A stretch of 64,000 nt of DNA from Brachybacterium nesterenkovii. GTDB taxonomy: Bacteria > Actinomycetota > Actinomycetes > Actinomycetales > Dermabacteraceae. Within the stretch, counting starts at the first letter, position 1; each line of letters begins with the position of its first letter. The translations under genes and the position numbers were made by a program. This document shows positions 1 to 64,000 of the stretch, in pieces. Below the pieces are notes generated by a model. That model did not search any database and was not told the origin of the DNA. It saw only the letters and a list, made by a program, of their open reading frames with translations. The stretch lies in assembly GCF_900163655.1 (NCBI RefSeq), contig NZ_FWFG01000092.1:1-64000 (forward strand), in the 5' to 3' direction.

Positions 1-16
1 CCCCCGAGGAGACCCC

Positions 17-1879
17 GTGCCCTCCCCTGCTCCGCGCTCCGCCCCCGAGGCCTCATGGCCCTCTCCGCTGCGTCGCATCGGCGTCGCGCGCAACTCGCCG
101 CTGGTCTCGTTCGTGGTGCTCGGCCTCGCCGACATCGCCGCATGGGTCCTCGCGTGGCTGCTCGCGCACACCATCTCGGATGACGCGGCGACCGCGGCGG
201 TCCCCGCCCTCGCGGCCGTCGCGATCCTCGTCCAGATCGTCCTGGGGCTCGCCACGGGTGTGTACCGCCACCAGGACCCGATCGGCTCCGCCGGCGAGCT
301 GCGGGGCATCGGCATCACCGCCGCGGGTGTCCTCCTGGCCCTGGCCGCCGCCTCCGTCGCCGCGGGCGGGCGGCCCCTCGAGGAGGAGGTCGTGATGGCG
401 TGGCTGTGGGCGCTCGTGCTCATCGTCGTCGCGCGGCAGCTCCTGCGCCTGCTCGTGGCCCGGGGGAAGCGCCCGCAGCGCGCAGTCCCCGTGGTCGTGA
501 TCGGCGCGGGCGAGGTGGGTCCCTCGCTCGTCGAGCAGATGCTGCGGGATTCTTCGAGCCCGTACCTCCCCGTCGCCCTCCTCGACGACGACCGCCACAA
601 GCGCTCGTTCCGCGTGCACGGCGTGCGCGTGCAGGGCACGACGGCGGACCTCGCAGCCGTCCTGGACCGCACCGGCGCCGAGGGCGCGATCGTCGCGATC
701 GCGAGCGCCTCTCCCGAACTGTTCGCTCGCCTGACCGATCAGGCGTCCTCGCGCGGGGCCTGGCTGCGGACCGTCCCCTCGATCACGGAGCTGATCGGCG
801 AGGACGTCGACCTGTCCTCGATCCGCGACCTCGACGTCGCCGACCTGATCGGCCGCTCCGTGTCCCGTCCGGACCCCGCGACGGTGCGCTCCCTGGTCGA
901 AGGCCGCAGCGTCCTCGTCACCGGCGCCGGCGGCTCCATCGGCGCCGAGCTCTCCCGCCAGATCAGCGCCCTCGCCCCGGCCTCCCTCGCGATGCTCGAC
1001 CGCGACGAGTCGGCCCTGCACGCCCTGTCGATGTCGATGCACGGCCGCGCCCTGCTGGACTCCGACGAGTTCGTGCTCGCCGACATCCGCGACCGGTCGG
1101 CGCTCGACGCCGTCTTCGCGGCCCACCGGCCCCAGGTCGTCTTCCACGCCGCCGCGCTCAAGCACCTGCCGGTTCTCGAGCGCTTCCCCGCCGAGGCCTG
1201 GAAGACCAACGTCCACGGGACGGCGAACGTGATCGCGGCCGCCGAGACCATCGGCGTCGAGCACTTCGTGAACATCTCGACCGACAAGGCCGCGAGCCCC
1301 TCGAGCGTCCTCGGCCGCACCAAGCGGATCGCGGAATCCCTCACCACGGCCGCCGCGGACCGCACCGGCCGCTCCTACGTCTCCGTGCGGTTCGGCAACG
1401 TGATCGGCTCGCGCGGCTCGGCGATCCCCGCCTTCGCCGAGCAGATCCGCACCGGCGGCCCGGTGACCCTCACGGACGCGGAGGCGACGCGCTACTTCAT
1501 GACGATCCCCGAGGCCTGCGAGCTCGTGCTGTTCGCCGTCGCGGTCGGGCGCCCTGGGGAGACCCTCGTGCTGGACATGGGCGAGCCCGTGAGGATCGCC
1601 GACATCGTCGAGCGGATGATGGTGCTGTCGGGGCGGCGCGTGCCCGTGGTCCTGACCGGTCTGCGCCCCGGCGAGAAGCTCCACGAGGAGCTGTTCACCC
1701 CGGACGAGATGGACGTCGTGCGCACCACCGAGCGCGTCACCCACGTCCGCAACGAGGGCGTCGAGCCCGAGTCCCTGCCCGAGCCCGGCGCGTCCGCCGC
1801 CGCGGTCGACGCATTCGCCGACCGCGCGCTGGGCACCGCCGGCCCCACCGCCCACCTGACCGAGGAGCCCTCCCGATGA
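17..1879 (+). CDS. Membrane-anchored NDP-sugar 4,6-dehydratase (PglF/WbpM/CapD type)
   Basis: 620 aa, GTG start with GAGGAG five bases upstream. Four hydrophobic helices fill about residues 30-146. A first nucleotide-binding fold follows (VVIGAGEVG near 158), then the catalytic SDR domain with TGAGGSIGAE near residue 300 and STDKAASP near 419. This is the long-form architecture of enzymes that convert UDP-GlcNAc to a 4-keto-6-deoxy sugar at the inner membrane. The usual catalytic Met before the GxxK motif reads Leu here (SVLGRTKR), which is unusual for the family. It overlaps the aminotransferase gene by four bases (ATGA), the order expected for making a 4-amino-4,6-dideoxy sugar. The exact sugar is inferred. 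Confidence 0.9.
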   Translation: MPSPAPRSAPEASWPSPLRRIGVARNSPLVSFVVLGLADIAAWVLAWLLAHTISDDAATAAVPALAAVAILVQIVLGLATGVYRHQDPIGSAGELRGIGITAAGVLLALAAASVAAGGRPLEEEVVMAWLWALVLIVVARQLLRLLVARGKRPQRAVPVVVIGAGEVGPSLVEQMLRDSSSPYLPVALLDDDRHKRSFRVHGVRVQGTTADLAAVLDRTGAEGAIVAIASASPELFARLTDQASSRGAWLRTVPSITELIGEDVDLSSIRDLDVADLIGRSVSRPDPATVRSLVEGRSVLVTGAGGSIGAELSRQISALAPASLAMLDRDESALHALSMSMHGRALLDSDEFVLADIRDRSALDAVFAAHRPQVVFHAAALKHLPVLERFPAEAWKTNVHGTANVIAAAETIGVEHFVNISTDKAASPSSVLGRTKRIAESLTTAAADRTGRSYVSVRFGNVIGSRGSAIPAFAEQIRTGGPVTLTDAEATRYFMTIPEACELVLFAVAVGRPGETLVLDMGEPVRIADIVERMMVLSGRRVPVVLTGLRPGEKLHEELFTPDEMDVVRTTERVTHVRNEGVEPESLPEPGASAAAVDAFADRALGTAGPTAHLTEEPSR

Positions 1880-3033
1880 CCCCCCGCATCCCCCTGTCGG
1901 TCCCGTCCGTCGGCCCCCGCGAGCGCGAGCTCCTGCTGGAGGCCTTCGACTCCGGCTGGATCGCCCCGGCCGGGCCCCAGCTCGACGCCTTCGAGCGCGC
2001 ACTCGCCGAGCTCACGGAGCGGCGCCGTGCCATCGCGGTCTCCTCGGGCACTGCGGCCCTGCACCTGGCCCTGCTCGCCGCGGGCGTGCGCCCGGGCGAC
2101 CGCGTGGCCATCCCCACCCTCACGTTCATCGCGACGGCCGCCGCCGTCGTCCACGCGGGCGCCTCCCCGGTCCTGATCGACTCCGACGCGACCGGCTCGA
2201 TGTCCCCCGAGCTCCTCGAGCGCGCGCTGGCGCAGGCGGAGGGGGAGGGTCGGCCGATCGCCGCGATCATGCCCGTGGACCTGTACGGGAAGGTGGCCGA
2301 CCATGAGCGCCTGGGCGCGATCGCCGCAGCGCACGGAGCCGTGCACGTCGTCGACGCCGCCGAGTCCCTCGGGGCGACCGGGACGGGCGGCGCCGCCGGC
2401 TCCCAGGGCCTGCTGTCGGTGCTCAGCTTCAACGGCAACAAGATCGCGACCGCGTCCTCGGGCGGCGCCGTGCTCACCGACGTTGATGCGCTGGCCGACC
2501 GCATCCGCCACCTCGCGACGCAGGCGCGCCAGCCCGTCGTGCACTACGAGCACCTCGAGATCGGCTTCAACTACCGTCTCTCGAACATCCTCGCCGCGCT
2601 CGGTCTGGCCCAGGTCGAGCGTCTCGAGGAGCTGATGGGAGCACGCCGCGCCCACCGCGCGCGGTACCGGGCCCTGTGCGCGGACGTCGAGGGCCTCGAG
2701 ATCCTCGGCGGGGACGACGAGGGCGACAACTGCTGGCTGACCTCGCTGATCGTCGACCCCGAGGCCACGGGCCTCAGCACGACCGCGCTGCGCGAGTCGC
2801 TCGCATCGCACGGGATCGAGGCCCGGCCCGTGTTCGCCCCCATGCACGTCCAGCCCGCCCTGGACTCCGTGCCCGCCGCGGACCGGGTCCTGGACGGGAC
2901 CGCGGACCGTCTGTACGCGACGGGCCTGTCCCTGCCCTCCTCCCCCGCGTCCTCCCCCGCCGACATCGACGAGGTGTGCATGCGGATCCGCACCGCCGTC
3001 CGCACCGCCGCCCCGACAGGAGATCGAGCATGA
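1876..3033 (+). CDS. DegT/DnrJ/EryC1 sugar aminotransferase (PglE-like)
   Basis: 385 aa PLP-dependent aminotransferase. Residues 56-66 (SSGTAALHLAL) and the FNGNKI motif with the PLP lysine at about K189 match the PglE/LegC branch, which aminates UDP-4-keto-6-deoxy-GlcNAc. ATG overlaps the dehydratase stop and its own stop overlaps the next ATG, so it sits in a translationally coupled string. With the upstream PglF-like enzyme it could give UDP-4-amino-4,6-dideoxy-GlcNAc. No PglD-type acetyltransferase is visible here; it may lie before the window start. Confidence 0.9.
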   Translation: MTPRIPLSVPSVGPRERELLLEAFDSGWIAPAGPQLDAFERALAELTERRRAIAVSSGTAALHLALLAAGVRPGDRVAIPTLTFIATAAAVVHAGASPVLIDSDATGSMSPELLERALAQAEGEGRPIAAIMPVDLYGKVADHERLGAIAAAHGAVHVVDAAESLGATGTGGAAGSQGLLSVLSFNGNKIATASSGGAVLTDVDALADRIRHLATQARQPVVHYEHLEIGFNYRLSNILAALGLAQVERLEELMGARRAHRARYRALCADVEGLEILGGDDEGDNCWLTSLIVDPEATGLSTTALRESLASHGIEARPVFAPMHVQPALDSVPAADRVLDGTADRLYATGLSLPSSPASSPADIDEVCMRIRTAVRTAAPTGDRA

Positions 3034-3737
3034 CCGACAGCCCCACCGCCCTGGTGATCGCCCCCCATCCCGACGACGAGGTCCTCGGGGCCGGCGCCAC
3101 GATCGCGCGCCTGGCCGATGCGGGCTTCGGCGTCACCGTGGTCGCGATGTGCTCCGACCTGCCCCCGCTGTACCCCGCGGACGTGGCCCCGACCGTCGAG
3201 GCCGAGGCCCGCCGCGCGCACGCCCTGCTGGGCGTCGAGGAGTCCGTGTTCCTCGACCTGCCCAGCGTCGAGGTGTCCGTCGGCTCGGTCGCCGCGCTCA
3301 ACGGCGGGCTCCAGGAGGTCGTGGACCGGGTGCGCCCGAGCATCGTCCTGGCGCCGTTCCCCGACCGCCACGTCGACCACAAGGCCGCCTTCGAGGCGTC
3401 GATGGTGGTCACCCGTCCCCGGGGCACCGGCCTGGGCATGGCGGTCGTCGCGATGTACGAGACCGTCTCGGAGACCTACTGGAACGCTCCCGGCGCCGAG
3501 CCGCAGTTCGTGCCCTCCTGGAACGTCGACGTCACCGAGACGATCGACCGCAAGATCGAGGCCTTCGGCGTCTACGAGTCCCAGCACCAGCCGTTCCCGG
3601 GTCCTCGATCCGTCGAGGCGCTGCGCGCCCTGGCGCTGTTCCGCGGCAGCCAGGCCGGGATGGAGCACGCCGAGTCCTTCCAGATCGTCCGGATGAGCAC
3701 GGGCCGCACCGCCCAGGCGCTGCGGGCGATCGGATGA
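3030..3737 (+). CDS. PIG-L/LmbE family deacetylase
   Basis: 235 aa. The N-terminal motif APHPDDE places H13, D15 and D16 as metal and catalytic residues, and HVDH at 114-117 supplies the later metal ligand. This is the complete zinc-site pattern of GlcNAc-PI/MshB-type de-N-acetylases. In this position, between a sugar aminotransferase and a flippase, it most likely deacetylates an amino sugar of the surface glycan; the substrate is not shown by the sequence. ATG overlaps the preceding stop and the gene overlaps the flippase gene by four bases. Confidence 0.85.
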   Translation: MTDSPTALVIAPHPDDEVLGAGATIARLADAGFGVTVVAMCSDLPPLYPADVAPTVEAEARRAHALLGVEESVFLDLPSVEVSVGSVAALNGGLQEVVDRVRPSIVLAPFPDRHVDHKAAFEASMVVTRPRGTGLGMAVVAMYETVSETYWNAPGAEPQFVPSWNVDVTETIDRKIEAFGVYESQHQPFPGPRSVEALRALALFRGSQAGMEHAESFQIVRMSTGRTAQALRAIG

Positions 3738-5182
3738 CCCGGGACGAGCCCGCCATCCCGCCGCACGGCACCCCGGAACCGCTCGACCGAGCCGTGCCCG
3801 TCGACGCAGCGGCCGATGCCGCAGCGGAGATGCGCACCGCGGACGCCTCGGCGCGCGGCGCCGGGACCGACGCCCTCGCCGTCGCCCTCGGCTACCTCGC
3901 ATCGTTCGCCTACCCGCTGGTCTCCCTGCCGTTCCTCACGCGCATCGTGGGCGCTGAGCACCTCGGGCACCTGATGTTCGCCCTCGCGGTCCTGCAGATC
4001 GTGATCTTCACCGTCGACTTCGGCTTCGGCGGCTCGGCCCTGCGCCGGATCGCCGTCGCGACGAGCGAGTCGGAGCGCTCCCGGATCGTCGCCGCGACGC
4101 TCGGCGCCAAGGTGCTCATCTGGTGCGCCGCATCCGTCGTGCTGATGGGCGTCGTGCTCGCCGTCCCCTCGATGCGCGCGCTGTGGCTCATGTATCTCCT
4201 GGGCCTGCTGCTGATCGGCATCGGCGCCCTGTTCCCCGCGTTCCTGCTGCAGGGCGTGGGCCGGGCCAAGCAGTTCGCCGTGTTCACCGCGGTCTCGCGC
4301 CTGGCGGCGCTGGCGCTCCTGCTGCTGACGGTCCACGGCCCGGAGGATCTCGCCCTGGCGATGCTGTGGCAGCAGTTCCCGCTGGCGCTGTCCGCCGTGC
4401 TGTGCTGGTTCTTCCTCCTGACCCGCTGGCACGATGCGCGGCCCGTCCGCACGAGCCTCGCCGAGATCCGGGACGCGTTCTCCGACTCCGGCGCCCTGTT
4501 CATCTCCAACGTGTCGGTGCTGATGATGGGCACGATGAACACGGTCGTGCTGGGCCTGGTCTCCACGCGCTTCGACGTCGCCTACTTCGGCTCCGGGGAG
4601 CGGTTCTCCAACGCCGTCCGCGGCGTGCTGCGCGGCGTGGTCGACGCGATGCTCCCGCGCATGACCAGCGAGGGCGCCGACGCCCGCTCGCTGCAGCGCC
4701 TGATCTCCTGGGGCGTGTTCGGGGCGTACGCGGTCTCCGGCGCGATGCTGGTCCTCAACGCCCCCTGGTTCGTCCCCTGGTACCTGGGCGCCTCGATGGT
4801 CGGGACCGTTCCGGTCATGCAGCTCATGGGCGCATCCCTCGTCTTCGTGGGCATCGGGACGGTCCTGCAGCTGCATGTCACGGCACAGCACCGCTTCTCC
4901 GCGATCGCCCGCATCGCCGGCGCCGGCTGCCTCTTCCACCTCGTCGCGCTGATCCCCGCGAGCTGGCTGTGGGGATCGATCGGCGCCTCCGTCGCGCTCG
5001 TGGTCTCCGAGGCCTTCCTCGCGGGCCTGTACGTGATCGACGCCGTCCGCCACCGCGTCGCGGACGGCGGGGACGCGCAGGCCGACGAGGCGGCGGACGC
5101 CGGGCAGAGCCCGTCGGATGCCGACGCGACCGTCCCGTCTCCCGGGCAGACCGTTCCGGATCCCGGCACCGTCGCGCGATAA
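3734..5182 (+). CDS. Polysaccharide flippase (Wzx-like, PST/MOP family)
   Basis: 482 aa. A polar, Ala/Asp-rich start of about 40 residues leads into repeated hydrophobic helices over the rest (e.g. FLTRIVGAEHLGHLMFALAV, LMYLLGLLLIGIGALFPAFL). The RIVGAEHLG segment is typical of the first helices of oligosaccharide flippases. It would move lipid-linked repeat units across the membrane. It is the only Wzx-type candidate in the window and so the likely partner of the polymerase and chain-length protein 28-40 kb away. The C-terminus is an acidic, low-complexity tail. Last gene of the coupled string beginning at 17; TAA stop. Confidence 0.88.
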   Translation: MTRDEPAIPPHGTPEPLDRAVPVDAAADAAAEMRTADASARGAGTDALAVALGYLASFAYPLVSLPFLTRIVGAEHLGHLMFALAVLQIVIFTVDFGFGGSALRRIAVATSESERSRIVAATLGAKVLIWCAASVVLMGVVLAVPSMRALWLMYLLGLLLIGIGALFPAFLLQGVGRAKQFAVFTAVSRLAALALLLLTVHGPEDLALAMLWQQFPLALSAVLCWFFLLTRWHDARPVRTSLAEIRDAFSDSGALFISNVSVLMMGTMNTVVLGLVSTRFDVAYFGSGERFSNAVRGVLRGVVDAMLPRMTSEGADARSLQRLISWGVFGAYAVSGAMLVLNAPWFVPWYLGASMVGTVPVMQLMGASLVFVGIGTVLQLHVTAQHRFSAIARIAGAGCLFHLVALIPASWLWGSIGASVALVVSEAFLAGLYVIDAVRHRVADGGDAQADEAADAGQSPSDADATVPSPGQTVPDPGTVAR

Positions 5183-5183
5183 T
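5178..5183 (+). promoter_or_regulatory. Candidate -10 box for the GT2 gene
   Basis: GATAAT overlaps the flippase stop codon, with a possible TTCCGG -35 element at 5154-5159. It would start an RNA near 5190 and leave a leader of about 50 bases ending in a GAGGAG Shine-Dalgarno before the ATG at 5241. Confidence 0.4.
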
Positions 5184-5240
5184 AGACGCGGATGCGGGGC
5201 CGGGTCCCGCACCGCCCCGTCACCCGAGGAGAGCCGCACC

Positions 5241-6249
5241 ATGACCGCGCCCCCGAGCAGCAGCGACGCTCCCAGCCCCCTCGTCACCGTCGTCATGGCC
5301 TGCTACGACGCAGACGACTCCCTGCGCACCGCGCTCGCCTCCGTCCTGGCCCAGACGGTCGCGGACATCGAGGTGCTCGTCATCGACGACGGCTCCACCC
5401 GGCGACCCGTCCCCGAGGACCTCCCCGCCGACCCCCGGCTGACCGTGATCCGCCTGCCCGAGAACACCGGCTACGCCGGCGTCACGAACGAGGCTCTGCG
5501 GCGGGCTCGCGGCGAATGGGTCACCTTCGTCGACTCCGACGACTCCGTCCCCGAGGACTACCTCGCCGTCCTCCTGGCCACGGCCCGGGAGCACGGTGCC
5601 GACACCGTCTTCGCCCCCATCCCCTGCTACCGCGGCGGCCGCCTCATCGGCACCCAGTGGTGGTCCCCGCCCGGGCGCTCCTCCGACGCCCGGGGCGCGA
5701 TCCGCGCGATCCTGCGCCATGAGATCCCCGGCAATCAGATGGTCCTCATGCGCCGGCCGACGGTCGAGGCCCCCCCTCGGCCAGCCGTACTCGGACTACG
5801 TGTTCCAGCTGCGCAACCTCGCCTCCCGTCCCGGATCCGTCGTCGGGTACGCCGACCGTCCCCTGTACCGCTACACGATCCACCCGGCATCGGTGACCGG
5901 CGGCCTCCACGCGAGCGTGTGGACGCTGCGCGAGCTGCCCGATCTGGTGCGCGAGCTGGTCGCCGAGAGCTTCGCCCCCGGCGAGGCCGCGGTGCTGCAG
6001 GCGGATCTCGAGCGACACGTGGTCACGCAGATGCTCCACAAGGCCGCCCGCGAGAAGGCGTCGTCGCCGCTGCGCGAGGAGGTCACGGCCTGGTGCCGCA
6101 GCCGCATCTCGCTGCGCGGCGCCCTCGCGCTCGCCCGCCACGGCCACCGCAACGAGGCCGTCGAGTGGCTGCTCGTGCGCATCTCTCCGGCGCTGCACCG
6201 GGCGCTGTACCAGCAGTACGACCGCCGCAAGGATGCCCGCACCGTCTGA
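5241..6249 (+). pseudogene. GT2 glycosyltransferase, frameshifted at a 7-C tract
   Basis: The N-terminal half is a GT-A domain (VTVVMACYDADDSL, VLVIDDGST, DXD-like FVDSDDS) that reads in one frame to position 5775. The C-terminal half, from LGQPYSDYVFQLRN to the TGA at 6249, lies in the +1 frame. The break falls in seven Cs at 5770-5776; with six Cs the two halves join as EAPLGQPYSDY without a gap, giving an intact enzyme of about 335 aa. Shine-Dalgarno GAGGAG precedes the ATG. It is either a genuine (perhaps reversible) slippage mutation or a homopolymer sequencing error. It follows the flippase and probably adds a sugar to the same glycan. Confidence 0.8.
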
Positions 6250-6253
6250 GGAG

Positions 6254-6282
6254 GCCGCGACGACCGCCCCGCGAGTCGCGGC
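6254..6282. terminator. Weak hairpin between convergent genes
   Basis: An 8-bp stem (6254-6261 with 6275-6282) with a 13-base loop lies between the converging ends of two GT2 genes. It is GC-rich and has no T-run. It could act as a two-way terminator. Confidence 0.3.
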
Positions 6283-6320
6283 GGCGCCGTCGCGTGCCGC
6301 CGCTCCTGGTGGCGGCCCCG

Positions 6321-7271
6321 TCAGGCCCGGGCGCGAGGCGGGATCTCGGGCGTCTCCTCCGTCATCGTCGTGAGCAGGCGCGGGGGCTCGAGGGGACGGC
6401 GTGGCCCCAGCATGTCGCGGGCGCGGGCCGCGAGCTCGACGCCCACCCGCGCCATGCGCCGCACTCCGCCGCCGCGTGCGGCGCGCACCAGGTTCACGGG
6501 CAGCGAGAGCGCCTCCCGCAGCACGAAACCGCGCCCCTGGCGTCCCGGGTACGTCTCCGGGTGGCGGCGCCAGATGACCACGTCGGCGCGGCTGGACGAG
6601 TAGATCTTGCGGATGAACACCCACTGGTCGGACGTGAGGCGGTAGTGGACCAGCATCCTGGGCTCGTAGGCGAAGGTCGCCCCGATCTTCCACAGGCGCA
6701 CGGCGAGCTCGTGGTCCTCCCGGCCGTAGCCCGAGAACGCGGCGTCGTACCCGCCCGCCCGTTCGAGCGGCGCGCGCCGCATCGCGACGTTGCTCGCCAC
6801 GATGGAGTCGTCGGAGACGGAGTGGAACGGCAGCAGCGGGGAGTCGGGGTCGAAGGGAACTGTATGGCGGCGCAGGGGGCCGCCGACCACATCGGCCCGG
6901 TCCAGGCCCTCGTAGGCGCCCTCGAGCCACTGCGGCCCCACACGGTCGTCGCCGTCGCAGAACGCGAGGCGGTCCGAGCGGGCGGCCCGGATCGCGGCGT
7001 TGCGGGCGAAGGCGGCGCCGCGGCTCGCGCCGGCGTCGATCAGGCGGATCGGGGCGGGGAATCCGGCACGGCGGGCCTCGATGACGTCCCGGGTCCCGTC
7101 GGTCGAGCCGTTGTCGGCGATGACGAGCTCCCAGGGGAGGCGGAAGTCCTGGCCCGCGAGCGCGTCGAGCTGCTCATCGAGCGTGGCGGCGGCATCGTGC
7201 ACGGGCATCAGCACACTGATCGCAGGATCGTCGACGGGGGCGGGCGCACCGGCGCTGGGCATCTCGGTCAC
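6321..7271 (-). CDS. GT2 family glycosyltransferase
   Basis: 316 aa GT-A enzyme: SVLMPVHDAAATL at the nucleotide-binding start, VIADNGSTD, the FCDGDD metal site and the acceptor-side motif GYGREDHELAVRL. The GTG at 7271 is chosen because a TACGAT -10 box ends six bases before it, implying a leaderless message. An in-frame ATG at 7262 is the alternative. No Shine-Dalgarno of note. It converges with the frameshifted GT2 gene and stands alone. It is clearly related to the GT2 genes at 21732, 23749 and 47635. Confidence 0.88.
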   Translation of the reverse strand: MTEMPSAGAPAPVDDPAISVLMPVHDAAATLDEQLDALAGQDFRLPWELVIADNGSTDGTRDVIEARRAGFPAPIRLIDAGASRGAAFARNAAIRAARSDRLAFCDGDDRVGPQWLEGAYEGLDRADVVGGPLRRHTVPFDPDSPLLPFHSVSDDSIVASNVAMRRAPLERAGGYDAAFSGYGREDHELAVRLWKIGATFAYEPRMLVHYRLTSDQWVFIRKIYSSSRADVVIWRRHPETYPGRQGRGFVLREALSLPVNLVRAARGGGVRRMARVGVELAARARDMLGPRRPLEPPRLLTTMTEETPEIPPRARA

Positions 7272-7277
7272 GCCCTG

Positions 7278-7283
7278 ATCGTA
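7278..7283 (-). promoter_or_regulatory. -10 box, leaderless start of GT2 gene
   Basis: TACGAT on the minus strand, six bases before the GTG at 7271. The same spacing recurs at five other genes in this window. Confidence 0.5.
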
Positions 7284-7361
7284 GGCGACCGCGGGCGGGC
7301 ATGGTGGACGAATCCACGTGGGGGCGGGCCCTCTGGGGCCGCGCGGCGCGCTCGGGCTGGA

Positions 7362-7367
7362 TAGGCT
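7362..7367 (+). promoter_or_regulatory. Candidate -10 box for glgP
   Basis: TAGGCT, about 130 bases upstream of the glgP ATG. It would give a leader of roughly 120 bases. I could not identify any riboswitch fold in that leader. Confidence 0.35.
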
Positions 7368-7496
7368 GGGCACGAGCGATGACGCCGGTCTGCCCCTCGT
7401 GGGCAGGGCATGCCGCGGCACGGGCGTCGGGAGAGGTTCGACGGACGTGACGGCAGCGCCCGACCGGGTCGCCACCCGTCGAACAAGAGGAATGCC

Positions 7497-9875
7497 ATGA
7501 CCCTGGATCTCACCCGGTCCGTTGCCCCCGCCGTCCGCGCGACGTCGGGTCGCCCCGCGGAGCTGTCCACCCCCTACGAGGTCTGGCAGGGCCTGTCGTC
7601 CGCCGTCGTCGAGCGCGTGGCCGACCGCTGGGAGCGCACGTCGCGCGCCTACGCGAGCGGCCGCATGGAGCATTACTTCTCCGCCGAGTTCCTCATGGGC
7701 CGCGCCCTGCTGAACAACCTGTCGAACCTGGGCCTCGTCGACCAGGCGAAGGAGGCCGTCGGCGCGATCGGCCAGGATCTGTCGACGGTCCTCGAGCAGG
7801 AGCCCGACGCAGCGCTCGGCAACGGCGGCCTGGGCCGTCTGGCCGCGTGCTTCCTCGACTCGTGCGCGACGCTGGACCTGCCCGTCGCCGGCTACGGCAT
7901 CCTCTACCGCTACGGCCTGTTCAAGCAGCTGTTCGACAACGGCTTCCAGACCGAGCACCCGGACTCCTGGATGGAGGAGGGCTACCCCTTCGTCATCCGC
8001 CGCGAGGAGGCCCAGCGCCGCGTCCACTTCGCCGACATGGACGTCCGCGCGATCCCCTACGACATGCCGATCACCGGCTACGGCACGCAGAACGTGAACA
8101 CGCTGCGCCTGTGGAAGGCAGAGCCGATCGAGGAGTTCGACTACGACGCGTTCAACTCCCAGCGCTTCACCGACGCGATCGTCGAGCGCGAGCGCGCCAT
8201 GGACATCTCGCGCGTGCTCTACCCCAACGACACGACCTACGAGGGCAAGGTGCTGCGCGTCCGCCAGCAGTACTTCTTCGTCTCGGCGTCGCTGCAGACG
8301 ATCATCGACACCTACGTCGCCGAGCACGGCGAGGACCTCAGCGGCTTCGCCGAGTTCAACGCGGTCCAGCTCAACGACACCCACCCGGTGCTCGCGATCC
8401 CCGAGCTCATGCGCCTGCTCATGGACGTCCACGGCCTGGGCTGGGAGAGCGCCTGGGACGTCGTCTCCCGCACCTTCGCGTACACCAACCACACGGTGCT
8501 GTCCGAGGCCCTCGAGAAGTGGGACGTCTCGATCTTCGAGCGCCTGTTCCCGCGCATCCTCGAGATCGTCCGCGAGATCGACCGCCGCTTCCGCCTCGAC
8601 ATGGCCGAGCGCGGCATCGACCAGGGCACCACCGACTACATGGCGCCGATCGCCGGCGACACCGTGCGCATGGCGTGGATCGCCTGCTACGCCTCGTACT
8701 CGATCAACGGCGTGGCCGCGCTGCACACCGAGATCATCAAGCGCGAGACCCTCAAGGAGTGGCACGCGATCTGGCCCGAGCGCTTCAACAACAAGACCAA
8801 CGGCGTGACCCCGCGCCGCTGGCTCAAGCAGTGCAACCCGCGCCTGGCCGCGCTGCTGGACGAGGTCATGGGCTCCGATCAGTGGGTCACCGACCTCTCC
8901 GTCCTCGCCGAGGCCACCGACAAGGCCGATGACGCGGTGCTCGAGAAGCTCGCCGCCATCAAGCGCGAGAACAAGCGCGACTTCGCGGCCTGGATCGCCG
9001 AGCGCGAGGGCATCGAGATCGACCCCGACGCGATCTTCGACGTGCAGATCAAGCGCCTCCACGAGTACAAGCGCCAGCTGCTGAACGCGCTGTACATCCT
9101 GGACCTGTACTTCCGCATCAAGGAGGACCCGACGCTCGAGGTGCCCAAGCGCGTCTTCGTGTTCGGCGCGAAGGCCGCCCCCGGCTACTACCGGGCCAAG
9201 GGCGTCATCAAGCTGATCAACACGATCGCCGCGCTGGTCAACGACGACGCGGACGTCGCCGGCCGCATCAAGGTCGTCTTCGTCCACAACTACAACGTGT
9301 CGCCCGCCGAGCACATCATCCCGGCCGCCGACGTGTCCGAGCAGATCTCGACCGCCGGCAAGGAGGCGTCGGGCACCTCGAACATGAAGTTCATGATGAA
9401 CGGCGCGCTGACCCTGGGCACGCTCGACGGCGCGAACGTGGAGATCCTCGACGCGGTGGGCGAGGACAACGCCTACATCTTCGGCGCGAAGGAGGAGGAG
9501 CTGCCGCAGCTGCGGGCGTCCTACGACCCCGCGCAGGTCGCCGCGTCCACCCCCGGCCTGCAGCGCGTGCTCGACGCCCTGACCGACGGCACCCTCGACG
9601 ACAACGGCTCCGGCTGGTTCGCCGACCTGCGCCGCAGCCTGCTCGAGGCCTCCCACGAGCCGGCCGACGTCTACTACGTGCTGGGCGACTTCGCCGCCTA
9701 CCGCGAGACGAAGGACGCGATGGCCGCGGACTACGCCGACCAGAAGGCCTGGCAGAAGAAGGCGTGGATCAACATCACGCAGTCGGGCCGCTTCAGCTCG
9801 GACCGCACGATCCGCGACTACGCCGACGAGGTGTGGAAGCTGACGGCGACGCCGATCCCCGCCACGGCGGCCTGA
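7497..9875 (+). CDS. glgP: Alpha-glucan (glycogen/maltodextrin) phosphorylase
   Basis: 792 aa, close to the E. coli enzymes (about 800). It releases glucose-1-phosphate from alpha-1,4-glucans in the cytoplasm. GNGGLGRLAACFLDS, the GYGILYRYGLF region and the cofactor motif EASGTSNMKF with the PLP lysine near K631 are all present. AAGAGG lies seven bases before the ATG. It is the only glycogen gene in the window, between a glycosyltransferase and a long repeat-rich spacer, so it is probably monocistronic. Choice between glycogen and maltodextrin as main substrate is not possible from sequence. Confidence 0.95.
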   Translation: MTLDLTRSVAPAVRATSGRPAELSTPYEVWQGLSSAVVERVADRWERTSRAYASGRMEHYFSAEFLMGRALLNNLSNLGLVDQAKEAVGAIGQDLSTVLEQEPDAALGNGGLGRLAACFLDSCATLDLPVAGYGILYRYGLFKQLFDNGFQTEHPDSWMEEGYPFVIRREEAQRRVHFADMDVRAIPYDMPITGYGTQNVNTLRLWKAEPIEEFDYDAFNSQRFTDAIVERERAMDISRVLYPNDTTYEGKVLRVRQQYFFVSASLQTIIDTYVAEHGEDLSGFAEFNAVQLNDTHPVLAIPELMRLLMDVHGLGWESAWDVVSRTFAYTNHTVLSEALEKWDVSIFERLFPRILEIVREIDRRFRLDMAERGIDQGTTDYMAPIAGDTVRMAWIACYASYSINGVAALHTEIIKRETLKEWHAIWPERFNNKTNGVTPRRWLKQCNPRLAALLDEVMGSDQWVTDLSVLAEATDKADDAVLEKLAAIKRENKRDFAAWIAEREGIEIDPDAIFDVQIKRLHEYKRQLLNALYILDLYFRIKEDPTLEVPKRVFVFGAKAAPGYYRAKGVIKLINTIAALVNDDADVAGRIKVVFVHNYNVSPAEHIIPAADVSEQISTAGKEASGTSNMKFMMNGALTLGTLDGANVEILDAVGEDNAYIFGAKEEELPQLRASYDPAQVAASTPGLQRVLDALTDGTLDDNGSGWFADLRRSLLEASHEPADVYYVLGDFAAYRETKDAMAADYADQKAWQKKAWINITQSGRFSSDRTIRDYADEVWKLTATPIPATAA

Positions 9876-9950
9876 ACGGGCTGAGCATGGGGCCTGATTG
9901 GGATGGCCTCAGCGGGCCGGCGTGAGCGCGGAGGCCTGTGCAGGCTGGTT

Positions 9951-10016
9951 TGTGCGCGTCGACCTGGCGCGTTGGTCTGTGCGCGTTGGTCTGTGCGCGT
10001 CGACCTGGCGCGTTGG
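9951..10016. repeat. 25-bp direct repeat, period 41
   Basis: Identical 25-base copies at 9951-9975 and 9992-10016 (beginning TGTGCGCGTCGACC), with a third partial copy TGTGCGCGTTGG in the spacer. Origin unknown. Confidence 0.75.
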
Positions 10017-10078
10017 CCTCAGCGCCCGCATCCCGCGCGGGTCTTCCACTTGGGCCGGGCCCCTCCACGCCGAGTTGA

Positions 10079-10124
10079 GTCCATTCCCGTGTACATGGCC
10101 GCGGCCATGTACACGGGAATGGAC
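10079..10124. repeat. 46-bp perfect palindrome
   Basis: Both 23-base halves pair exactly around the centre CCG|CGG with no loop. It lies 204 bases after glgP. It may act as a terminator or cruciform, or be a protein-binding site. There is no T-run. Confidence 0.8.
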
Positions 10125-10398
10125 ACAGAACGCCGGACGCCCTGCTCCCAGCACCTCGCGCCGGGATCCGGCGCCCGTTGCCTCTGCCCAACGCCCCCGT
10201 GCGCCGGGCCGAACACTGCTCGCCTGGAGTACGAGACGCCGCACCTCTGCATGGTGGCCCGCGATTTCGGCCCGACGCCCGCACCCCCACTCGAGGGGCG
10301 GGGCGTCTCGTGCCTCGTGTCTCCGCCAGTGTGAGGGCTCCCCTGCTTCATGCCCCCCGACCCACGATGTCGCTCTCTGCCGCTTCCGCCCGGGTTCG

Positions 10399-10447
10399 AT
10401 GTCGATCCTGACCGCATCAGCTCCCCGATTGCGGTCACGATCGACAT
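10399..10447. repeat. Inverted repeat, 18-bp arms
   Basis: Arms 10399-10416 and 10430-10447 pair with one mismatch across a 13-base loop. Core sequence GTCGATC..TGACCGCA. Confidence 0.65.
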
Positions 10448-10574
10448 GCAACCTCAGCGATGCGGCAAAGATCGACTTCTTCGAGCGCGCAGTGGCACGC
10501 GCCGAGAATGCCCGGCGGGCACTTCTCCGGCCAGGCGTCTGCGCCCACGCGCAGTCGTCGCCTCTGACGCACCC

Positions 10575-10772
10575 GCGCACGGCGGTCGAACGTCGTGATC
10601 CTGCGCAGCGGTCGCGCATTGTGCACCCGCATGCCGTGGGTGCTCTTCACCTGCCTGCGCACGGCGGTCGAACGTCGTCCGCCCACGCCGATTGGTCGAT
10701 CTTCGTCGGAATCGACGCTACTTTCCGACGAGGATCGACCATTCCGAAAGCGCATACCGACGACGTTCGACC
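10575..10772. repeat. Nested direct and inverted repeat complex
   Basis: A 22-base direct repeat (GCGCACGGCGGTCGAACG plus CGT) occurs at 10575-10596 and 10657-10678. An inverted copy of its end lies at 10760-10772. Inside this pair is a hairpin with 19-base arms (10693-10711 and 10723-10741, one mismatch, 11-base loop). The hairpin lies 84 bases beyond the MFS gene stop and may terminate it. Confidence 0.7.
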
Positions 10773-10824
10773 ACTCCGTCACGCGAGCCCGCCGACCCGC
10801 CCGCATTGCCGCGCGACCACCCCC

Positions 10825-12264
10825 TCACGCCAGGGTACCGACCGCCTTCTCGCGGGCGCGGTCGACGATGCTCACGCCGAGCGCCATCACGGTCATCGCC
10901 ATGATCGCGACCATCGCCATCGTGAAGCCGTGCAGCCAGTCGCCGCCCGTATCCACGATCGAGAACAGGATCCCGGGGATCAGCGCGGTGCCGATGGCCT
11001 GGCCCATGCGCTGCCCCAGCTGGAGGATCCCCCCGGCGACTCCGCCGTAGCGCGAGTCGACGGCCCCCAGCGTGAGGGTCTGGTTCGGGGAGATGATCAT
11101 GCCCTGGCTGACGCCGACGAGAGCGAGCGGGATCGCGAGCACCCAGAACGGCGCCGCGCCAGCCTCGACCACGGCGGCCGTGAGCGTCACGGCTCCCAGC
11201 GCCACGAGCACCACGATGAAGCCCGCGATGACCAGGCGCCGGCCGAGCCGCAGCACGTAGCGTCCGCCCACCTGGGAGGAGATCATCGCCCCCACCGAGG
11301 ACGGCAGCCCCAGCAGGGAGGCCTCGAAGGCGGTGTGGTGCAGGTGCGCCTGGAGCAGCAGCGGCACGATGATCCAGATGCTCGTGGAGCCCAGGAAGTA
11401 GACGGAGACGATGATGATGCCGTTGCGGAAGGCGGGGCTGGCGAAGATGTCGAGGTCCACCATCGGCTCGCCGCCGCGCCGCGCGTAGCGGCTCTCCCAG
11501 GCGGCCCAGCCGAGCAGGACCAGCAGGCCCGCCGGGAGGCACAGCCAGATGAGGTGCCCGGCGCCGCGCTCGAGGAACGGGAGCATGATCGCGAGCACCG
11601 CGAGGGCCAGCAGCACGATGCCGACGGGGTCCATGTCGAGGCGGCGGGAGCGGTCGCGCCGGTGGTCGTCGGGCACCCAGCGGGGGCCCAGGGCGAGCGC
11701 GGCCAGGCCGATGGGCACGTTCATGAAGAACATCCAGCGCCACCCGGAGTCCTCCCCCAGGAGCTGGATGAGGAGGCCGCCGATCACGGGGCCGACGGCG
11801 GTGGCGACGGCCACGGTGGTGGCCAGCAGCGCGAAGGCCTTGGCGCGGGCCTGGCCGCGGAAGTGCCGCTGCAGGATCCCGACGATCTGCGGGTTGAACA
11901 GTCCGGCGCCGATGCCCTGCACGATGCGCGCGGCGTTGAGGGCGTGGACCGTGGGGGCGAGACCGGAGGCGAGGGAGCCGACGGTGAAGACGGCGACGCC
12001 GATCAGCAGCACACGGCGGCGCCCGGTCGCGTCGCCGAGTCGCCCGGCGGGCACGAGCACGAGGCCGAACGCGAGGGCGTAGCCGGACAGCACCCACTGC
12101 AGGCCCTCGCTCGAGGCGCCGAGGGAGTGGCCGATCGCGTTGAGCGCGACGTTGAGCACGGAGACCGCGACCAGCGCCATGAACAGGGGCGCGAGCAGCA
12201 CCAGCAGCAGCTGGTTGCGCCGTGCTGGCGTGAGGGCCGGGGGCTGGGTGCTGGGAGCGGTCAC
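10825..12264 (-). CDS. MFS drug exporter, EmrB/QacA (DHA2) type
   Basis: 479 aa with about fourteen hydrophobic helices. Motif A between helices 2 and 3 reads GRLGDATGRRR, and motif C reads AVGPVIGGLL. These are marks of the proton-driven DHA2 multidrug exporters. The GTG at 12264 is chosen because TACGAT ends six bases upstream (leaderless pattern); an earlier in-frame start would run through that promoter. No regulator gene is adjacent. The drug or metabolite exported cannot be told from sequence. Confidence 0.88.
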   Translation of the reverse strand: MTAPSTQPPALTPARRNQLLLVLLAPLFMALVAVSVLNVALNAIGHSLGASSEGLQWVLSGYALAFGLVLVPAGRLGDATGRRRVLLIGVAVFTVGSLASGLAPTVHALNAARIVQGIGAGLFNPQIVGILQRHFRGQARAKAFALLATTVAVATAVGPVIGGLLIQLLGEDSGWRWMFFMNVPIGLAALALGPRWVPDDHRRDRSRRLDMDPVGIVLLALAVLAIMLPFLERGAGHLIWLCLPAGLLVLLGWAAWESRYARRGGEPMVDLDIFASPAFRNGIIIVSVYFLGSTSIWIIVPLLLQAHLHHTAFEASLLGLPSSVGAMISSQVGGRYVLRLGRRLVIAGFIVVLVALGAVTLTAAVVEAGAAPFWVLAIPLALVGVSQGMIISPNQTLTLGAVDSRYGGVAGGILQLGQRMGQAIGTALIPGILFSIVDTGGDWLHGFTMAMVAIMAMTVMALGVSIVDRAREKAVGTLA

Positions 12265-12270
12265 CCGTCG

Positions 12271-12276
12271 ATCGTA
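12271..12276 (-). promoter_or_regulatory. -10 box, leaderless start of MFS gene
   Basis: TACGAT on the minus strand, six bases before the GTG at 12264. Upstream of it, to 12655, no gene is seen. Confidence 0.5.
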
Positions 12277-12565
12277 GGACGGGGCGCGCAAGGGGGCCGA
12301 GGGGTCCGTGGGGCCGGTGTGGCCGACCAGACGCGACCGTCCGGGAGAGCCCGACGGCGTCGGGCCGCGCGTCTCGGGAGGTCGGGCGGGGCGGCAGATG
12401 TCCGTCGCAGCAGAGGCGAGGATTCGCGGCGGTTCGCCTTCTCAGCACTCGGGGCAGAAAGGCCGCAGCGCAGGACCCCGCCGCCTCCGGGGAGACGACG
12501 GGGTCCGGTGCGGGGTGCAGTGGGCGGGCCGATGGCACGAGCGGGCGTGCCGTGCCGGGGGCCGG

Positions 12566-12659
12566 CCCGTTCAGCCGCGCAGAGGGCGAGCCCGTTCAGC
12601 CGCGTCAGCGCGCTGGCCCGACCAGCCGAGTGCGCGCCCCACCCGTTCAGCCGCGTCAG
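12566..12659. repeat. Three copies of a 14-base element downstream of the M48 gene
   Basis: CCCGTTCAGCCGCG recurs at 12566-12579, 12591-12604 and 12642-12655. The last two extend to an 18-base identity, and the last copy abuts and overlaps the M48 stop codon. The rest of the 12277-12655 spacer shows nothing recognisable. Confidence 0.65.
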
Positions 12660-13966
12660 GCCGCGGGGTAGCCCCCGTACGGACCGGCGCCCGGGCGCTG
12701 CGGCGGGACGACGGGGGCGACGGGCTGGTCGGCGCGGCGCGACAGGAACGGCGGGGCCGTCTGCACGGTGCGCTGCGGCGGCGCGCTCGAGTAGTCGACG
12801 CCGGGGAAGCGACCGAACTGGTTGGTGAGGTTGGCGGGGCGCTCGCGGTCGGCGGCGTCGAGCATCGCAAGGACCTCGTCGGGCGTGGGCCAGGTGCCGG
12901 AGAAGACGCTGCCGGCCGGCAGGGGCCCGCGGTACATCGGCGTCGTGGCCGATCCGGGCCACAGGCGGAAGCCGGGGCGGAACCACAGCTTCCCGGCGGC
13001 AGAGCGGTCGCGCAGGGCGTGCGCGCGCCAGGTCATGATCGGGTGAGACGCCCGCCAGTTGACGATGTGGACCCACAGACCCTTCTCCGTCACGGCGCGG
13101 TCTGCGAGCTCGTTCACGTTGACGTCGGCGTTGAGGTACTTGCCGGCGCTGAGCACCGCCATCGCCCCCGCGGAGCCGCTGGGCGTGACGTCGTAGCCGT
13201 AGTTGTCGGCCGTGTACTCCTGGGCGCGCGACAGGGCCATGCCCAGCAGCGGCACCTGGTAGAGCAGGTTAGTCAGCAGCAGACGGAAGTACGAGACGTG
13301 CCCGGCGGCGAGGTGGCCCACCTCGTGGGCGATGACGAAGCGCAGGGCCTCCGGGTCGCGGGCGGCGCCGCCGACCTCGAACAGGTCGGAGTAGACCACC
13401 ACGAAACGGCGGAACCCGTGGCCGGAGGCGAAGGCGTTGATCATGCCGTTGCCGATGGCCACGTACGCGTCGGGCACGCGCCGCAGCCCGTGGTGGCGAG
13501 CAGCCTCGACCACCATGCGGTAGCCCTCGGGGAACTGGGTGGGGCTCATCCGCGTGGACATCGCCCGCATCTGCGCGTACATCATGGCGCGGGCGATCCA
13601 GATGATGATCGGCATGAGCATGACGACCGCGAACAGCTGGATCACCAGGCTGCCGAAGGGGTTCGTCGGGTCCTCGGTGACGGTGAGGATCGTCGGGCCC
13701 TCGCCGCGGATCGCGTTGACGATCGAGACGACCACGATCGTGAGCCACAGGCCGTAGGCGACGAGAGTGACGATCGCGCCGATGATCACCATCGGGATCT
13801 CCCACGGGTGGCGGATGCCCCTGCGGCCCAGGACGCCGTGGACGGTGGTGCCGTTGACCAGGTTCGGGCCGGCGGGGCCGGCCCCGGAGGCGGCGGGCGC
13901 GCCCGCGGAAGCGGACGACGGCGGTCCGAACGGGGAGGGGCTGCCGTAGGGCGGCGTCTGGGACAT
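12656..13966 (-). CDS. M48 family membrane zinc metalloprotease
   Basis: 436 aa. Residues 1-40 are Pro/Gly/Ala-rich, followed by two membrane helices (about 57-80 and 105-127). The catalytic HEVGH is at 214-218, with E250 in EYTAD as third zinc ligand and D254 nearby, as in HtpX/M48 proteases. A hydrophobic stretch near 229-245 follows the HExxH helix. The C-terminus is a Pro-rich cytoplasmic tail. This family trims damaged or regulatory membrane proteins; the substrate here is unknown. ATG preceded at distance by GGAAG. Single-gene unit. Confidence 0.85.
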   Translation of the reverse strand: MSQTPPYGSPSPFGPPSSASAGAPAASGAGPAGPNLVNGTTVHGVLGRRGIRHPWEIPMVIIGAIVTLVAYGLWLTIVVVSIVNAIRGEGPTILTVTEDPTNPFGSLVIQLFAVVMLMPIIIWIARAMMYAQMRAMSTRMSPTQFPEGYRMVVEAARHHGLRRVPDAYVAIGNGMINAFASGHGFRRFVVVYSDLFEVGGAARDPEALRFVIAHEVGHLAAGHVSYFRLLLTNLLYQVPLLGMALSRAQEYTADNYGYDVTPSGSAGAMAVLSAGKYLNADVNVNELADRAVTEKGLWVHIVNWRASHPIMTWRAHALRDRSAAGKLWFRPGFRLWPGSATTPMYRGPLPAGSVFSGTWPTPDEVLAMLDAADRERPANLTNQFGRFPGVDYSSAPPQRTVQTAPPFLSRRADQPVAPVVPPQRPGAGPYGGYPAA

Positions 13967-14205
13967 GGAGCACTCGCTTCCGGGGATCGGGGATCGGGCC
14001 GCGTCCAGTATGTCGGGCCCGCGCCCCCGCGTCCCGCGACGATGGTCGATACCTGGCGCCCGTCGGCGCGCGAGGCGTCAGCCTTTCGGCGAACGCTGGG
14101 CCGGGGCCACCGGCGACGACATCAGCTGAGCCCTCAGCTGGGCTGCAGCCGGGGCCACGGGCAGGGTCCTCTGCGGGACCGTCGATCCGTGCCACCGGCA
14201 GGGCC

Positions 14206-14289
14206 GTCAACTGGGCCGTCAACTGGGTCATCAGCTGGGCCGTCAGCCGGGTCGTCAGCTGGGTCGTCAGCCGGACCATCGGCCGGACG
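14206..14289. repeat. Seven degenerate 12-bp tandem repeats
   Basis: Units of the type GTCAGCTGGGTC run without gaps from 14206 to 14289, ending 20 bases before the -10 box of the phosphatase gene. Each unit carries a CAGCTG-like or CAGCCGG core. They could be binding sites. They are too short and spacerless to be CRISPR. The rest of 13967-14205 shows no gene. Confidence 0.75.
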
Positions 14290-14308
14290 ACGACCGTACC
14301 GGCGCGGC

Positions 14309-14314
14309 TACGCT
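14309..14314 (+). promoter_or_regulatory. -10 box, leaderless start of phosphatase gene
   Basis: TACGCT followed by six bases and the ATG at 14321. It supports the long N-terminus of the phosphatase. Confidence 0.5.
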
Positions 14315-14320
14315 GGCGCC

Positions 14321-15148
14321 ATGTCCTCGGACCCCTCGACCTGGCCGCGCGCGCCCTATCCCGCAGCGCCCCGGCGCGGCCGGGGCGACGCCGTGCACCG
14401 CTGGGACGATGCCGCCGTCGGCCGGGAGCGAGGGCTCACCGACGCCGACACCGCGCCGCCGGGCCTCTCGGGCTTCGCGCGCCCGTCGGCCCTGATGAGC
14501 CCGGCAGATCCTGAGCGCACACCGGGCCCCGTCTCCCCCGCCCCGCGCCCGATCCGCTCGGTGCTGTTCGTGTGCACCGGCAACGTGTGCCGCTCCCCGC
14601 TGGCCGAGCGGCTCCTCGCGCACCGCGCCCCGCACCTCACCATCGCCAGCCGCGGCACGTTCTCCCTGCAGGGCTCCGCGATGGACGCCGACATGGCCGC
14701 CGAACTCGCCGAGCGGGGCGGCGATGCCGCGGGCTTCCGCTCCCGGCAGCTCACCGCCGCGGACCTCGACGCCGATCTGATCCTCGCGATGGGGCCCGAG
14801 CATCTCGACGTGATCGGGGACGAGGTGCCCGCGGCGCGGCGCCGGGCCGGGCTGCTCGGCCACGTCGGCGACCTCGCGGCCCTCGTCGCACCGCCCCGCG
14901 CTGGACGCTCGCATGGCATGCCCGCCCTTGCCGCACAGTTCGACGACGAGGATCAGCGCAGTGCACCGCCCCGGACGCTGACGACGGCCGATGTCGCCGC
15001 CTGGTCCCGCGCCCGCCGCACCGCCGACGGCACCATCCCGGACCCGTACCGCAAGGGGCGGGCCGCGGCCGCGCGCTCGGCCGCCCGCATCGACGAGCAG
15101 CTGCGCCTGCTGCTCCCCGTTCTCCCCTCCCCCGGAGGCCCCGCATGA
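14321..15148 (+). CDS. Low-molecular-weight protein-tyrosine phosphatase with N-terminal extension
   Basis: 275 aa; the family is usually about 150-160. The P-loop CTGNVCR has Cys85 and Arg91, and the general acid is D241 in IPDPYRKG. About 75 polar residues precede the catalytic fold, and the middle carries an Arg/Pro-rich stretch. ATG 14321 is preferred because of the leaderless promoter; M59 is an alternative. Such phosphatases remove phosphate from BY-kinases in capsule systems, and a BY-kinase is encoded at 41405-43195, so this is its probable counterpart (inference). It overlaps the next gene by four bases. Confidence 0.88.
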   Translation: MSSDPSTWPRAPYPAAPRRGRGDAVHRWDDAAVGRERGLTDADTAPPGLSGFARPSALMSPADPERTPGPVSPAPRPIRSVLFVCTGNVCRSPLAERLLAHRAPHLTIASRGTFSLQGSAMDADMAAELAERGGDAAGFRSRQLTAADLDADLILAMGPEHLDVIGDEVPAARRRAGLLGHVGDLAALVAPPRAGRSHGMPALAAQFDDEDQRSAPPRTLTTADVAAWSRARRTADGTIPDPYRKGRAAAARSAARIDEQLRLLLPVLPSPGGPA

Positions 15149-16317
15149 GCCCGCTCGTCGCCGCACCGATCCTGCTGACCTTCACCCTGCTCGTCTCGGG
15201 CCTCGCCAAGATCGGCGACCCCCGGGCGACGGAGGACGCGATGGTCTCCCTGCGCACGCCCGCGCGGCCGCTGCACCGGCTGGGGGCGCTGCTGCTCGCC
15301 CCGGGCGAGCTGCTCCTCGCCGTCGGCCTGTGGATCCCGATCGTGCCGGTGCAGGTGGCAGTCGCGGCCGCGACGCTCGCGCTGATGCTCGCGTACCTGG
15401 TGATCATCGTGCGGGCGCTCGGCTTCGACGAGCCGGTGCACTGCTCGTGCTTCGGGACGCTGGGGTCGCCGAACGTGTCGCGGGCGAGCGCGCTGCGCAA
15501 CGTGACGCTGAGCCTGCTGGGCGTCGCCGGGGTGGTCTCCGCGGCCACCGGTGCCACGGCCGCGGCGGTGCTCACGGCCTGCCCGCTGCTGCTGGCGTGG
15601 ACGCTGGCGCTGGGTGCCGCCGTGCTGCTGACGGCGTTCACGCTGGGCGGGACGGAGAAGGATGAGGAGGCGCCGACGGCGGCCCCGCTCGGCTCGCACG
15701 CACCCGCGCGGGCAGCCTCCGCCACGACCGGCGCGCACGACGACGCCTCCGAAGGCGGCGTACGGCGCGACGACGCCGCGGGAAGCGCGGGCGCGGCGCA
15801 CGACGTGGCGGCGGAGGACAACGCGGGGAGCGCGGGCGCGGCGGAGGACGACGAGCTCGACTACCTGCGCACGCCGATCCCCCCGGGCCTGCTGCGCGAT
15901 GCCGACGGGGAGCTCGTTCCGCTGCGCTCGTTCACGGCGGGGCGCGCGGTGCTGCTCATCTGGGTGAACCCGGGGTGCGGGCCGTGCGAGCGCATCCTCA
16001 CCGCGCTGCCCGCGTGGAGGGAGCGCCTCGATCCCCTGGTCGCGGTGCACATGGTGCTGCCGCGGCCGCTCGCGGGCATCGCACAGCCCGATCTCGAGCG
16101 CCTGGGGCCGGGCCCGATGGAGGACGTGCACTCCACCCTCGCCGAGACGCTGTCGATGCGCGGCACGCCGGCGGCGGTGCTGCTGGGGGCCGACGGCATG
16201 CTCGCGGGCGGCCCCGTGGCCGGCGGCGACGAGGTCTCGGACTTCGTCGAGGAGATCATCGAGCAGCTGGATGCCGCGCGCGTCACGCAGACGGGCCCGG
16301 ATCGCACCGCTCGATGA
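15145..16317 (+). CDS. MauE-like membrane protein fused to thioredoxin domain
   Basis: 390 aa. Residues 1-170 are four or more membrane helices with the MauE/DoxX-type pattern and a CSCFG pair (C100, C102). Then comes a 65-residue Ala/Asp-rich linker with the repeated segment AGSAGAA. The C-terminal thioredoxin fold has CGPC at 278-281 and the cis-Pro region RGTPAA. The fusion suggests electron transfer through the membrane to an outside thioredoxin; partner proteins are not known. Coupled to the phosphatase (ATGA). Its 3' end overlaps the convergent HprK-like gene by 35 bases. Confidence 0.82.
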   Translation: MSPLVAAPILLTFTLLVSGLAKIGDPRATEDAMVSLRTPARPLHRLGALLLAPGELLLAVGLWIPIVPVQVAVAAATLALMLAYLVIIVRALGFDEPVHCSCFGTLGSPNVSRASALRNVTLSLLGVAGVVSAATGATAAAVLTACPLLLAWTLALGAAVLLTAFTLGGTEKDEEAPTAAPLGSHAPARAASATTGAHDDASEGGVRRDDAAGSAGAAHDVAAEDNAGSAGAAEDDELDYLRTPIPPGLLRDADGELVPLRSFTAGRAVLLIWVNPGCGPCERILTALPAWRERLDPLVAVHMVLPRPLAGIAQPDLERLGPGPMEDVHSTLAETLSMRGTPAAVLLGADGMLAGGPVAGGDEVSDFVEEIIEQLDAARVTQTGPDRTAR

Positions 16318-17680
16318 GGTGCAGCTCCGCGAGGAGCCCCATGCACTCCTCGACGTCCTCGAACGCGGGGCGCGGGCCGTCGAGGTCCAGGCGGGCCGCG
16401 ACGGTCCTCGCGGCGGCGGGCCCCTGCGAAACGAGGTCGAGCCAGACGAGAGCGGCACCGCCGCCGAGCGTGATGAGATCCCCCTGCCGCAGCACGAGCA
16501 CGCCCTGCTCCACCACGAGGGCCTCGACGAACGAGGCCGCCTGCCAGCACGGCCCCGCCCCGGCAGGGTCCGGGCCGTCCGGGTCCGTCCCGTCGGCGTG
16601 CGCGCGCCGGGCCGACGGCACGGGGGTCGGCTCGGCTCCGCTGGGCGCAGGCTCGGTATCGTTGCGGGTCGGCTCGGCTCCGCTGGGCGCAGGCTCGGTA
16701 TCGCTGCGGGCGGGCGATGCTTCGGCGTCGACCGTCGGGGGCTCGGCCGGCCGCTCCGACCGCGGAGCGACGGCCTCCCAGGGCTCGCGCAGCGCCGGCG
16801 GCGGATCCGCCAGCAGCGCGTGCATGTCCTCCGCCTCGGCGTAGCGCAGCTCGAGCGCCCCGCCGACGTCGCCCAGCAGCGTCGCCAGGCGGGTGAGCGG
16901 CCGCGGCACTCTCCAGACGGATGACGACTGCGCGATCAGCTGCGGGAGCGCCTCGGCCAGCGGCAGGCGCCGCGACGACGCGTCGGCGCCGCGCTCCTCG
17001 ACGCGACCCAGGAGCACGACGGCATCCGGCCGCGCCGCCCCCGCTCCCGCCACGAGGCCGAGCTCCGGCAGCGCGACGTCGGTCTTCGACGACTCGCCTC
17101 CGTCCGGGTCCGGCTCCCCCACGATAGAGACCGGCTTCGGGTAGGCGGTGACCGCGAACGTCTCCGGGTCGATCACGGTCAGCTCATCGGTCAGGTAGGT
17201 CCCACCGCGTCCCAGCGTCCGCGCGGCCGTGGATTTGCCCGCGCCGGACGGGCCCACCAGCAGCACGCACCCGAGCTGCGGGGTCGCGACGGCCGCGGCG
17301 TGCAGGAGCAGGCGGTGCCCGATGAGGGCGCCGATCACCTCGCGCGTCACCAGCCCGGACACGGCGTAGGCGGCGCCGGGACCGGGATCGACCGCACGCG
17401 CCCCCAGCGATGCCGCATCCTCCTCGCGCGCCACCAGGCGGAGCACCCGAGGACCGTCCTCTTCGTCCCCTTCCGGAGCCGTCCCGGAGCGCGGAGCGGC
17501 GCCGCGATGCCCCGTTCCGGGGGTGCGCTGGGCCGCACCGTCCGCGGACACGGCGCTCTGCTCGACGACGACCGGCGCCCACAGCTTGCGCAGCTCGTCC
17601 ATCAGCGCGGCGAGCGCGGGCGTGCCCTCGAGGGCGAGGGGGCCGCCGGGAAGGTCCAGGACGATCCGCTCAGGCGTCAT
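16283..17680 (-). CDS. HprK-like kinase with C-terminal PqqD-like module
   Basis: 465 aa. Residues 104-170 match the HPr-kinase-like P-loop fold of RiPP and exopolysaccharide cassettes: LLHAAAV near 125, Walker A GPSGAGKST at 143-151, and LTDE near 163. A variable acidic linker with a repeated 14-residue unit follows (about 320-375). The last 90 residues (QGDLITLGGGAALVW onward) look like a winged-helix PqqD fold, so a second PqqD module is built in. Translation is coupled to the free PqqD gene (11-base overlap). The kinase target is unknown, and no HPr or leader peptide is seen nearby. It converges with, and overlaps, the MauE-thioredoxin gene. Confidence 0.75.
   Translation of the reverse strand: MTPERIVLDLPGGPLALEGTPALAALMDELRKLWAPVVVEQSAVSADGAAQRTPGTGHRGAAPRSGTAPEGDEEDGPRVLRLVAREEDAASLGARAVDPGPGAAYAVSGLVTREVIGALIGHRLLLHAAAVATPQLGCVLLVGPSGAGKSTAARTLGRGGTYLTDELTVIDPETFAVTAYPKPVSIVGEPDPDGGESSKTDVALPELGLVAGAGAARPDAVVLLGRVEERGADASSRRLPLAEALPQLIAQSSSVWRVPRPLTRLATLLGDVGGALELRYAEAEDMHALLADPPPALREPWEAVAPRSERPAEPPTVDAEASPARSDTEPAPSGAEPTRNDTEPAPSGAEPTPVPSARRAHADGTDPDGPDPAGAGPCWQAASFVEALVVEQGVLVLRQGDLITLGGGAALVWLDLVSQGPAAARTVAARLDLDGPRPAFEDVEECMGLLAELHLIERCDPGPSA
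16626..16709. repeat. 42-bp tandem duplication inside the HprK-like gene
   Basis: Two copies with period 42 share 36 identical bases (16626-16661 and 16668-16703). They encode the repeated NDTEPAPSGAEPT-type linker, so the duplication keeps the frame. Confidence 0.8.
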
Positions 17681-17957
17681 CGGCGACCGCCTCGAGCACC
17701 CCGTGCTCGGCGAGGTCGACCAGATGGGCCGTGACGATCGCCTCCGCGTCCGTGGGGACGTCGGCGACGAGCCCGCGCAGGCCCTCGAGCACCTCGTGGG
17801 ACGTCAGGGGCGACCCGGCCGCGGTAAGGACGTCGACGACCAGCGGGGAGATGCCCTGCAGCAGCATGATCGGTCCGGACGGGAGCGGCGCGACCCACGC
17901 CTCGTCCTCGACGCGGTCGATCACCACGTCGCCGAGCCGGTAGCGGTGCGCGGTCAC
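17670..17957 (-). CDS. PqqD-like small protein
   Basis: 95 aa. The start RYRLGDVVIDRVEDEAW, the middle LLQGISPLVVDVL and the C-terminal helix pair (EGLRGLVADVPTDAE, VTAHLVDLAEHGVL) fit the three-helix winged fold of PqqD, a peptide-binding partner in RiPP-type systems. The GTG start overlaps the manA stop (GTGA), and it runs into the HprK-like gene by 11 bases. Homology is by pattern only; alternatives among small wHTH proteins remain possible. Confidence 0.6.
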   Translation of the reverse strand: MTAHRYRLGDVVIDRVEDEAWVAPLPSGPIMLLQGISPLVVDVLTAAGSPLTSHEVLEGLRGLVADVPTDAEAIVTAHLVDLAEHGVLEAVADDA

Positions 17958-19159
17958 GGGACGCTCGCCTGCACGATCCGACCGCGTCCGCCCACGCGGA
18001 CGGCCCCCGCGGAGGCCGGGACGAACAGTGCCCGCCCGCGGCCGATCCGTCGGCGCCCGCCCGCGGACTCCACAAGGGCCTCCCCGTCGATGCCCAGCAG
18101 GATCCGCGGCCCCGACCCGGGGATCGGATGCCGGGGCTGGAAGCTGCCCTGACCGTCGTCCAGCGTCGTCAGCGACAGCTCGAAGTCATCGACGGGCGCG
18201 TAGTAGGCGACGGTGCGCTCCGTGAGCCGCTCGGGGGCCACGCGCAGCGGCGGCGCGGCGACCACCGAGACGCACTGGAGCATCTCGTCGGCGTCGACCT
18301 TCTTGCCGGTCAGGCCCGCCCGCAGCACGTTGTCGCTCGCGGCCATGACCTCCACGGCCAGGCCCGACAGGTAGGAGTGGATGGCGCCGGCGGGCACGTG
18401 CATCGCCTCCCCCGGATGCAGCGTCACGGGGTTCAGCAGCAGCGCCGCCACGACGCCCCCGTCGCCCGGGAAGTGCTCGTGCAGCATCGCGACGGTGCGG
18501 TCGATGCGCGGCGAGGGTGACTCCCCGGCCGCGAAGCGGGCGCGGCAGGCCTCCGCGACGGCGGCGATGAGCTCGGGGTCCGGGCGCATCGAGGGCGCGA
18601 CCAGGGTGCGGAACGCGGCACGCATCCCGTGGGCCGTCGGATGCTCCACGAGGAGCGCCCGGAGACGGTCGGTGAGCTCGGTGTCGAGTCCGGTGAGGAT
18701 CGCGGCCGCGCGGCGCGGGGTCCGGAAGCCGCACAGCGCCTCGAAGCGCTCGAGGGCCACGACCATCTCGGGCTTGTGGTTGTCGTCACGGTAGTTGCGC
18801 CGGGGCGAGTCGAGGGCCAGCCCGGCGGCGTTCTCCGCCGCGAACGACTCGCGGGCGTGCTCGCGCGAGGGATGCACCTGCAGCGAGAGCGGGCGCGCCG
18901 GGGCGATGAGCTTGAGCAGGTACGGCAGGCGGCCCGAGAACGAGCGGTGCACGGGATCGCCGAGCATGCGCCGCGGGTCCTGGGCGATCGCGGCGTCGAG
19001 ACCGAGGCCCAGGGCATCGACGCGCGCGGGAGCGAGCGGGTGGGCGCCGAACCACACCTCGGCCCACGCGTCTCCATCGGCCTCGCGGTCCAGGAAGCGC
19101 GGAAGCGCATCGGCGGATCCCCACGCGTAGCGCTGGATCCGGCCGTCAAGCTCCCACAT
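17954..19159 (-). CDS. manA: Mannose-6-phosphate isomerase, class I
   Basis: 401 aa, typical length. It interconverts mannose-6-P and fructose-6-P, feeding GDP-mannose and derived sugars. Zinc-site segments are present: SLQVHPSREHA near 93, DNHKPEM near 123 and the cupin VPAGAIHSYLSG near 265. GGAGG lies nine bases before the ATG at 19159, with a TAGGAT -10 box further up. Its stop overlaps the PqqD-like start, giving a three-gene operon manA-pqqD-hprK. This links the kinase/PqqD pair to sugar metabolism of the glycan locus. Confidence 0.92.
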   Translation of the reverse strand: MWELDGRIQRYAWGSADALPRFLDREADGDAWAEVWFGAHPLAPARVDALGLGLDAAIAQDPRRMLGDPVHRSFSGRLPYLLKLIAPARPLSLQVHPSREHARESFAAENAAGLALDSPRRNYRDDNHKPEMVVALERFEALCGFRTPRRAAAILTGLDTELTDRLRALLVEHPTAHGMRAAFRTLVAPSMRPDPELIAAVAEACRARFAAGESPSPRIDRTVAMLHEHFPGDGGVVAALLLNPVTLHPGEAMHVPAGAIHSYLSGLAVEVMAASDNVLRAGLTGKKVDADEMLQCVSVVAAPPLRVAPERLTERTVAYYAPVDDFELSLTTLDDGQGSFQPRHPIPGSGPRILLGIDGEALVESAGGRRRIGRGRALFVPASAGAVRVGGRGRIVQASVP

Positions 19160-19712
19160 CGCGCCCCCCTCCGTCGGACCGTCCCGCCATCCTAGGTTCG
19201 CCGTCGCCGGGCGTCGTTGCGCGCGCGAGGCCCGGGGCGTCGGGCCGAGGATCGTCGGCCCGACGGGCGTGGCCGCGCCGCGCATCGGCGCGCCGGGCGG
19301 CCCGCCGCGCGAGCAGACCCAGGCCGACGCCCAGGACGGCGCCCAGCGTGTTGGCGAGGACGTCCCCGAGGTCGGGCTCCCGCGTACCGAGACTCATCTG
19401 GTAGAGCTCGACGCCGACGGACCCGGCCGCGGCGAGCGCCGCCCACCACCAGGTGGGGCGCAGCACGGCGAGCGCGGCCAGCACGGGCACGAACACGAGC
19501 ACGTTCATGACCGCCGCGAACTGCTCGGGGGTGGTGGTTCCCATGAGCCCGAGGGGCTTGGTGACGGCGATCCACACCGCGACGTTCAGGCGATTGATCG
19601 CCCATCCGTTCGGAGCCAGCAGGAGCGCGGCGCCCGCCGGCACGGCGAGGACGAGCACGCCTGCGGCCAGGGTCCTGAGCCGACGGGTCGCGGGTCCGGT
19701 CGCGCGCGCCAC
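19146..19712 (-). CDS. VanZ-like membrane protein
   Basis: 188 aa with about four hydrophobic helices in residues 12-135 and the VanZ hallmark pattern VLVFVPVLAALAVL ... ELYQMSLGTREPDLGDVLANTLGAVLG. VanZ proteins are membrane proteins of unclear role, found with cell-wall and glycan genes. The GTG start is three bases after the sugar-transferase stop, so the two are co-transcribed. The basic, Arg-rich tail overlaps the manA start by 14 bases. Confidence 0.78.
   Translation of the reverse strand: MARATGPATRRLRTLAAGVLVLAVPAGAALLLAPNGWAINRLNVAVWIAVTKPLGLMGTTTPEQFAAVMNVLVFVPVLAALAVLRPTWWWAALAAAGSVGVELYQMSLGTREPDLGDVLANTLGAVLGVGLGLLARRAARRADARRGHARRADDPRPDAPGLARATTPGDGEPRMAGRSDGGGRDVGA
19189..19194 (-). 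promoter_or_regulatory. Candidate -10 box for manA-pqqD-hprK
   Basis: TAGGAT on the minus strand, 29 bases before the manA ATG, with the GGAGG ribosome site in between. It lies inside the end of the VanZ gene. Confidence 0.4.
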
Positions 19713-19715
19713 GGG

Positions 19716-21281
19716 TCAGTACGCCCCGTCGCTCGTGAGGACGGCACGCACAGTGCGGACCATGATCTGCACGTCCTGGGCGAACGACCAGTTGTCGACG
19801 TAGTACATGTCCAGGCGCACGGTCTCCGCCCAGGACAGGTCGCTGCGGCCCGACACCTGCCACAGCCCGGTGATGCCCGGTCGCACGGTGAGGCGTCGCA
19901 GGGCGTCCTGGTCATAGGCCGCGACCTCGCGGGGCAGGGCGGGGCGCGGGCCCACCAGGCTCATGTCGCCGCGCAGCACGTTGATGAGCTGGGGCAGCTC
20001 GTCCATCGAGTAGCGGCGCAGGATCCGGCCGGGCCGCGTGATCCGCGGGTCGTCGGACATCTTGAACAGCACGTCGTTGCCGCGGTCGATCTCCTCGTCC
20101 CGCAAGGCGGCCAGGCGGGACTCCGCGTCGGGCACCATCGAGCGGAACTTGAGGAACTCGAAGGGGACGCCGTCGCGGCCCACCCGGACCTGGCGGAAGA
20201 GGACCGGGCCGCCGTCCGTGGCCTTGATGACGACGGCGATCACGGCGAGCAGCGGGGCGGCGACGACGAGCAGCAGCGCGCTCGCGGCGACGTCGAACAT
20301 CCGCTTGGACAGCCGCAGCGCGTCGCGCGAGCGCGGGAGGTCGAGGTGGACGAGCGGGAGGCCGGCGACGGGGCGCATCCGCATGCGGTCGCTCGAGATC
20401 TCCGTGACGGCCGGCACCACGATCACATCGATGTCCAGGCTCTCGAGCTGCCACGCGGTGCGACGGAACTCCTCGTCGGAGGCGTCGGAGCCGGCGGCGA
20501 ACAGCAGAACGGCGGGCTGGACGCTGCGCACGACGTCCAGCAGGTCGCTCTCGACCCCCATCACGGGGATGCCCTCCCGCGAGGTCGCGTCCTCGTAGCG
20601 CTCGGGGACGACGGCGCCGACGACGTCGTAGCCGAGCCACTGCTCGCGCGCGAGCGTGCGGGCGATCGAGTCGATGTAGGGCAGGGCCCCGACGACGAGC
20701 ACGCGCGAGCGCATCCGGCCTCTCCGGCGCAGCCAGCCGATCACGCGCCGCATGACCAGGCGGTCCAGGAGCAGCAGGAGGGTGCCGACGATGAACAGCA
20801 CGACGAAGAAGACTCGCGAGAGCTGGACACCGGAGAGGTAGAGGACCGTGGCGACGATGCCGGCGGCACCGAGGCTCGAGCGCAGGAGGTTGCGGAAGAT
20901 CTCGGGGCCCGAGGCGAGGAGGCGCACGTCGTAGCCGCCGAACAGCGCGATCGCGCCGATCCAGCCGATCCCGATGACCAGCGCGGCCTCGGCGACCGCG
21001 GCGGACAGGTCGCCCGCGCGCCCGAGGGACGGAGTCGACTGGCGCGCGAGGTAGGCCAGGGCGATCGCCAGGAGCAGCTGGAGCACGTCGGCGATCACGA
21101 GGATCGTGCGCTTCCAGCGGCGGGTCCAGCGCTGGCGGCCCGCATAGGCGCTGGTCCTGGGGGCGTGGACCGCGATCGCCTGCCCATCGGCGTCGAGCCG
21201 GTCGAGCTCGCCGAGAGGAGCGCCGTGACCGGAGGGGCGCGGGGCCCTCGAGGGCGCGCCGGATCGGGATCCGCGCGACAT
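19716..21281 (-). CDS. Initiating polyprenyl-phosphate sugar-phosphate transferase (WbaP/CpsE type)
   Basis: 521 aa. Residues 45-185 hold four or five membrane helices. A nucleotide-binding-like domain (VLVVGALPYIDS) follows, then a membrane re-entrant helix near 330-350. The C-terminal phosphoglycosyltransferase domain carries FKFRSM, DELPQLINVLRGDMS, LVGPRP and PGITGLWQVSGRS. It would transfer a sugar phosphate from an NDP-sugar to undecaprenyl phosphate, the first step of repeat-unit assembly. ATG 21281 is chosen because GGGAGG lies five bases upstream; a GTG two codons earlier is possible. VanZ follows directly. Confidence 0.92.
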   Translation of the reverse strand: MSRGSRSGAPSRAPRPSGHGAPLGELDRLDADGQAIAVHAPRTSAYAGRQRWTRRWKRTILVIADVLQLLLAIALAYLARQSTPSLGRAGDLSAAVAEAALVIGIGWIGAIALFGGYDVRLLASGPEIFRNLLRSSLGAAGIVATVLYLSGVQLSRVFFVVLFIVGTLLLLLDRLVMRRVIGWLRRRGRMRSRVLVVGALPYIDSIARTLAREQWLGYDVVGAVVPERYEDATSREGIPVMGVESDLLDVVRSVQPAVLLFAAGSDASDEEFRRTAWQLESLDIDVIVVPAVTEISSDRMRMRPVAGLPLVHLDLPRSRDALRLSKRMFDVAASALLLVVAAPLLAVIAVVIKATDGGPVLFRQVRVGRDGVPFEFLKFRSMVPDAESRLAALRDEEIDRGNDVLFKMSDDPRITRPGRILRRYSMDELPQLINVLRGDMSLVGPRPALPREVAAYDQDALRRLTVRPGITGLWQVSGRSDLSWAETVRLDMYYVDNWSFAQDVQIMVRTVRAVLTSDGAY

Positions 21282-21343
21282 GTCCACCTCCCGTCGAGCG
21301 CCTGCGGCTTGAGTGCCCGTCGGCGGCGCCGACGGTCGCTCCG

Positions 21344-21349
21344 ACCCTA
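21344..21349 (-). promoter_or_regulatory. Candidate -10 box for the sugar-transferase gene
   Basis: TAGGGT on the minus strand, about 60 bases before the ATG, in the 173-base gap left after the acyltransferase remnant. Confidence 0.35.
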
Positions 21350-21454
21350 TCGACCGAACTGTCCTCCTCGGACTCGGACGATCAGAACGATCAGGACGGA
21401 CCCGACATCATGATCCTCGGGCCCGACGTCCGACGCGGGTGCCCGGCGCCGCGC

Positions 21455-21728
21455 TCAGGAGGACAGTCCGCGCTCCCGGAGCTCGTCGAGGGCGCTGTCC
21501 CACGCCTGGGAGGCCGCGCCCGGCGGCGAGCCAGCCGCCGTCGCGCACCGCGACGCCGCGTCCGATCCGGATCGCCTCGACGCCCTGGAGCATGCGCGGG
21601 GCGACGATCACGCTGCCCTCGCCGAGGGTGCCGAACGCGCGGCGGTGCACGAGCGCGGTGACGAGCGCGCCGCGGTGCCAGCGCACGGACGAGCCCAGCG
21701 TGGACAGGCGGTTCCAGACGTCGACCAT
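21455..21728 (-). pseudogene. Hexapeptide acyltransferase remnant with internal deletion
   Basis: The first 65 residues (from MVDVWNRLSTL to VEAIRIGRGVAVRDGGWLA) match the N-terminal part of WcaF-like left-handed beta-helix acyltransferases, ending just where the hexapeptide coils should begin. The coils are missing. In another frame the DNA then reads a plausible protein end (WDSALDELRERGLSS, stop at 21455). This fits an out-of-frame internal deletion joining head and tail. It lies three bases after the GT2 gene stop. Non-functional as it stands. Confidence 0.65.
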
Positions 21729-21731
21729 GGG

Positions 21732-22709
21732 TCAGATCCTCTCAGCGGCGGTCAGGGGACGCAGGCCGCAGCCGATGAGCGGGCGCGGCAGGAGGGCGGG
21801 CGCGGCGAAGCGGATCCGGCCCAGGAGCAGGCCGGAAGCGGTCGCGAACCGGGACACGAGATCAGCACGGGACGCGCGTCCCGGCCGCACGACCGCGAGC
21901 GCGGCCGCCGCGAGGGCGCGCGCGGGCTCGAGGATCCAGCGCCCGCCGCGGGTCGACGGCGTCCTCCCCCACAGGCCGTGGCGCGTACACAGCTGGGCGT
22001 GCGCGAAGCCCGCGCGCAGGTGGGCCCGCGCGCTCACGGAGCCCGGGGGCCGCTGCCGGTAGGCGATCGAGACGACCTTGGAGACGTCGACGGCGTGCCC
22101 CGCGCGCGTGAGGCGGATCGCGAGGTCGTTGTCCTCGCCGCCCCACGGGAACGCGGCATCCATACCGCCGATCTCCCGAGCGGTCCCGCGGCGGATGCCG
22201 AACACGCCGCCGCACAGGATCGGGTAGCCGGGGCTCTCGGGGACGGGCTCGGACCAGTCGGGCGTGCCGGGGGCGATACGGCGGGCGGCGGGCAGGCCCC
22301 CGGCGAGCTCCTCGGGGGCGATGGGCACCGCACTGCCGGAGAACACGGGCCGTCGCAGGAGGGTGCGATGCGTGTTGAGGACCGCGTACGGATCCGCGGA
22401 GTCGTCGGCGTCGAGGAACAGCAAGTGCTCGGCGCGCGCCGCGCCGATGCCCACGTTGCGGGCGTACGCGGCACCGGGGCGCTCCGGCGCTTGGACCACC
22501 CGGATGTCGAGCTCCTCGCGGAAGGGCTCGATCGCGCCCGCGAGGTCGTCGGAGGAGCGGTTGTCGACGACGACCACCTCGAAGCGCGGCGCATCGATCT
22601 GCGCGACGAGGGAGGCGAGCTGGAGGCCGACCACGTCCGCGCCGTCGTGGACGGGGATGATCACGGAGAGCTCCGGGGCGCCGTCAGGCGCTGCGTTGGG
22701 CAACGGCAT
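21732..22709 (-). CDS. GT2 family glycosyltransferase
   Basis: 325 aa GT-A enzyme: SVIIPVHDGADVV at the start, VVVDNRSSDD, metal site FLDADDS and GGEDNDLAIRL on the acceptor side. The region near 255-300 is a hydrophobic amphipathic tail typical of membrane-associated members. Transcribed away from the GT11-like gene across a 119-base promoter gap. Similar over its length to the GT2 enzyme at 23749-24735 (shared DDLAG and APxFEV blocks), so probably an old duplication. Donor and acceptor unknown. Confidence 0.88.
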   Translation of the reverse strand: MPLPNAAPDGAPELSVIIPVHDGADVVGLQLASLVAQIDAPRFEVVVVDNRSSDDLAGAIEPFREELDIRVVQAPERPGAAYARNVGIGAARAEHLLFLDADDSADPYAVLNTHRTLLRRPVFSGSAVPIAPEELAGGLPAARRIAPGTPDWSEPVPESPGYPILCGGVFGIRRGTAREIGGMDAAFPWGGEDNDLAIRLTRAGHAVDVSKVVSIAYRQRPPGSVSARAHLRAGFAHAQLCTRHGLWGRTPSTRGGRWILEPARALAAAALAVVRPGRASRADLVSRFATASGLLLGRIRFAAPALLPRPLIGCGLRPLTAAERI

Positions 22710-22766
22710 GGCTCTCCCGCGGGGACGTCGGCTCGAGGACCGAACCGGACGATCCGGTCGCCGCCC

Positions 22767-22772
22767 AGGATA
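22767..22772 (-). promoter_or_regulatory. Candidate -10 box for the GT2 gene
   Basis: TATCCT on the minus strand, about 58 bases before the ATG at 22709. Confidence 0.35.
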
Positions 22773-22816
22773 CCGAGATCGGGCCGTCGCCGGGGTCGCC
22801 GCGCATCACCGCCGCG

Positions 22817-22822
22817 TATCGT
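22817..22822 (+). promoter_or_regulatory. -10 box, leaderless start of the GT11-like gene
   Basis: TATCGT followed by six bases and the GTG at 22829. Confidence 0.5.
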
Positions 22823-22828
22823 GGCCGC

Positions 22829-23758
22829 GTGACCCGGACCCCCCCGCCTGCCCCGCCGGGCTGGACCCCTCCCCCGCGCGAGCGCACGACGCCCAGGACG
22901 CACGCGCGCGCCCTGGGCAGGGGCGCCGCGGCGCCCGTCCTCGCCGCGATCCGCCGGCGCAGCGGCCGCACGATCCTGTGGACGCCGCCGTCCCTCGGCG
23001 GCGGCAACCACCTGTACATGTGGCTGTGGGCGTGGGAGCAGCGCCGCGCGGGGCACGAGGCGGCGGTCCTGCTCCAACCGGGGATGGAGGCGTGGATCGC
23101 CATGTTCCCCGCCCTCGGGGAGCTGACGGTGGACCGGGCGGCGGTGCCGTTCACCGCCCAGCGCCGGGAGATCTGGCACCAAGGCTTCGACGAGTTCGGC
23201 CAGGACACCCTCGACGGCTTCCTCGACGACGCGATCCTGGGCTCATCCGCCTTCGCGGAGCTGCTGGCCGCCGCGGACGCCGAGCGGGCGCCCCTCACGC
23301 TCAACATCCGCCGCGGCGACTACTACACCGATGCGACGTTCCGCCGCCGCTACGGGATGGACATCCGCGCCTATGCGCTCGCGGCGCTCGAGGCCGCGGG
23401 AGCCGATCCGGCCGACGCCTTCGGCCTCCAGGTCGTCTCGGACGACCCCGCATGGTGCGCCGACCAGGTCCCCGCCTGGCTGCCGGCGGCCCGCGTGCGG
23501 ATCGCGCCCGCCGACGAGGGCCCGTTCGGCAACCTCGCGCGCCTCGCGGCGAGCGAGCGCCTGATCCTCGCGAACTCGACGTTCTCCTACTGGGCCGGCT
23601 ACCTCAAGAACCGATGGGACGCGCGCGAGGGCCGAGAGTCCCTGGTCGTGGCGCCCCGCTTCCACGTGCGCACGATCGGCGAGGGCCGGGCCTGGCAGCT
23701 CGCGCCCGCCTGGACGGTCGTCGAGAACGCCGAGCAGGAGATGGTCCGTCAGCCCTGA
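22829..23758 (+). CDS. GT11-like (alpha-1,2-fucosyltransferase family) enzyme
   Basis: 309 aa. Two family marks are clear: LNIRRGDYY near residues 158-166 (the HxRRGDY GDP-binding motif) and LANSTFSYWAGYL near 246-258. An early GGGNHLYMWLWAWEQRR resembles the GLGNQMFQYA start of the family. It would transfer a deoxyhexose, perhaps fucose, from a GDP-sugar. No GDP-fucose synthesis genes are seen in the window. It is the only + strand gene within the capsule locus, and its end overlaps the convergent GT2 gene by ten bases. Confidence 0.68.
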   Translation: MTRTPPPAPPGWTPPPRERTTPRTHARALGRGAAAPVLAAIRRRSGRTILWTPPSLGGGNHLYMWLWAWEQRRAGHEAAVLLQPGMEAWIAMFPALGELTVDRAAVPFTAQRREIWHQGFDEFGQDTLDGFLDDAILGSSAFAELLAAADAERAPLTLNIRRGDYYTDATFRRRYGMDIRAYALAALEAAGADPADAFGLQVVSDDPAWCADQVPAWLPAARVRIAPADEGPFGNLARLAASERLILANSTFSYWAGYLKNRWDAREGRESLVVAPRFHVRTIGEGRAWQLAPAWTVVENAEQEMVRQP

Positions 23759-24735
23759 ACGTCCGGGGCCCCGCCGGTGCGCGCCGCGGCCGCCCGGTGC
23801 TCCAGGGCCTCGGGCCGGGCGCGGTCGATGAGCTCGGGCTCCGGTGTGCGCCCGCCGCGGTAGCGCAGCTGGCCCTCGAGGTTGCCCACGAGGCCTCCTG
23901 TGCGCCGCGCCCATTCGAGGCGCCCCGCGTGCGTTCCCCGCACGCGCAGCCAGTCGCGGGGCGCGAGCGCGAGGTGCCCGAGCGTCCACTTCAGGGACAT
24001 GCCCCGCAGCGGCCGGGTGCCCTGGGTGCGGAGGACCGTGATGGTGCGCGTGCGCGCATATCCGCGATGCTGGCGGAACAGCGCCCGGGCGCCGGAGCGC
24101 AGGCGGTAGTGGACCACCGCGTCCTCGGACACCGCGATCGGGTGGCCCGCTTCCTGGGCGCGCCACGAGATGTCCGTGTCCTCGTCCCCGCCGCGGTAGG
24201 AGTTGTCGAAGCCGCCCAGGGCGATGAAGTCCTCGCGCCGCATCCCGAGGTTCGAGCCGTAGACGAACGGCAGATAGCCCTGGACCGGGTAGGGGCGCAG
24301 CAGCGACGGCGCGTCCTCACCCGGATCGGGGCGCCAGACCTCTTCGGCGTTGAGGCGCGCGAGCTCCATCGGCCCCGTCGCCAGGACGCTCGCCGCGTCC
24401 AGCTCGTCGGTCAGCGCACGCACCCAGGTGGGCGAGACCACGTCGTCCTGGTCGCAGAACAGCACGTGCTCGCCGCGCGCCAGCAGCGCGCCGAGGTTGC
24501 GCGCGTAGCACTGGCCCTGGTGGGCGCGGGCGGGCAGGATCCGCACCTTCTCCCCGAGGAACGGCGCGATCGTCCCCGCGAGGTCGTCGGTCGAGTTGTT
24601 GTCCATCACGAGGACCTCGAACGGCGGCGCGTCCTCCTGGGCCGCGAGGGCGGCGAGCTGCGCGGGCAGCGTCGCGGTGCCGTCGAACACCGCGATGACG
24701 ACGCTCGCGACGGGACGCTCCGGGGCAGGCGTCAT
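23749..24735 (-). CDS. GT2 family glycosyltransferase
   Basis: 328 aa GT-A enzyme: SVVIAVFDGTATL, VMDNNSTDD, metal site FCDQDDV and GGDEDTDISWRA. ATG 24735 is chosen because GAGGAGG lies five bases upstream; an ATG six codons earlier lies inside the upstream gene. It overlaps the upstream GT4-like coding region only through that ribosome site (11-base gap from stop to start). Last gene of the ABC-GT4-GT2 run. Confidence 0.88.
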   Translation of the reverse strand: MTPAPERPVASVVIAVFDGTATLPAQLAALAAQEDAPPFEVLVMDNNSTDDLAGTIAPFLGEKVRILPARAHQGQCYARNLGALLARGEHVLFCDQDDVVSPTWVRALTDELDAASVLATGPMELARLNAEEVWRPDPGEDAPSLLRPYPVQGYLPFVYGSNLGMRREDFIALGGFDNSYRGGDEDTDISWRAQEAGHPIAVSEDAVVHYRLRSGARALFRQHRGYARTRTITVLRTQGTRPLRGMSLKWTLGHLALAPRDWLRVRGTHAGRLEWARRTGGLVGNLEGQLRYRGGRTPEPELIDRARPEALEHRAAAARTGGAPDVQG

Positions 24736-24745
24736 CGGGGCCTCC

Positions 24746-25831
24746 TCAGGCATAGACGTGCTCGAGCTCGGGGCGCGGGCCGCGCAGCGAGTCGGGGAAG
24801 GTCACGCGGGTCCCCTCCGGCAGCTTGCTCTCGAGCAGCGGGGGGATGTGCTGGCTGCCGCGCAGAGCGCGCCAGGCCTCGCGCGGCTCCCGTCGGCGCA
24901 GATAGGACAGCGCCTTCGTGGTCCGCCGGGATGTGAGCGGCCCGCCGGCGCGGCGCAGGGCGGCGCCTGCCAGGCGCCGTGCCGGGCCGATTCCGCGGGC
25001 GAGCTCGAGGTAGCGGTCGACGACGACGGCGGGTGCGTGCTCGGCCGCGATGAGCCCGCGAAGCCGGCGCGCCGGGTCGTAGCCGTCGACGAGATGGCGG
25101 GCGAGCTCCTCGGGCGTCGGCCAGGACCCGTCGAGGAGACCCGCGTACGAGTCGGCCCGCAGGCGCCGGATGCTCGCCTCCTCGACGTAGCCCTTGGCCC
25201 CGAGGAAGTCCATGACGTAGACGTTGCGCTCGCACGCGAGGGCCTCGAGGACGCCGCGGCCGGATGTGATGACGATGTCCGCCTCGTCGATCGGCCCCGC
25301 GGGGTCGTCGACCGCGGTGGGCCCGCCGACGATCCGCAGGTCGAGGCCGGCGATCGAGCAGGCCTCCTCGATGATCGGCCGCGCCCGCCCCTGCTTGTTC
25401 GACAGCAGCAGCACGGAGCGCGGGGTCTCGCGCACGGGATGCCGCTCGGCGAACTGCTCGAGGTCCACGGGGTTGCGGATGACCGTCGCGGGCAAGGGGA
25501 TGTGCGCGGCGGTGAGCTCGTCGACCGCCGCGTAGGCATCGGCTCCCGGCGGGACCCACTCGGGCTCCGGCGTGAAGCCGTGGGCCGTGTAGAGGCAGCG
25601 CCCCATCCGCACGCGGCGCGCAAGGGCGAACGCGTCATTGTGGTTGAGGATCCCGAGGTCGTAGGCGTCGCCGTCCCGGTGCTCCCGCAGCTGCGGGTAG
25701 AGCGTGTTGCCGCGGGCCGTGAGGACCGCGACGTCGTGCCCGCGGGCCTCGAGCTCGGCGGCGATCGTCGCGACCCAGCGCTGCGTGCCCGCCGGCGAGA
25801 TCAGGTCGGTGTTGCTCAGCAGGATGCGCAC
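24746..25831 (-). CDS. GT4-like glycosyltransferase
   Basis: 361 aa GT-B type. The N-terminal Rossmann half opens ILLSNTDLISPAGTQRWV and shows ELEARGHDVAVLTARG; the C-terminal half has SVLLLSNKQGRARPIIE and a donor-site helix VITSGRGVLEALACERNVYV. GTG start with GAGG six bases upstream, eight bases after the ABC transporter stop. Probably retaining, from the family, with unknown sugar. Confidence 0.75.
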   Translation of the reverse strand: MRILLSNTDLISPAGTQRWVATIAAELEARGHDVAVLTARGNTLYPQLREHRDGDAYDLGILNHNDAFALARRVRMGRCLYTAHGFTPEPEWVPPGADAYAAVDELTAAHIPLPATVIRNPVDLEQFAERHPVRETPRSVLLLSNKQGRARPIIEEACSIAGLDLRIVGGPTAVDDPAGPIDEADIVITSGRGVLEALACERNVYVMDFLGAKGYVEEASIRRLRADSYAGLLDGSWPTPEELARHLVDGYDPARRLRGLIAAEHAPAVVVDRYLELARGIGPARRLAGAALRRAGGPLTSRRTTKALSYLRRREPREAWRALRGSQHIPPLLESKLPEGTRVTFPDSLRGPRPELEHVYA

Positions 25832-25839
25832 AGGGCCCC

Positions 25840-27684
25840 TCAGCCGATCTCGCCGAGCTCGACGAGGCGCGCGAACTCCTCGTCCGTCGCGCGCAGACGG
25901 GCCATCGTGCCACGCGACTGCAGGCGCCCGCGGGAGAAGAACAGGATCTCGTCGGCGTTCTTGACGGTCGAGAGGCGGTGGGCGATGACGATCACCGTGA
26001 TCTCGCCGTGCAGGGCCTCGATCGTCGCGGTGATCTCGTGCTCGGTCTCGTTGTCGAGGGCGCTCGTGGCCTCGTCGAGGATCAGCACGCTCGGCCGGGC
26101 GTACAGGGCGCGGGCGATGCCGATGCGCTGGGCCTGGCCGCCCGAGACCCGCGCCCCGGAATCCCCGATGACGGTGTCGAGGCCCTCGGGCAGGCCGTCC
26201 ACGAAGGAGCGCAGGCGCGCCCGATCGATGACGTCGTCCAGCAGCGCAGCGTCCACCTCGTCGGCGGGCACCGCGAACGTGATGAGGTCGCGGACCGTGG
26301 CCTCCCACAGGTACACCTTCTGGGAGACCATCGCGACGTCCGCGAGCCAGCTGCGGGGGTGCTCGGCGACATCGAGGCCGCCGACGGTGACCGAGCCCTC
26401 CGTCGCGTACAGCAGCCCGGCGAGGATGTCGGCGAACGTCGTCTTGCCGGCGCCGGAGGAGCCGACGAGCGCGACGGTGCTGCCGCGCGCGATGGTGACC
26501 GACACGTCCGTGAGCACGTTCTGCGTCGAGTCCGGGTAGTGGAAACCCAGGCGGTCGACGACGATGTCCGCGCGCGGGAGGGGGATGATCCGCTCGTCGC
26601 GGGACCGGCTGCGGGCCTCGTCGGCGTCGAGCTCGTCGATCTGCTCGACGAGCAGCGCGAGGTGCGGGCGCCCACCGCGCACCGTGTTGAACGTGGCCAC
26701 GAGGCGGTTCAGGGCGGGGATGACGCGGATGCTGGCAGCCGCGAACGCCGCGAGGAGGCTGAACGCGAGCGCCTGCGGCTGCGTGGCGAACAGGACGAGG
26801 GCCACCGCCATGATCCCGGCGATCATGACGATCTCCAGGAGGTACTTGGGCAGCTCGCCGAGCAGGCGCTCGGGCTGCGAGACCGCCGCGTACTGCGCGC
26901 GGTTGCGGGCGAACGCGTCCGCGAACACGTCCTCCCGGCGGAAGACGCGGGTCTCGCGGAAGCCCTCGATCGCCGGGTTGATGTAGCGCCACGCGTCCTT
27001 GTTGTTCTCGAGGTTCACGAGGGCGAAGCGGATCGCCCAGGGCTTGAGGACGCGCGCGATGAGCAGGGCGCTGCCGCCGAAGATGACGAGCGCCAGGAGC
27101 GAGCCCAGCGGCGACAGCACCAGCAGCGTGGCCAGCAGCAGCACGATGGTCAGGGCGTCGACGGCCACCGTGATGTACCCCAGGAGCACGGAGTCGAGCG
27201 CCTGGTGCACCGACCCCGTGACGGTCTGGAGGATCACCGCCTTCGAGCGCTGGCGGTGCGAGGCGTAAGGGGCCATCACATAGCGGCGCAGGAGCGAGGC
27301 CTGCAGCATGTTCGAGGCCCGCGTGGTGATGCCGATGCTCCACCAGCGGATCGCCACGACCGCCGCGTTCTTGACCAGGAACGCGACGGCGACGAACACG
27401 GCGAGCGCCAGGAGGACCCGCTGGCGGTCATCGGTGCCCAGCACGGGCACCACGAAGCGCTCGACCGAGGCGGGCAGCGAGCCGTCGCCCGCGGTCAGCA
27501 TCTGCGTGAGAGGAAGCATCGCGACGACCGCCGCCATGTCCAGCAGGGCCGCGACGAAGCCCGCGACGAGCAGGAACACGATGCGCGGCCCCATGCGCCA
27601 CGGGAGCTGGGCGAGCACGCGGCGCAGCCGGACGACGTCGAGGCCGAGCCCCTCCGGACGTGCTCGGCGATCAGCTTCGGCCAT
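25840..27684 (-). CDS. ABC exporter (fused permease-ATPase)
   Basis: 614 aa half-transporter. Six membrane helices lie in residues 30-330. The ATPase follows with Walker A GSSGAGKTT at 408-416, signature SGGQAQR from 514, Walker B LILDEATSALD and H-loop IAHRLST. GAGAGG lies six bases before the ATG. Such homodimeric exporters in glycan loci move lipids, lipid-linked glycans (PglK-like) or peptides. Substrate cannot be told. First of three genes (ABC, GT4-like, GT2) and 159 bases downstream of the main operon. Confidence 0.88.
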   Translation of the reverse strand: MAEADRRARPEGLGLDVVRLRRVLAQLPWRMGPRIVFLLVAGFVAALLDMAAVVAMLPLTQMLTAGDGSLPASVERFVVPVLGTDDRQRVLLALAVFVAVAFLVKNAAVVAIRWWSIGITTRASNMLQASLLRRYVMAPYASHRQRSKAVILQTVTGSVHQALDSVLLGYITVAVDALTIVLLLATLLVLSPLGSLLALVIFGGSALLIARVLKPWAIRFALVNLENNKDAWRYINPAIEGFRETRVFRREDVFADAFARNRAQYAAVSQPERLLGELPKYLLEIVMIAGIMAVALVLFATQPQALAFSLLAAFAAASIRVIPALNRLVATFNTVRGGRPHLALLVEQIDELDADEARSRSRDERIIPLPRADIVVDRLGFHYPDSTQNVLTDVSVTIARGSTVALVGSSGAGKTTFADILAGLLYATEGSVTVGGLDVAEHPRSWLADVAMVSQKVYLWEATVRDLITFAVPADEVDAALLDDVIDRARLRSFVDGLPEGLDTVIGDSGARVSGGQAQRIGIARALYARPSVLILDEATSALDNETEHEITATIEALHGEITVIVIAHRLSTVKNADEILFFSRGRLQSRGTMARLRATDEEFARLVELGEIG

Positions 27685-27843
27685 GTGTTCCTCTCGTGGG
27701 CGTCGCGGGGTTCGCCCCGGCGACAGGGCGCGGGCGGGCGGGGCACGTCGCGTCGCTGCGCCCAGCGTGGCGCGCCCGGGCCCGGCCGTCCAGCCGGTCG
27801 GGGATTTCCCGTGCCATCTCACGCCGGAGCGCAACGAGGGGCG

Positions 27844-29934
27844 TCACAGCTCCTCGACCGCCTGCCGCAGCGCGGCGATGAAGCGCTCCTCGGAGAATGC
27901 CTCCACGTGCGCGCGGATCGCCGCGCGCGACCACGGGCCCCTCTCCTCGAGCTCGCGGACGGCCGCGACGATCGCCTCCGGCGTCTCCTCGGTGAAGAAC
28001 ACCCCGCTGGTGCCCTCGCGCACCGTGTCGAGGTAGCCGCCCGCGCGCAGCGCGACGACCGGCACGCCGTGCGCCCCGGCCTCGAGCGGGGTGAGGCCGA
28101 AGTCCTCGTGGCTGGCCGCGATGAGCGAGGTCGCGTGCGCGTACGCCCAGCGCATCTGCGCATCGGAGAGGCCCTCGACGAGACGCACGTTCTCCGGCGC
28201 GAGGGCCCGCAGGCGCTCGCCCTCGGGGCCCCGGCCGATCACGAGGAGACGCCGCTCGGGCATCGCGCGGAACGCCTCGATGACCCGGTCGACGTTCTTG
28301 TAGGGCTGGAGGCGGGAGACGACGAGGTCGTGGCCGCCCGCGGAGCCGTCGGGCCCGGCCCAGCCGGCGAGCTCGCCGATCGTCTCCTGCGGGCCGTCGG
28401 CGACATCCGGCGAGAACGGCGGGAACAGGGTCGAGGCGTCGAGGCCGTAGACGCGCCGGATCCGCTCGCGCACGACCGACGAGTTCGCGAGGTACCCGTG
28501 CGCGCGGAGCGCAGCGCGGCGGTCCCAGCGGCGCAGGAGCGGCGCGAGGACCATGAGAACCAGGCGCTTGGGGTCCAGAGGGCCGGCCTGGCCGAGGTAG
28601 TCCTCGGGCAGGTAGAGCCAGCGCGCCGGGGAGTGGCAGTACACGAGGGTGCGCCCGGTCGTCGGGAAGGCATGGGCCCAGCCCGAGGACGAGGCGACGA
28701 CCACGTCGGCATCGATGCGCATCCGCGAGGCCGCGGGCGCGAGCATCAGCAGTGCGAGGCGCGGGTCGCGGCGCAGCGGCCCGATGCGGTCGAGCGGGCT
28801 CGTGCGGATCACGCGGTCGCGGTACTCGGGGTACGTCTGCGAGGGCTCGTAGAACAGCGTGTGGATCTCGGCGTCGGGGAACGCGCGGCAGATCGACAGG
28901 ACGAGGCGCTCGGCGCCGCCGCGCTGGGTCAGGTAGTCGTGGGCGATCACGACGCGGGGGCGGCCCGATGACGACGCGGCAGGCCGATCGGGGGGCGCGG
29001 GCGCCGTCGCGCCCGCGAGCCCCGCCCCCTCGACGACAAGGGCGACGAGCTTCGTGCCGACGGGCCGCGGGACGCGCCCGAGGACGCGGTCGACGAGCCG
29101 CGCGCTGCGCGCGACGTGCTCGGGCGTCCGGTGCGTGCGCGCGACGGCGCCGACGAGAGCGCCCCATACCCCCTCCCCCGCCCTCGGGGGCGCGAGGGGC
29201 GCGTCGGGGTGCAGGCGCGCGAAGGCCGCGCGCGCGGAGCCCGAGGCGAAGGCCTTGGAGGCGCGGGCGACGGCAGTGCGGGCCGGGCCGTGGTGCTCGG
29301 CGTCGGCGCCGGAGACGCGCACGAGGCGCACGCCCGCTGCGTGCAGGCGCCAGCCGTAGTCGACGTCCTCCCAGCCGTAGGCGCGGTACGCGCTGTCGTA
29401 GGGGCCCACGCGCTCCCACACGGCCCGGGCGATCGAGCAGTCGGCCGCCCAGTGGCGCCACAGCGCGTCATCGGGGCATGCGCGCGCCGCGGCGTGCGAG
29501 CGCGCGCCCGCGTCGCGCCCGTAGGCGCGGGCGTAGGGGGCGTCGTCGTGCATGTCGCGCGTGAGGCCGACGACGCCGATGAGCTCGCCGCGCACGGCCG
29601 CATCCGCATGGGCCCCGACATGGGAGGCGACGAACGTCGGCGGGACGCGCAGATCGTCGTCGCAGCGGATCAGGACCTCGCCGCGCGCGGCGGCGAACCC
29701 CGTGTTCAGCGCGGTCACGCGGCCCTCGTTGCGGGGCAGCAGGAGCGGGCGGGCCTCGAACCGGTCCTCGGCCTCGACGAGCGCGACGGAGCCGTCGTCG
29801 ACCCCGTCGACGACCACCACGACCTCGAACGCCGGGGCGCCCGGCTCCTGAGCGGCGAGCGAGTCCAGCAGTCGCGGCAGGCGCTCGGCGCCCCGGTACG
29901 AGGGGACGATGATCGAGGCGGCGGGGGCGGTCAT
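27844..29934 (-). CDS. Bifunctional GT2-GT4 glycosyltransferase fusion
   Basis: 696 aa. The N-terminal 320 residues are a GT2 domain (SIIVPSYRGAERLP, CDDDLRV metal site, GWEDVDYGWRL). The C-terminal part from about 375 is a GT4 domain (VVIAHDYLTQRGGAERLVL, then SRLQPYKNVDRVIEAF and the donor motif EDFGLTPLEAGAHGVPVVA). One chain can thus add two successive sugars. GGAGG lies four bases before the ATG, which overlaps the upstream stop (ATGA). Last gene of the tightly coupled capsule operon. Confidence 0.88.
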   Translation of the reverse strand: MTAPAASIIVPSYRGAERLPRLLDSLAAQEPGAPAFEVVVVVDGVDDGSVALVEAEDRFEARPLLLPRNEGRVTALNTGFAAARGEVLIRCDDDLRVPPTFVASHVGAHADAAVRGELIGVVGLTRDMHDDAPYARAYGRDAGARSHAAARACPDDALWRHWAADCSIARAVWERVGPYDSAYRAYGWEDVDYGWRLHAAGVRLVRVSGADAEHHGPARTAVARASKAFASGSARAAFARLHPDAPLAPPRAGEGVWGALVGAVARTHRTPEHVARSARLVDRVLGRVPRPVGTKLVALVVEGAGLAGATAPAPPDRPAASSSGRPRVVIAHDYLTQRGGAERLVLSICRAFPDAEIHTLFYEPSQTYPEYRDRVIRTSPLDRIGPLRRDPRLALLMLAPAASRMRIDADVVVASSSGWAHAFPTTGRTLVYCHSPARWLYLPEDYLGQAGPLDPKRLVLMVLAPLLRRWDRRAALRAHGYLANSSVVRERIRRVYGLDASTLFPPFSPDVADGPQETIGELAGWAGPDGSAGGHDLVVSRLQPYKNVDRVIEAFRAMPERRLLVIGRGPEGERLRALAPENVRLVEGLSDAQMRWAYAHATSLIAASHEDFGLTPLEAGAHGVPVVALRAGGYLDTVREGTSGVFFTEETPEAIVAAVRELEERGPWSRAAIRAHVEAFSEERFIAALRQAVEEL

Positions 29935-31907
29935 GCGTCCTCCGGATCCGGGGGCGTCGTGGGGGCGTCGAGGCCGGCGACGAGGCGGCGGACCCGTGCG
30001 CGGCCGACGGAGGGCGAGAAGCACTTTTCCCAGCGCTGGCGCCCGCGCGCCGCGGAGGCGGCGGCCGAGCCGTCCTCGAGGCCCTCGAGCGCCCGGCGCA
30101 CGGTCGCGGCGAGCGAGGCGGCATCGCCCGCGCGGGCGATCCACGGGTGCTCGGGCCCGGCGACCTCAGGCAGCGCGCCCGCGTCCGAGACGACGAAGGG
30201 AACGCCGCACGCCATCGCCTCCGCGGCCACGAGCCCGAAGCTCTCTGGGGCACGCGACGGGAACACGGCCACGTCGACCTCCGCGAGGAACTCCTCGGGA
30301 TCGACCCAGCCACGGTGCTCGACGGCATCGCCGAGCGCGCCGAGAGCCGCCGCGACGGCGCCGTCGCCGGCGCCGTCGCCGAAGCGGTTCTCCCCGGCGA
30401 GCACGAGGCGCGCGTCGAGGCCGTCGGCGCGCAGGATCGCGACCGCGCGCGCGAGATCCTCGACACCCTTGGCGCGCGTGAGGCGGCCGAGGAAGCCGAT
30501 CCGCGGCGGGGATCCCGCGGTCCGGGGCGTGCGGTGGGCGAGGGCGAGGTCGCGGGTCCAGTTGGGCAGGACGGTCGCGCCGGGCACCGTGCTGGCCACA
30601 CTGGACGAGGGGACGAGCACGCGCCGGGCGCCCCGGCGGGCGAGCGCGAGGGCCGCGCGGTGGGCGCGCGAGGGCTGCTGGTGGAGGTGGACGATCCGGG
30701 GGCCGAGCCCGGCCGTGGCGAGCGACGGGACGAGCCCGTTGCACCACAGCGGCATGCGGCGGTGGCGGATCCGCCAGGCGGCGAGGGCGAGCATCCAGGC
30801 GAGGCGGCCGTCGGCCCGCAGCTCGGCGACGTCGTGGCCCGCCTCGCGGGCGCGGCGGGCGAGGTCACCGGGGGCGGAGGGTGCCACGACGGTCACGGCA
30901 GCGCCGAGCTCCGCGAGCGCGTCGGCGATCACGAGCAGCATGACCTCTCCCCCGCCGATGTCGCCGTTGTTGGTCGCGATCGCGATGCGGGGCGGCCCGA
31001 CTGCGACCGGGGCGCGCCGTGCGCCGAGCAGGCGCCGGGTGCGCCGCAGCGCCCGCCCCCAGCGCTCCCACCAGTCGCGGCGGACCTCCTCGGGCGTCGG
31101 CTCGTGGCCGAGCCGGATGGCCAGGTGGTCGCGGTTGACGCGGAGGGCCTGCGCGAGGACCCGGAGGGCCGCGGGCGCGGTGCGGGCGTCCCGCAGGCGC
31201 GCCCACCACACGGCCGTGGGGTCGGCGTCGCGCAGCATCGCGCGCCACAGGTGCTCGTCCCTCCCGCCGGCTGCGAGCTCGTCGCGTCCGGTCACGAGGA
31301 CGATCGGCACGAGGGCGCCGAGGTCGCGCGCGAGCGCGTCGACCGCGCTCCTCTCCTCGTCCGTCGCCGTGCCCCACGCCCGCTCGATGTCGCGCGCGCG
31401 GCGTCCCATGTGGTCGCGCGCGGCGTGCACGAGCATGACGAGCCGCTGGCCCGTGAGGTCCGGGACCGGGCACGCGACCCCGCCGAGGTCCGTGCGCGCC
31501 CCGGGGGCGGCGAGCACCTCAAACGTGCGCCGCGCGTCCCGGTCGAGTCCCGGGAAGTGCCGGTGGACGTCGACCGTGCCCCAGACGCGCGAGTAGAACG
31601 TGGCGGCGTGCCCGAAGACGCTGCCCGCGGCGAAGTGCGTGCGCTGCTCCCAGCCAGCGCCGCGCAGCGCCGCGACGAAGGCGTCGAGGTCGTCGGGGTG
31701 GACCAGGACGTCGCAGTCCGTGGACGTGCCGCGCCCCTCGGCGAGGAGGGGGTCCATGGCCTCGCCCTTGACGTGCAGGATGCGCGCGCCCGCGCCCTGG
31801 GCGATCGTCTCGAGGCAGCCGTGCGCGAGGCGCAGGAGCACGGCGCGCGGGAGGTTCTGCGCGACAGCGGCCGTCCCCGCGGGGACCTCCGGTCCCGGCC
31901 CCGTCAT
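29931..31907 (-). CDS. NTP_transf_5-like nucleotidyltransferase fused to GT4 glycosyltransferase
   Basis: 658 aa. Residues 1-320 resemble the uncharacterised nucleotidyltransferase family often found beside PqqD and HprK-like proteins: HVKGEAM, then STDCDVLVHPDDLDAF as metal-binding core and GTVDVHRHF. Residues 340-650 are a GT4 domain (NNGDIGGGEVMLLVIADALA, GFLGRLTRAKGVEDLARAV, APESFGLVAAEAMACGVPFVV). ATGA overlaps on both sides. The fusion ties the nucleotidyltransferase to glycan assembly. Its reaction is unknown. Confidence 0.75.
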   Translation of the reverse strand: MTGPGPEVPAGTAAVAQNLPRAVLLRLAHGCLETIAQGAGARILHVKGEAMDPLLAEGRGTSTDCDVLVHPDDLDAFVAALRGAGWEQRTHFAAGSVFGHAATFYSRVWGTVDVHRHFPGLDRDARRTFEVLAAPGARTDLGGVACPVPDLTGQRLVMLVHAARDHMGRRARDIERAWGTATDEERSAVDALARDLGALVPIVLVTGRDELAAGGRDEHLWRAMLRDADPTAVWWARLRDARTAPAALRVLAQALRVNRDHLAIRLGHEPTPEEVRRDWWERWGRALRRTRRLLGARRAPVAVGPPRIAIATNNGDIGGGEVMLLVIADALAELGAAVTVVAPSAPGDLARRAREAGHDVAELRADGRLAWMLALAAWRIRHRRMPLWCNGLVPSLATAGLGPRIVHLHQQPSRAHRAALALARRGARRVLVPSSSVASTVPGATVLPNWTRDLALAHRTPRTAGSPPRIGFLGRLTRAKGVEDLARAVAILRADGLDARLVLAGENRFGDGAGDGAVAAALGALGDAVEHRGWVDPEEFLAEVDVAVFPSRAPESFGLVAAEAMACGVPFVVSDAGALPEVAGPEHPWIARAGDAASLAATVRRALEGLEDGSAAASAARGRQRWEKCFSPSVGRARVRRLVAGLDAPTTPPDPEDA

Positions 31908-33094
31908 CCCGTCCTCCAGGCGAGCTCGGCCCTGCCGTGGTCGGCCTCCTCGCGCGGGACGGACCACTGCGCGAGCGCGAGGGCGATGATGATCATCCAG
32001 TACACCGTCATGAACACCTCGCCGAGACGGGAGGAGCAGACGAACAGCACCACAGCGCCGGCCTGGATGATCGCCTCCTGCCGCGTGGGGTGCCCGCTCG
32101 CGAACGGCCGCATGACGAACACGCCGGTGACGAGCAGCAGCACGGTGAGCCACGGCCAGCCGCCCTCGACGAGCGCCGTCCAGTACGAGTTGTGGAAGAA
32201 CCAGCCGTTGCCGTTGATGAGCGCGACCGCCTCGCCGAGCCCCTTGCCCCAGAAGCCGGCCTCATGGACCGCCTGCAGGGACGCGTTGTCGATGCGATAG
32301 CGCAGCAGGTCCGAGCCGACGCGGTCGCTGAAGCGCCCGATCCGGGAGAAGTCCTCCGAGACGAGCTGGATGGCGATGTAGATGACGCCGCCGAGGGCCC
32401 AGCGCAAGATCGTGTGCAGATGCGGGGCGAGGAGCGCCCACAGCAGACCCGCTGCGCAGGCCGCCAACGACGTGCGCGAGCCCGAGAGCCACAGGCCCGC
32501 GAGGAGGACCGAGCACAGCACGACGCGCGGCCCGCGACCCTTCACGACCGCGAGCACCGCGAACACGGCCACCGCGTAGGCGAGGCCCGCGACATTCTTG
32601 TCGACGAGGAGGCCCGTGAGGTAGCCCGCATACTGGTCCGCATTCAGGCCCGCGAGCCACACCGGGATGTTCGCGGCCAGACCGCCCCACATGCCCAGGA
32701 TCAGGGAGCGCAGGTGGATGCGCCCGGTGGGCATCAGGCACAGGGCGGCGACCGTGAGCGCCATGCGGATCAGGCGCCGTTTCCAGTCGAGCGCGTAGTC
32801 GTGCTGGTCCACGATGACCGACATGAGCGCGAGGTAGGCGAGGGCGAGGACCATGATCGGGATGAGCCACTCGAGCGCGGGGATGTACCGGTCGGGACGC
32901 CGAGACAGGGCCAGGACCATGATCGCCAGGAGCACGACCGCGTTGATGGGGACCCCGAGGCCCGGCATCCCCATCTCGACGATCAGCAGCACGCCCAGGA
33001 TCAGGTCGAGCAGGCGCAGGCGGCCGACCTCCGCGAGATGATTGCGCAGCATCCGGCCGCGCCGGGCGTGCGAGGGTGCGGCGACCGCGGTCAT
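31904..33094 (-). CDS. Wzy/O-antigen ligase-like polymerase
   Basis: 396 aa with ten or more membrane helices. A large outside loop between about residues 240 and 300 contains GSRTSLAACAAGLLWALL and FFHNSYWTALVEGGW, the H/N-rich loop typical of WaaL/Wzy proteins. It would polymerise lipid-linked repeat units outside the membrane and is the only such gene in the window. ATGA overlaps with both neighbours. Ligase activity onto another carrier cannot be excluded. Confidence 0.78.
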   Translation of the reverse strand: MTAVAAPSHARRGRMLRNHLAEVGRLRLLDLILGVLLIVEMGMPGLGVPINAVVLLAIMVLALSRRPDRYIPALEWLIPIMVLALAYLALMSVIVDQHDYALDWKRRLIRMALTVAALCLMPTGRIHLRSLILGMWGGLAANIPVWLAGLNADQYAGYLTGLLVDKNVAGLAYAVAVFAVLAVVKGRGPRVVLCSVLLAGLWLSGSRTSLAACAAGLLWALLAPHLHTILRWALGGVIYIAIQLVSEDFSRIGRFSDRVGSDLLRYRIDNASLQAVHEAGFWGKGLGEAVALINGNGWFFHNSYWTALVEGGWPWLTVLLLVTGVFVMRPFASGHPTRQEAIIQAGAVVLFVCSSRLGEVFMTVYWMIIIALALAQWSVPREEADHGRAELAWRTG

Positions 33095-34227
33095 GCGAGC
33101 ACCTCGCGGTACACCCCGGCGACGCGCTCGAGCATCTCCGCGACCGTCGGGATCGTGCCGTCGAGCACGGGCCTGCGGTCCCGGTTCAGGCCCTGGTCGA
33201 TGATCGCGGAGGCGGCGGCCTCGCGGTCGGCGACGTCGACGATGCAGTGCGCCGGGAGGATCTCGTCGTTGCCGCCCACGTCGGTCGCGATGACGCCGAT
33301 CCCGTGGGCGACGGCCTCCAGGAGCGAGTAGGACAGGTTCTCGACGGCGGACAGCTGGACCATCACGTCGTGCTCGCGGAAGGCCTGCTCCTTGTCGATG
33401 AACCCCGCGAAGCGCACGGTGCCGTCGAGCCCCAGCTGCGCGACGAGGCGCTCGAGCTCGGAGCGCTCGGTGCCCTGGCCCGCGATCGTCAGGCGCGCGC
33501 TCTCCTCGCGGGCGACGAGGGCGGCGAACACCGCGATGACGTCCCCGATCCGCTTCTCGTGCGCCAGGCGCGCCATCGACAGCACCCGAAGACCGGTGGC
33601 GCGGTCGCGAGGGGCGTGCATGCGGTCGACGCCGTTGCGGATCACCGTCATCGGGACCGTGCGGCTCCACTGGCGCCGAACCTCGCGCCGCGTGTACTCG
33701 GCCACCCCGATCAGGTGATCGGTCAGGCGCAGGCGCACGTGATGGACACGCGCCATCACGAGGGCCCGCGCATGGCTGGGCTGCAGCAGGTCGGGATCCG
33801 CCGAGATGCAGTGCTCGGTGGAGACGAGGCGGACGGGTCCGCCGTCGGCCGCGCGCAGCCCGCGCCGTGCCGCGCACCCGATGACGTCGGCGTACGGCAG
33901 GTGCGTGTGCACGATCGCAGGGCGCAGACGCCGCAGGAGCGAGCGCAGGGCGAGGACCGCGGTGACGGCGGACTGCTCGCGAGCGCCGAAGCGGCCCGTC
34001 ACGACGGCCGCCCCCGTCTCGCGCAGCGCGACGGCGAGCGGGCCCTCCGGCAGCGCGTAGACCATGCGGTGCCCAGGGACGCCGCCCGCGCGCGCGGTGT
34101 CCAGGAAGTGGCGCCCTACCCCGGCGACGTTGGAGACCGCGGTCACCCACAGCACGAGGGGACGCTGGGCGGCGCCGGGCTCAGCCTCGGCGCGGGCGGG
34201 CGAGGGCATCGCCGACGAGCTGTCCAT
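33091..34227 (-). CDS. GT4 family glycosyltransferase
   Basis: 378 aa GT-B enzyme: VTAVSNVAGVGRHFLDTARA at the start, HTHLPYADVIG, STEHCI, then SMARLAHEKRIGDVIAVFAAL and the donor motif ENLSYSLLEAVAHGIGVIATD. ATG 34227 has AAGGAGG six bases upstream; an in-frame ATG five codons earlier lacks one. Overlaps the polymerase gene by four bases and lies 11 bases after the broken acyltransferase. Confidence 0.9.
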   Translation of the reverse strand: MDSSSAMPSPARAEAEPGAAQRPLVLWVTAVSNVAGVGRHFLDTARAGGVPGHRMVYALPEGPLAVALRETGAAVVTGRFGAREQSAVTAVLALRSLLRRLRPAIVHTHLPYADVIGCAARRGLRAADGGPVRLVSTEHCISADPDLLQPSHARALVMARVHHVRLRLTDHLIGVAEYTRREVRRQWSRTVPMTVIRNGVDRMHAPRDRATGLRVLSMARLAHEKRIGDVIAVFAALVAREESARLTIAGQGTERSELERLVAQLGLDGTVRFAGFIDKEQAFREHDVMVQLSAVENLSYSLLEAVAHGIGVIATDVGGNDEILPAHCIVDVADREAAASAIIDQGLNRDRRPVLDGTIPTVAEMLERVAGVYREVLA

Positions 34228-34238
34228 GGGGGCCTCCT

Positions 34239-35347
34239 TCATCGCACCCCCGCGGGGCGCGCACGGTCGAGGGGATGCGCGGACCGGTCGCGCAGCGCCG
34301 TGAGAGCCCGACGCATCCATCGGGTCGCCTCGACCTCTCCGACCCGATGGTATACTGCCGCGAGGACCAGCGCGCCGACCAGCAGGACGGCCATCGCGGC
34401 GCCGCGCCCCAGCGCCGGGTCGAGGATCGGCAGGAGCGCCATGATCGGCACGAGGTGCGCGACGTAGAGCGAGTAGCTGCGGTCGCCCCGCCACAGGAGG
34501 GGCCGCGAGGCGAGCAGCGGGATCGGGCGGCGCGGGAGCGTCACCGCCGCGAAGATCGCGACGACCACCGCGACGCACAGGGCATAGCGCGTGCCGCGCA
34601 CGAGCCACGCGTCGGGCACGGGCGCCAGCAGGAACGGCAGGGCGGGCAGACGCCGTCCGGTCTCGCGTGCCAGGAGCAGCATCATCCCGGCGGAGAACAG
34701 CGGCCCCCATTCGACGAGCAGCAGGTTCAGGAGGATCTTCCAGAGCACCTCGACGTCCTGCGGCTCCACGCCGAGGGTGTGTGGGCGCGCGATGGCCGCG
34801 ACGATGAGGCAGACCGCGGTCCACGCGTTCGCCGCGATCACCGCGACGCGGTCGGTGATGCGGCAGCGCGTGAGGATCAGCAGCACGAGCACGTAGAACT
34901 GCAGCTCGATCTGCAGAGTCCACGACACCGGGTCCGCATTCGCGGCGCCCAGGAAGCGCTGGACCAGCGTGTAGTTGAGCAGGCGGTCGCGCCACGGGAT
35001 TGCGAGACCGGGCACGGCGAGGCCGGCGCCGAGCGCGATCGCGACCGTCAGCGCGATCCAGAACACGGGGTAGATGCGCGAGACGCGCGAGAGATGACGA
35101 AGTCGGAGGGGCGGCGCGTCCGCCGCGCCGACAGCAGGATCACGAAGCCGGAGATGAGGAAGAACAGCTGGACGCCGTACTCGCCCCACCAGATCGAGAC
35201 CGCGGGCGGGCCGCCGAGCCCCGGGCCGTCGCCCATGAAGGTCGTCAGGTGGTAGAGGACGACGGCGAGCGCGGCGAGGCCGCGCAGCGCGTCGAGCTCG
35301 CGGAAGCGGACGGTGCAGGGACGGGGCTGGTCGGGTCTCAGAACCAC
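34239..35347 (-). pseudogene. Acyltransferase 3 (O-acetylase), frameshifted
   Basis: The first frame reads RFRELDALRGLAALAVVLYH and QLFFLISGFVI to about 35090. The remaining helices (SRVSRIYPVFWIALT through FSAGMMLLL to the stop at 34239) lie in another frame. Removing one CG from the CGCGCG run at 35084-35089 restores DFVISRVSRIYPV, the family consensus, and an intact protein of about 368 aa with some ten membrane helices. GTG start inside the NeuB gene end. If repaired it would O-acetylate the glycan. Real mutation, dinucleotide slippage or sequencing error cannot be told apart here. Confidence 0.8.
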
Positions 35348-37599
35348 TGCTCGAGGCGGTCGAGCGCCGTGAAGAAGCCTTCGCCGTTGTTGACGTGGCC
35401 CTGCCAGATCTCCGGGATGAACGGCGCTTGCGGGGCCAGGCGCGCGAGGCGCTCGGCCAGGTCGCGGAAGTCGACCTCGCCCTCGCCCACCTGCACGCCC
35501 TCGCCGTCGATGCCCACGGCGTCGACGATATGGAGGTGCTCGATATGCGGGCCCATGATGTCCACGTACTCGCTGAAGGGACGGCCCGCGAAGGTCGCCG
35601 CGAGCTTCGTGTGCGAGACGTCAAAGGTGAGGCGGCGCCCCGTCTCCTCGCAGAAGCAGGCCGTGTCCTCGGGGTCCATGAACAGGTTGTGGAACTGCTG
35701 GCCGCCCATGAGCCAGGGGAACGGCGGCAGCGTCTGCGCGGTCAGGCGCACCCCGGACTCGTCGATCCGCTCGAGCGCGCTGCGCACGCGCGCGTACAGC
35801 GGCGCGCGCTCGGCGGGAGCCAGATGCCGGTCGGGCAGGAAGCCGCCCATCGTCACGATCACGATCGGGTCCTCGGCGCACGTGAAGTACGGCCGCAGGG
35901 CGCGGGCCATGTCGACCACCCGCTGGACCTCCCGGATCGACCGCTCCCAGATCGCGTCATCGGGGCTCGCGAGGTCGATGAGGAAGTCGCCCGCGTACAG
36001 GTCCGGGGCGTGGATCGTGAAGAACTGCCCCAGCCGCTCCCCCGGCGCGAAGAAATCCGCAGGGTCGAGGTCCATGTCCCGGTAGGACTGGTGGAACTCG
36101 AGGAAGTCGGGCTGGGAGACCTCCAGCAGCGGCCGGAAGTCGTGGAAGCGCACCGGCAGCCCCCACGGGCGGGAGAAGCTGTAGTCGCGCTGCTCGCGGG
36201 CCTGCTCCGCGAGGTCCCCGGGGTAGAAGAAGTCACCGGCGGGCACGCGCCGGCGCAGCCGCACGCCCAGCAGCGCGTCACGGCGGTCCGGCTGGAGGCC
36301 GCGGCCCGGGCTCTTGACGTCGACGTCCGCCTCCGTCACCACCTCGCCGACCTCCAGATCGCGGGCCGCCACGAGGGACGTCGCGAGGTTCACGCGATTC
36401 ATCAGCTCGCCCGTGGACACCACGCGGGGCTCGGCCGTGCCCAGCGCCGCCTCGACCTCGCGGATCTGCCGCACCATCGCCGCGAGCTCGTCCGGCAGCA
36501 GCGACACCTTGTGGTCGCTGCCCTCGAGCGAGCGGTCCACCGTCACGTGCTTCTCGATGATGCTCGCGCCGCGCGCGACCGCGGCGATCGGCACGTGGAT
36601 GCCGCGCTCATGGCCGCTGTAGCCGACCAGGCAGTCCCCCAGCTCCGCCAGGCGGTCCATGTAGCGCAGGTTCACGTCCTTGAACGGCGCCGGGTACGTC
36701 GACTGGGTCTGCAGCAGCGCGTACTGCGCGCCGTGGCTCCGCAGCACCCCGACGGCCGCGGTGATCTCGGCCTCCGTGGACATGCCGGTCGACATGATCA
36801 TCGGGCGCCCCGTGTCCGCGACGCGGCGCAGCAGATCGTGGTGCGTGAGATCCGCCGAGGCGATCTTGTAGGCGGGGATGCCGTAGCGCTCGAGCGCCTC
36901 GGCCGAGGGGATGTCCCACGGGGTGCACAGCACGTCGATGTCCCGCGCGGCGCAGTGGTCGAACACCCGGTACATGTCCTCGACCGACAGCGAGTACTTG
37001 GCCAGCAGGTTCATCGTGTACTGCGGCCCCAGGTCCTCCCCCGCGCTCGAGGAGCCCCCCGAGCGGTACAGGGCGGCCATATCGCGCAGCTGGAGCTTGA
37101 CGGCGCTCGCGCCCGCCGCGACGCAGTGGTCCACGAGGGTCGTGGCGAGCTCGACGTCGCCCTGGTGGTTGTTGCCGATCTCGCCGATCACGAGGGCGGG
37201 CAGACCCTCGCCGATCGTGTGGCGCCCGATCGTCAGGGTGCGGGGCACGGGCGAGGCGATCGCGACGATGCGGCCGCGCTCGTCGAGCACGGGGATGCGG
37301 TCGACGCCCGGGCGGGCGAGGGCCTCGATGCGCTCCATCGACGTGCCCTCCCGGACCGACACGAACGACGTGCGGGCGGCGTCCGCGGCGGGGGCCAGCA
37401 GGTCGGGGGCCGTCTGCGCGGTGAGCCAGCGCCGCACGTCCCCGTCGGACAGGGAGCCGGTGACGACGCCGTGGGCGTCCGCGAGGAACACGACCCGGGC
37501 GCGGTTGGCGTCGATGCGCCGCAGCGCCTCGTGCACGGTGGCGTCGGCGTCGACGAGATAGGGGGCGACGGTGCGGTCCAGGATCACGAGATAGTCCAT
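35338..37599 (-). CDS. neuB: Four-part sialic-type acid synthase: CBS-NeuB-SAF-TIM barrel
   Basis: 753 aa, about twice a normal NeuB. Residues 1-115 are a CBS pair (GSLSDGDVRRWL, DRIPVLDERGRIVAI). Residues 133-375 are the NeuB barrel, which condenses phosphoenolpyruvate with an N-acetyl-hexosamine (VIGEIGNNHQGD, KLQLRDM, YKIASADLTHHDLL, STGMSTEAEI, EKHVTVDRSLEGSDHKVSL). A SAF/antifreeze-like lid follows (SLVAARDLEVGEVV to about 445). Residues 455-753 form a second TIM barrel like sugar isomerases/AP endonuclease 2 (DVSHTKLAA, EHLHIVDAVG, PEIWQGHVNNGEGF). That part may supply or epimerise the sugar precursor (inference). Overlaps neuA by 16 bases. Confidence 0.85.
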   Translation of the reverse strand: MDYLVILDRTVAPYLVDADATVHEALRRIDANRARVVFLADAHGVVTGSLSDGDVRRWLTAQTAPDLLAPAADAARTSFVSVREGTSMERIEALARPGVDRIPVLDERGRIVAIASPVPRTLTIGRHTIGEGLPALVIGEIGNNHQGDVELATTLVDHCVAAGASAVKLQLRDMAALYRSGGSSSAGEDLGPQYTMNLLAKYSLSVEDMYRVFDHCAARDIDVLCTPWDIPSAEALERYGIPAYKIASADLTHHDLLRRVADTGRPMIMSTGMSTEAEITAAVGVLRSHGAQYALLQTQSTYPAPFKDVNLRYMDRLAELGDCLVGYSGHERGIHVPIAAVARGASIIEKHVTVDRSLEGSDHKVSLLPDELAAMVRQIREVEAALGTAEPRVVSTGELMNRVNLATSLVAARDLEVGEVVTEADVDVKSPGRGLQPDRRDALLGVRLRRRVPAGDFFYPGDLAEQAREQRDYSFSRPWGLPVRFHDFRPLLEVSQPDFLEFHQSYRDMDLDPADFFAPGERLGQFFTIHAPDLYAGDFLIDLASPDDAIWERSIREVQRVVDMARALRPYFTCAEDPIVIVTMGGFLPDRHLAPAERAPLYARVRSALERIDESGVRLTAQTLPPFPWLMGGQQFHNLFMDPEDTACFCEETGRRLTFDVSHTKLAATFAGRPFSEYVDIMGPHIEHLHIVDAVGIDGEGVQVGEGEVDFRDLAERLARLAPQAPFIPEIWQGHVNNGEGFFTALDRLEQWF

Positions 37600-38294
37600 C
37601 CGAGGCGGGCGAGCATGGTCTCGGCGGCGGCGACGTCGGCCGCGGTGTCGATGTCGACGCCCTCGGACTCGTCCAGCACGAACAGTCCCACGGTGCCGCC
37701 GATACGGTTGCCGCGGGTGCGATAGATCCCGGGGGCCGTCACGTACAGGCTCCCGTTCTCGAAGTAGTGAATCTCCTGCGGGAGCAGGTCCTGGCGCCGG
37801 GGGCGGGCGTCGACGTCGTAGGCCGCCTGCGCGCTCTGGCCGGGCCGCTCGGGCAGGCGCCAGAAGAACGGGGACTCGGGGACGACCCCGACGAGGCTGT
37901 CGCAGCCGGAGTCGCGGAACTGTTCGAGGGCCCGCCCGATCGTCCCGGGCGCCCGGACGGGGCTCGTGGCCTGCAGCAGCATCACGGCGTCCAGGTCCGC
38001 GCCCTCGGCCTCGACCGTGTCCATCGCGTGCAGGATCACGGGCTCGGTGGGCGCCGTGTCCAGCGCCAGCTCCGCGGGGCGCTCGATCACCCGCGCCCCG
38101 TGCTCGCGGGCGACGGCCGCGATCTCCGGGTCCTCCGTGGAGACCGCGACGATGAGGTCGTGGCCGTCCTGCCCGGCGGCGAGGGCCTGCGCGATCGTCC
38201 ACGCGATGAGGGGGCGCCCGCCGACGGGCAGCAGGTTCTTGCGGAAGATCCCCTTGGATCCGCCGCGCGCCGGGATCACGGCCAGCGCGGTCAC
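37584..38294 (-). CDS. neuA: CMP-nonulosonate (CMP-sialic acid) synthetase
   Basis: 236 aa. The CTP-binding signature IPARGGSKGIFRKNL is at residues 6-20; LLQATSPVRAPGTI and the late VDIDTAADVAAAE fit NeuA. It activates the acid made by the adjacent NeuB-type enzyme with CTP. GTG start overlapping the upstream stop (GTGA). Whether the acid is Neu5Ac, legionaminic or another nonulosonate cannot be told from these two genes; no NeuC or NeuD is present in the window. Confidence 0.88.
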   Translation of the reverse strand: MTALAVIPARGGSKGIFRKNLLPVGGRPLIAWTIAQALAAGQDGHDLIVAVSTEDPEIAAVAREHGARVIERPAELALDTAPTEPVILHAMDTVEAEGADLDAVMLLQATSPVRAPGTIGRALEQFRDSGCDSLVGVVPESPFFWRLPERPGQSAQAAYDVDARPRRQDLLPQEIHYFENGSLYVTAPGIYRTRGNRIGGTVGLFVLDESEGVDIDTAADVAAAETMLARLGWTIS

Positions 38295-39388
38295 ACCGAT
38301 CCCTCGATGATCCCGGCGATGCGCACCGCGGGCTCGCCCTCGGCGGCCGCGAGCGGCGGCGTGGGCGTGCCGCCGAAGGGCCGCATGTCGTAGCGCCGCC
38401 AGAACTCGTGGACCCAGCCCGGGGCGTCGGGGCAGTGGACCCAGGCGGGGACGCCGCGGGCGGCGGCCTCGAGCACCCCGGTGGAGAAGATCGCGACGAC
38501 GGGCGAGGTCAGCTCGCGCAGCGGCACGTCCGTCGGCGCGACGGCGATGCCGCGGCGCCGCATGAGGGCGTGCGCGGCCCGCGACAGCGCGTCGGTCTCC
38601 GCGGGATGGGGGCGGTAGATCGCCTCGTGCATCCGGCAGAAGCGGTAGGCGGTGCCGGCGGTCAGGCGGCGCGGGAGCTCGGCCCCGTGCATCTGCCCCA
38701 GGAACACGGGGCGGGCGTCGCGGTCGACATCCCCGGCGTCGTGACCGGCCTGCCACAGCAGCTGGGAGCCGACGGTCTGCGTCTCGACATCGCGCCGGCC
38801 CGAGAGCCAGAACTCCGCATCGGCATCGCTCCAGGCCAGCAGCGTCGCGCCGCGCGGCAGCGGCGGCGCGAAGGGCGTGAGCGCCCCGTGCTGGACCACG
38901 AGCTCGCGGATGCCGGTGCTCTCGGCGAGCTCGTGCGCGGTCGCGCCGAGCGCCAGGTGCTCACCGATCGAGACGACGGCCCCGGGCTCTCCGGCGCGCG
39001 CGAGTGCGGCGGCGTCGTCGCCCGTCTCGGAGCGCCATCCCTCGAGCTCGGGCAGCTCGACGCCGACGGGAGCGAGCACATCGACGCCTCTGCGCAGGTA
39101 CGGCAGGAACGACAGGAGGGCGGCCCGCGACGTCGGCGACGCTGAATCGACGGCCAGCAGCACCCGCTCGGGGCGGTCCCCGTCGCGAGAGCTCAGCACC
39201 CACCGCTGCGCGGGCCCCGCGTCCGCTTCCGGTGCCCCCGCGGCGTGATCGGCGTCGCGGCCGCGGCCCAGGCGGGAGCGCACGGCGCCCGCACCGCCCG
39301 CGACGGCGTGCTTGGCGCGGCGCAGCTTCTGCCGCGACCGCTGCCAGTCCTGCCACAGCTCCAGGCTCTCGGGGTGATTCAGTCCCAT
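38291..39388 (-). CDS. Polysialyltransferase-like GT-B protein
   Basis: 365 aa without strong overall identity to a well-known enzyme. Two blocks resemble bacterial (poly)sialyltransferases: the HP motif in AIYRPHPAETDAL and, about 45 residues later, a serine region IFSTGVLEAAARGVPAWVH. An early LQRLxxA-like basic helix region precedes a Rossmann-type half (SPTSRAALLSFLPYLRRGVDVLAP). Placed between neuA and another glycosyltransferase, it is the best candidate to use the CMP-sugar. The alternative is a CDP-glycerol/capsule synthase-like protein. Overlaps neuA (GTGA) and the CgeB-like gene by ten bases. Confidence 0.5.
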   Translation of the reverse strand: MGLNHPESLELWQDWQRSRQKLRRAKHAVAGGAGAVRSRLGRGRDADHAAGAPEADAGPAQRWVLSSRDGDRPERVLLAVDSASPTSRAALLSFLPYLRRGVDVLAPVGVELPELEGWRSETGDDAAALARAGEPGAVVSIGEHLALGATAHELAESTGIRELVVQHGALTPFAPPLPRGATLLAWSDADAEFWLSGRRDVETQTVGSQLLWQAGHDAGDVDRDARPVFLGQMHGAELPRRLTAGTAYRFCRMHEAIYRPHPAETDALSRAAHALMRRRGIAVAPTDVPLRELTSPVVAIFSTGVLEAAARGVPAWVHCPDAPGWVHEFWRRYDMRPFGGTPTPPLAAAEGEPAVRIAGIIEGSV

Positions 39389-40479
39389 AGCGAGTCCACG
39401 GTCTCCATCCGGTGATCGAAGGTGTGCTCTGCGAGCGTACGGCGGCGGCCTGCATCCCGCAGTCCCTGGGCCCAGCGCGGATCGGCCAGCGCCCGGCGTG
39501 CGAGGTCCTCGAGCTCGTCGAGGTCGTGCCACACGGCCACTTCGGTGCCCACGTCGTAGAACATCTCCACGTCGTCGCGGTCCACGAGCTCGACGCCGCC
39601 CATGCCGGGGATCTCGAAGGTGCGCATCGCGTGGCCCGTCTGGAGGCCGTGGATGTTGACCGCCGCCGCGGCCTCCCCCACCACGCGGTACGCCTGCTCG
39701 AGGGGCACGTCCCGCGATGCCGTGATCGCGGGGCGGCTCCACGACCAGGTGCGCAGGCGGTCGAGGAGGTGGCGGGAGAAGTCCCGCCCGTAGGCGTGGA
39801 CGGGCAGGCCGCGGTGCGCGAGCTCCCCGAGGGTCGTGAAGCGGTTCGCGTAGCCGGAGCCGACGAAGGCGATCTCGCCGCTGCGGTGCGCGGACGGACC
39901 GACGCGGTGCGGGTCGAAGGCATCGGGCATGAAGCGGGCGTCGACGCCCTCGGCGTCCCGCAGCTGCGCGGACTCCGAGGGCGAGTAGCTGAGGACGGGA
40001 CCGACCTCCCGCAGGAACGCGGTCGTGTAGTCGTGGCGGTGGAGATCGTCGTACAGCCACAGGATCCGCGGGGTATCGGCGAGGGCGTCCCAGAAGCGCT
40101 CATCGAGCAGATCGCCCTTGATGACGAGCACCCGGTCCGGGCGGTGCTCGGCGAGCGCGGCGATGGCCCGGTCGGTCACGCGGCGGCGCTCGGCGGCGCG
40201 GCGGTCCCCGGGCAGGTGCAGGCGCTCGGGCAGCTCGACACGGGCCTTGAGCAGCGCCTTCGCGGCGACCGTGTCGTAGGCGTCGTAGCGCAGGGTCCGC
40301 ACGTCGTGGCCGCGACGGGCCAGGGCGTCCTCGATCGAGCGCCAGTAGCCGTGGAACGTCGGCGAGACGACCAGCACTCGGTGCCGGGCGGAGGGCGCGG
40401 AGAACGCGGACAGCGGGGGCGACGCGGACGAGGCGGGCGACGCGGACGGCATGGATCGCGCCTGCGGCTCGGTGCTCAT
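39379..40479 (-). CDS. CgeB-like glycosyltransferase
   Basis: 366 aa GT-B protein. The N-terminus reads RVLVVSPTFHGYWRSIEDAL and RRGHDVRTLRYDAYD. A mid segment VLVIKGDLLDERFWDAL leads to ILWLYDDLHRHDY, and the C-terminal donor part GLQTGHAMRTFEIPGMGGVELVD is the CgeB/Glyco_trans_1_2 signature. The first 30 residues are Ser/Ala/Pro-rich. ATGA overlap with the upstream GT2. Probably adds one residue of the repeat unit. Confidence 0.8.
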   Translation of the reverse strand: MSTEPQARSMPSASPASSASPPLSAFSAPSARHRVLVVSPTFHGYWRSIEDALARRGHDVRTLRYDAYDTVAAKALLKARVELPERLHLPGDRRAAERRRVTDRAIAALAEHRPDRVLVIKGDLLDERFWDALADTPRILWLYDDLHRHDYTTAFLREVGPVLSYSPSESAQLRDAEGVDARFMPDAFDPHRVGPSAHRSGEIAFVGSGYANRFTTLGELAHRGLPVHAYGRDFSRHLLDRLRTWSWSRPAITASRDVPLEQAYRVVGEAAAAVNIHGLQTGHAMRTFEIPGMGGVELVDRDDVEMFYDVGTEVAVWHDLDELEDLARRALADPRWAQGLRDAGRRRTLAEHTFDHRMETVDSLWD

Positions 40480-41408
40480 CGGGCGAGCCCCCGATCGGCA
40501 CGGAGGATCAGGTCGACCTCCTCGCGGAGCACCGCCACGGGGGCGACGTCGCGCCCGGCCAGGCGGCGCCCCGTGTTCCACACGAGGTTCGCCCCGCTCG
40601 CGGCCAGCAGCGCGGCGCGCAGTGCGAGCGGATGCCCATGGCGGCGGGCGTAGCGCATGCGCGCGCCGACGAGCCACCGACGGCGCCTCGCCTCGGAGCC
40701 CGCGGAGCCTCCCCCGGCGTGGACGACCACGAGGTCGGCGTCGAGGAGCGCCGGGATCCCCTGCCGGCACAGGCGCAGCTGGAGGTCCACCTCCTCGGTA
40801 TACATGACGTAGCCCTCGTCGAAGCCGCCGACCGCGAGCACCTCGGCGACCGGGAGCAGCAGCACGGCCCCGGACACCCAGTCCACGGGCACCATGCCGC
40901 GCCCGCGCTCCGCCTCGAGGTCGTGGCCCACCGCGCGGTGCAGCACGTCGCGGTGGTGCTGGGAGGCCAGCGGCACGAGCCACTCGATCGCCTGGTGGCC
41001 GACGGTCGGGAAGCGCCGGGCGGCGTACCCGGAGCGCCCCGCAGGATCCTGGTTGCGGCAGCCGACGACGGCTGGCTGGAACGGCGCCGCGTGCACCACG
41101 AGATCGCGCGCGAACGAGGCGGGCAGGCGCAGGTCAGAGTTCAGCACGAGCGCGAGCGGCGTGCCGACCTCCCGCAGGCCCGTGTTGACGGCGGCCGCGA
41201 AGCCGCCGTTGCGCTCGCGCCGGATCAGCTCGACGCCTGCGGGCAGGCGCGCTGCGTCCACGGGCTGGGGCGAGGCGTCGTCGACGACGATCGTGCGGGC
41301 GGGCCGGTCCGCGGCAGGGACGTGATCGCCCAGGAGGTCGGTGAGGAGGTCCAGCTCCGGGCCGATCGGGCCGTGCACGGGGATGATCGCCCCCAGCTGC
41401 GCGATCAT
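40476..41408 (-). CDS. GT2 glycosyltransferase, rhamnosyltransferase-like
   Basis: 310 aa. GAIIPVHGPIG, TIVVDDAS, RNGGFAAAVNTGL, LVLNSDLRLP and the acceptor motif GFDEGYVMYTEEVDLQLRL match the WbbL-like branch of GT2. Second gene of the main operon: its ATG overlaps the Wzz/BY-kinase stop and its stop overlaps the CgeB-like start. The donor is probably a dTDP- or UDP-sugar; rhamnose is only a family-based guess. Confidence 0.87.
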   Translation of the reverse strand: MIAQLGAIIPVHGPIGPELDLLTDLLGDHVPAADRPARTIVVDDASPQPVDAARLPAGVELIRRERNGGFAAAVNTGLREVGTPLALVLNSDLRLPASFARDLVVHAAPFQPAVVGCRNQDPAGRSGYAARRFPTVGHQAIEWLVPLASQHHRDVLHRAVGHDLEAERGRGMVPVDWVSGAVLLLPVAEVLAVGGFDEGYVMYTEEVDLQLRLCRQGIPALLDADLVVVHAGGGSAGSEARRRRWLVGARMRYARRHGHPLALRAALLAASGANLVWNTGRRLAGRDVAPVAVLREEVDLILRADRGLAR

Positions 41409-43195
41409 CGCGATGCGGCGTCGGGATCGACCGCGGCGGCGCGGCGCCCACGGCGCTGATGCGGGCCCCCCGAGGTCGAGTCCTCGCGGGGATCGGCGTC
41501 CTGGCCGTAGACGTCCAGGGCACGGCCGTCGGGGCCGTACAGGGCCTCGCCGTCGTCGTCCTCGCCGTCGTCGTCCTCGTCGCCGGGGTCGCCGACGGCG
41601 GCGGGCACGGGGTCGGTCAGGGCATCGGCCTGCGGCTCCGGGTCGTTGGCCGACGAGGCCGCGGTGTAGGCCCGCGGTGCCCCGGCGTCACCCTGCGATG
41701 CCGGAGCCCCGGTCACGGGCCGCGGCGTCTCGGGGACCACGGTCGCGGGCACCGGGGCCGTGAGCACGTCCTCGGCGACCTCCACCTCGGCCTCCGGGCC
41801 GGTCGCCTGCCCCTTCGCGTACCCGTAGGAGTAGGCCTTGGAGGCGTAGCCGTAGGCCGAGTAGCCGTACTCGGCGTCCCCGTAGGCGAGGCGGGTCAGA
41901 CGATTGGCGGAGGCGCGGTTCATGACGGCGCCGTAGACGGTGCCGCCCACTGCGCGGATCGACTCGACGGCCCGGGAGATCCCCTCGACGCGCGTGCGCC
42001 CGGGGACGGCCACGATGATCGCGCCGTCCGTGTGGCGCGCGAGCAGCTGCGCGTCGGTGACGGCGAGCACGGGCGGGGCGTCGATGATGACGAAGTACTC
42101 CCGGGACAGCTCCGTGACGAGCTCGTGCATGCGTCGGGAGCCGAGCAGCTCCGACGGATTGGGCGGGACCTCGCCTGCGGGGATGAGCGAGAGCTTCGAG
42201 CGCGGGTCCGCCTGGATCACGTCGTGGATCGAGACGGTGCCCGCCAGCAGCTGGGTCAGGCCCAGCGAGCCGTCGACGCCGAACTGCGCTGCCTCGACCG
42301 GGCGGCGCAGATCCGCGTCGATCAGCAGAGTGCGCTGCCCGGCGCGAGCCATCACGCGGGCGAGGTTCGCGGCCACCGTCGACTTGCCCTCGCCGGGAGC
42401 GCTCGAGGTGACGACAATCGAGCGCGGCGGATCGTCCACATCGGCGTAGCGGAGGTTCGTGCGGAGCTTGCGCAGGGCCTCGCGCGCCTGGAAGCTCTTG
42501 GGATCCTTGAGCAGACCGCCCTTGACCCGCGCGAAGTCCTTGGAGTCGGGGAGGACGCCCAGGGACGGGACCGCGACCGTGGTGCGGATGTCGTCGACCG
42601 TGCGCACGCGCGAGTCGTTGCGATTGCGCACCCAGGCCAGCAGGAGGCCCAGCAGCAGACCGGCGACGGCACCGGCGAGGGCGAACTTGCGGCGATCCGG
42701 GGAGATCGGGGGGCCCGGGGCGAGCGCCGTCTGGTACGCCACCAGCTGGTCCCCGGTGCCAGGCTCGAGCTCATTGGCCTCGGCGGCGACGGTCTCGATC
42801 GAGGCGTTGGCGATGTCGCTCGCCTCCTGCGGCGTGCCCGCGGTGGCCGTGACCGTGATGATCGGAGCGTTCGGGTCCAGCGAGGCCGTGAGCGAGCCCG
42901 CGACGGCATCGGGTCCCTGTTCGAGGCCGAGCTTCTCGACGATGCCCTCGCCGACCGCGCGCGTGTTGAACAGCGGGAGGAAGAACTGCGCCTTCGAGTA
43001 CTGGGCCTGCGTCGTGTCGCCCTGGGTCGGGTCGGTGCCGCCGGAGGCGCCGCGCACGAAGCCGAGCGCCGATGCCTGGTACGCCTCGGGCTTGGTGTGC
43101 GAGTACGCGTAGCCGAGCCCGGCGCCGAGCACGAGGGAGATCGTGAGCAGCAGCGCGTTGCGCAGCAGCAGCCGGAGGAAGTCTTCGATCGTCAC
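41405..43195 (-). CDS. Wzz-type chain-length protein fused to BY tyrosine kinase
   Basis: 596 aa. Wzz domain with membrane helices at about 14-33 and 168-188. The cytoplasmic kinase has Walker A APGEGKST (K near 271), Walker A' LLIDADLRRP and Walker B YFVIIDAPP. A tyrosine-rich cluster (YGDAEYGYSAYGYASKAYSY) near 450-470 is the likely autophosphorylation tail. A long acidic Pro/Asp extension follows, which most members lack. It controls polymer length and export through cycles of phosphorylation, with the LMW phosphatase at 14321 as likely partner. GTG start, GGAAG close upstream. It opens the coupled capsule operon. Confidence 0.92.
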   Translation of the reverse strand: MTIEDFLRLLLRNALLLTISLVLGAGLGYAYSHTKPEAYQASALGFVRGASGGTDPTQGDTTQAQYSKAQFFLPLFNTRAVGEGIVEKLGLEQGPDAVAGSLTASLDPNAPIITVTATAGTPQEASDIANASIETVAAEANELEPGTGDQLVAYQTALAPGPPISPDRRKFALAGAVAGLLLGLLLAWVRNRNDSRVRTVDDIRTTVAVPSLGVLPDSKDFARVKGGLLKDPKSFQAREALRKLRTNLRYADVDDPPRSIVVTSSAPGEGKSTVAANLARVMARAGQRTLLIDADLRRPVEAAQFGVDGSLGLTQLLAGTVSIHDVIQADPRSKLSLIPAGEVPPNPSELLGSRRMHELVTELSREYFVIIDAPPVLAVTDAQLLARHTDGAIIVAVPGRTRVEGISRAVESIRAVGGTVYGAVMNRASANRLTRLAYGDAEYGYSAYGYASKAYSYGYAKGQATGPEAEVEVAEDVLTAPVPATVVPETPRPVTGAPASQGDAGAPRAYTAASSANDPEPQADALTDPVPAAVGDPGDEDDDGEDDDGEALYGPDGRALDVYGQDADPREDSTSGGPHQRRGRRAAAVDPDAASR

Positions 43196-43239
43196 GGTCT
43201 TCCGATCTGGGAGGAGACGGGCGCAGGGATGGTCCCCTC

Positions 43240-43245
43240 ATTGTA
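43240..43245 (-). promoter_or_regulatory. -10 box of the main capsule operon
   Basis: TACAAT on the minus strand, 44 bases before the Wzz/kinase GTG and just after the hairpin that ends the previous gene. No other promoter is obvious until 29934. Confidence 0.5.
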
Positions 43246-43258
43246 GGTGCCCGACGCG

Positions 43259-43295
43259 GAACGGGCCCGCTCCTTGGGAGGGAGCGGGCCCGTTC
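43259..43295 (-). terminator. Strong hairpin after the first Rpf-like gene
   Basis: 15-bp perfect stem (43259-43273 with 43281-43295), 7-base loop, about 90 bases past the Rpf-like stop and just upstream of the capsule promoter. No T-run, as is common in actinobacteria. Confidence 0.7.
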
Positions 43296-43384
43296 GCGAT
43301 ACGGGTGCCGATGCGCGGCCGGAGCGGCCGGGGCGATCGGCCCGGAGGTGTGAGCCGGGGCTGAGCTGGACTCAGCCGATCGGA

Positions 43385-44323
43385 TCAGCCCTGGGCGTTG
43401 AGGAAGGACTGCAGCTGACGCACGGTGTCGGCGTCCTGCGTGAAGTCCGACGCGCCGTTCGGGGTCATACCGATGGCCTTCTGGACCTCGAGGGTGGTCT
43501 CGGTGCCGATCACGCCGTCGTCGTTCGCACCGACCCAGCGCTGCACGGTGGCGATATCGGCCTTGTCGAGCTCGCCGTCCTGGGACATGCCGACCCACTG
43601 ATGCACGGCAGCGGTGGTGTCGTCGCCGAACTTGCCGTCGACCGCGAGGTCACCGGTGGAGGCGGCCTTCGTGGATGTCGACTTCTTCGACTCGGTCTTG
43701 TCGGACTTCGTCGACTTCTTGGAGTCGCTCTTGTCCGACTTCGTGGACTCGGACTTGGTCGACTTCTTGGACTCGTTCTTCTCCGACTTCGGAGCCTCGG
43801 TCTTCTCGGACGTCGTGGACTCGGACTTGGTCGACTTCTTGGACTCGGACTTCTTCTCCGACTTCGGAGCCTCGGTCTTCTCGGACTGGGAGGCCTCATC
43901 GGAGGAGCTCGAGGCGGCGCCGCCGTTGGAGCGGGTCAGGCCGGCCTTCTTGGAGCACACGGGCCACGCGCCCGGGCCCTGGCCCTCGAGGACGCGCTTG
44001 GCCACGGTGATCTGCTCGCCCTTGGAGGCCTTGTTCGCGGTCGAGGCGTACTGGGTGCCGCCGTAGGCGCGCCAGGTCGAGGCCGAGAACTGCAGGCCGC
44101 CGTAGTAGCCGTTGCCGCTCGCGATGGACCAGTTGCCGCCGGACTCGCACTGGGCCACACGGTCCCAGACGCCGGTGTCGGCCGACGCGCTCGCCGCGCC
44201 GACGCCGACGACTGAGCCGGCCGCGACGGCGGTGCCGCCGGCGACGACGGCCGCGCGGCGGAGGAAGGCCGGAGCCTTGATGGTGGGCGCGCCCTCGGCG
44301 CGGTGGGTGTGGGACTGCGTCAT
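43385..44323 (-). CDS. Secreted Rpf-like transglycosylase with Ser/Lys-rich repeats
   Basis: 312 aa. Signal peptide at about 18-48 (RRAAVVAGGTAVAAGSVV ... ASASA). The resuscitation-promoting-factor/lysozyme-like domain at 50-125 has the catalytic Glu in AQCESGGNW and the [17 protein letters not shown] pattern. A 75-residue Ser/Lys/Thr/Glu repeat region (units such as SKKSTKSES) follows. The C-terminus ([18 protein letters not shown], repeated as DGVIGTETTLEVQKAIG) resembles peptidoglycan-binding repeats. It cleaves or binds wall peptidoglycan outside the cell. GGAGG seven bases before ATG. Paralogue of the next gene. Confidence 0.85.
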   Translation of the reverse strand: MTQSHTHRAEGAPTIKAPAFLRRAAVVAGGTAVAAGSVVGVGAASASADTGVWDRVAQCESGGNWSIASGNGYYGGLQFSASTWRAYGGTQYASTANKASKGEQITVAKRVLEGQGPGAWPVCSKKAGLTRSNGGAASSSSDEASQSEKTEAPKSEKKSESKKSTKSESTTSEKTEAPKSEKNESKKSTKSESTKSDKSDSKKSTKSDKTESKKSTSTKAASTGDLAVDGKFGDDTTAAVHQWVGMSQDGELDKADIATVQRWVGANDDGVIGTETTLEVQKAIGMTPNGASDFTQDADTVRQLQSFLNAQG

Positions 44324-44460
44324 CTGAATTCCTCCAGGTCGTATCGGACGGGTGCCGCGCTCGCCGCTTCCGGGGCCGGGGGCCTCGGGCACCGCAGCAG
44401 GCCTCTCGGGCACCGCTGTCATCGACCGTGCCAGGTCCTCCCCCCGGAATGCACGCGGCT

Positions 44461-44488
44461 TGACCCGACCTTTAACGGGTTTGTGACG
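44461..44488 (-). promoter_or_regulatory. Shared upstream element of Rpf-like gene 1
   Basis: Minus-strand CGTCACA ... AAAGG ... GGTCA block, about 138 bases before the ATG. It matches the element upstream of the paralogue (45572-45599) at 19 of 28 positions without gaps. It may hold an MtrA-like or other operator. Confidence 0.4.
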
Positions 44489-44619
44489 CACCCCAACCTT
44501 GCGAGCCCGATTTCCCTGGTGACGCTCATGCATCACCCGGACGGCATTCAGAACCGGCGAAACAGGCATACCGCAGGCCCGTCGCGCCCTCGATTGCGCA
44601 CCGCCCCGCGCCCTCGAAT

Positions 44620-44661
44620 GCGCATCGGCCCGCGCTCCCGAAGAAGCGCGGGCCAATGCGC
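44620..44661 (-). terminator. Hairpin after the second Rpf-like gene
   Basis: Stem of 10 plus 6 bp with one mismatch and an 8-base loop, starting 38 bases after the stop. The adjoining 44583-44624 stretch carries an 18-base direct repeat (period 24, one mismatch). The remainder of 44324-44698 holds the leader of the first Rpf-like gene. Confidence 0.6.
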
Positions 44662-44698
44662 CGGGCGGCTGACGGAGCGGCACGGCGCTCCGAGCGGA

Positions 44699-45454
44699 TC
44701 AGCCGTTCAGGTGGTCCTGGAGGGCGCGGACGGTCGTGCGGTCGGTGCGGAAGCTCTTGGCGCCGTTGGGCTCCATGCCGACGGCCTCCTGCACCTTGCG
44801 GGTGGTCTCGCGGCCGATCTTGCCGTCGGGGGTCGCCCCGACCTTGCTCTGGATCGCGCGGATGTCCGAGCGGGACAGCGAACCGTCCTGGCGCACGCCC
44901 GCCCAGTCCTGCATGGCGCGGGTGGTGGCGCGGCCGAACTTGCCGTCGACGGCGAGGGAGCCGGAGCCCTGCGCGGGAGCGGAGTACGCGGCCTCCTTCG
45001 TCTCGGCGTGCGGGGCCGAGGCCTCGGCGGCGGAGCTGGCGCCGCCGTTGGAGCGGGTCAGGCCGGCGCGCTTGGAGCAGACGGGCCAGGCGCCCGGGCC
45101 CTGAGCCTGGAGGACGCGCTGGGCGACGGCGATCTGCTCGGACTTCGAGGCCTTGTTCGCGGTCGAGGCGTACTGGCCGCCGCCGAAGGCGTTCCAGGTC
45201 GAGCGGCTGAACTGCAGACCGCCGTAGTAGCCGTTGCCGGTGGCGATGCTCCAGCGGCCGCCGGACTCGCACTGCGCGACGCGGTCCCAGACGCCGCCGT
45301 CGGCGGAGGCCGAGGTGGCGCCGAGACCGACCACCGAGCTGGCGGCGATGGCGGTGCCGCCCACGATGACGGCGGCGCGGGGAGCGAGGCGCGCGTCCTT
45401 CAACAGGACGGCGGAGCCGCCGGCGCGGTGGGTGTGGCGAGCGGACTGGGTCAT
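44699..45454 (-). CDS. Secreted Rpf-like transglycosylase, short paralogue
   Basis: 251 aa. Signal peptide near 25-53, Rpf/lysozyme-like domain with catalytic Glu in AQCESGGRW and [17 protein letters not shown], then a short Ala/Ser linker where the paralogue has its Ser/Lys repeats. The same pair of C-terminal [13 protein letters not shown]-type repeats follows. GGAGG before the ATG, preceded by a long leader with the shared element. Two adjacent paralogues suggest tandem duplication followed by linker divergence. Confidence 0.85.
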
Positions 45455-45571
45455 GGGGATCTCCTCCGTGTCGGTGAGCGGCGATCCGCGTCCCGGCGGG
45501 GAAGGAGGGGGACGATGCGGGGGTGCCTCGCGTGCAACGGTGCCAGCGCCTCGCGCAGATGGCATCACCCT

Positions 45572-45599
45572 TGACCGTTCCTTTGCCCAGGCTGTGACG
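45572..45599 (-). promoter_or_regulatory. Shared upstream element of Rpf-like gene 2
   Basis: Minus-strand CGTCACA ... AAAGG ... GGTCA block about 118 bases before the ATG; counterpart of 44461-44488. Confidence 0.4.
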
Positions 45600-45671
45600 A
45601 AGTCGGGCATTCTCCGCCTTCCCCGCGTCCGCGTCATCGGGCGGCCGGGTGCGCGTCCAGAAACTGCAGTC

Positions 45672-45712
45672 AGACCGCATGCGCCCCGCCATATCCAGGG
45701 CACATGCCGTCT
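45672..45712 (-). terminator. Hairpin downstream of poxB
   Basis: 15-bp stem with one mismatch and one G-T pair, 11-base loop, beginning 26 bases after the poxB stop. Confidence 0.55.
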
Positions 45713-45737
45713 CACGACAGACTCTGGACGCCCCGGC

Positions 45738-47480
45738 TCAGCGCGGGATGTTGCGCACGTTCGCCGCTGCCATGTCGACCATGCGGCCCACGCCGCCGCC
45801 CAGCACGATCTTCGACGCCGAGGTCGCGAAGCCCCGGATCTGCTGCGCGGTGATCTTCGGCGGCATCGACAGGGCATCGGGGTCGGTCACGACGTCGATG
45901 AGCACGGGCCCGGGCATGGCCAGGGCCTTGGCCATCTCCTTCTTGAGCTTCTTGGGGTCCGTGATCCGCACCGACGGGATGCCGACGGCGCTCGCGATCG
46001 CCGCGAAGTCCACGGCCTCGTGGTCGGTCTCGTAGTCCGGGATGCCCTCGACCAGCATCTCGAGGCGCACCATCCCCAGGCTGGAGTTGTTGAACACGAC
46101 CACCTTGGTGTCCAGGCGGTGCAGCTTCACCGTCAGCAGCTCGCCCATCAGCATCCCCAGCCCGCCGTCGCCGGACATCGAGATCACCTGGCGCCCCGGG
46201 GGGGAGGCGGAGGCGCCGATCGCCTGCGGCAGGGCGTTGGCCATGGTCCCGTGGTGCCAGGAGCCGAACACGCGGCGCTTCCCGTTGGGCGTGATGTAGC
46301 GGGCGCCCCACACGTTGCACATGCCGGTGTCGACGGTGAACACGGCGTCGTCATCGGCCAGCTCGTCGAGCGTCGCGGCCACGAACTCGGGGTGGATCGG
46401 CTTCATCCGCCCCACGTTCTTCGTGTATGCGGCCACCACGCCCGTGAGCGCCTTGTGGTGCTTCCTCAGCATGGCGTCGAGGTAGCGGCGCGACCGCTTC
46501 TCCTCCACGAGCGGCAGCAGGGCCTGCAGCGTCAGCGCCACGTCGCCGTGGATCGCGAGGTCCAGCGGCACGCGGCGGCCCAGCACGGAGGCGTCGGCGT
46601 CGACCTGCACCACGCGGATGCCGCGCTCGGCGGGCAGGAACTCGCTGTAGGGGAAGTCGGTGCCCAGCAGGATCACGAGGTCGGCCTCGTGCATCGCCTC
46701 GTAGCAGGCGCCGTAGCCCAGCAGCCCGCTCATGCCCACGTCGAAGGGGTTGTCGTACTGGATCCATTCCTTGCCGCCGAAGGCGTGCCCCACGGGGGCC
46801 TTGAGCGCGTCGGCGAGCGCGAGCACCTCGTCGCGGGCGCGCTCGACGCCCGCCCCGGCGAACAGCATCACCTTCTCGGCCTCGTCGATGAGCCGCGCGA
46901 GCTCGCCGACGGGTGCGGCGGCGGGCTGGACGGCACCCAGCTCGGTCGCGAGCGTCCGGGTGAGGGGCCCGTCGACCTCCTCGTCGGCGATGTCGCCCGG
47001 GAGCACGAGCACGGACACGCCCCGCTTCGCGATCGCCGTCTGGATGGCGATGTGGAGCAGGGTCGCGCCATGGGGACCGGAGTTGACCATCTCGCAGAAG
47101 TGCGAGCACTCGGCGAACAGGGCCTCCGGGTGGGTCTCCTGGAAGAAGCCGGTGCCGATCTTCGCGCTGGGGATGTGCGAGGCGATCGCGAGCACGGGCG
47201 CGTGATCGCGGTGGGCGTCGTACAGCCCCTGGATCAGATGCGTGTTGCCGGGGCCGCAGGAGCCGGCGCACACGGCGAGCCTCCCGGTCAGGCGGGCCTC
47301 GGCGCCGGCGGCGAACGCGGCGGCCTCCTCGTTGCGCACGTGCACCCACTCGATGCCCTCGGTGGTGCGGACGGCGTCGACGACCGGGTTCAGGGAGTCC
47401 CCGACGAGTCCGTAGATGCGTTCGACGCCCATGTCGCGGAGTTGGGTGACGAGGAGTCGGGCGAAGCTGGTGCGTGCCAT
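45738..47480 (-). CDS. poxB: Pyruvate oxidase/dehydrogenase (quinone), PoxB type
   Basis: 580 aa, like E. coli PoxB (572). It oxidises pyruvate to acetate and CO2 with thiamine diphosphate and FAD, passing electrons to quinones. The catalytic Glu lies in [33 protein letters not shown] and the ThDP motif [12 protein letters not shown] ... FNN are all present. The C-terminal membrane-binding helix of E. coli is not obviously conserved. AGGAGG ten bases before the ATG. Transcribed away from the GT2-PIG-L gene; metabolic role unrelated to the glycan genes. Confidence 0.92.
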
Positions 47481-47622
47481 GCGGTAGTGCCTCCTGCGGC
47501 GCAGTAGTGGTCGGCGCCCCGCAGGGCAGGGCGCCCGTCCCGTTCACCGTAGGCAGGGCGTTCGTCCCGACGCGAGGGAGACATGACCAAGCAGACATCC
47601 ACGTGGTCGGCTGCACCGTCGA

Positions 47623-47628
47623 TAGGCT
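47623..47628 (+). promoter_or_regulatory. -10 box, leaderless start of the GT2-PIG-L gene
   Basis: TAGGCT followed by six bases and the GTG at 47635. Confidence 0.5.
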
Positions 47629-47634
47629 GACGCC

Positions 47635-49602
47635 GTGGACACCCCGGACGTCACCGTCGTCATCCCCTTCTCCGCTGCGCTCGACACCCTGCCCCTGCAG
47701 CTCGCGGCCCTCGCCGGGCAGGTCGATGCCCCGCCGTTCGAGGTGGTCATCGCCGACAACGAGGGCAGCGCCGGGCTCGCGGAGCTCGTCGCCGCGCTCG
47801 CACCGGTGCCGCCGGTGCGGGTGGTCGACGCGAGCGGCCGCCCGGGTGCCGCCCACGCTCGCAACGCCGGGGCGGCCGCTGCGCGCGGGGCCACGCTCCT
47901 GTTCTGCGACGCCGACGACGTCGTGGATCCGCGCTGGGTCGCGGGCCTCGCGGCGGCCGTCGAGCCGGGGCGGTCGTTCGCGGCCGGTTGCCTGCGCCTG
48001 GACCGGCTGAACCCCGCGTGGACGCTGCGCCCCTTCCTGGGCCTCGAGCCGGGGCCCCGGCTCGAGGCCCCCGTGCTCCAGGCGCCGTTCGCCTACCTCG
48101 GCTATCTGCCGTTCGGGTACAGCGCGAACCTGGCGATGGCGCGCACCGACCTCCTCGCGCTCGGCGGCATGGACGCGACGCTCACGTGCGGCGAGGACGT
48201 GGACCTGTGCTGGCGGGCGCAGGAGTCGGGCCTCGCGATGCGGACCGTCCCCGGAGCGGTCGTCGACTACCGGTTGCGGACGACTCTGAGGGACATCTTC
48301 GCCCAGCGCCGCGCCTACGGCCGCGCCCAGGTGCAGGAGTCCGAGCGCTCCCTCCTCCTGGGACGCCCGGTACGGAGGACGTCGTGGTCCTGGGCTCTGC
48401 GCGAGCTCGTGCGGATGCCCCTGCAGAGCCTGCCCGCGACCATGCGGCCCGGGGCCGCCCGCGAGGACCGCGTCCGCGCCGCGATGCAGTACGGAGGCGT
48501 CGTCGGCGCCGCCGAGGGCCTCGTGCGCCACCGTGCCCTCCGCCAGGGCCTGGGCCTCGCGTCGCCACGGCCCGGAGCGACGGGCAGGGCCCTCGCCCCG
48601 GGAAGACCGCTGCTGATCCTGTCGCCGCATCTGGACGACGCCGTGCTCAGCGTGTCCGCCCTCCTCGACGAGCCGGGGGCGGAGGTGTGGACCGTCTTCG
48701 CGGGTGTTCCCGCCGACGGCGTCAGCACCGCGTGGGACCGGGCGTGCGGCTACGACTCCGGGGCCGAGCTGGTCCGCGACCGTCGGCTCGAGGACGCCGC
48801 CGCCCTCGCCGGCATCCGGCACCGCCACCTCGATCTCCTCGACCGCGCCTATGCGGACCCCGGGGAGAGGCCGCAGGACCTCGCCGAGCTCGCCGCGCAG
48901 CTGCGCGCGTGGCTCACCGAGCACCCCGACGGGCTCCTCGTCGCCCCGTCCGGCGCGGGGGTGGCCGTCCCCAGCGGGCCGGCCGATCGCACGCGCGGCG
49001 CGGTGCGGCGCCTGCGGGGAGCAGCGCGTGCTCTCCGGCGCCGCGGCGCGCCGACCGGCTCATCCGGGGTGCCGAACGGAGTATCCGGAGCGCCGATCGG
49101 ACCGCTGACCGCCGCCCTGACCGCGCCCGACGCACGGGAGGAGGGCGCTTCCACCGCCGATGCCCCGCCGAGGTGCGCGCCGGCGCCGTCCCGCGCGGCC
49201 GGTGGCGCTCGAGCTGCCGCGCGCACCGGCGCCCAGCGCCTCCTCCACGCCGACATGATCCGTCGGCGCCGGCGCGCCGAGGGCCAGGGCATGCTCGCCA
49301 ACGAGGACCACGCCGCGGTGCGCGAGACCGCGCTCGACGTCGCGGTCTCGGCAGGCGTCGACGTCGTGCTCTACGAGGACCTGCCCTACGGTATGGACCG
49401 GCCGGCCGAGAGCACCGTCGCCGCGGCGGCACGGCGGACCGGCCGCAGCGCCCGGCCCGTGCTGCTGGCCCCCGATCGCGAGCGCAAGATCGCGCGCGCC
49501 GCGCACTATCGCAGCCAGATCCCGCAGGTCTCTCCTCCTGTCGGCGTCTTCGCACGCGCGCTCGAGCCCGCCGCCGAGAGGCTGTGGCTGCTCGAGGCCT
49601 GA
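47635..49602 (+). CDS. GT2 glycosyltransferase fused to PIG-L-like deacetylase
   Basis: 655 aa. Residues 1-300: GT-A domain (TVVIPFSAALDTL, ADNEGS, metal site FCDADDV, CGEDVDLCWRA). From about 322 a LmbE/PIG-L fold begins: ILSPHLDDAVLS keeps the H and both D residues, but the usual final Glu is Ala. The later metal motif appears as NEDHAAVRE near 560. Between the two motifs sits a 75-residue Gly/Ala/Pro/Arg insertion. The fusion could add an N-acetyl sugar and then deacetylate it (inference). GTG start from a leaderless promoter; single gene. Confidence 0.82.
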   Translation: MDTPDVTVVIPFSAALDTLPLQLAALAGQVDAPPFEVVIADNEGSAGLAELVAALAPVPPVRVVDASGRPGAAHARNAGAAAARGATLLFCDADDVVDPRWVAGLAAAVEPGRSFAAGCLRLDRLNPAWTLRPFLGLEPGPRLEAPVLQAPFAYLGYLPFGYSANLAMARTDLLALGGMDATLTCGEDVDLCWRAQESGLAMRTVPGAVVDYRLRTTLRDIFAQRRAYGRAQVQESERSLLLGRPVRRTSWSWALRELVRMPLQSLPATMRPGAAREDRVRAAMQYGGVVGAAEGLVRHRALRQGLGLASPRPGATGRALAPGRPLLILSPHLDDAVLSVSALLDEPGAEVWTVFAGVPADGVSTAWDRACGYDSGAELVRDRRLEDAAALAGIRHRHLDLLDRAYADPGERPQDLAELAAQLRAWLTEHPDGLLVAPSGAGVAVPSGPADRTRGAVRRLRGAARALRRRGAPTGSSGVPNGVSGAPIGPLTAALTAPDAREEGASTADAPPRCAPAPSRAAGGARAAARTGAQRLLHADMIRRRRRAEGQGMLANEDHAAVRETALDVAVSAGVDVVLYEDLPYGMDRPAESTVAAAARRTGRSARPVLLAPDRERKIARAAHYRSQIPQVSPPVGVFARALEPAAERLWLLEA

Positions 49603-49761
49603 CACCTCGGGCCGGGCCCTGCTCCCCTCCGCGTCCGGGGATTCTCCGGGGAGTGCTGGCCGCAGGGCTGAGGCTCCGTCCCCGCCTGCACGCCCACACT
49701 GGTTCCTGCGCAGGTCGGCGCATCGAGGTGCCGACCGCGGTCGAGCTCAGGGGGAGTCCTC

Positions 49762-50841
49762 GTGGAAGCGGTCCGTCGGTACGTGTTCCCGATCATCTGG
49801 ATGGTGATCATCGGCCTCATGGCCCTGGCGCTGGTGAAGATCGCCTTCTTCAGCGGCGACCCGACGTCGAGCGCCGAGGACGGCGCCGCTCCGCAGGCGG
49901 CCGTGGACCAGTACGCGACCGTGCCCGTGTCCCGCGGGGACATCGCCAGCACCCTCGAGCTCACGGCGACCGTCGAGGCCGATGAGGGCACGGCCCTGAA
50001 AGCCAAAGACGCCGGGGAGATCACCGAGGTGTCGGTGAGCAACGGCGACCGGGTCGAGGAGGGCACCACGATCCTCAAGCTGCGCGTGCCGCAGGAGGCG
50101 GCGGCCGCCCCCGCCGTCGACCCCGCGGACCCGAACGCGGCCGCCTCCGCGGCCCCGGCCGAGCCCCAGTACGAGCACCTCACCCTGAAGGCCACGACGG
50201 CCGGCGTGGTCCGCGACCTCGACGCCCTCAAGGGCCAGACCCTGGCGATCGGCGACACCGTCGCGACCATCTCCCCCGGCACCTACGCGATCGTCGCGCC
50301 CCTGACCCCCGAGCAGCAGCTGCAGCTGCTGGACCAGGACCTGCACGCGAGCGCCGTCATCCCCGGCACCGAGGGCCCCGTCGCCTGCGAGGCGCCGAAG
50401 GTCGAGGAGAACTCCCCCGACGCCTCCGGCGCGTCCAATACCGGTGCCTCCGACCCGGCCGCCGCGATGGAGGGCGATCCGATGGCCGGTGCAGACACGT
50501 CGGCCGCCTCCGGCGGTGCCTCCTCCGCCGCCTCCCTGCGCTGCCCCGTCCTCGCGGGCACCAAGATCGTGCCGGGCCTGGGCGTGGACGTCACCGTGGA
50601 CCTGGGCACCGCGACCGGGGTGCTGACCGTCCCCACGACGGCGGTCAAGGGCGAGGCGGGCGCTGGCACCGTGTACGTCCTGGATGATGCGACCGGCGAG
50701 CCGACGGAGATCCCCGTGACCCTCGGCAAGAAGGGCGAGGACGCCGTCGAGATCACCGGCGGCCTCGAGGAGGGCCAGGAGGTCCTGCAGTACGTCCCCG
50801 GCGTGGATGCCGAGGATCAGATGGGCATGGAGACCTGGTGA
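49762..50841 (+). CDS. MacA-like membrane fusion protein
   Basis: 359 aa. One membrane helix at about 9-31, then a periplasm-type adaptor: biotinyl-lipoyl halves (VSRGDIASTLELTATVEADEG; KDAGEITEVSVSNGDRVEEGTTIL), an Ala/Pro-rich central insert and a beta-barrel end (VLTVPTTAVKGEAGAGTVYVLDD). GGGGGAG lies six bases before the GTG. Its stop overlaps the ATPase GTG. In Gram-positives such proteins work with MacB-type exporters for peptides or drugs. The 159-base gap before it shows no other feature. Confidence 0.85.
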   Translation: MEAVRRYVFPIIWMVIIGLMALALVKIAFFSGDPTSSAEDGAAPQAAVDQYATVPVSRGDIASTLELTATVEADEGTALKAKDAGEITEVSVSNGDRVEEGTTILKLRVPQEAAAAPAVDPADPNAAASAAPAEPQYEHLTLKATTAGVVRDLDALKGQTLAIGDTVATISPGTYAIVAPLTPEQQLQLLDQDLHASAVIPGTEGPVACEAPKVEENSPDASGASNTGASDPAAAMEGDPMAGADTSAASGGASSAASLRCPVLAGTKIVPGLGVDVTVDLGTATGVLTVPTTAVKGEAGAGTVYVLDDATGEPTEIPVTLGKKGEDAVEITGGLEEGQEVLQYVPGVDAEDQMGMETW

Positions 50842-51770
50842 GCACCGCACCCGGCGCCGAGCCGCCCACCGAGTCGCTCGCACCGATCGAGGCACCGATC
50901 CCGAGCCGCGGGGCGCGCGCCGCCGGCACCGCCCCGCTCCTCGAGCTGCGCTCTCTGGCCCGAGCCGTCCGCCTGCCCGGCGGGGAGGTCCTCGAGATCC
51001 TCCGCGGCATCGACCTGATCGTCGAGGGCGGCGAGCATGTCTCGATCGTCGGCCGCTCCGGCTCCGGCAAGACCACGCTGCTCAACCAGCTGGGCCTCAT
51101 CGACCGGCCCACCGGCGGGACCGTCCTGTTCGACGGCCAGGACTCGACGCGGCTGTCGGATAGGCGCCGAGCCCGCCTGCGCGGCGAGTCCGTCGGCTTC
51201 GTGTTCCAGCAGTTCAACCTGCTGGAGGGCCGCACCGCGCTGGAGAACGTCATGATGCCGATGCTGTACGGCACCGCCCGCCAGTTCTGGGGGCGGGAGA
51301 AGGCCGCGATGGAGATGCTCGAGCGCGTCGGCCTGGCCGGTCGCGCGCAGTCCAAGCCCAACCGGATGTCCGGCGGCGAGCAGCAGCGCGTGGCCGTGGC
51401 CCGCGCCCTCGTGCGTCGTCCCCGCCTGATCCTGGCCGACGAGCCCACCGGTGCCCTCGACGTCACCACCGGGGAGGCCGTCATGGCGCTGCTCGACGAG
51501 ATCGCCCGCGAGTCCGGGGCCGCGCTCGTGACCATCACCCACGACCTGCAGGTCGCGGCCCTGTCCGACCGCTCGTTCCTGCTGGACGGCGGCGTGCTCC
51601 ACACGGTCGACCGCGATGCCGCGCGCGGGGCTCTCGCCGGGACCGCGGGCATCCGCGCCGGCCGCGCCGCGGTCGGGGCATCGGGTGACACCACCCAAGC
51701 GACGGGCGCTGCGGTCGGGGATGCGGACGCCGCGGCCCGCGTCGGGGCATCGGAAGGAGGAGCCCGATGA
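50838..51770 (+). CDS. MacB/LolD-type ABC transporter ATPase
   Basis: 310 aa. Walker A GRSGSGKTT at 72-80, Q-loop FVFQQFNLLEG, signature MSGGEQQRVAVARAL, Walker B LILADEPTGALD and TITHD. A 30-residue polar N-terminus and a 60-residue Ala/Gly tail flank the domain; neither is typical. Coupled at both ends (GTGA, ATGA) to the fusion protein and the permease, forming a three-gene exporter operon. Confidence 0.92.
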   Translation: MSTAPGAEPPTESLAPIEAPIPSRGARAAGTAPLLELRSLARAVRLPGGEVLEILRGIDLIVEGGEHVSIVGRSGSGKTTLLNQLGLIDRPTGGTVLFDGQDSTRLSDRRRARLRGESVGFVFQQFNLLEGRTALENVMMPMLYGTARQFWGREKAAMEMLERVGLAGRAQSKPNRMSGGEQQRVAVARALVRRPRLILADEPTGALDVTTGEAVMALLDEIARESGAALVTITHDLQVAALSDRSFLLDGGVLHTVDRDAARGALAGTAGIRAGRAAVGASGDTTQATGAAVGDADAAARVGASEGGAR

Positions 51771-52996
51771 CCGGCCTCATCGCCTCGATCGTCGAGGCCT
51801 ACGGCGAGCTGCGCGTCTCCAAGGGGCGCATCCTGCTGTCCCTCCTCGGCGTCGCCTTCTCCGTGTTCGCCCTGACCACCGTGATGAGCGGCGGGCAGAT
51901 GCTCGAGCAGTCGCTGAAGCAGTCCGTGGAGAGCTTCGGCGGACGACCTGCCGTGCTCACCGTGCAGCCCATGGGCGACATGGGCGCCGACGGCGGCAGT
52001 GGCGGCAGGGCCACCGTCGAGGACATGGACCGTGCCGTCCTCGAGCAGTTCGATCAGATGGGCATCACCGAGCGCTCCCGCGACCTCCAGGGGACGCTGC
52101 GCGTGCAGACCGGCTCCGGCGTCGTCGCCGCCAGTGGCCGCGGCGTCGACCCCGGATGGGGGCCGATGCACCGGGTCGACGTCCTGCAGGGCCGCTGGTT
52201 CGCGGACTCCGACGAGGGGCGCCTGAGCCCGGCGATCGTGGTCGACGAGACGCTGTACGAGAAGCTGGGGCGACCCGAGCTCGGTGCCGAGACCGTCGAC
52301 CTGGTGGCGGACAAGGGCGCGACCGCGCCCGTCGTGGTGATCGGCGTGGTCCCCGCGAACGAGTTCGCCGCCATGGGCATGGACGCGACCGTCTACATCT
52401 CCGCCTCCGCGGCCGATGACCTGCCCGCGGGCAGCGGCATGGAGCAGGCCGCGCGCCAGTACCTCGCCTGGGTCCCGGAGGAATCGGCCGAGGAGGTCGC
52501 CTCGCAGCTCTCCGCCCGCCTGACGGACGCCCCGACCGGTTCGTACGACGCGTATCGCATGGACGGCGCCGGGGACATCGAGGCCTTCCGGTACGTGCGC
52601 TACGCGCTGATGGGCGTCGCGGCCGTGATCCTGGTGCTCGGCGCGATGGGCCTGGTGAACATCGCCCTGGTGACCATCCGGTATCGGGTGCGGGAGATCG
52701 GCATCCGCCGCTCCTACGGGGCCACGGGCCTGCGGATCTTCATCGGCGTGCTCATGGAGTCCGTGGTCGCGACCGTGATCGCCGGGATCGTGGGCGTCAC
52801 CGCGGCGGTCGCCCTGGTCAAGGCACCCTTCGTGACCGAGTGGTTCCACTCGATCGGTCTCGTGGACGTGCCGCCGTTCCCGACGACCGCCGTCATCACG
52901 GGCCTGACCGCCGCGACGGCGGTGGGCATCCTCGCGGGCGCCCTCCCGGCGATCATCGCCACGCGCATCAAGGTGATCGACGCGATCCGGAGCTGA
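51767..52996 (+). CDS. MacB-like ABC permease (FtsX fold)
   Basis: 409 aa. One helix near 22-45, a large outside MacB core domain (about 55-270), then three helices (280-305, 325-355, 370-400) with the FtsX motif VREIGIRRSYGATG. This four-helix layout is that of MacB without its ATPase, here supplied by the preceding gene. It closes the operon; a hairpin follows 34 bases later. Confidence 0.9.
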   Translation: MTGLIASIVEAYGELRVSKGRILLSLLGVAFSVFALTTVMSGGQMLEQSLKQSVESFGGRPAVLTVQPMGDMGADGGSGGRATVEDMDRAVLEQFDQMGITERSRDLQGTLRVQTGSGVVAASGRGVDPGWGPMHRVDVLQGRWFADSDEGRLSPAIVVDETLYEKLGRPELGAETVDLVADKGATAPVVVIGVVPANEFAAMGMDATVYISASAADDLPAGSGMEQAARQYLAWVPEESAEEVASQLSARLTDAPTGSYDAYRMDGAGDIEAFRYVRYALMGVAAVILVLGAMGLVNIALVTIRYRVREIGIRRSYGATGLRIFIGVLMESVVATVIAGIVGVTAAVALVKAPFVTEWFHSIGLVDVPPFPTTAVITGLTAATAVGILAGALPAIIATRIKVIDAIRS

Positions 52997-53029
52997 GGCG
53001 GGGACCGCGCGGCGGTGCCAGCAGAGCAT

Positions 53030-53082
53030 GTCGTCCAGCGTCCGCCCACCTGCACATGCGCCGGTCACGGACGCTGGACGAC
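53030..53082. terminator. Hairpin between convergent operons
   Basis: Perfect 15-bp arms (53030-53044 and 53068-53082) around 23 bases, between the exporter permease and the end of the sugar importer operon. Likely a two-way terminator. Confidence 0.6.
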
Positions 53083-53192
53083 GCGTGCGCACCCTGGCCC
53101 CGCCGGAGCACCCCGCGGCGACGCCTCGACAGCACGCGGACGCCGCGCAGACGGAGCACCGGGCCTCCCCCGACCTCCCGCGTCGCGCCGGC

Positions 53193-54248
53193 TCAGCCCT
53201 TGACGGCCCCGAAGATGACGCCCTTGGTGAAGTGCTTCTGCACGAACGGGTAGACCATCAGGATCGGCACGAGAGCCATCACGACGATCGCCATCTTCAG
53301 CGCGAGGCTCGACGGGGGCGCGGAGCCGGCGACGCCCGCGGGCTGCAGCTCGGAGCCGGGCAGCTCGACGCCCTCCAGCACGTACGAGCGCAGCACCAGC
53401 TGCAGCGGCCACTTGCCGGAGTCCTGCAGGTAGAGCATCGCGTTGAAGAACGAGTTCCAGTACCCGACGCCGTAGAACAGTGCGACCACGGCGATCACGG
53501 CGGTCGACATCGGCAGCACGATGGTCCACAGGATCCGGAAGTCGCCGGCGCCGTCGATGCGCGCCGCCTCGAGCACCTCCTGCGAGATGCCCATGAAGAA
53601 GGACCGCAGGATGAGGATGTTGAAGGCCGACACCGCCCCCGGCAGGATCAGCGCCCAGTACGAGTCGATCATCCCCAGGCCCGACACCACCAGGTAGGTG
53701 GGGATCAGGCCGGCGGAGAAGAACATCGTGATGAGGAAGATGAACAGGATCGGGCGGTGCAGGAGCGACCCGGTGCGGGAGAGCCCGTAGGCCGCCATGA
53801 CGGACACCGCGGTCGACAGCAGGGTGCCGACCGCCGTGACGCCCAGGCTCACGAGGATCGAGCGCGTGACCACGCCGCCGTCGAGGATGGTGCGGTACGC
53901 GTCGAGGGTGAGCTCGCCCGGGACGAGCACCATCCCGCCGCCGGCCCGGTCGATCGTGGCCTGCGTGGACAGCGACGTGAGGACGACCGTGTACAGCGGG
54001 CCGAGCACCGCCAGGACGATCAGCAGCAGTACGGCGGCCTTGCCGATCCTCGCGGCGAGCGTCGGCTCCTCAGCCCAGACGGGGCGATGCGCGGCGGCAC
54101 CGCGGGATCGCCAGCGGCGGCCGTCCGCGGGACCGCGCCCGCCGTCCGCCGGGCCGACGGGCGCACCGTCCGCGACCCGCGCGGGCTCCGCGACCGGCAG
54201 CTCGCGCTCGGCCATCCCGGAACCGGGTTCCGTCCCTGCCGCGCTCAT
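53193..54248 (-). CDS. Carbohydrate ABC importer permease (LplC/MalG type)
   Basis: 351 aa. About 65 polar residues come before six membrane helices. The ATPase-contact EAA loop reads EAARIDGAGDFRILWTIVLP. The C-terminal VQKHFTKGVIFGAVKG is characteristic of the LplC-like branch, which imports complex oligosaccharides. ATGA overlap with the other permease. No ATPase gene is in the operon, so a shared ATPase elsewhere is probably used, as is common in this branch. Confidence 0.9.
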   Translation of the reverse strand: MSAAGTEPGSGMAERELPVAEPARVADGAPVGPADGGRGPADGRRWRSRGAAAHRPVWAEEPTLAARIGKAAVLLLIVLAVLGPLYTVVLTSLSTQATIDRAGGGMVLVPGELTLDAYRTILDGGVVTRSILVSLGVTAVGTLLSTAVSVMAAYGLSRTGSLLHRPILFIFLITMFFSAGLIPTYLVVSGLGMIDSYWALILPGAVSAFNILILRSFFMGISQEVLEAARIDGAGDFRILWTIVLPMSTAVIAVVALFYGVGYWNSFFNAMLYLQDSGKWPLQLVLRSYVLEGVELPGSELQPAGVAGSAPPSSLALKMAIVVMALVPILMVYPFVQKHFTKGVIFGAVKG

Positions 54249-55207
54249 CGCTGCTCCCTCTGGTAGACGCCCGCCTCGCCGGCGAGGTGGGCGATCTTGT
54301 TCGCGCCGAGCACCAGGAGCAGGGAGACCACGCCCTTGAGCAGGCCCGCGGCGGCCGCATACGACCAGTCGCCGCCGATCACGCCCTGGTAGTAGACGTA
54401 CGTGTCGAGGACTTCGGCCGCACCCTGGCCGACCGCCCCGCGCTGGAGGATCAGCTGCTCGAAGCCGACGGTCAACGCATCTCCGAGCCGCAGGATGAGC
54501 AGCAGGATGATCGTCGGACGCAGCGCCGGGAGGGTGATGTGCCGCATGCGCCGCCACGGCCCCGCGCCGTCGACGGCGGCCGCCTCGTACAGGCTCGGAT
54601 CGATCGTGCTCAGCGCCGCCAGGAAGATGATCATCCCCCACCCCGCGTCCTTCCACACCTGCTGGGACGTGACCAGCAGGAGGAAGGTGTCCGGGTTGGT
54701 CATGATGTCCAGCGGCGCGGCCCCGACCGAGGCCAGCAGCCGGTTCAGCAGGCCGGCCCCGCCCAGGATCTGCTGGAAGATCGTCACCACCAGCACCCAC
54801 GAGAAGAAGTGAGGCAGGTAGACGATCGACTGGATGGTGGTGCGCAGCCACGGCCGCAGCACCGAGTTCATCAGCAGCGCGATCGCGATGGGCACCGGGA
54901 AGTAGAACACGAGCTGGAACGCCGTGATCGTGAGGGTGTTGCCGACGGCCTCCCAGAACCCGGGAGTCGCGAGCACGCGGCGGAAGTTCGCCCACCCGAT
55001 GAACGGGCTCTCGGCGATCCCCACGTACGGGGAGTACGACTGCCACGCGATCACGTTGCCCAGCATCGGAACGTACGCGAACACGATCAGGAGCACGACG
55101 GCCGGCGCCACCATCACCAGCAGCGGCCAGTCGCGGCGCAGACGGGTGCGCAGCGGGATCCGGCGCCGGCGGATCCGATCCGTGCGCGCCTCGGCGCGCA
55201 CCGTCAT
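54245..55207 (-). CDS. Carbohydrate ABC importer permease (LplB type)
   Basis: 320 aa, six helices. The EAA loop reads EAAAVDGAGPWRRMRHITLPALRP, and the start PLLVMVAPAVVLLIVFAYVPMLGNVIAW fits LplB. ATGA overlaps with both the binding protein and the second permease, so the order is binding protein, LplB, LplC. Confidence 0.92.
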   Translation of the reverse strand: MTVRAEARTDRIRRRRIPLRTRLRRDWPLLVMVAPAVVLLIVFAYVPMLGNVIAWQSYSPYVGIAESPFIGWANFRRVLATPGFWEAVGNTLTITAFQLVFYFPVPIAIALLMNSVLRPWLRTTIQSIVYLPHFFSWVLVVTIFQQILGGAGLLNRLLASVGAAPLDIMTNPDTFLLLVTSQQVWKDAGWGMIIFLAALSTIDPSLYEAAAVDGAGPWRRMRHITLPALRPTIILLLILRLGDALTVGFEQLILQRGAVGQGAAEVLDTYVYYQGVIGGDWSYAAAAGLLKGVVSLLLVLGANKIAHLAGEAGVYQREQR

Positions 55208-56838
55208 GCGTCGAGCTGCTGACGGACGCTCTCGTAGTACTCGCGCATGCGGTCGCCGCCGGAGCTGCGCCACGTCGTGACCGCCGCGTCGAAGTCCTCC
55301 ATCGACTTGCGGCCGCGCACGACGTCCTTCTCGAGGTCGTACATCGGCTGGTCGAGCGTCGCGTACTCGGCGGGCCGGACGATCTGGCGACCGTAGAACG
55401 GGCCCTCCTGCATGTGCTCGGTCTCCGCGGCCTGCCACTCGCAGTACTCCTTGACGAACTCGGGGTTCGTGAAGTCGTACTTGGCCAGCGGACCGGTCAC
55501 GAGGGTCCCGAGGACGCCGGGGTGCTGCTCCTCGAGGAGGTCGGTGGGCTGCGGGACGCCGTCGGCGCCGCGGGTGAAGTGCACGCCCTCCTTCCCGTAG
55601 GACGCGACCTCCCATTCCTTGGTGCCGAAGGGCGCCGCGAGGTAATCGGCGATGCCGAGCAGCTCCTCGATGCGGGAGGGGTCGTCGCTCTTCTTGAGGA
55701 AGCTGAAGAAGTTGGCGGGCGAGCCGGCGTAGCGGATCGGGGTGCCGGAGGCGGACAGGCCCGACATCGGCGCGATCTTCGCCTCGGGGCTGCTGGTGGC
55801 GAGCTGCTTGACCATCTCGCCCCACGCGCCCACGCCGTCGTAGTGGATCGCGACCTGGCCGGCCTGGAAGCGCTGCTTCGCGTCGCCGGTGTCGGCCTTG
55901 ACGTCGGGGTGGACGTAGCCCTTGTCGAACAGCTCGCGCTGGAACTCGAGGGCGTCGCGGTACTCCTGGGTCTCCCAGCGGTACTCGAGCTTGCCGTCCT
56001 TCACGCGCCAGTCCGGCGGGGCGCCGAACATCAGGTTCGGGGCCGCGGTGGCCATGTCGTTGCAGGCCCAGCGGCCCTGGTCGGGGGCGGTCAGGGCCTT
56101 GCAGACCTCGAGGAACTCGTCGGGGGTCTTGGGCGCCTCGACGCCGGCGGCGCCGAACATGTCCGCGCGGTGGAAGATCGCGTCGGTGACGATCTCGCCC
56201 GGCACCGGGATGCCGTATAGCTTGCCCTTGATGACGCCGAAGCTCCATGCGGCGGTGGGCAGGTTGGCGAGGTACTTCCACTTCGAGATCTTGTCGCCCG
56301 CGAGGAACGGCGTGAGGTCCTGGAAGACCGACTCGACGGCCTGGTCGAAGCGGGCCGGCGGGTCCCAGCCGAACACGGAGACCCAGTCGGCGACATCGTC
56401 GGGAGAGGCGAGCACCGCGGCCTGCTTGTCGCGGTAGTCGTTGCCGGTGGTCATCTGGTACGTGAGCTTCGCGCCGAGCGCCTCATCGAGCGCCTGGGTG
56501 AAATCGTTGCTGCCGGACTTCACGCCCGACCAGGTGGGGACCATGCAGGTGAACGACGAACCCTTGCCGGGCGGCGCCGCGACGGTCTGCGGCAGATCCT
56601 TCGGGTACTCGAGGTAACCGGGCGTCGACCCGTTGCGGCCCGCGATCTGGGGCGCGATGGCCTGCTGCTCCGTGTACGTCGGCAGCACCGTCGAGATATC
56701 ACCCGACACGTCTTCCGCCGCCTGCTCGGCCGGGTCCGACCCTCCGCACGACGCCAGGACGGGGATCGCGGCTGCGGCTCCGGCAGCGCCCAGAACAGCA
56801 CGGCGCGAGGGGGTGGGCGAGGCTGCTCCAGCAGGCAT
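55204..56838 (-). CDS. Carbohydrate-binding lipoprotein of the ABC importer
   Basis: 544 aa. The N-terminus has twin arginines (R12, R13) and the lipobox LASC with lipidated Cys31, so it is probably exported by Tat and anchored on the outer face. The rest is a family-1/LplA-like extracellular binding fold, with motifs such as DVADWVSVFGW and KLYGIPVPGEI. GAAGGA seven bases before the ATG. Ligand unknown; no glycosidase or LacI-type regulator lies next to it. Confidence 0.9.
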   Translation of the reverse strand: MPAGAASPTPSRRAVLGAAGAAAAIPVLASCGGSDPAEQAAEDVSGDISTVLPTYTEQQAIAPQIAGRNGSTPGYLEYPKDLPQTVAAPPGKGSSFTCMVPTWSGVKSGSNDFTQALDEALGAKLTYQMTTGNDYRDKQAAVLASPDDVADWVSVFGWDPPARFDQAVESVFQDLTPFLAGDKISKWKYLANLPTAAWSFGVIKGKLYGIPVPGEIVTDAIFHRADMFGAAGVEAPKTPDEFLEVCKALTAPDQGRWACNDMATAAPNLMFGAPPDWRVKDGKLEYRWETQEYRDALEFQRELFDKGYVHPDVKADTGDAKQRFQAGQVAIHYDGVGAWGEMVKQLATSSPEAKIAPMSGLSASGTPIRYAGSPANFFSFLKKSDDPSRIEELLGIADYLAAPFGTKEWEVASYGKEGVHFTRGADGVPQPTDLLEEQHPGVLGTLVTGPLAKYDFTNPEFVKEYCEWQAAETEHMQEGPFYGRQIVRPAEYATLDQPMYDLEKDVVRGRKSMEDFDAAVTTWRSSGGDRMREYYESVRQQLDA

Positions 56839-56946
56839 GATCTGTTCCTTCGTCGCGGGACGGTGGGCGGGCGGCACCGCTCGAGAGCCCTGAGGATCGG
56901 CGTCATCGCAGGTCAGAAGAACCTCCCGGGGGGTGAGCCCGGCGTC

Positions 56947-56952
56947 AGGGTA
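56947..56952 (-). promoter_or_regulatory. Candidate -10 box for the sugar importer operon
   Basis: TACCCT on the minus strand about 110 bases before the binding-protein ATG. The remaining 56839-57152 gap shows no clear operator palindrome. Confidence 0.3.
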
Positions 56953-57232
56953 TGGCGGGCATCACAGACCGTCGAATATCCCCTACCGGCCGGGAAGCAG
57001 TGGGGCGGATCCCCCGGCGAAGCGTCGGCAGACCCCCGGTTCGTGCGTCGCGCGACCCGCGGAGCGGGTGCTGTGCCCTCGCACCCCGCTGCGCTGGTCG
57101 GGCGCCGCCGCCCCCCGCCGTCCCTGATCCCCGCCCCCTGGAGGTCCCAGCCATGTCGAGCTCCGCGACGAGCGCATCCCGCGACCAGGATGCGGTGCGC
57201 AGCCTCATTCCCGCGCGCATGGACCGCCTTCT

Positions 57233-58687
57233 ATGCCTTCGAGCGCCCTCTCCCCCGCGTCCCGCCTCATCCCCGCGCACATGGACCGCCTGCCCTGGTC
57301 CCGCGTCCACACGATGGTCATCGTGGGCCTCGGCACGGCGTGGATCCTGGACGGCATCGAGGTCCAGATCGTCGCGGCCAACGGGTTCGCGCAGGACCTG
57401 GGCATGTCGACCACCGAGATCACGGCGTCGGCCACGTTCTACCTGCTGGGCCAGGTGCTCGGTGCGCTGCTCTTCGGGCGCCTGACCGACCGCATCGGCC
57501 GCAAGAAGCTGTTCGTCCTGACGCTGGCCGTGTACCTCATCGGGTCGGGCCTCGCGGGCGCCGCGTTCTCGCTGTGGTTCTTCTACCTGTGCCGGTTCAT
57601 CGCGGGCGCCGGCATCGGCGGCGAGTACAGCGCGATCAACTCCGCGATCGACGAGCTCATCCCCGCGAAGTACCGCGGACGCGTGGACCTCGCCCTCAAC
57701 GGCACCTACTGGGCGGGCGTGGCGCTGGGCGCCGTTACCACGATCTTCCTGCTGAACCCGGCCCTGATCGACGCGCACTGGAGCTGGCGCATCGGCTTCT
57801 TCCTCGGGCCGGTCCTGGGCCTGGTGCTCATCGTGATCCGCCGTCATATCCCCGAGTCGCCGCGCTGGATGCTCACCCACGGGCACGCGAAGGAGGTCGA
57901 GGAGATCGCCGCGAGCATCGAGCACGACGTCGCCTCGCGCGGCATCGAGCTCGAGGACGTCGACGAGTCCCAGGCGCTGACCGTCAAGGCCGAGGAGAAG
58001 CTGCCGCTGCGGACCGTCGCCCGGGTGTTCCTGAAGGACTACCCGCAGCGGACCATCCTCGGGGCGACGCTCATGATCACCCAGTCCTTCCTGTTCAACG
58101 CCATCTTCTTCACGTACGCGATCGTGCTGGGCGACTTCTACGACGTGCCCAAGGACTCCGTCGGGCTCTACATGATCCCGTTCGCGATCGGGAACCTTCT
58201 CGGGTCGCTGCTGCTGGGCCGCTTCTTCGACACGATCGGGCGGCGGAAGATGATCTTCGCGACCTACGGCATCGCGGCGCTCGTGCTCACGGCCTCGGCG
58301 TTCTGCTTCCAGGCCGACCTGCTCACCCCGACCACGCACACGATCTTCTGGTGCGTCGCGTTCTTCTTCGCGAGCGCCGGCGCGTCGGCGGCCTACCTCA
58401 CGGTCTCGGAGATCTTCCCGCTCGAGGTGCGCGGGCAGGCGATCAGCTACTTCTTCTCGATCGCCCAGATCTGCGGCGCGATCGCCCCGCTGATCTACGG
58501 TGCGCTGATCGGCGACGCCTCCTCGCGCGGCCCGCTGACCATCGGGTACATCGGCGGTGCCGCCGTCATGCTCATCGGCGGCATCGTCGCCCTGGCCATC
58601 GGCGTCGATGCCGAGAACAAGGGTCTCGAGGACATCGCCGATCCCCTGTCCACGCACCATGCCGAGTCCGAGGAGGCCCACGCATGA
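57233..58687 (+). CDS. MFS sugar/organic-acid transporter
   Basis: 484 aa, twelve helices. GRLTDRIGRKKLF after helix 2 and the matching LGRFFDTIGRRKMIF after helix 8, PESPRWML and GGEYSAINSAIDELIP place it in the sugar-porter/aromatic-acid group. The start is doubtful. The good ribosome site (GGAGG at 57140) leads to ATG 57153 in another frame, whose product shows SLIPARMDRL; 25 codons later the main frame repeats this as RLIPAHMDRL. The ATG at 57233 lacks a convincing ribosome site; M17 (57281) is possible too. Its stop overlaps the Usp start. Confidence 0.85.
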   Translation: MPSSALSPASRLIPAHMDRLPWSRVHTMVIVGLGTAWILDGIEVQIVAANGFAQDLGMSTTEITASATFYLLGQVLGALLFGRLTDRIGRKKLFVLTLAVYLIGSGLAGAAFSLWFFYLCRFIAGAGIGGEYSAINSAIDELIPAKYRGRVDLALNGTYWAGVALGAVTTIFLLNPALIDAHWSWRIGFFLGPVLGLVLIVIRRHIPESPRWMLTHGHAKEVEEIAASIEHDVASRGIELEDVDESQALTVKAEEKLPLRTVARVFLKDYPQRTILGATLMITQSFLFNAIFFTYAIVLGDFYDVPKDSVGLYMIPFAIGNLLGSLLLGRFFDTIGRRKMIFATYGIAALVLTASAFCFQADLLTPTTHTIFWCVAFFFASAGASAAYLTVSEIFPLEVRGQAISYFFSIAQICGAIAPLIYGALIGDASSRGPLTIGYIGGAAVMLIGGIVALAIGVDAENKGLEDIADPLSTHHAESEEAHA

Positions 58688-59243
58688 CCGCTTCCGATCA
58701 GCACCCTGCCGGGTCCGCGCGGCCCCGGCGCGGCACCCACGCGACACGACCGCGCGCCCCGAGGGCTTCGTCGTCGTGGGCGTGAGCGGCAGCTCCGGCT
58801 CGCCGATGGCACTGCGCTGGGCGCTCGAGACGGCCCGGCGCCTCGAGCTGCGGCTCGTCGCCGTCCGGGCGTACAAGGTGCCCGCAACGTCCGCTGGGAC
58901 CGTGCGGCCCACGCCGTCGCGCGTGGCCGGGTCCGGGGACGTGCTGGAGGCGAGCACGCTCGCTGATCTCGAGGCGCATGTGCGCGCGGCCCTCGGGGAC
59001 GATGCCGAGGAGGTCGAGCTGCGGGCGGTCCGCGGGGGACGGCGACGGGTCCTGACGGCGGCGTCCGACGGTGCCGCGATGCTCGTGGTCGATGCGCCGC
59101 GCCGCCGCGAGCTCGAGGGGGAGCCGTCGTTCGTCCGCTCGCTGGTGTACCGGGCGCAGTGCCCCGTGGTGATCATGCCGCCGCGCGTGTCCTCCACCCC
59201 GGCCGAGCCCTGGGTCCAGGGGCGTCGCACGGCCCGCGGCTGA
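58684..59243 (+). pseudogene. UspA-family stress protein, frame disrupted near the N-terminus
   Basis: ATG 58684 overlaps the transporter stop (ATGA) and encodes 33 residues before a TGA. The Usp fold (GFVVVGVSGSSGSPMALRWA, then SLVYRAQCPVVIMPP) lies in the neighbouring frame. One missing base near 58735-58745 would join them as a normal protein of about 185 aa. Alternatively translation starts at GTG 58776 with GAGGG eight bases ahead, giving a slightly shortened Usp. The ATP-binding GxxGS near the C-terminus of active members is not clear. Confidence 0.6.
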
Positions 59244-59265
59244 TCCGACCCTCACCCCCTCCCGT

Positions 59266-59271
59266 TACCGT
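59266..59271 (+). promoter_or_regulatory. -10 box before the cyclodeaminase-like gene
   Basis: TACCGT seven bases before the ATG at 59279. The 16-base block TTACCGTGGAGGGCAT recurs with one change before the CPBP gene (61609-61624, minus strand). Confidence 0.4.
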
Positions 59272-59278
59272 GGAGGGC

Positions 59279-60178
59279 ATGCTCCACCTCCCCGATGATC
59301 GCGTCCGCGACCTCCTCCCCTCCCCCGCCGAGGCGGTGGACCTCATGCGCGAGACCCTGCAGGCCCTCGCCGACGGCAGCGCCTCCGTGGCCCCGAAGTC
59401 GCAGGTGTCGGCGCACGGCACGGGCTTCGCCAACGCCATGCCCGCCGCCTGGCCCGAGCGCGGACTGCTGGGCGTGAAGTGGGTCGCGATCATGAAGGAC
59501 AACCCGGCCCAAGGCCTGCCGATCATCAGCGGGCTCATGGTGCTGTCGGACGCGCAGACCGGGGCCGTCCGCTGCACGATGGACGCCGCCGAGCTCACCG
59601 CTCTGCGCACCGCGGCCGTGACCGGCGCGAGCATCGCCCTCGACGATCGGCGCGCCGTGTTCCTCGGCACGGGGGTGCAGGCCCGCTCCCACGCCCGGGT
59701 GCTGGCCGCGATCGGCCGGAAGCGCCTGACCGTGTGGGGGCGCCGCCCCGAGGCTCTCGCCGAGCTGGCGGAATGGGCATCCCGCGAGGTCCCGGGCCTG
59801 CACCTGGAGACGACGACGGACCGCGACGCGGCGGTGCGCGGGGCGGGCGTGGTGATCTCCGGCCTGCCCATCGGCCTGCACGGCAGCGAGCTGGACCCGT
59901 CGCTGGCCTGCGATGACGCCACGTACCTGCCGATCGACTACGCCTCGGTGGCGGGGGCCGCGGTGGCGCGCGGGGCGACCGTCGCAGCTGACGATCCCGA
60001 GCAGTTCGAGGCGCTGCGCCCGGACAAGCTCAGCGAGGACTACCCGCGGGCGAGCACGGCGACGGGCGCGCTCCTGCGGGACGGACGGCCCGCCGAGCGC
60101 GTGGTGGTGCAGAACCTCGGGTCGGGCCTGGGCGATGTGATGCTGGCCGATGCGGTGGCGCGGGCCGTCGGGGTCTGA
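59279..60178 (+). CDS. Ornithine cyclodeaminase/mu-crystallin family enzyme
   Basis: 299 aa. NAD-binding core VFLGTGVQARSHARVL with WGRRPEAL; early VKWVAIMKDNPAQGLP and LTALRTAAVTGASI are family blocks. Members act as ornithine or alanine dehydrogenase-type deaminases or imine reductases; the present substrate is unknown. ATG with an overlapping GGAGGG, and a -10 box so close that the message may be nearly leaderless. Single gene, followed by a long hairpin. Confidence 0.85.
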   Translation: MLHLPDDRVRDLLPSPAEAVDLMRETLQALADGSASVAPKSQVSAHGTGFANAMPAAWPERGLLGVKWVAIMKDNPAQGLPIISGLMVLSDAQTGAVRCTMDAAELTALRTAAVTGASIALDDRRAVFLGTGVQARSHARVLAAIGRKRLTVWGRRPEALAELAEWASREVPGLHLETTTDRDAAVRGAGVVISGLPIGLHGSELDPSLACDDATYLPIDYASVAGAAVARGATVAADDPEQFEALRPDKLSEDYPRASTATGALLRDGRPAERVVVQNLGSGLGDVMLADAVARAVGV

Positions 60179-60581
60179 GCGAGCGGGCCAGCACGCAGGG
60201 TCGCTCGAGCACCGGCAGCATGCGCGGGGCGGGCGGCATCCGGGTGGCAGGCCCGTCACACGCTGGACGCCTCCGTCGAGGATGCCTGCACCGGCCGCAT
60301 GCGCGGGACAGTCTGTCAGCGCGGGCAGGTCTGATTCCCGGGGCAGGTGGAAACTGCGGACTGGGCGGCGTGCGCGGGGCAGGCGGCGTGCGCGGAGCAG
60401 GTGGCCTCCGGGTGGTAGGCCTGATGCCCGGGCATGGACAGAGATGCAGTCATGCGCGCACACAGCGCGTATATGGCGCTGTGTGCGCGCATGACTGCAT
60501 CACTGCCCGCGGAGGGTCGTGAACCTGCACGGGCGGGGCACCCGGGGAGGCAAGGATCTGCCGACGCCGGCCCGCGCGACC
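60179..60581. other. Intergenic region with short repeats
   Basis: No credible gene. Contains GGCGTGCGCGGGGCAGG-type near repeats (60368-60400) and a 21-base near-identical pair at about 60529-60549 and 60592-60612 (beginning GCACGGGCGGGG), besides the hairpin listed separately. Confidence 0.55.
60443..60501. terminator. Perfect 26-bp hairpin between convergent genes
   Basis: Arms 60443-60468 and 60476-60501 pair without a mismatch across the 7-base loop GTATATG. No T-run. Probably a two-way terminator for the cyclodeaminase-like and CPBP genes. Confidence 0.7.
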
Positions 60582-61607
60582 TCAGACCCGCACGGGCGGG
60601 GGCACCGGGGCGTCGGCCGACCGCATGACGGGGAAGAACGGGCCGCGGTCGCCACCGAGGACCGTGACCGTCTCGACGGAGGAATCGCGCCGGGTGTACC
60701 CCGTGATGTTCACCAGCACCAGGAAGGCGAGCATCGCCCCGAACCAGATCGTCGTCTCAGCGCCCATGCCGAGCAGCCCGACGACACCCGCCGTCAGGAG
60801 CACCGCCGTCCGCAGGACGATGGAGGCTTCGATCCCGCCGGTGCGCCAGGCGAGGACACCGCTGGCGAGGGCGATGAAGACCGCGGTGAAGGCGGTGTCG
60901 AGCGAGTGCATGGCACCGATCAGGGACAAGGGCAGCGTCGCCAGGATCGGGACGGCCGGGCCCCGCACCCACGTGCCCACGCCCTGCATCACGGCGCCTC
61001 GCAGCACGAGCTCCTCCCCCGCGGCCTGCAGCGGCGCGACGAGCAGGAGCACGAGCACCACACCGATCGTGCGCCCGGACTCCGGCAGAGCGGGTCGCCC
61101 GCCGTGGAGCAGAGTCTGCATGGCGGTGGCGAGGGCGACGGCGACGACGGCGAGCGCCAGCATGCGGCCCATCTGCGCGGTTCGGAAGCGGTCGGCGACC
61201 GACCACAGCAGCGACGTCGGCCTCCACCCGCCCAGCCGCACGCCGAGCAGCCCGGCGGGGAGCAGCAGGGCACCGAGGGCGCTGCGGACGAAGACGTCGA
61301 GCGGGCTCGTCGGGTCGTCGAGCGCCTGGCCGATGGAGCGGTCCGCCCCCAGCGCCGTGAGCACGAGGACCATGCCGACCATCAGCAGGGAGGCGAGGAT
61401 CAGCCAGATGGCCGTGATCGCGAAGGCTGTGGTCAGCGGCCGCCACCACCGGGCCCACTCCGGGCGGAGAGTCGCCAGGCGGTGGTACGGCGTGGACTGC
61501 ACGGGCATGGGCTGCGCGGGCTCCGCCGCGTCGTCCGCAACCCCCACAGCCCTCACCTGGGCTGGGCCGTCGCCGTCGGTCATGTCAGGGGTCGCGTCAT
61601 CGCTCAT
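60582..61607 (-). CDS. CPBP family intramembrane metalloprotease
   Basis: 341 aa with about eight helices. The glutamate motif EELVLRG near residue 200 and the following HSLDT fit the CPBP/Abi (Rce1-like) family. Polar first 50 residues. GGAGGG before the ATG. In bacteria such proteins process peptides or affect wall and bacteriocin traits; no peptide substrate gene is seen beside it. Confidence 0.82.
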   Translation of the reverse strand: MSDDATPDMTDGDGPAQVRAVGVADDAAEPAQPMPVQSTPYHRLATLRPEWARWWRPLTTAFAITAIWLILASLLMVGMVLVLTALGADRSIGQALDDPTSPLDVFVRSALGALLLPAGLLGVRLGGWRPTSLLWSVADRFRTAQMGRMLALAVVAVALATAMQTLLHGGRPALPESGRTIGVVLVLLLVAPLQAAGEELVLRGAVMQGVGTWVRGPAVPILATLPLSLIGAMHSLDTAFTAVFIALASGVLAWRTGGIEASIVLRTAVLLTAGVVGLLGMGAETTIWFGAMLAFLVLVNITGYTRRDSSVETVTVLGGDRGPFFPVMRSADAPVPPPVRV

Positions 61608-61692
61608 GATGCCCTCCACTGTAAGAGCCGAGGCCGACGTCCGGGGCGCAGCGGACCGGACCACGGGGCATCCCAGGGGCCGTTCCGCTCCG

Positions 61693-62250
61693 TCAGCGCC
61701 GCGGCTGCACCTCGACGCTCCAGCCGCGGGACTCGAGGGCCTCGCGCACGCGGGCCACGGAGACGTCGAGCTCGGCCCGCTGGAGGTCGGCGTCGCGCTC
61801 GTCGCGCAGGCTGAGGATGCCGTCGCCCACGGAGTCCGGCTCGAGGACGATCCGGTGGACCTGGCTGCGGGCCCAGCGGCGCGTCTCCCCGTCATCGTGC
61901 ACATAGATGCCGTGCTCGTCCACCGAGATGGTCGTGAGCGAGCCCAGGATGCTCGAGGCGACGAGGGCGCCTGCCCCGGCGCACGCGAGAGCCACGAGCA
62001 GGTGCCCGGTGCCGCCGAACCAGCCGTCGACACGCTCGACGATCTCGATCGCGGTGCCGATCACGGGCACGTGCACGAGGAACGTCCCCGCGAGCAGGCG
62101 GGCGAACCACCCGACGGCCGCGCCGATCAGCGCTGAGACGCCGATGACGACGGCCCGGGCGGCGGGCGAGGGGGCGACGGTGATGCGGGAACGGGACTCC
62201 GCGGACGGGATCGGGAAGGCGGAGCCCGCGGGGTGCGTCGAGGAGGGCAT
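61693..62250 (-). CDS. YqeB-like membrane protein
   Basis: 185 aa. Two hydrophobic hairpins (about 32-60 and 80-105) are followed by a soluble PH-like half (TISVDEHGIYVHDDGETRRWARSQVHRI) and a helical end (VSVARVREALESRGW). This layout is that of the uncharacterised YqeB family. ATG 62250 chosen; upstream frame extension lacks support. Divergent from the sensor kinase, with 113 bases between starts, and 85 bases upstream of CPBP. Confidence 0.55.
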   Translation of the reverse strand: MPSSTHPAGSAFPIPSAESRSRITVAPSPAARAVVIGVSALIGAAVGWFARLLAGTFLVHVPVIGTAIEIVERVDGWFGGTGHLLVALACAGAGALVASSILGSLTTISVDEHGIYVHDDGETRRWARSQVHRIVLEPDSVGDGILSLRDERDADLQRAELDVSVARVREALESRGWSVEVQPRR

Positions 62251-62351
62251 GGCCCCGATGCTCCCGGGCCGGCGGCCTGACGCGCATCGGGCAGACGACT
62301 GATCCGACGGAATCGGCCGTACGGCTGATCCCGCATCATCCGACCCCTTCC

Positions 62352-62357
62352 TACGAT
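62352..62357 (+). promoter_or_regulatory. -10 box, leaderless start of the sensor kinase
   Basis: TACGAT followed by six bases and the GTG at 62364. Confidence 0.5.
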
Positions 62358-62363
62358 GGGCCG

Positions 62364-63782
62364 GTGCCCACTGCCACCAGCCCCGACGCGTCCGCCGTCG
62401 CGCCGCGCGCACCGCGCTGGAAGCGCTGGGGCCGGGCGGTCCTGCTGTTCGTGGGCTGCTGGGCGGCGGGCTTCCTCGTCTGGGCGGTCAGCCTGGGCCT
62501 GGTGCTGGAGACGACCCCGGTCCTCACCCGCGCGCAGACCCTCGCCGTCGGCCTGGTCGACCCGGCGCTCGGTCTGCTGCTGTCGGCAGCCGTCGGTCCG
62601 ATGCGCCGGGCCGGACGCTGGAACCTGGCGATCGCGGCGATCGGATGCGCGAGCACCTGGGCGGGCCCTGCCGTTCTCGTGGCCCTGACGCGACTGGGGC
62701 GCGAGCGCTCCCTGCCGCTGGCCGTGACCGCCGTCGCCCTGGTCACCGCTATCTCGATGGGCTGGGAGGGCGCGCTGTACGGCTTCGACGGCATGGGGCG
62801 CGGTGACATCCTCGGAATGGCGGTGCTGATGGCGGCCCTCGGCACCGCCTTCGTCCTGTGGGGCTGGGCGCAGGGCACGCGCACCGCGCTCATCGCGTCG
62901 CTGCGGGCCCAGGCCGCCTCGGCCGAAGAGGCCCGTGCCGCGCTCGTCCGTGAGCACGAGGCGCTGGCGACCCGGCGCGAGGCGGAGGTCGATGGCGCCG
63001 TGGCTCGTGAGCGCACCGCCCTGGCCCGCGACATGCACGACAGCGTGGCCCATCACCTGGCCGTGATCTCCTTGCACGCCGGGGCGCTCGCCTACCGTGA
63101 GGACATGCCGCCCGAGCAGGCGCGCGAGCTCGGCGCGACGCTGCGCGAGAGCGCGCAGCGGGCCAACATCGAGCTGGCGAGCGTGCTCGCAGCCCTGCGC
63201 GAGGGCTCCGGCATCCAGAGCACAGCTCCGCTGCTGGGCGAGGACTGGTTCGAGGAGCTCCTGGCCCGGGAGGAGGCGCTGGGGGCGCGGGTCGAGGCGC
63301 GGCGCGAGGTCGATGTCGCGGCCCTCCCCCGAACCGTCGCGACCGCGCTCGAGCGCTCGCTCGACGAGGCCCTGCTCAACGCCCGCAAGCACAGTCCCGG
63401 CGCACCGGTGCAGGTGACGCTGCGGCACCTGCCTGCACCGGGCGGAGCTGTGGACGGGGAGGCGGACCGGGTGATGCTGACCGTGCGGAATCCGATCGGG
63501 GCCTGGGCGGACATGGCGGGCACCGCGGTCGGAGACGCCCCCGCCGGGAGCGCTCAGGCAGTGGACGGGCAGGATGCCGCGCGCACGTCTACGCGGGGGG
63601 CTCCGGGGGCATCGCGCGAGGAGACGACCGCACCGGTGACCGGCACGGGCTTCGGGCTCATCGGCCTCGCGGAGAGGGCCAGACTGCTCGGGGGCCGGGC
63701 ACGCAGCGGCACGACGACGGGCGAGGACGGACGGAGCATGTTCGAGGTGGAGGTGGAGCTGCCGTGGGAGACGCCGGCATGA
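62364..63782 (+). CDS. NarL-type sensor histidine kinase
   Basis: 472 aa. Four or five membrane helices in residues 25-170, a coiled coil (about 175-215), then the HisKA_3 box ERTALARDMHDSVAHHLAV with phospho-acceptor H225. The HATPase part has N-box EALLNARKHSPGA and a G-box GTGFGLIGLAERARLLGG, split by a 60-residue Ala/Gly/Asp insertion. It phosphorylates the response regulator encoded directly after (ATGA overlap). The signal is unknown. Confidence 0.9.
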   Translation: MPTATSPDASAVAPRAPRWKRWGRAVLLFVGCWAAGFLVWAVSLGLVLETTPVLTRAQTLAVGLVDPALGLLLSAAVGPMRRAGRWNLAIAAIGCASTWAGPAVLVALTRLGRERSLPLAVTAVALVTAISMGWEGALYGFDGMGRGDILGMAVLMAALGTAFVLWGWAQGTRTALIASLRAQAASAEEARAALVREHEALATRREAEVDGAVARERTALARDMHDSVAHHLAVISLHAGALAYREDMPPEQARELGATLRESAQRANIELASVLAALREGSGIQSTAPLLGEDWFEELLAREEALGARVEARREVDVAALPRTVATALERSLDEALLNARKHSPGAPVQVTLRHLPAPGGAVDGEADRVMLTVRNPIGAWADMAGTAVGDAPAGSAQAVDGQDAARTSTRGAPGASREETTAPVTGTGFGLIGLAERARLLGGRARSGTTTGEDGRSMFEVEVELPWETPA

Positions 63783-64000
63783 CGGGGACGACGAGCAGGC
63801 AGATCAGGGTGCTGATCGCCGACGACGAGGCACTCATGCGCTCCGGCCTGCGCCTCCTGGTCGACGGGACCCACGGCATCGCTGTGGTCGGCGAGTGCTC
63901 CGACGGCGACGAGGCCCTCGCCCGGGCCGACGCCCTGGACCCGGACGTGATCCTCATGGACGTCCGCATGCCGCGCCTGGACGGGATCGAGGCCACGCGC
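63779..64000 (+). CDS. Response regulator, NarL/FixJ type (cut by window end)
   Basis: The first 74 residues are visible: receiver domain with IRVLIADDEALMRSGL, the phosphorylated Asp at D61 in ILMDVRMPRLDGIEATR. The DNA-binding domain would lie beyond the window; LuxR-type HTH is expected from the paired HisKA_3 kinase. Confidence 0.88.
   Translation, partial: MTGTTSRQIRVLIADDEALMRSGLRLLVDGTHGIAVVGECSDGDEALARADALDPDVILMDVRMPRLDGIEATR

Follow-up and report, generated by a model that had tools for sequence, protein, structure and literature searches.

The window analysed here, a 64,000-nucleotide stretch of the Brachybacterium nesterenkovii genome, encodes an HprK-like kinase, two PqqD-like modules (RREs) and a nucleotidyltransferase of the NTP_transf_5 family, which are likely to constitute one tailoring system for exported proteins. 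Sequence comparison makes it likewise probable that the set is of the linear polyphosphorylated peptide (LPP)/paeninodin type (kinase, RRE and NTP transferase), with the leader merged with the Tat-like signal of full-size exported proteins. Judging from where the genes occur together, the set probably phosphorylates one serine in each of these proteins and afterwards attaches a second group to it, possibly a sugar.

The core of the set is an operon in which manA, a free PqqD-like protein and the kinase overlap end to end, as originally predicted: manA and the free PqqD gene share 4 bases (GTGA), and the free PqqD and kinase genes share 11. The kinase carries the P-loop GPSGAGKST, and its alignment reveals invariant residues H127, GxGKxT with K149, D165-E166, K182 and K199. 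The AlphaFold model of the kinase (pLDDT 81.5) matches PEPCK and HprK/P in Foldseek searches. The model also upholds the claim of a second PqqD-like domain at the kinase C-terminus, where a PqqD-like fold of four strands and three helices is confidently predicted. This module is present on all 14 aligned kinases and forms a separate adjoining gene in some relatives. In the home genus the kinase was found in 13 of 33 near-complete genomes, every time with the C-terminal PqqD and almost always accompanied by the free one. A contig scan using the P-loop pattern of the kinase alignment led to three named loci.

The HprK_rel and PqqD family profiles, by which the original prediction proposed to recognise the two proteins, matched neither of them at cut-off level. 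The best family-level match of the kinase is TIGR04352 (HprK_rel_A) of the HPr-rel-A cassette, which has PqqD companions, yet the match scores 34.5 bits against a cut-off of 200 and is confined to the P-loop region. Matches to the kinase profile at about E=1e-6 or weaker were disregarded, being short stretches of P-loop. Pfam PF05402 matched neither PqqD of the window, and nothing in the genome search either, because this model is too narrow. A profile of the free PqqD proteins does match solved lasso/LPP RREs: TbiB1 5v1u (E=1.5e-6), LppB 9x8z, TfuB1 6jx3 and PbaB1 9x90. The position of the Tyr-bonding Asp70 of LppB is occupied by Asp in none of 12 free RREs here, which fits a Trp ligand; the free RRE of the window has His at a pocket position where Phe is usual. 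Comparison with relatives suggests that the free RRE may be the leader reader serving the NTP transferase.

The predicted NTP_transf_5-GT4 fusion is real (Table 1). Its NTP_transf_5 domain has the invariant residues K44-G45, D61-x-D63 and D110-x-H112 (numbered from 31898), with the catalytic Asp kept; in relatives NTP_transf_5 is a separate gene adjoining manA. The ABC exporter of the glycan island is a possible counterpart of the MsbA-like LppD. No signal peptidase (SipW-like LppS), macrolactam synthetase or B2 peptidase was found among the window ORFs scanned, and no HPr was seen near the kinase, in keeping with the earlier view that this is not a standard lasso or PTS system. Genes for an LMW-PTP and for mannose metabolism adjoin the kinase. 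Two neighbours were rejected as members of the system: manA occurs in 42 of 42 home-family genomes and is an operon neighbour only, and the MauE-thioredoxin fusion does not co-vary with the kinase.

Table 1. Features of the window and their positions
Feature	Position	Strand	Basis or remark
MauE-thioredoxin fusion	15145..16317	+	Convergent neighbour of the kinase, used as control
HprK-like kinase (PEPCK/HprK superfamily), 465 aa	16283..17680	-	Sequence, AlphaFold, Foldseek
C-terminal PqqD-like/RRE module of the kinase, residues ~376-460	16301..16555	-	Alignment, AlphaFold model
Free PqqD-like protein (RRE), 95 aa	17670..17957	-	Sequence, RRE-profile matches
manA, mannose-6-phosphate isomerase	17954..19159	-	Operon neighbour
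Glycan island (VanZ, Bac_transf, glycosyltransferases, NeuB, Wzz/AAA_31)	19146..43195		Houses the set
ABC exporter (ABC_membrane + ABC_tran)	25840..27834	-	In the glycan island
NTP_transf_5-GT4 fusion	29931-32153	-	PF14907 E=1.5e-9; 12 kb from the kinase operon
GT4 glycosyltransferase half of the fusion	29931..31163	-	
NTP_transf_5 domain, N-terminal part of the fusion	31164..31898	-	PF14907, nucleotidyltransferase fold

The candidate substrates are exported proteins that bear, near their start, an ungapped Tat-like signal of 27 residues, RR-x7-W-xx-P-x8-P-xx-A-x-S. These motif proteins form a newly recognised class of predicted exported proteins; those found inside kinase and NTP_transf_5 operons are 150-600 aa long and include one apparent GMC oxidoreductase. 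S, T or D precedes RR, which the search demanded, in ~70% of signals, and hydrophobic residues follow; this SRRx-hydrophobic pattern of the twin-arginine signal points to putative Tat export. Among the 87 home-family signals, 80 have serine at its motif column and every one has it somewhere in columns 25-28; serine was not a requirement of the search, and part of the signal set came from a profile including the Ser column. Serine is also found within columns 25-28 in 22 of 22 signals from loci not fetched by the signal profile, compared with 15 of 77 other RR signals. If the signal is cut after A24, the positions become W(-16), P(-13) and Ser(+2). No candidate substrate lies within the window, and such proteins occur elsewhere in the genome and in relatives; the claim that no leader peptide is present thus holds for the window and fails for the genome. 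The genome that contains the window yielded a single motif protein, whose gene is interrupted midway by an in-frame stop; the system may be idle in this genome, or the assembly may be in error. The predicted target, a peptide or carrier for glycan export, gives way to dispersed exported proteins with a WxxP-bearing Tat-like signal as the likely targets.

The kinase and NTP_transf_5 are present in exactly the same 18 of 42 home-family genomes, and across the order NTP_transf_5 occurs in 56 of 62 kinase genomes, often on another contig. The anticipated co-occurrence in relatives, and with it the link of the PqqD/HprK set to NTP_transf_5 and the glycan locus, is thereby borne out. Motif proteins follow the same distribution: within the home family they are encoded by all 18 kinase genomes versus 4 of the 24 others. 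Among 297 genomes of the order they occur in 57 of 62 kinase genomes versus 7 of 235 others (p=5e-47, for related genomes that are not independent samples). A second order shows the pattern again, as does the home genus taken by itself. The cassette is also present in a Nocardioides (NZ_JAFMSY010000001.1). The exceptions in the order are five genomes with the kinase and without motif proteins, and seven with motif proteins and without an intact kinase; one genome of the latter kind (G033) keeps remnants of both the kinase and NTP_transf_5.

The genes are linked directly at several loci, with an operon of substrate, PqqD and kinase (L116), triplets of NTP_transf_5, PqqD and substrate (L126, L148, L256 and L259), and five to seven substrates beside the kinase (L138 and L139). 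Linkage alone does not account for the association, since >20 kb separates the kinase from 72 of the 87 motif proteins of the home family.

In the mechanism that we propose, an RRE would bind the WxxP-x-hydrophobic segment of the substrate's signal in the cytoplasm, one RRE serving each enzyme. The kinase, with its own C-terminal RRE, would phosphorylate the serine downstream of the AxA signal-peptidase site. NTP_transf_5, together with the free RRE, would then extend the phosphate by a second group, which may be a hexose, as installed by PsmN, or else a nucleotide or sugar phosphate. Export, presumably by Tat, and cleavage of the signal would leave the modified serine at the N-terminus; the modified Ser is predicted among the first three mature residues. 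RREs are known to guide the tailoring of small peptides, and this would, if the mechanism is true, extend to the export signals of full-size secreted proteins. It would represent a new actinobacterial way to mark or anchor surface proteins, account for the orphan HprK/PqqD/NTP_transf_5 cassettes in capsule loci, and place a group of anonymous secreted proteins in context.

This best explanation can be extended to anchoring as the main purpose: exported proteins would be joined covalently through phospho-Ser to the polysaccharide of the glycan island, as an N-terminal counterpart of PEP-CTERM/exosortase. We regard this extension as possible but doubtful, and the linkage itself as speculative. 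In the kinase-less relatives examined, both the island and the set are missing beside manA, Wzz-like genes are close to the kinase in 18 of 44 loci, and three substrates are choice-of-anchor G proteins. No hydrophobic tail and a single LPxTG-like match were seen in 75 complete substrates, but the missing C-terminal anchor also fits plain secretion. Moreover, no ligase was identified, and in many genomes the kinase and NTP_transf_5 lie apart and distant from recognised glycan genes. In its broadest form, which we put forward tentatively, Actinomycetes would possess a previously undescribed N-terminal sorting system, in which RREs read the export signal and the first mature residues receive a phospho-linked group from the kinase and NTP transferase; surface proteins encoded throughout the genome would thereby be tethered to the polysaccharide that the locus makes.

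An ordinary LPP or lasso-type RiPP cluster, modifying a small precursor near the kinase while the Tat-like proteins merely share habitat or lineage, is unlikely: Bacillota LPP and paeninodin clusters have this trio of enzymes and likewise lie within capsule loci, but near the kinase neither a small precursor nor a cyclase was recognised, and motif proteins lie within kinase and NTP_transf_5 operons and themselves carry the RRE-binding motif and the serine. The HprK/PEPCK fold and the adjoining phosphatase and mannose genes would suit a metabolite-sensing regulatory kinase whose phosphorylation target is a regulator of glycan synthesis, with the PqqD modules as docking elements only. This is very improbable, since it leaves the match of kinase, NTP_transf_5 and WxxP signals unexplained, and no HPr near the kinase and no dedicated regulator were seen. 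The idea that Tat signals of these actinobacteria carry WxxP in general, so that chance or lineage accounts for the pattern, seems scarcely credible. The genomes are related and the profile was trained in the home order, but 20 of the 24 kinase-less home-family genomes have no motif match at E<=1e-3, and the control gene MauE-Trx shows no association with the kinase. In a family of another order, motif proteins occur in 12 of 12 strong-kinase genomes, which played no part in building the profile.

The tailoring reading is best compared with the LPP system, lppA-K-B-S-D-N of Paenibacillus alginolyticus (PMC13381572). Literature on HprK plus PqqD, HprK-related kinase and RRE plus twin-arginine held no description of the present system; to call it undescribed, as in the original prediction, is too strong because a 2026 description of Bacillota LPP peptides has the same trio of HprK-like kinase, RRE and NTP transferase (PMC13381572). 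Published RREs read the leader motif [Y/W]xxPx[LVIAF], and LppA, which has Y-16 and P-13 in its leader, is phosphorylated on Ser3 by the HprK-like LppK (PMC13381572). The matching positions of W, P and the nearby Ser here support the LPP/paeninodin-type reading. Both systems have the kinase (here by fold and invariant H/K/D), a discrete RRE (here apparently of LppB/PbaB1 type), the NTP transferase, a capsule-locus setting, an aromatic-xx-P at -16/-13 of the leader (here for a cut after A24) with a single Ser shortly after it, and substrates with a conserved N-terminus and variable C-terminus. Unlike LPP, the set belongs to Actinomycetes, its kinase has a fused second RRE, and no SipW-like peptidase gene accompanies it in the window. 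The leader is a hydrophobic twin-arginine export signal with W and P that departs from the LPP precursor consensus YxxPxVLxHQxIxFETxxS, and the substrates are proteins of full size, most of them unlinked and numbering up to 10 or more in a genome.

In paeninodin and pseudomycoidin lasso tailoring, the HprK-like kinases PadeK, ThcoK and PsmK phosphorylate Ser, and one or two hexoses are added to this phosphorylated residue by PsmN, which is annotated as a nucleotidyltransferase (PMC9266682). The HprK-like kinase, the PqqD-type RRE and the WxxP leaders of paeninodin relatives are shared with the present set, but those enzymes act on the C-terminal Ser of a small lasso precursor, and no macrolactam cyclase was seen among the window ORFs scanned here. 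In the PEP-CTERM/EpsH exosortase system, too, many diverse exported proteins bear a short sorting signal, and phylogenetic profiles pair it with a processing system and exopolysaccharide genes (PMC1569441). There the signal is C-terminal and the enzyme a membrane transpeptidase, whereas here the signal is N-terminal and the enzymes are a predicted soluble kinase, RRE and transferase.

Three genes, namely manA, a free PqqD-like ORF and an HprK-like kinase, overlap end to end in the window, at the positions first noted.

Genes of the cassette in the window
Gene	Start	End	Strand	Remark
manA		17954	-	overlaps the PqqD-like ORF by GTGA
PqqD-like ORF (free PqqD)	17957	17670	-	start overlaps the end of manA (GTGA)
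HprK-like kinase	17680	16283	-	start inside the end of the PqqD-like ORF

The AlphaFold model of the kinase (pLDDT 81.5) is similar to the PEPCK/HprK superfamily, and its residues 376–460 form a four-strand three-helix PqqD-like fold, in line with the second such domain first noted at the C-terminus. In family profile searches, the Pfam PqqD model matches neither copy in the window; a profile built from free PqqD copies matches the solved PqqD-like leader-reading modules (RREs) TbiB1, TfuB1, LppB and PbaB1; the top family match of the kinase is HprK-related kinase A, scoring far under the family cut-off and only in the vicinity of the P-loop. NTP_transf_5 lies away from the kinase within the same locus, fused to GT4.

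Within the genus, manA, the free PqqD gene and the kinase recur in unchanged order, the kinase again ending in a PqqD domain; NTP_transf_5 is mostly a separate gene there, in the opposite direction, just past manA. The co-occurrence expected of the two enzymes was found: both are present in exactly the same 18 of 42 near-complete family genomes, and across the order (297 genomes) NTP_transf_5 accompanies the kinase in 56 of 62 genomes, often at a distance or on another contig. One family genome (G021) carries two of each, and G033 holds remnants of both, adjoining each other. The same set is found on a Nocardioides contig (L030, NZ_JAFMSY010000001.1), adjoining Bac_transf and VanZ. The VanZ-like gene there (9381–9791) lies between the enzymes; one also adjoins the cassette in the window (19146–19712) and in several congeners, and is possibly a further member of the set.

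Since manA is present in 42/42 family genomes, and MauE-thioredoxin in 16/18 kinase genomes versus 19/24 others, we rejected both as members of the set. Bac_transf and the glycosyltransferases were likewise not found beside manA in the kinase-less relatives examined: the set and the glycan island come and go together. The window also encodes a GT2-GT4 fusion glycosyltransferase (27844–30144), kept beside an ABC exporter in other kinase-positive genomes, and a 954-aa ORF (35338–38202; its start may be too early) with CBS, NeuB (nonulosonic acid synthase), SAF and xylose-isomerase-like domains.

Inside kinase and NTP_transf_5 operons of related loci we saw genes of exported proteins with a striking N-terminus. 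A regular expression that fixed the spacing of RR, W and P, and otherwise required just a hydrophobic stretch after them, yielded the ungapped Tat-like pattern RR-x7-W-xx-P-x8-P-xx-A-x-S. Ser occupies column +26 in 80 of 87 filtered signals and falls within columns 25–28 in all 87, as it does in 22/22 signals from loci retrieved without the signal profile; later columns of the filtered signals have 5–15% Ser. The same loci also hold other RR signals, a rough control including some non-signals; in 15/77 of these, Ser stands at +1 or +2 after AxA.

A profile built from 28 signals was searched across genomes; all co-occurrence p-values are descriptive and ignore relatedness. Motif proteins occur in 18/18 kinase genomes of the family versus 4/24 others, and in 57/62 of the order, covering 19 of 20 kinase genera, versus 7/235 (Fisher p=5e-47, relatedness ignored). 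Exceptions go both ways: 5 of the 62 lack motif proteins, and the 7 have them without an intact kinase. Leaving out the home family, 45 genomes of the order have both, 5 the kinase only, 3 the motif only and 218 neither (p=6e-42, relatedness ignored). The class gives 23/24 strong-kinase genomes versus 5/371 others (p=2e-31, relatedness ignored), and family f36, outside the order and the training set, 12/12. Motif proteins in congeners with neither enzyme (L202, L203 and L204, in G011, G013 and G019) may be orphan substrates or be served by an alternative kinase. Weaker kinase relatives (E about 1e-16) in family f32 (G371, G397, G437, G469, G477, G485), which come without the WxxP signal, are probably another HprK-like system.

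Most motif proteins of the family (72/87) are encoded >20 kb from the kinase. Counted from RR, the 75 complete substrates have a median length of 191 residues; they show one LPxTG-like match and no hydrophobic tails. Three substrates belong to the choice-of-anchor G proteins and one is apparently a GMC oxidoreductase, and Pfam and NCBIfam gave no match for most of those scanned. The glycan-island setting and the substrates' lack of other anchors are what suggest the idea that the modification might anchor them. In the window's own genome a single motif protein was found (L201:8993–9865, contig C36); it is closed by an in-frame mid-gene stop after '...DSAARDFRD', with the same frame open beyond, and is either a pseudogene or an assembly error.

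Where NTP_transf_5 is distant from the kinase, a free PqqD often follows directly (L250, L251, L253, L256–L259, L263), and in L256 and L259 a substrate comes after both. The kinase's own PqqD is fused, or is the next gene (L126, L143, L144, L146). From this partition we infer that the fused RRE would serve the kinase, and the free RRE the NTP transferase.

The catalytic Asp residues are retained in NTP_transf_5, whose fold resembles nucleotidyltransferases such as MenT1 and ANT(2''), with a weaker likeness to FKRP, which transfers polyol phosphate. PsmN, annotated like NTP_transf_5, puts hexose on phospho-Ser (PMC9266682). In linear polyphosphorylated peptide (LPP) clusters, which sit in capsule loci and include an NTP transferase among their core genes, HprK-like LppK phosphorylates Ser3 of the LppA core, S3A, S3T and S3Y remaining unphosphorylated (PMC13381572). 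RREs bind [Y/W]xxPx[LVIAF] in leaders (PMC13381572, 2026), and the LppA leader has Y-16 and P-13, with LppB Asp70 bonding the Tyr (PMC13381572). If cleaved after A24, the present signals have nearly the same geometry (W-16, P-13, Ser+2). None of the 12 free RREs compared here has Asp at the Asp70 position, which fits a Trp ligand; the position of pocket Phe74 is aromatic in 10/12 and His in the window copy. By analogy with LPP geometry and PsmN, and given the RRE residues and the NTP_transf_5 catalytic Asp and fold, the best reading is that the kinase would phosphorylate the Ser after AxA, and NTP_transf_5 would then add a second group, be it hexose, nucleotide or sugar phosphate.

The whole account consists of computed results, and no description of such a system was found in the open literature or NCBIfam. 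Both the trio of enzymes and the logic of RRE guidance are already known; what is new, as read from the sequences, is a leader that appears to be an export signal, with many unlinked, full-size secreted proteins as putative clients.
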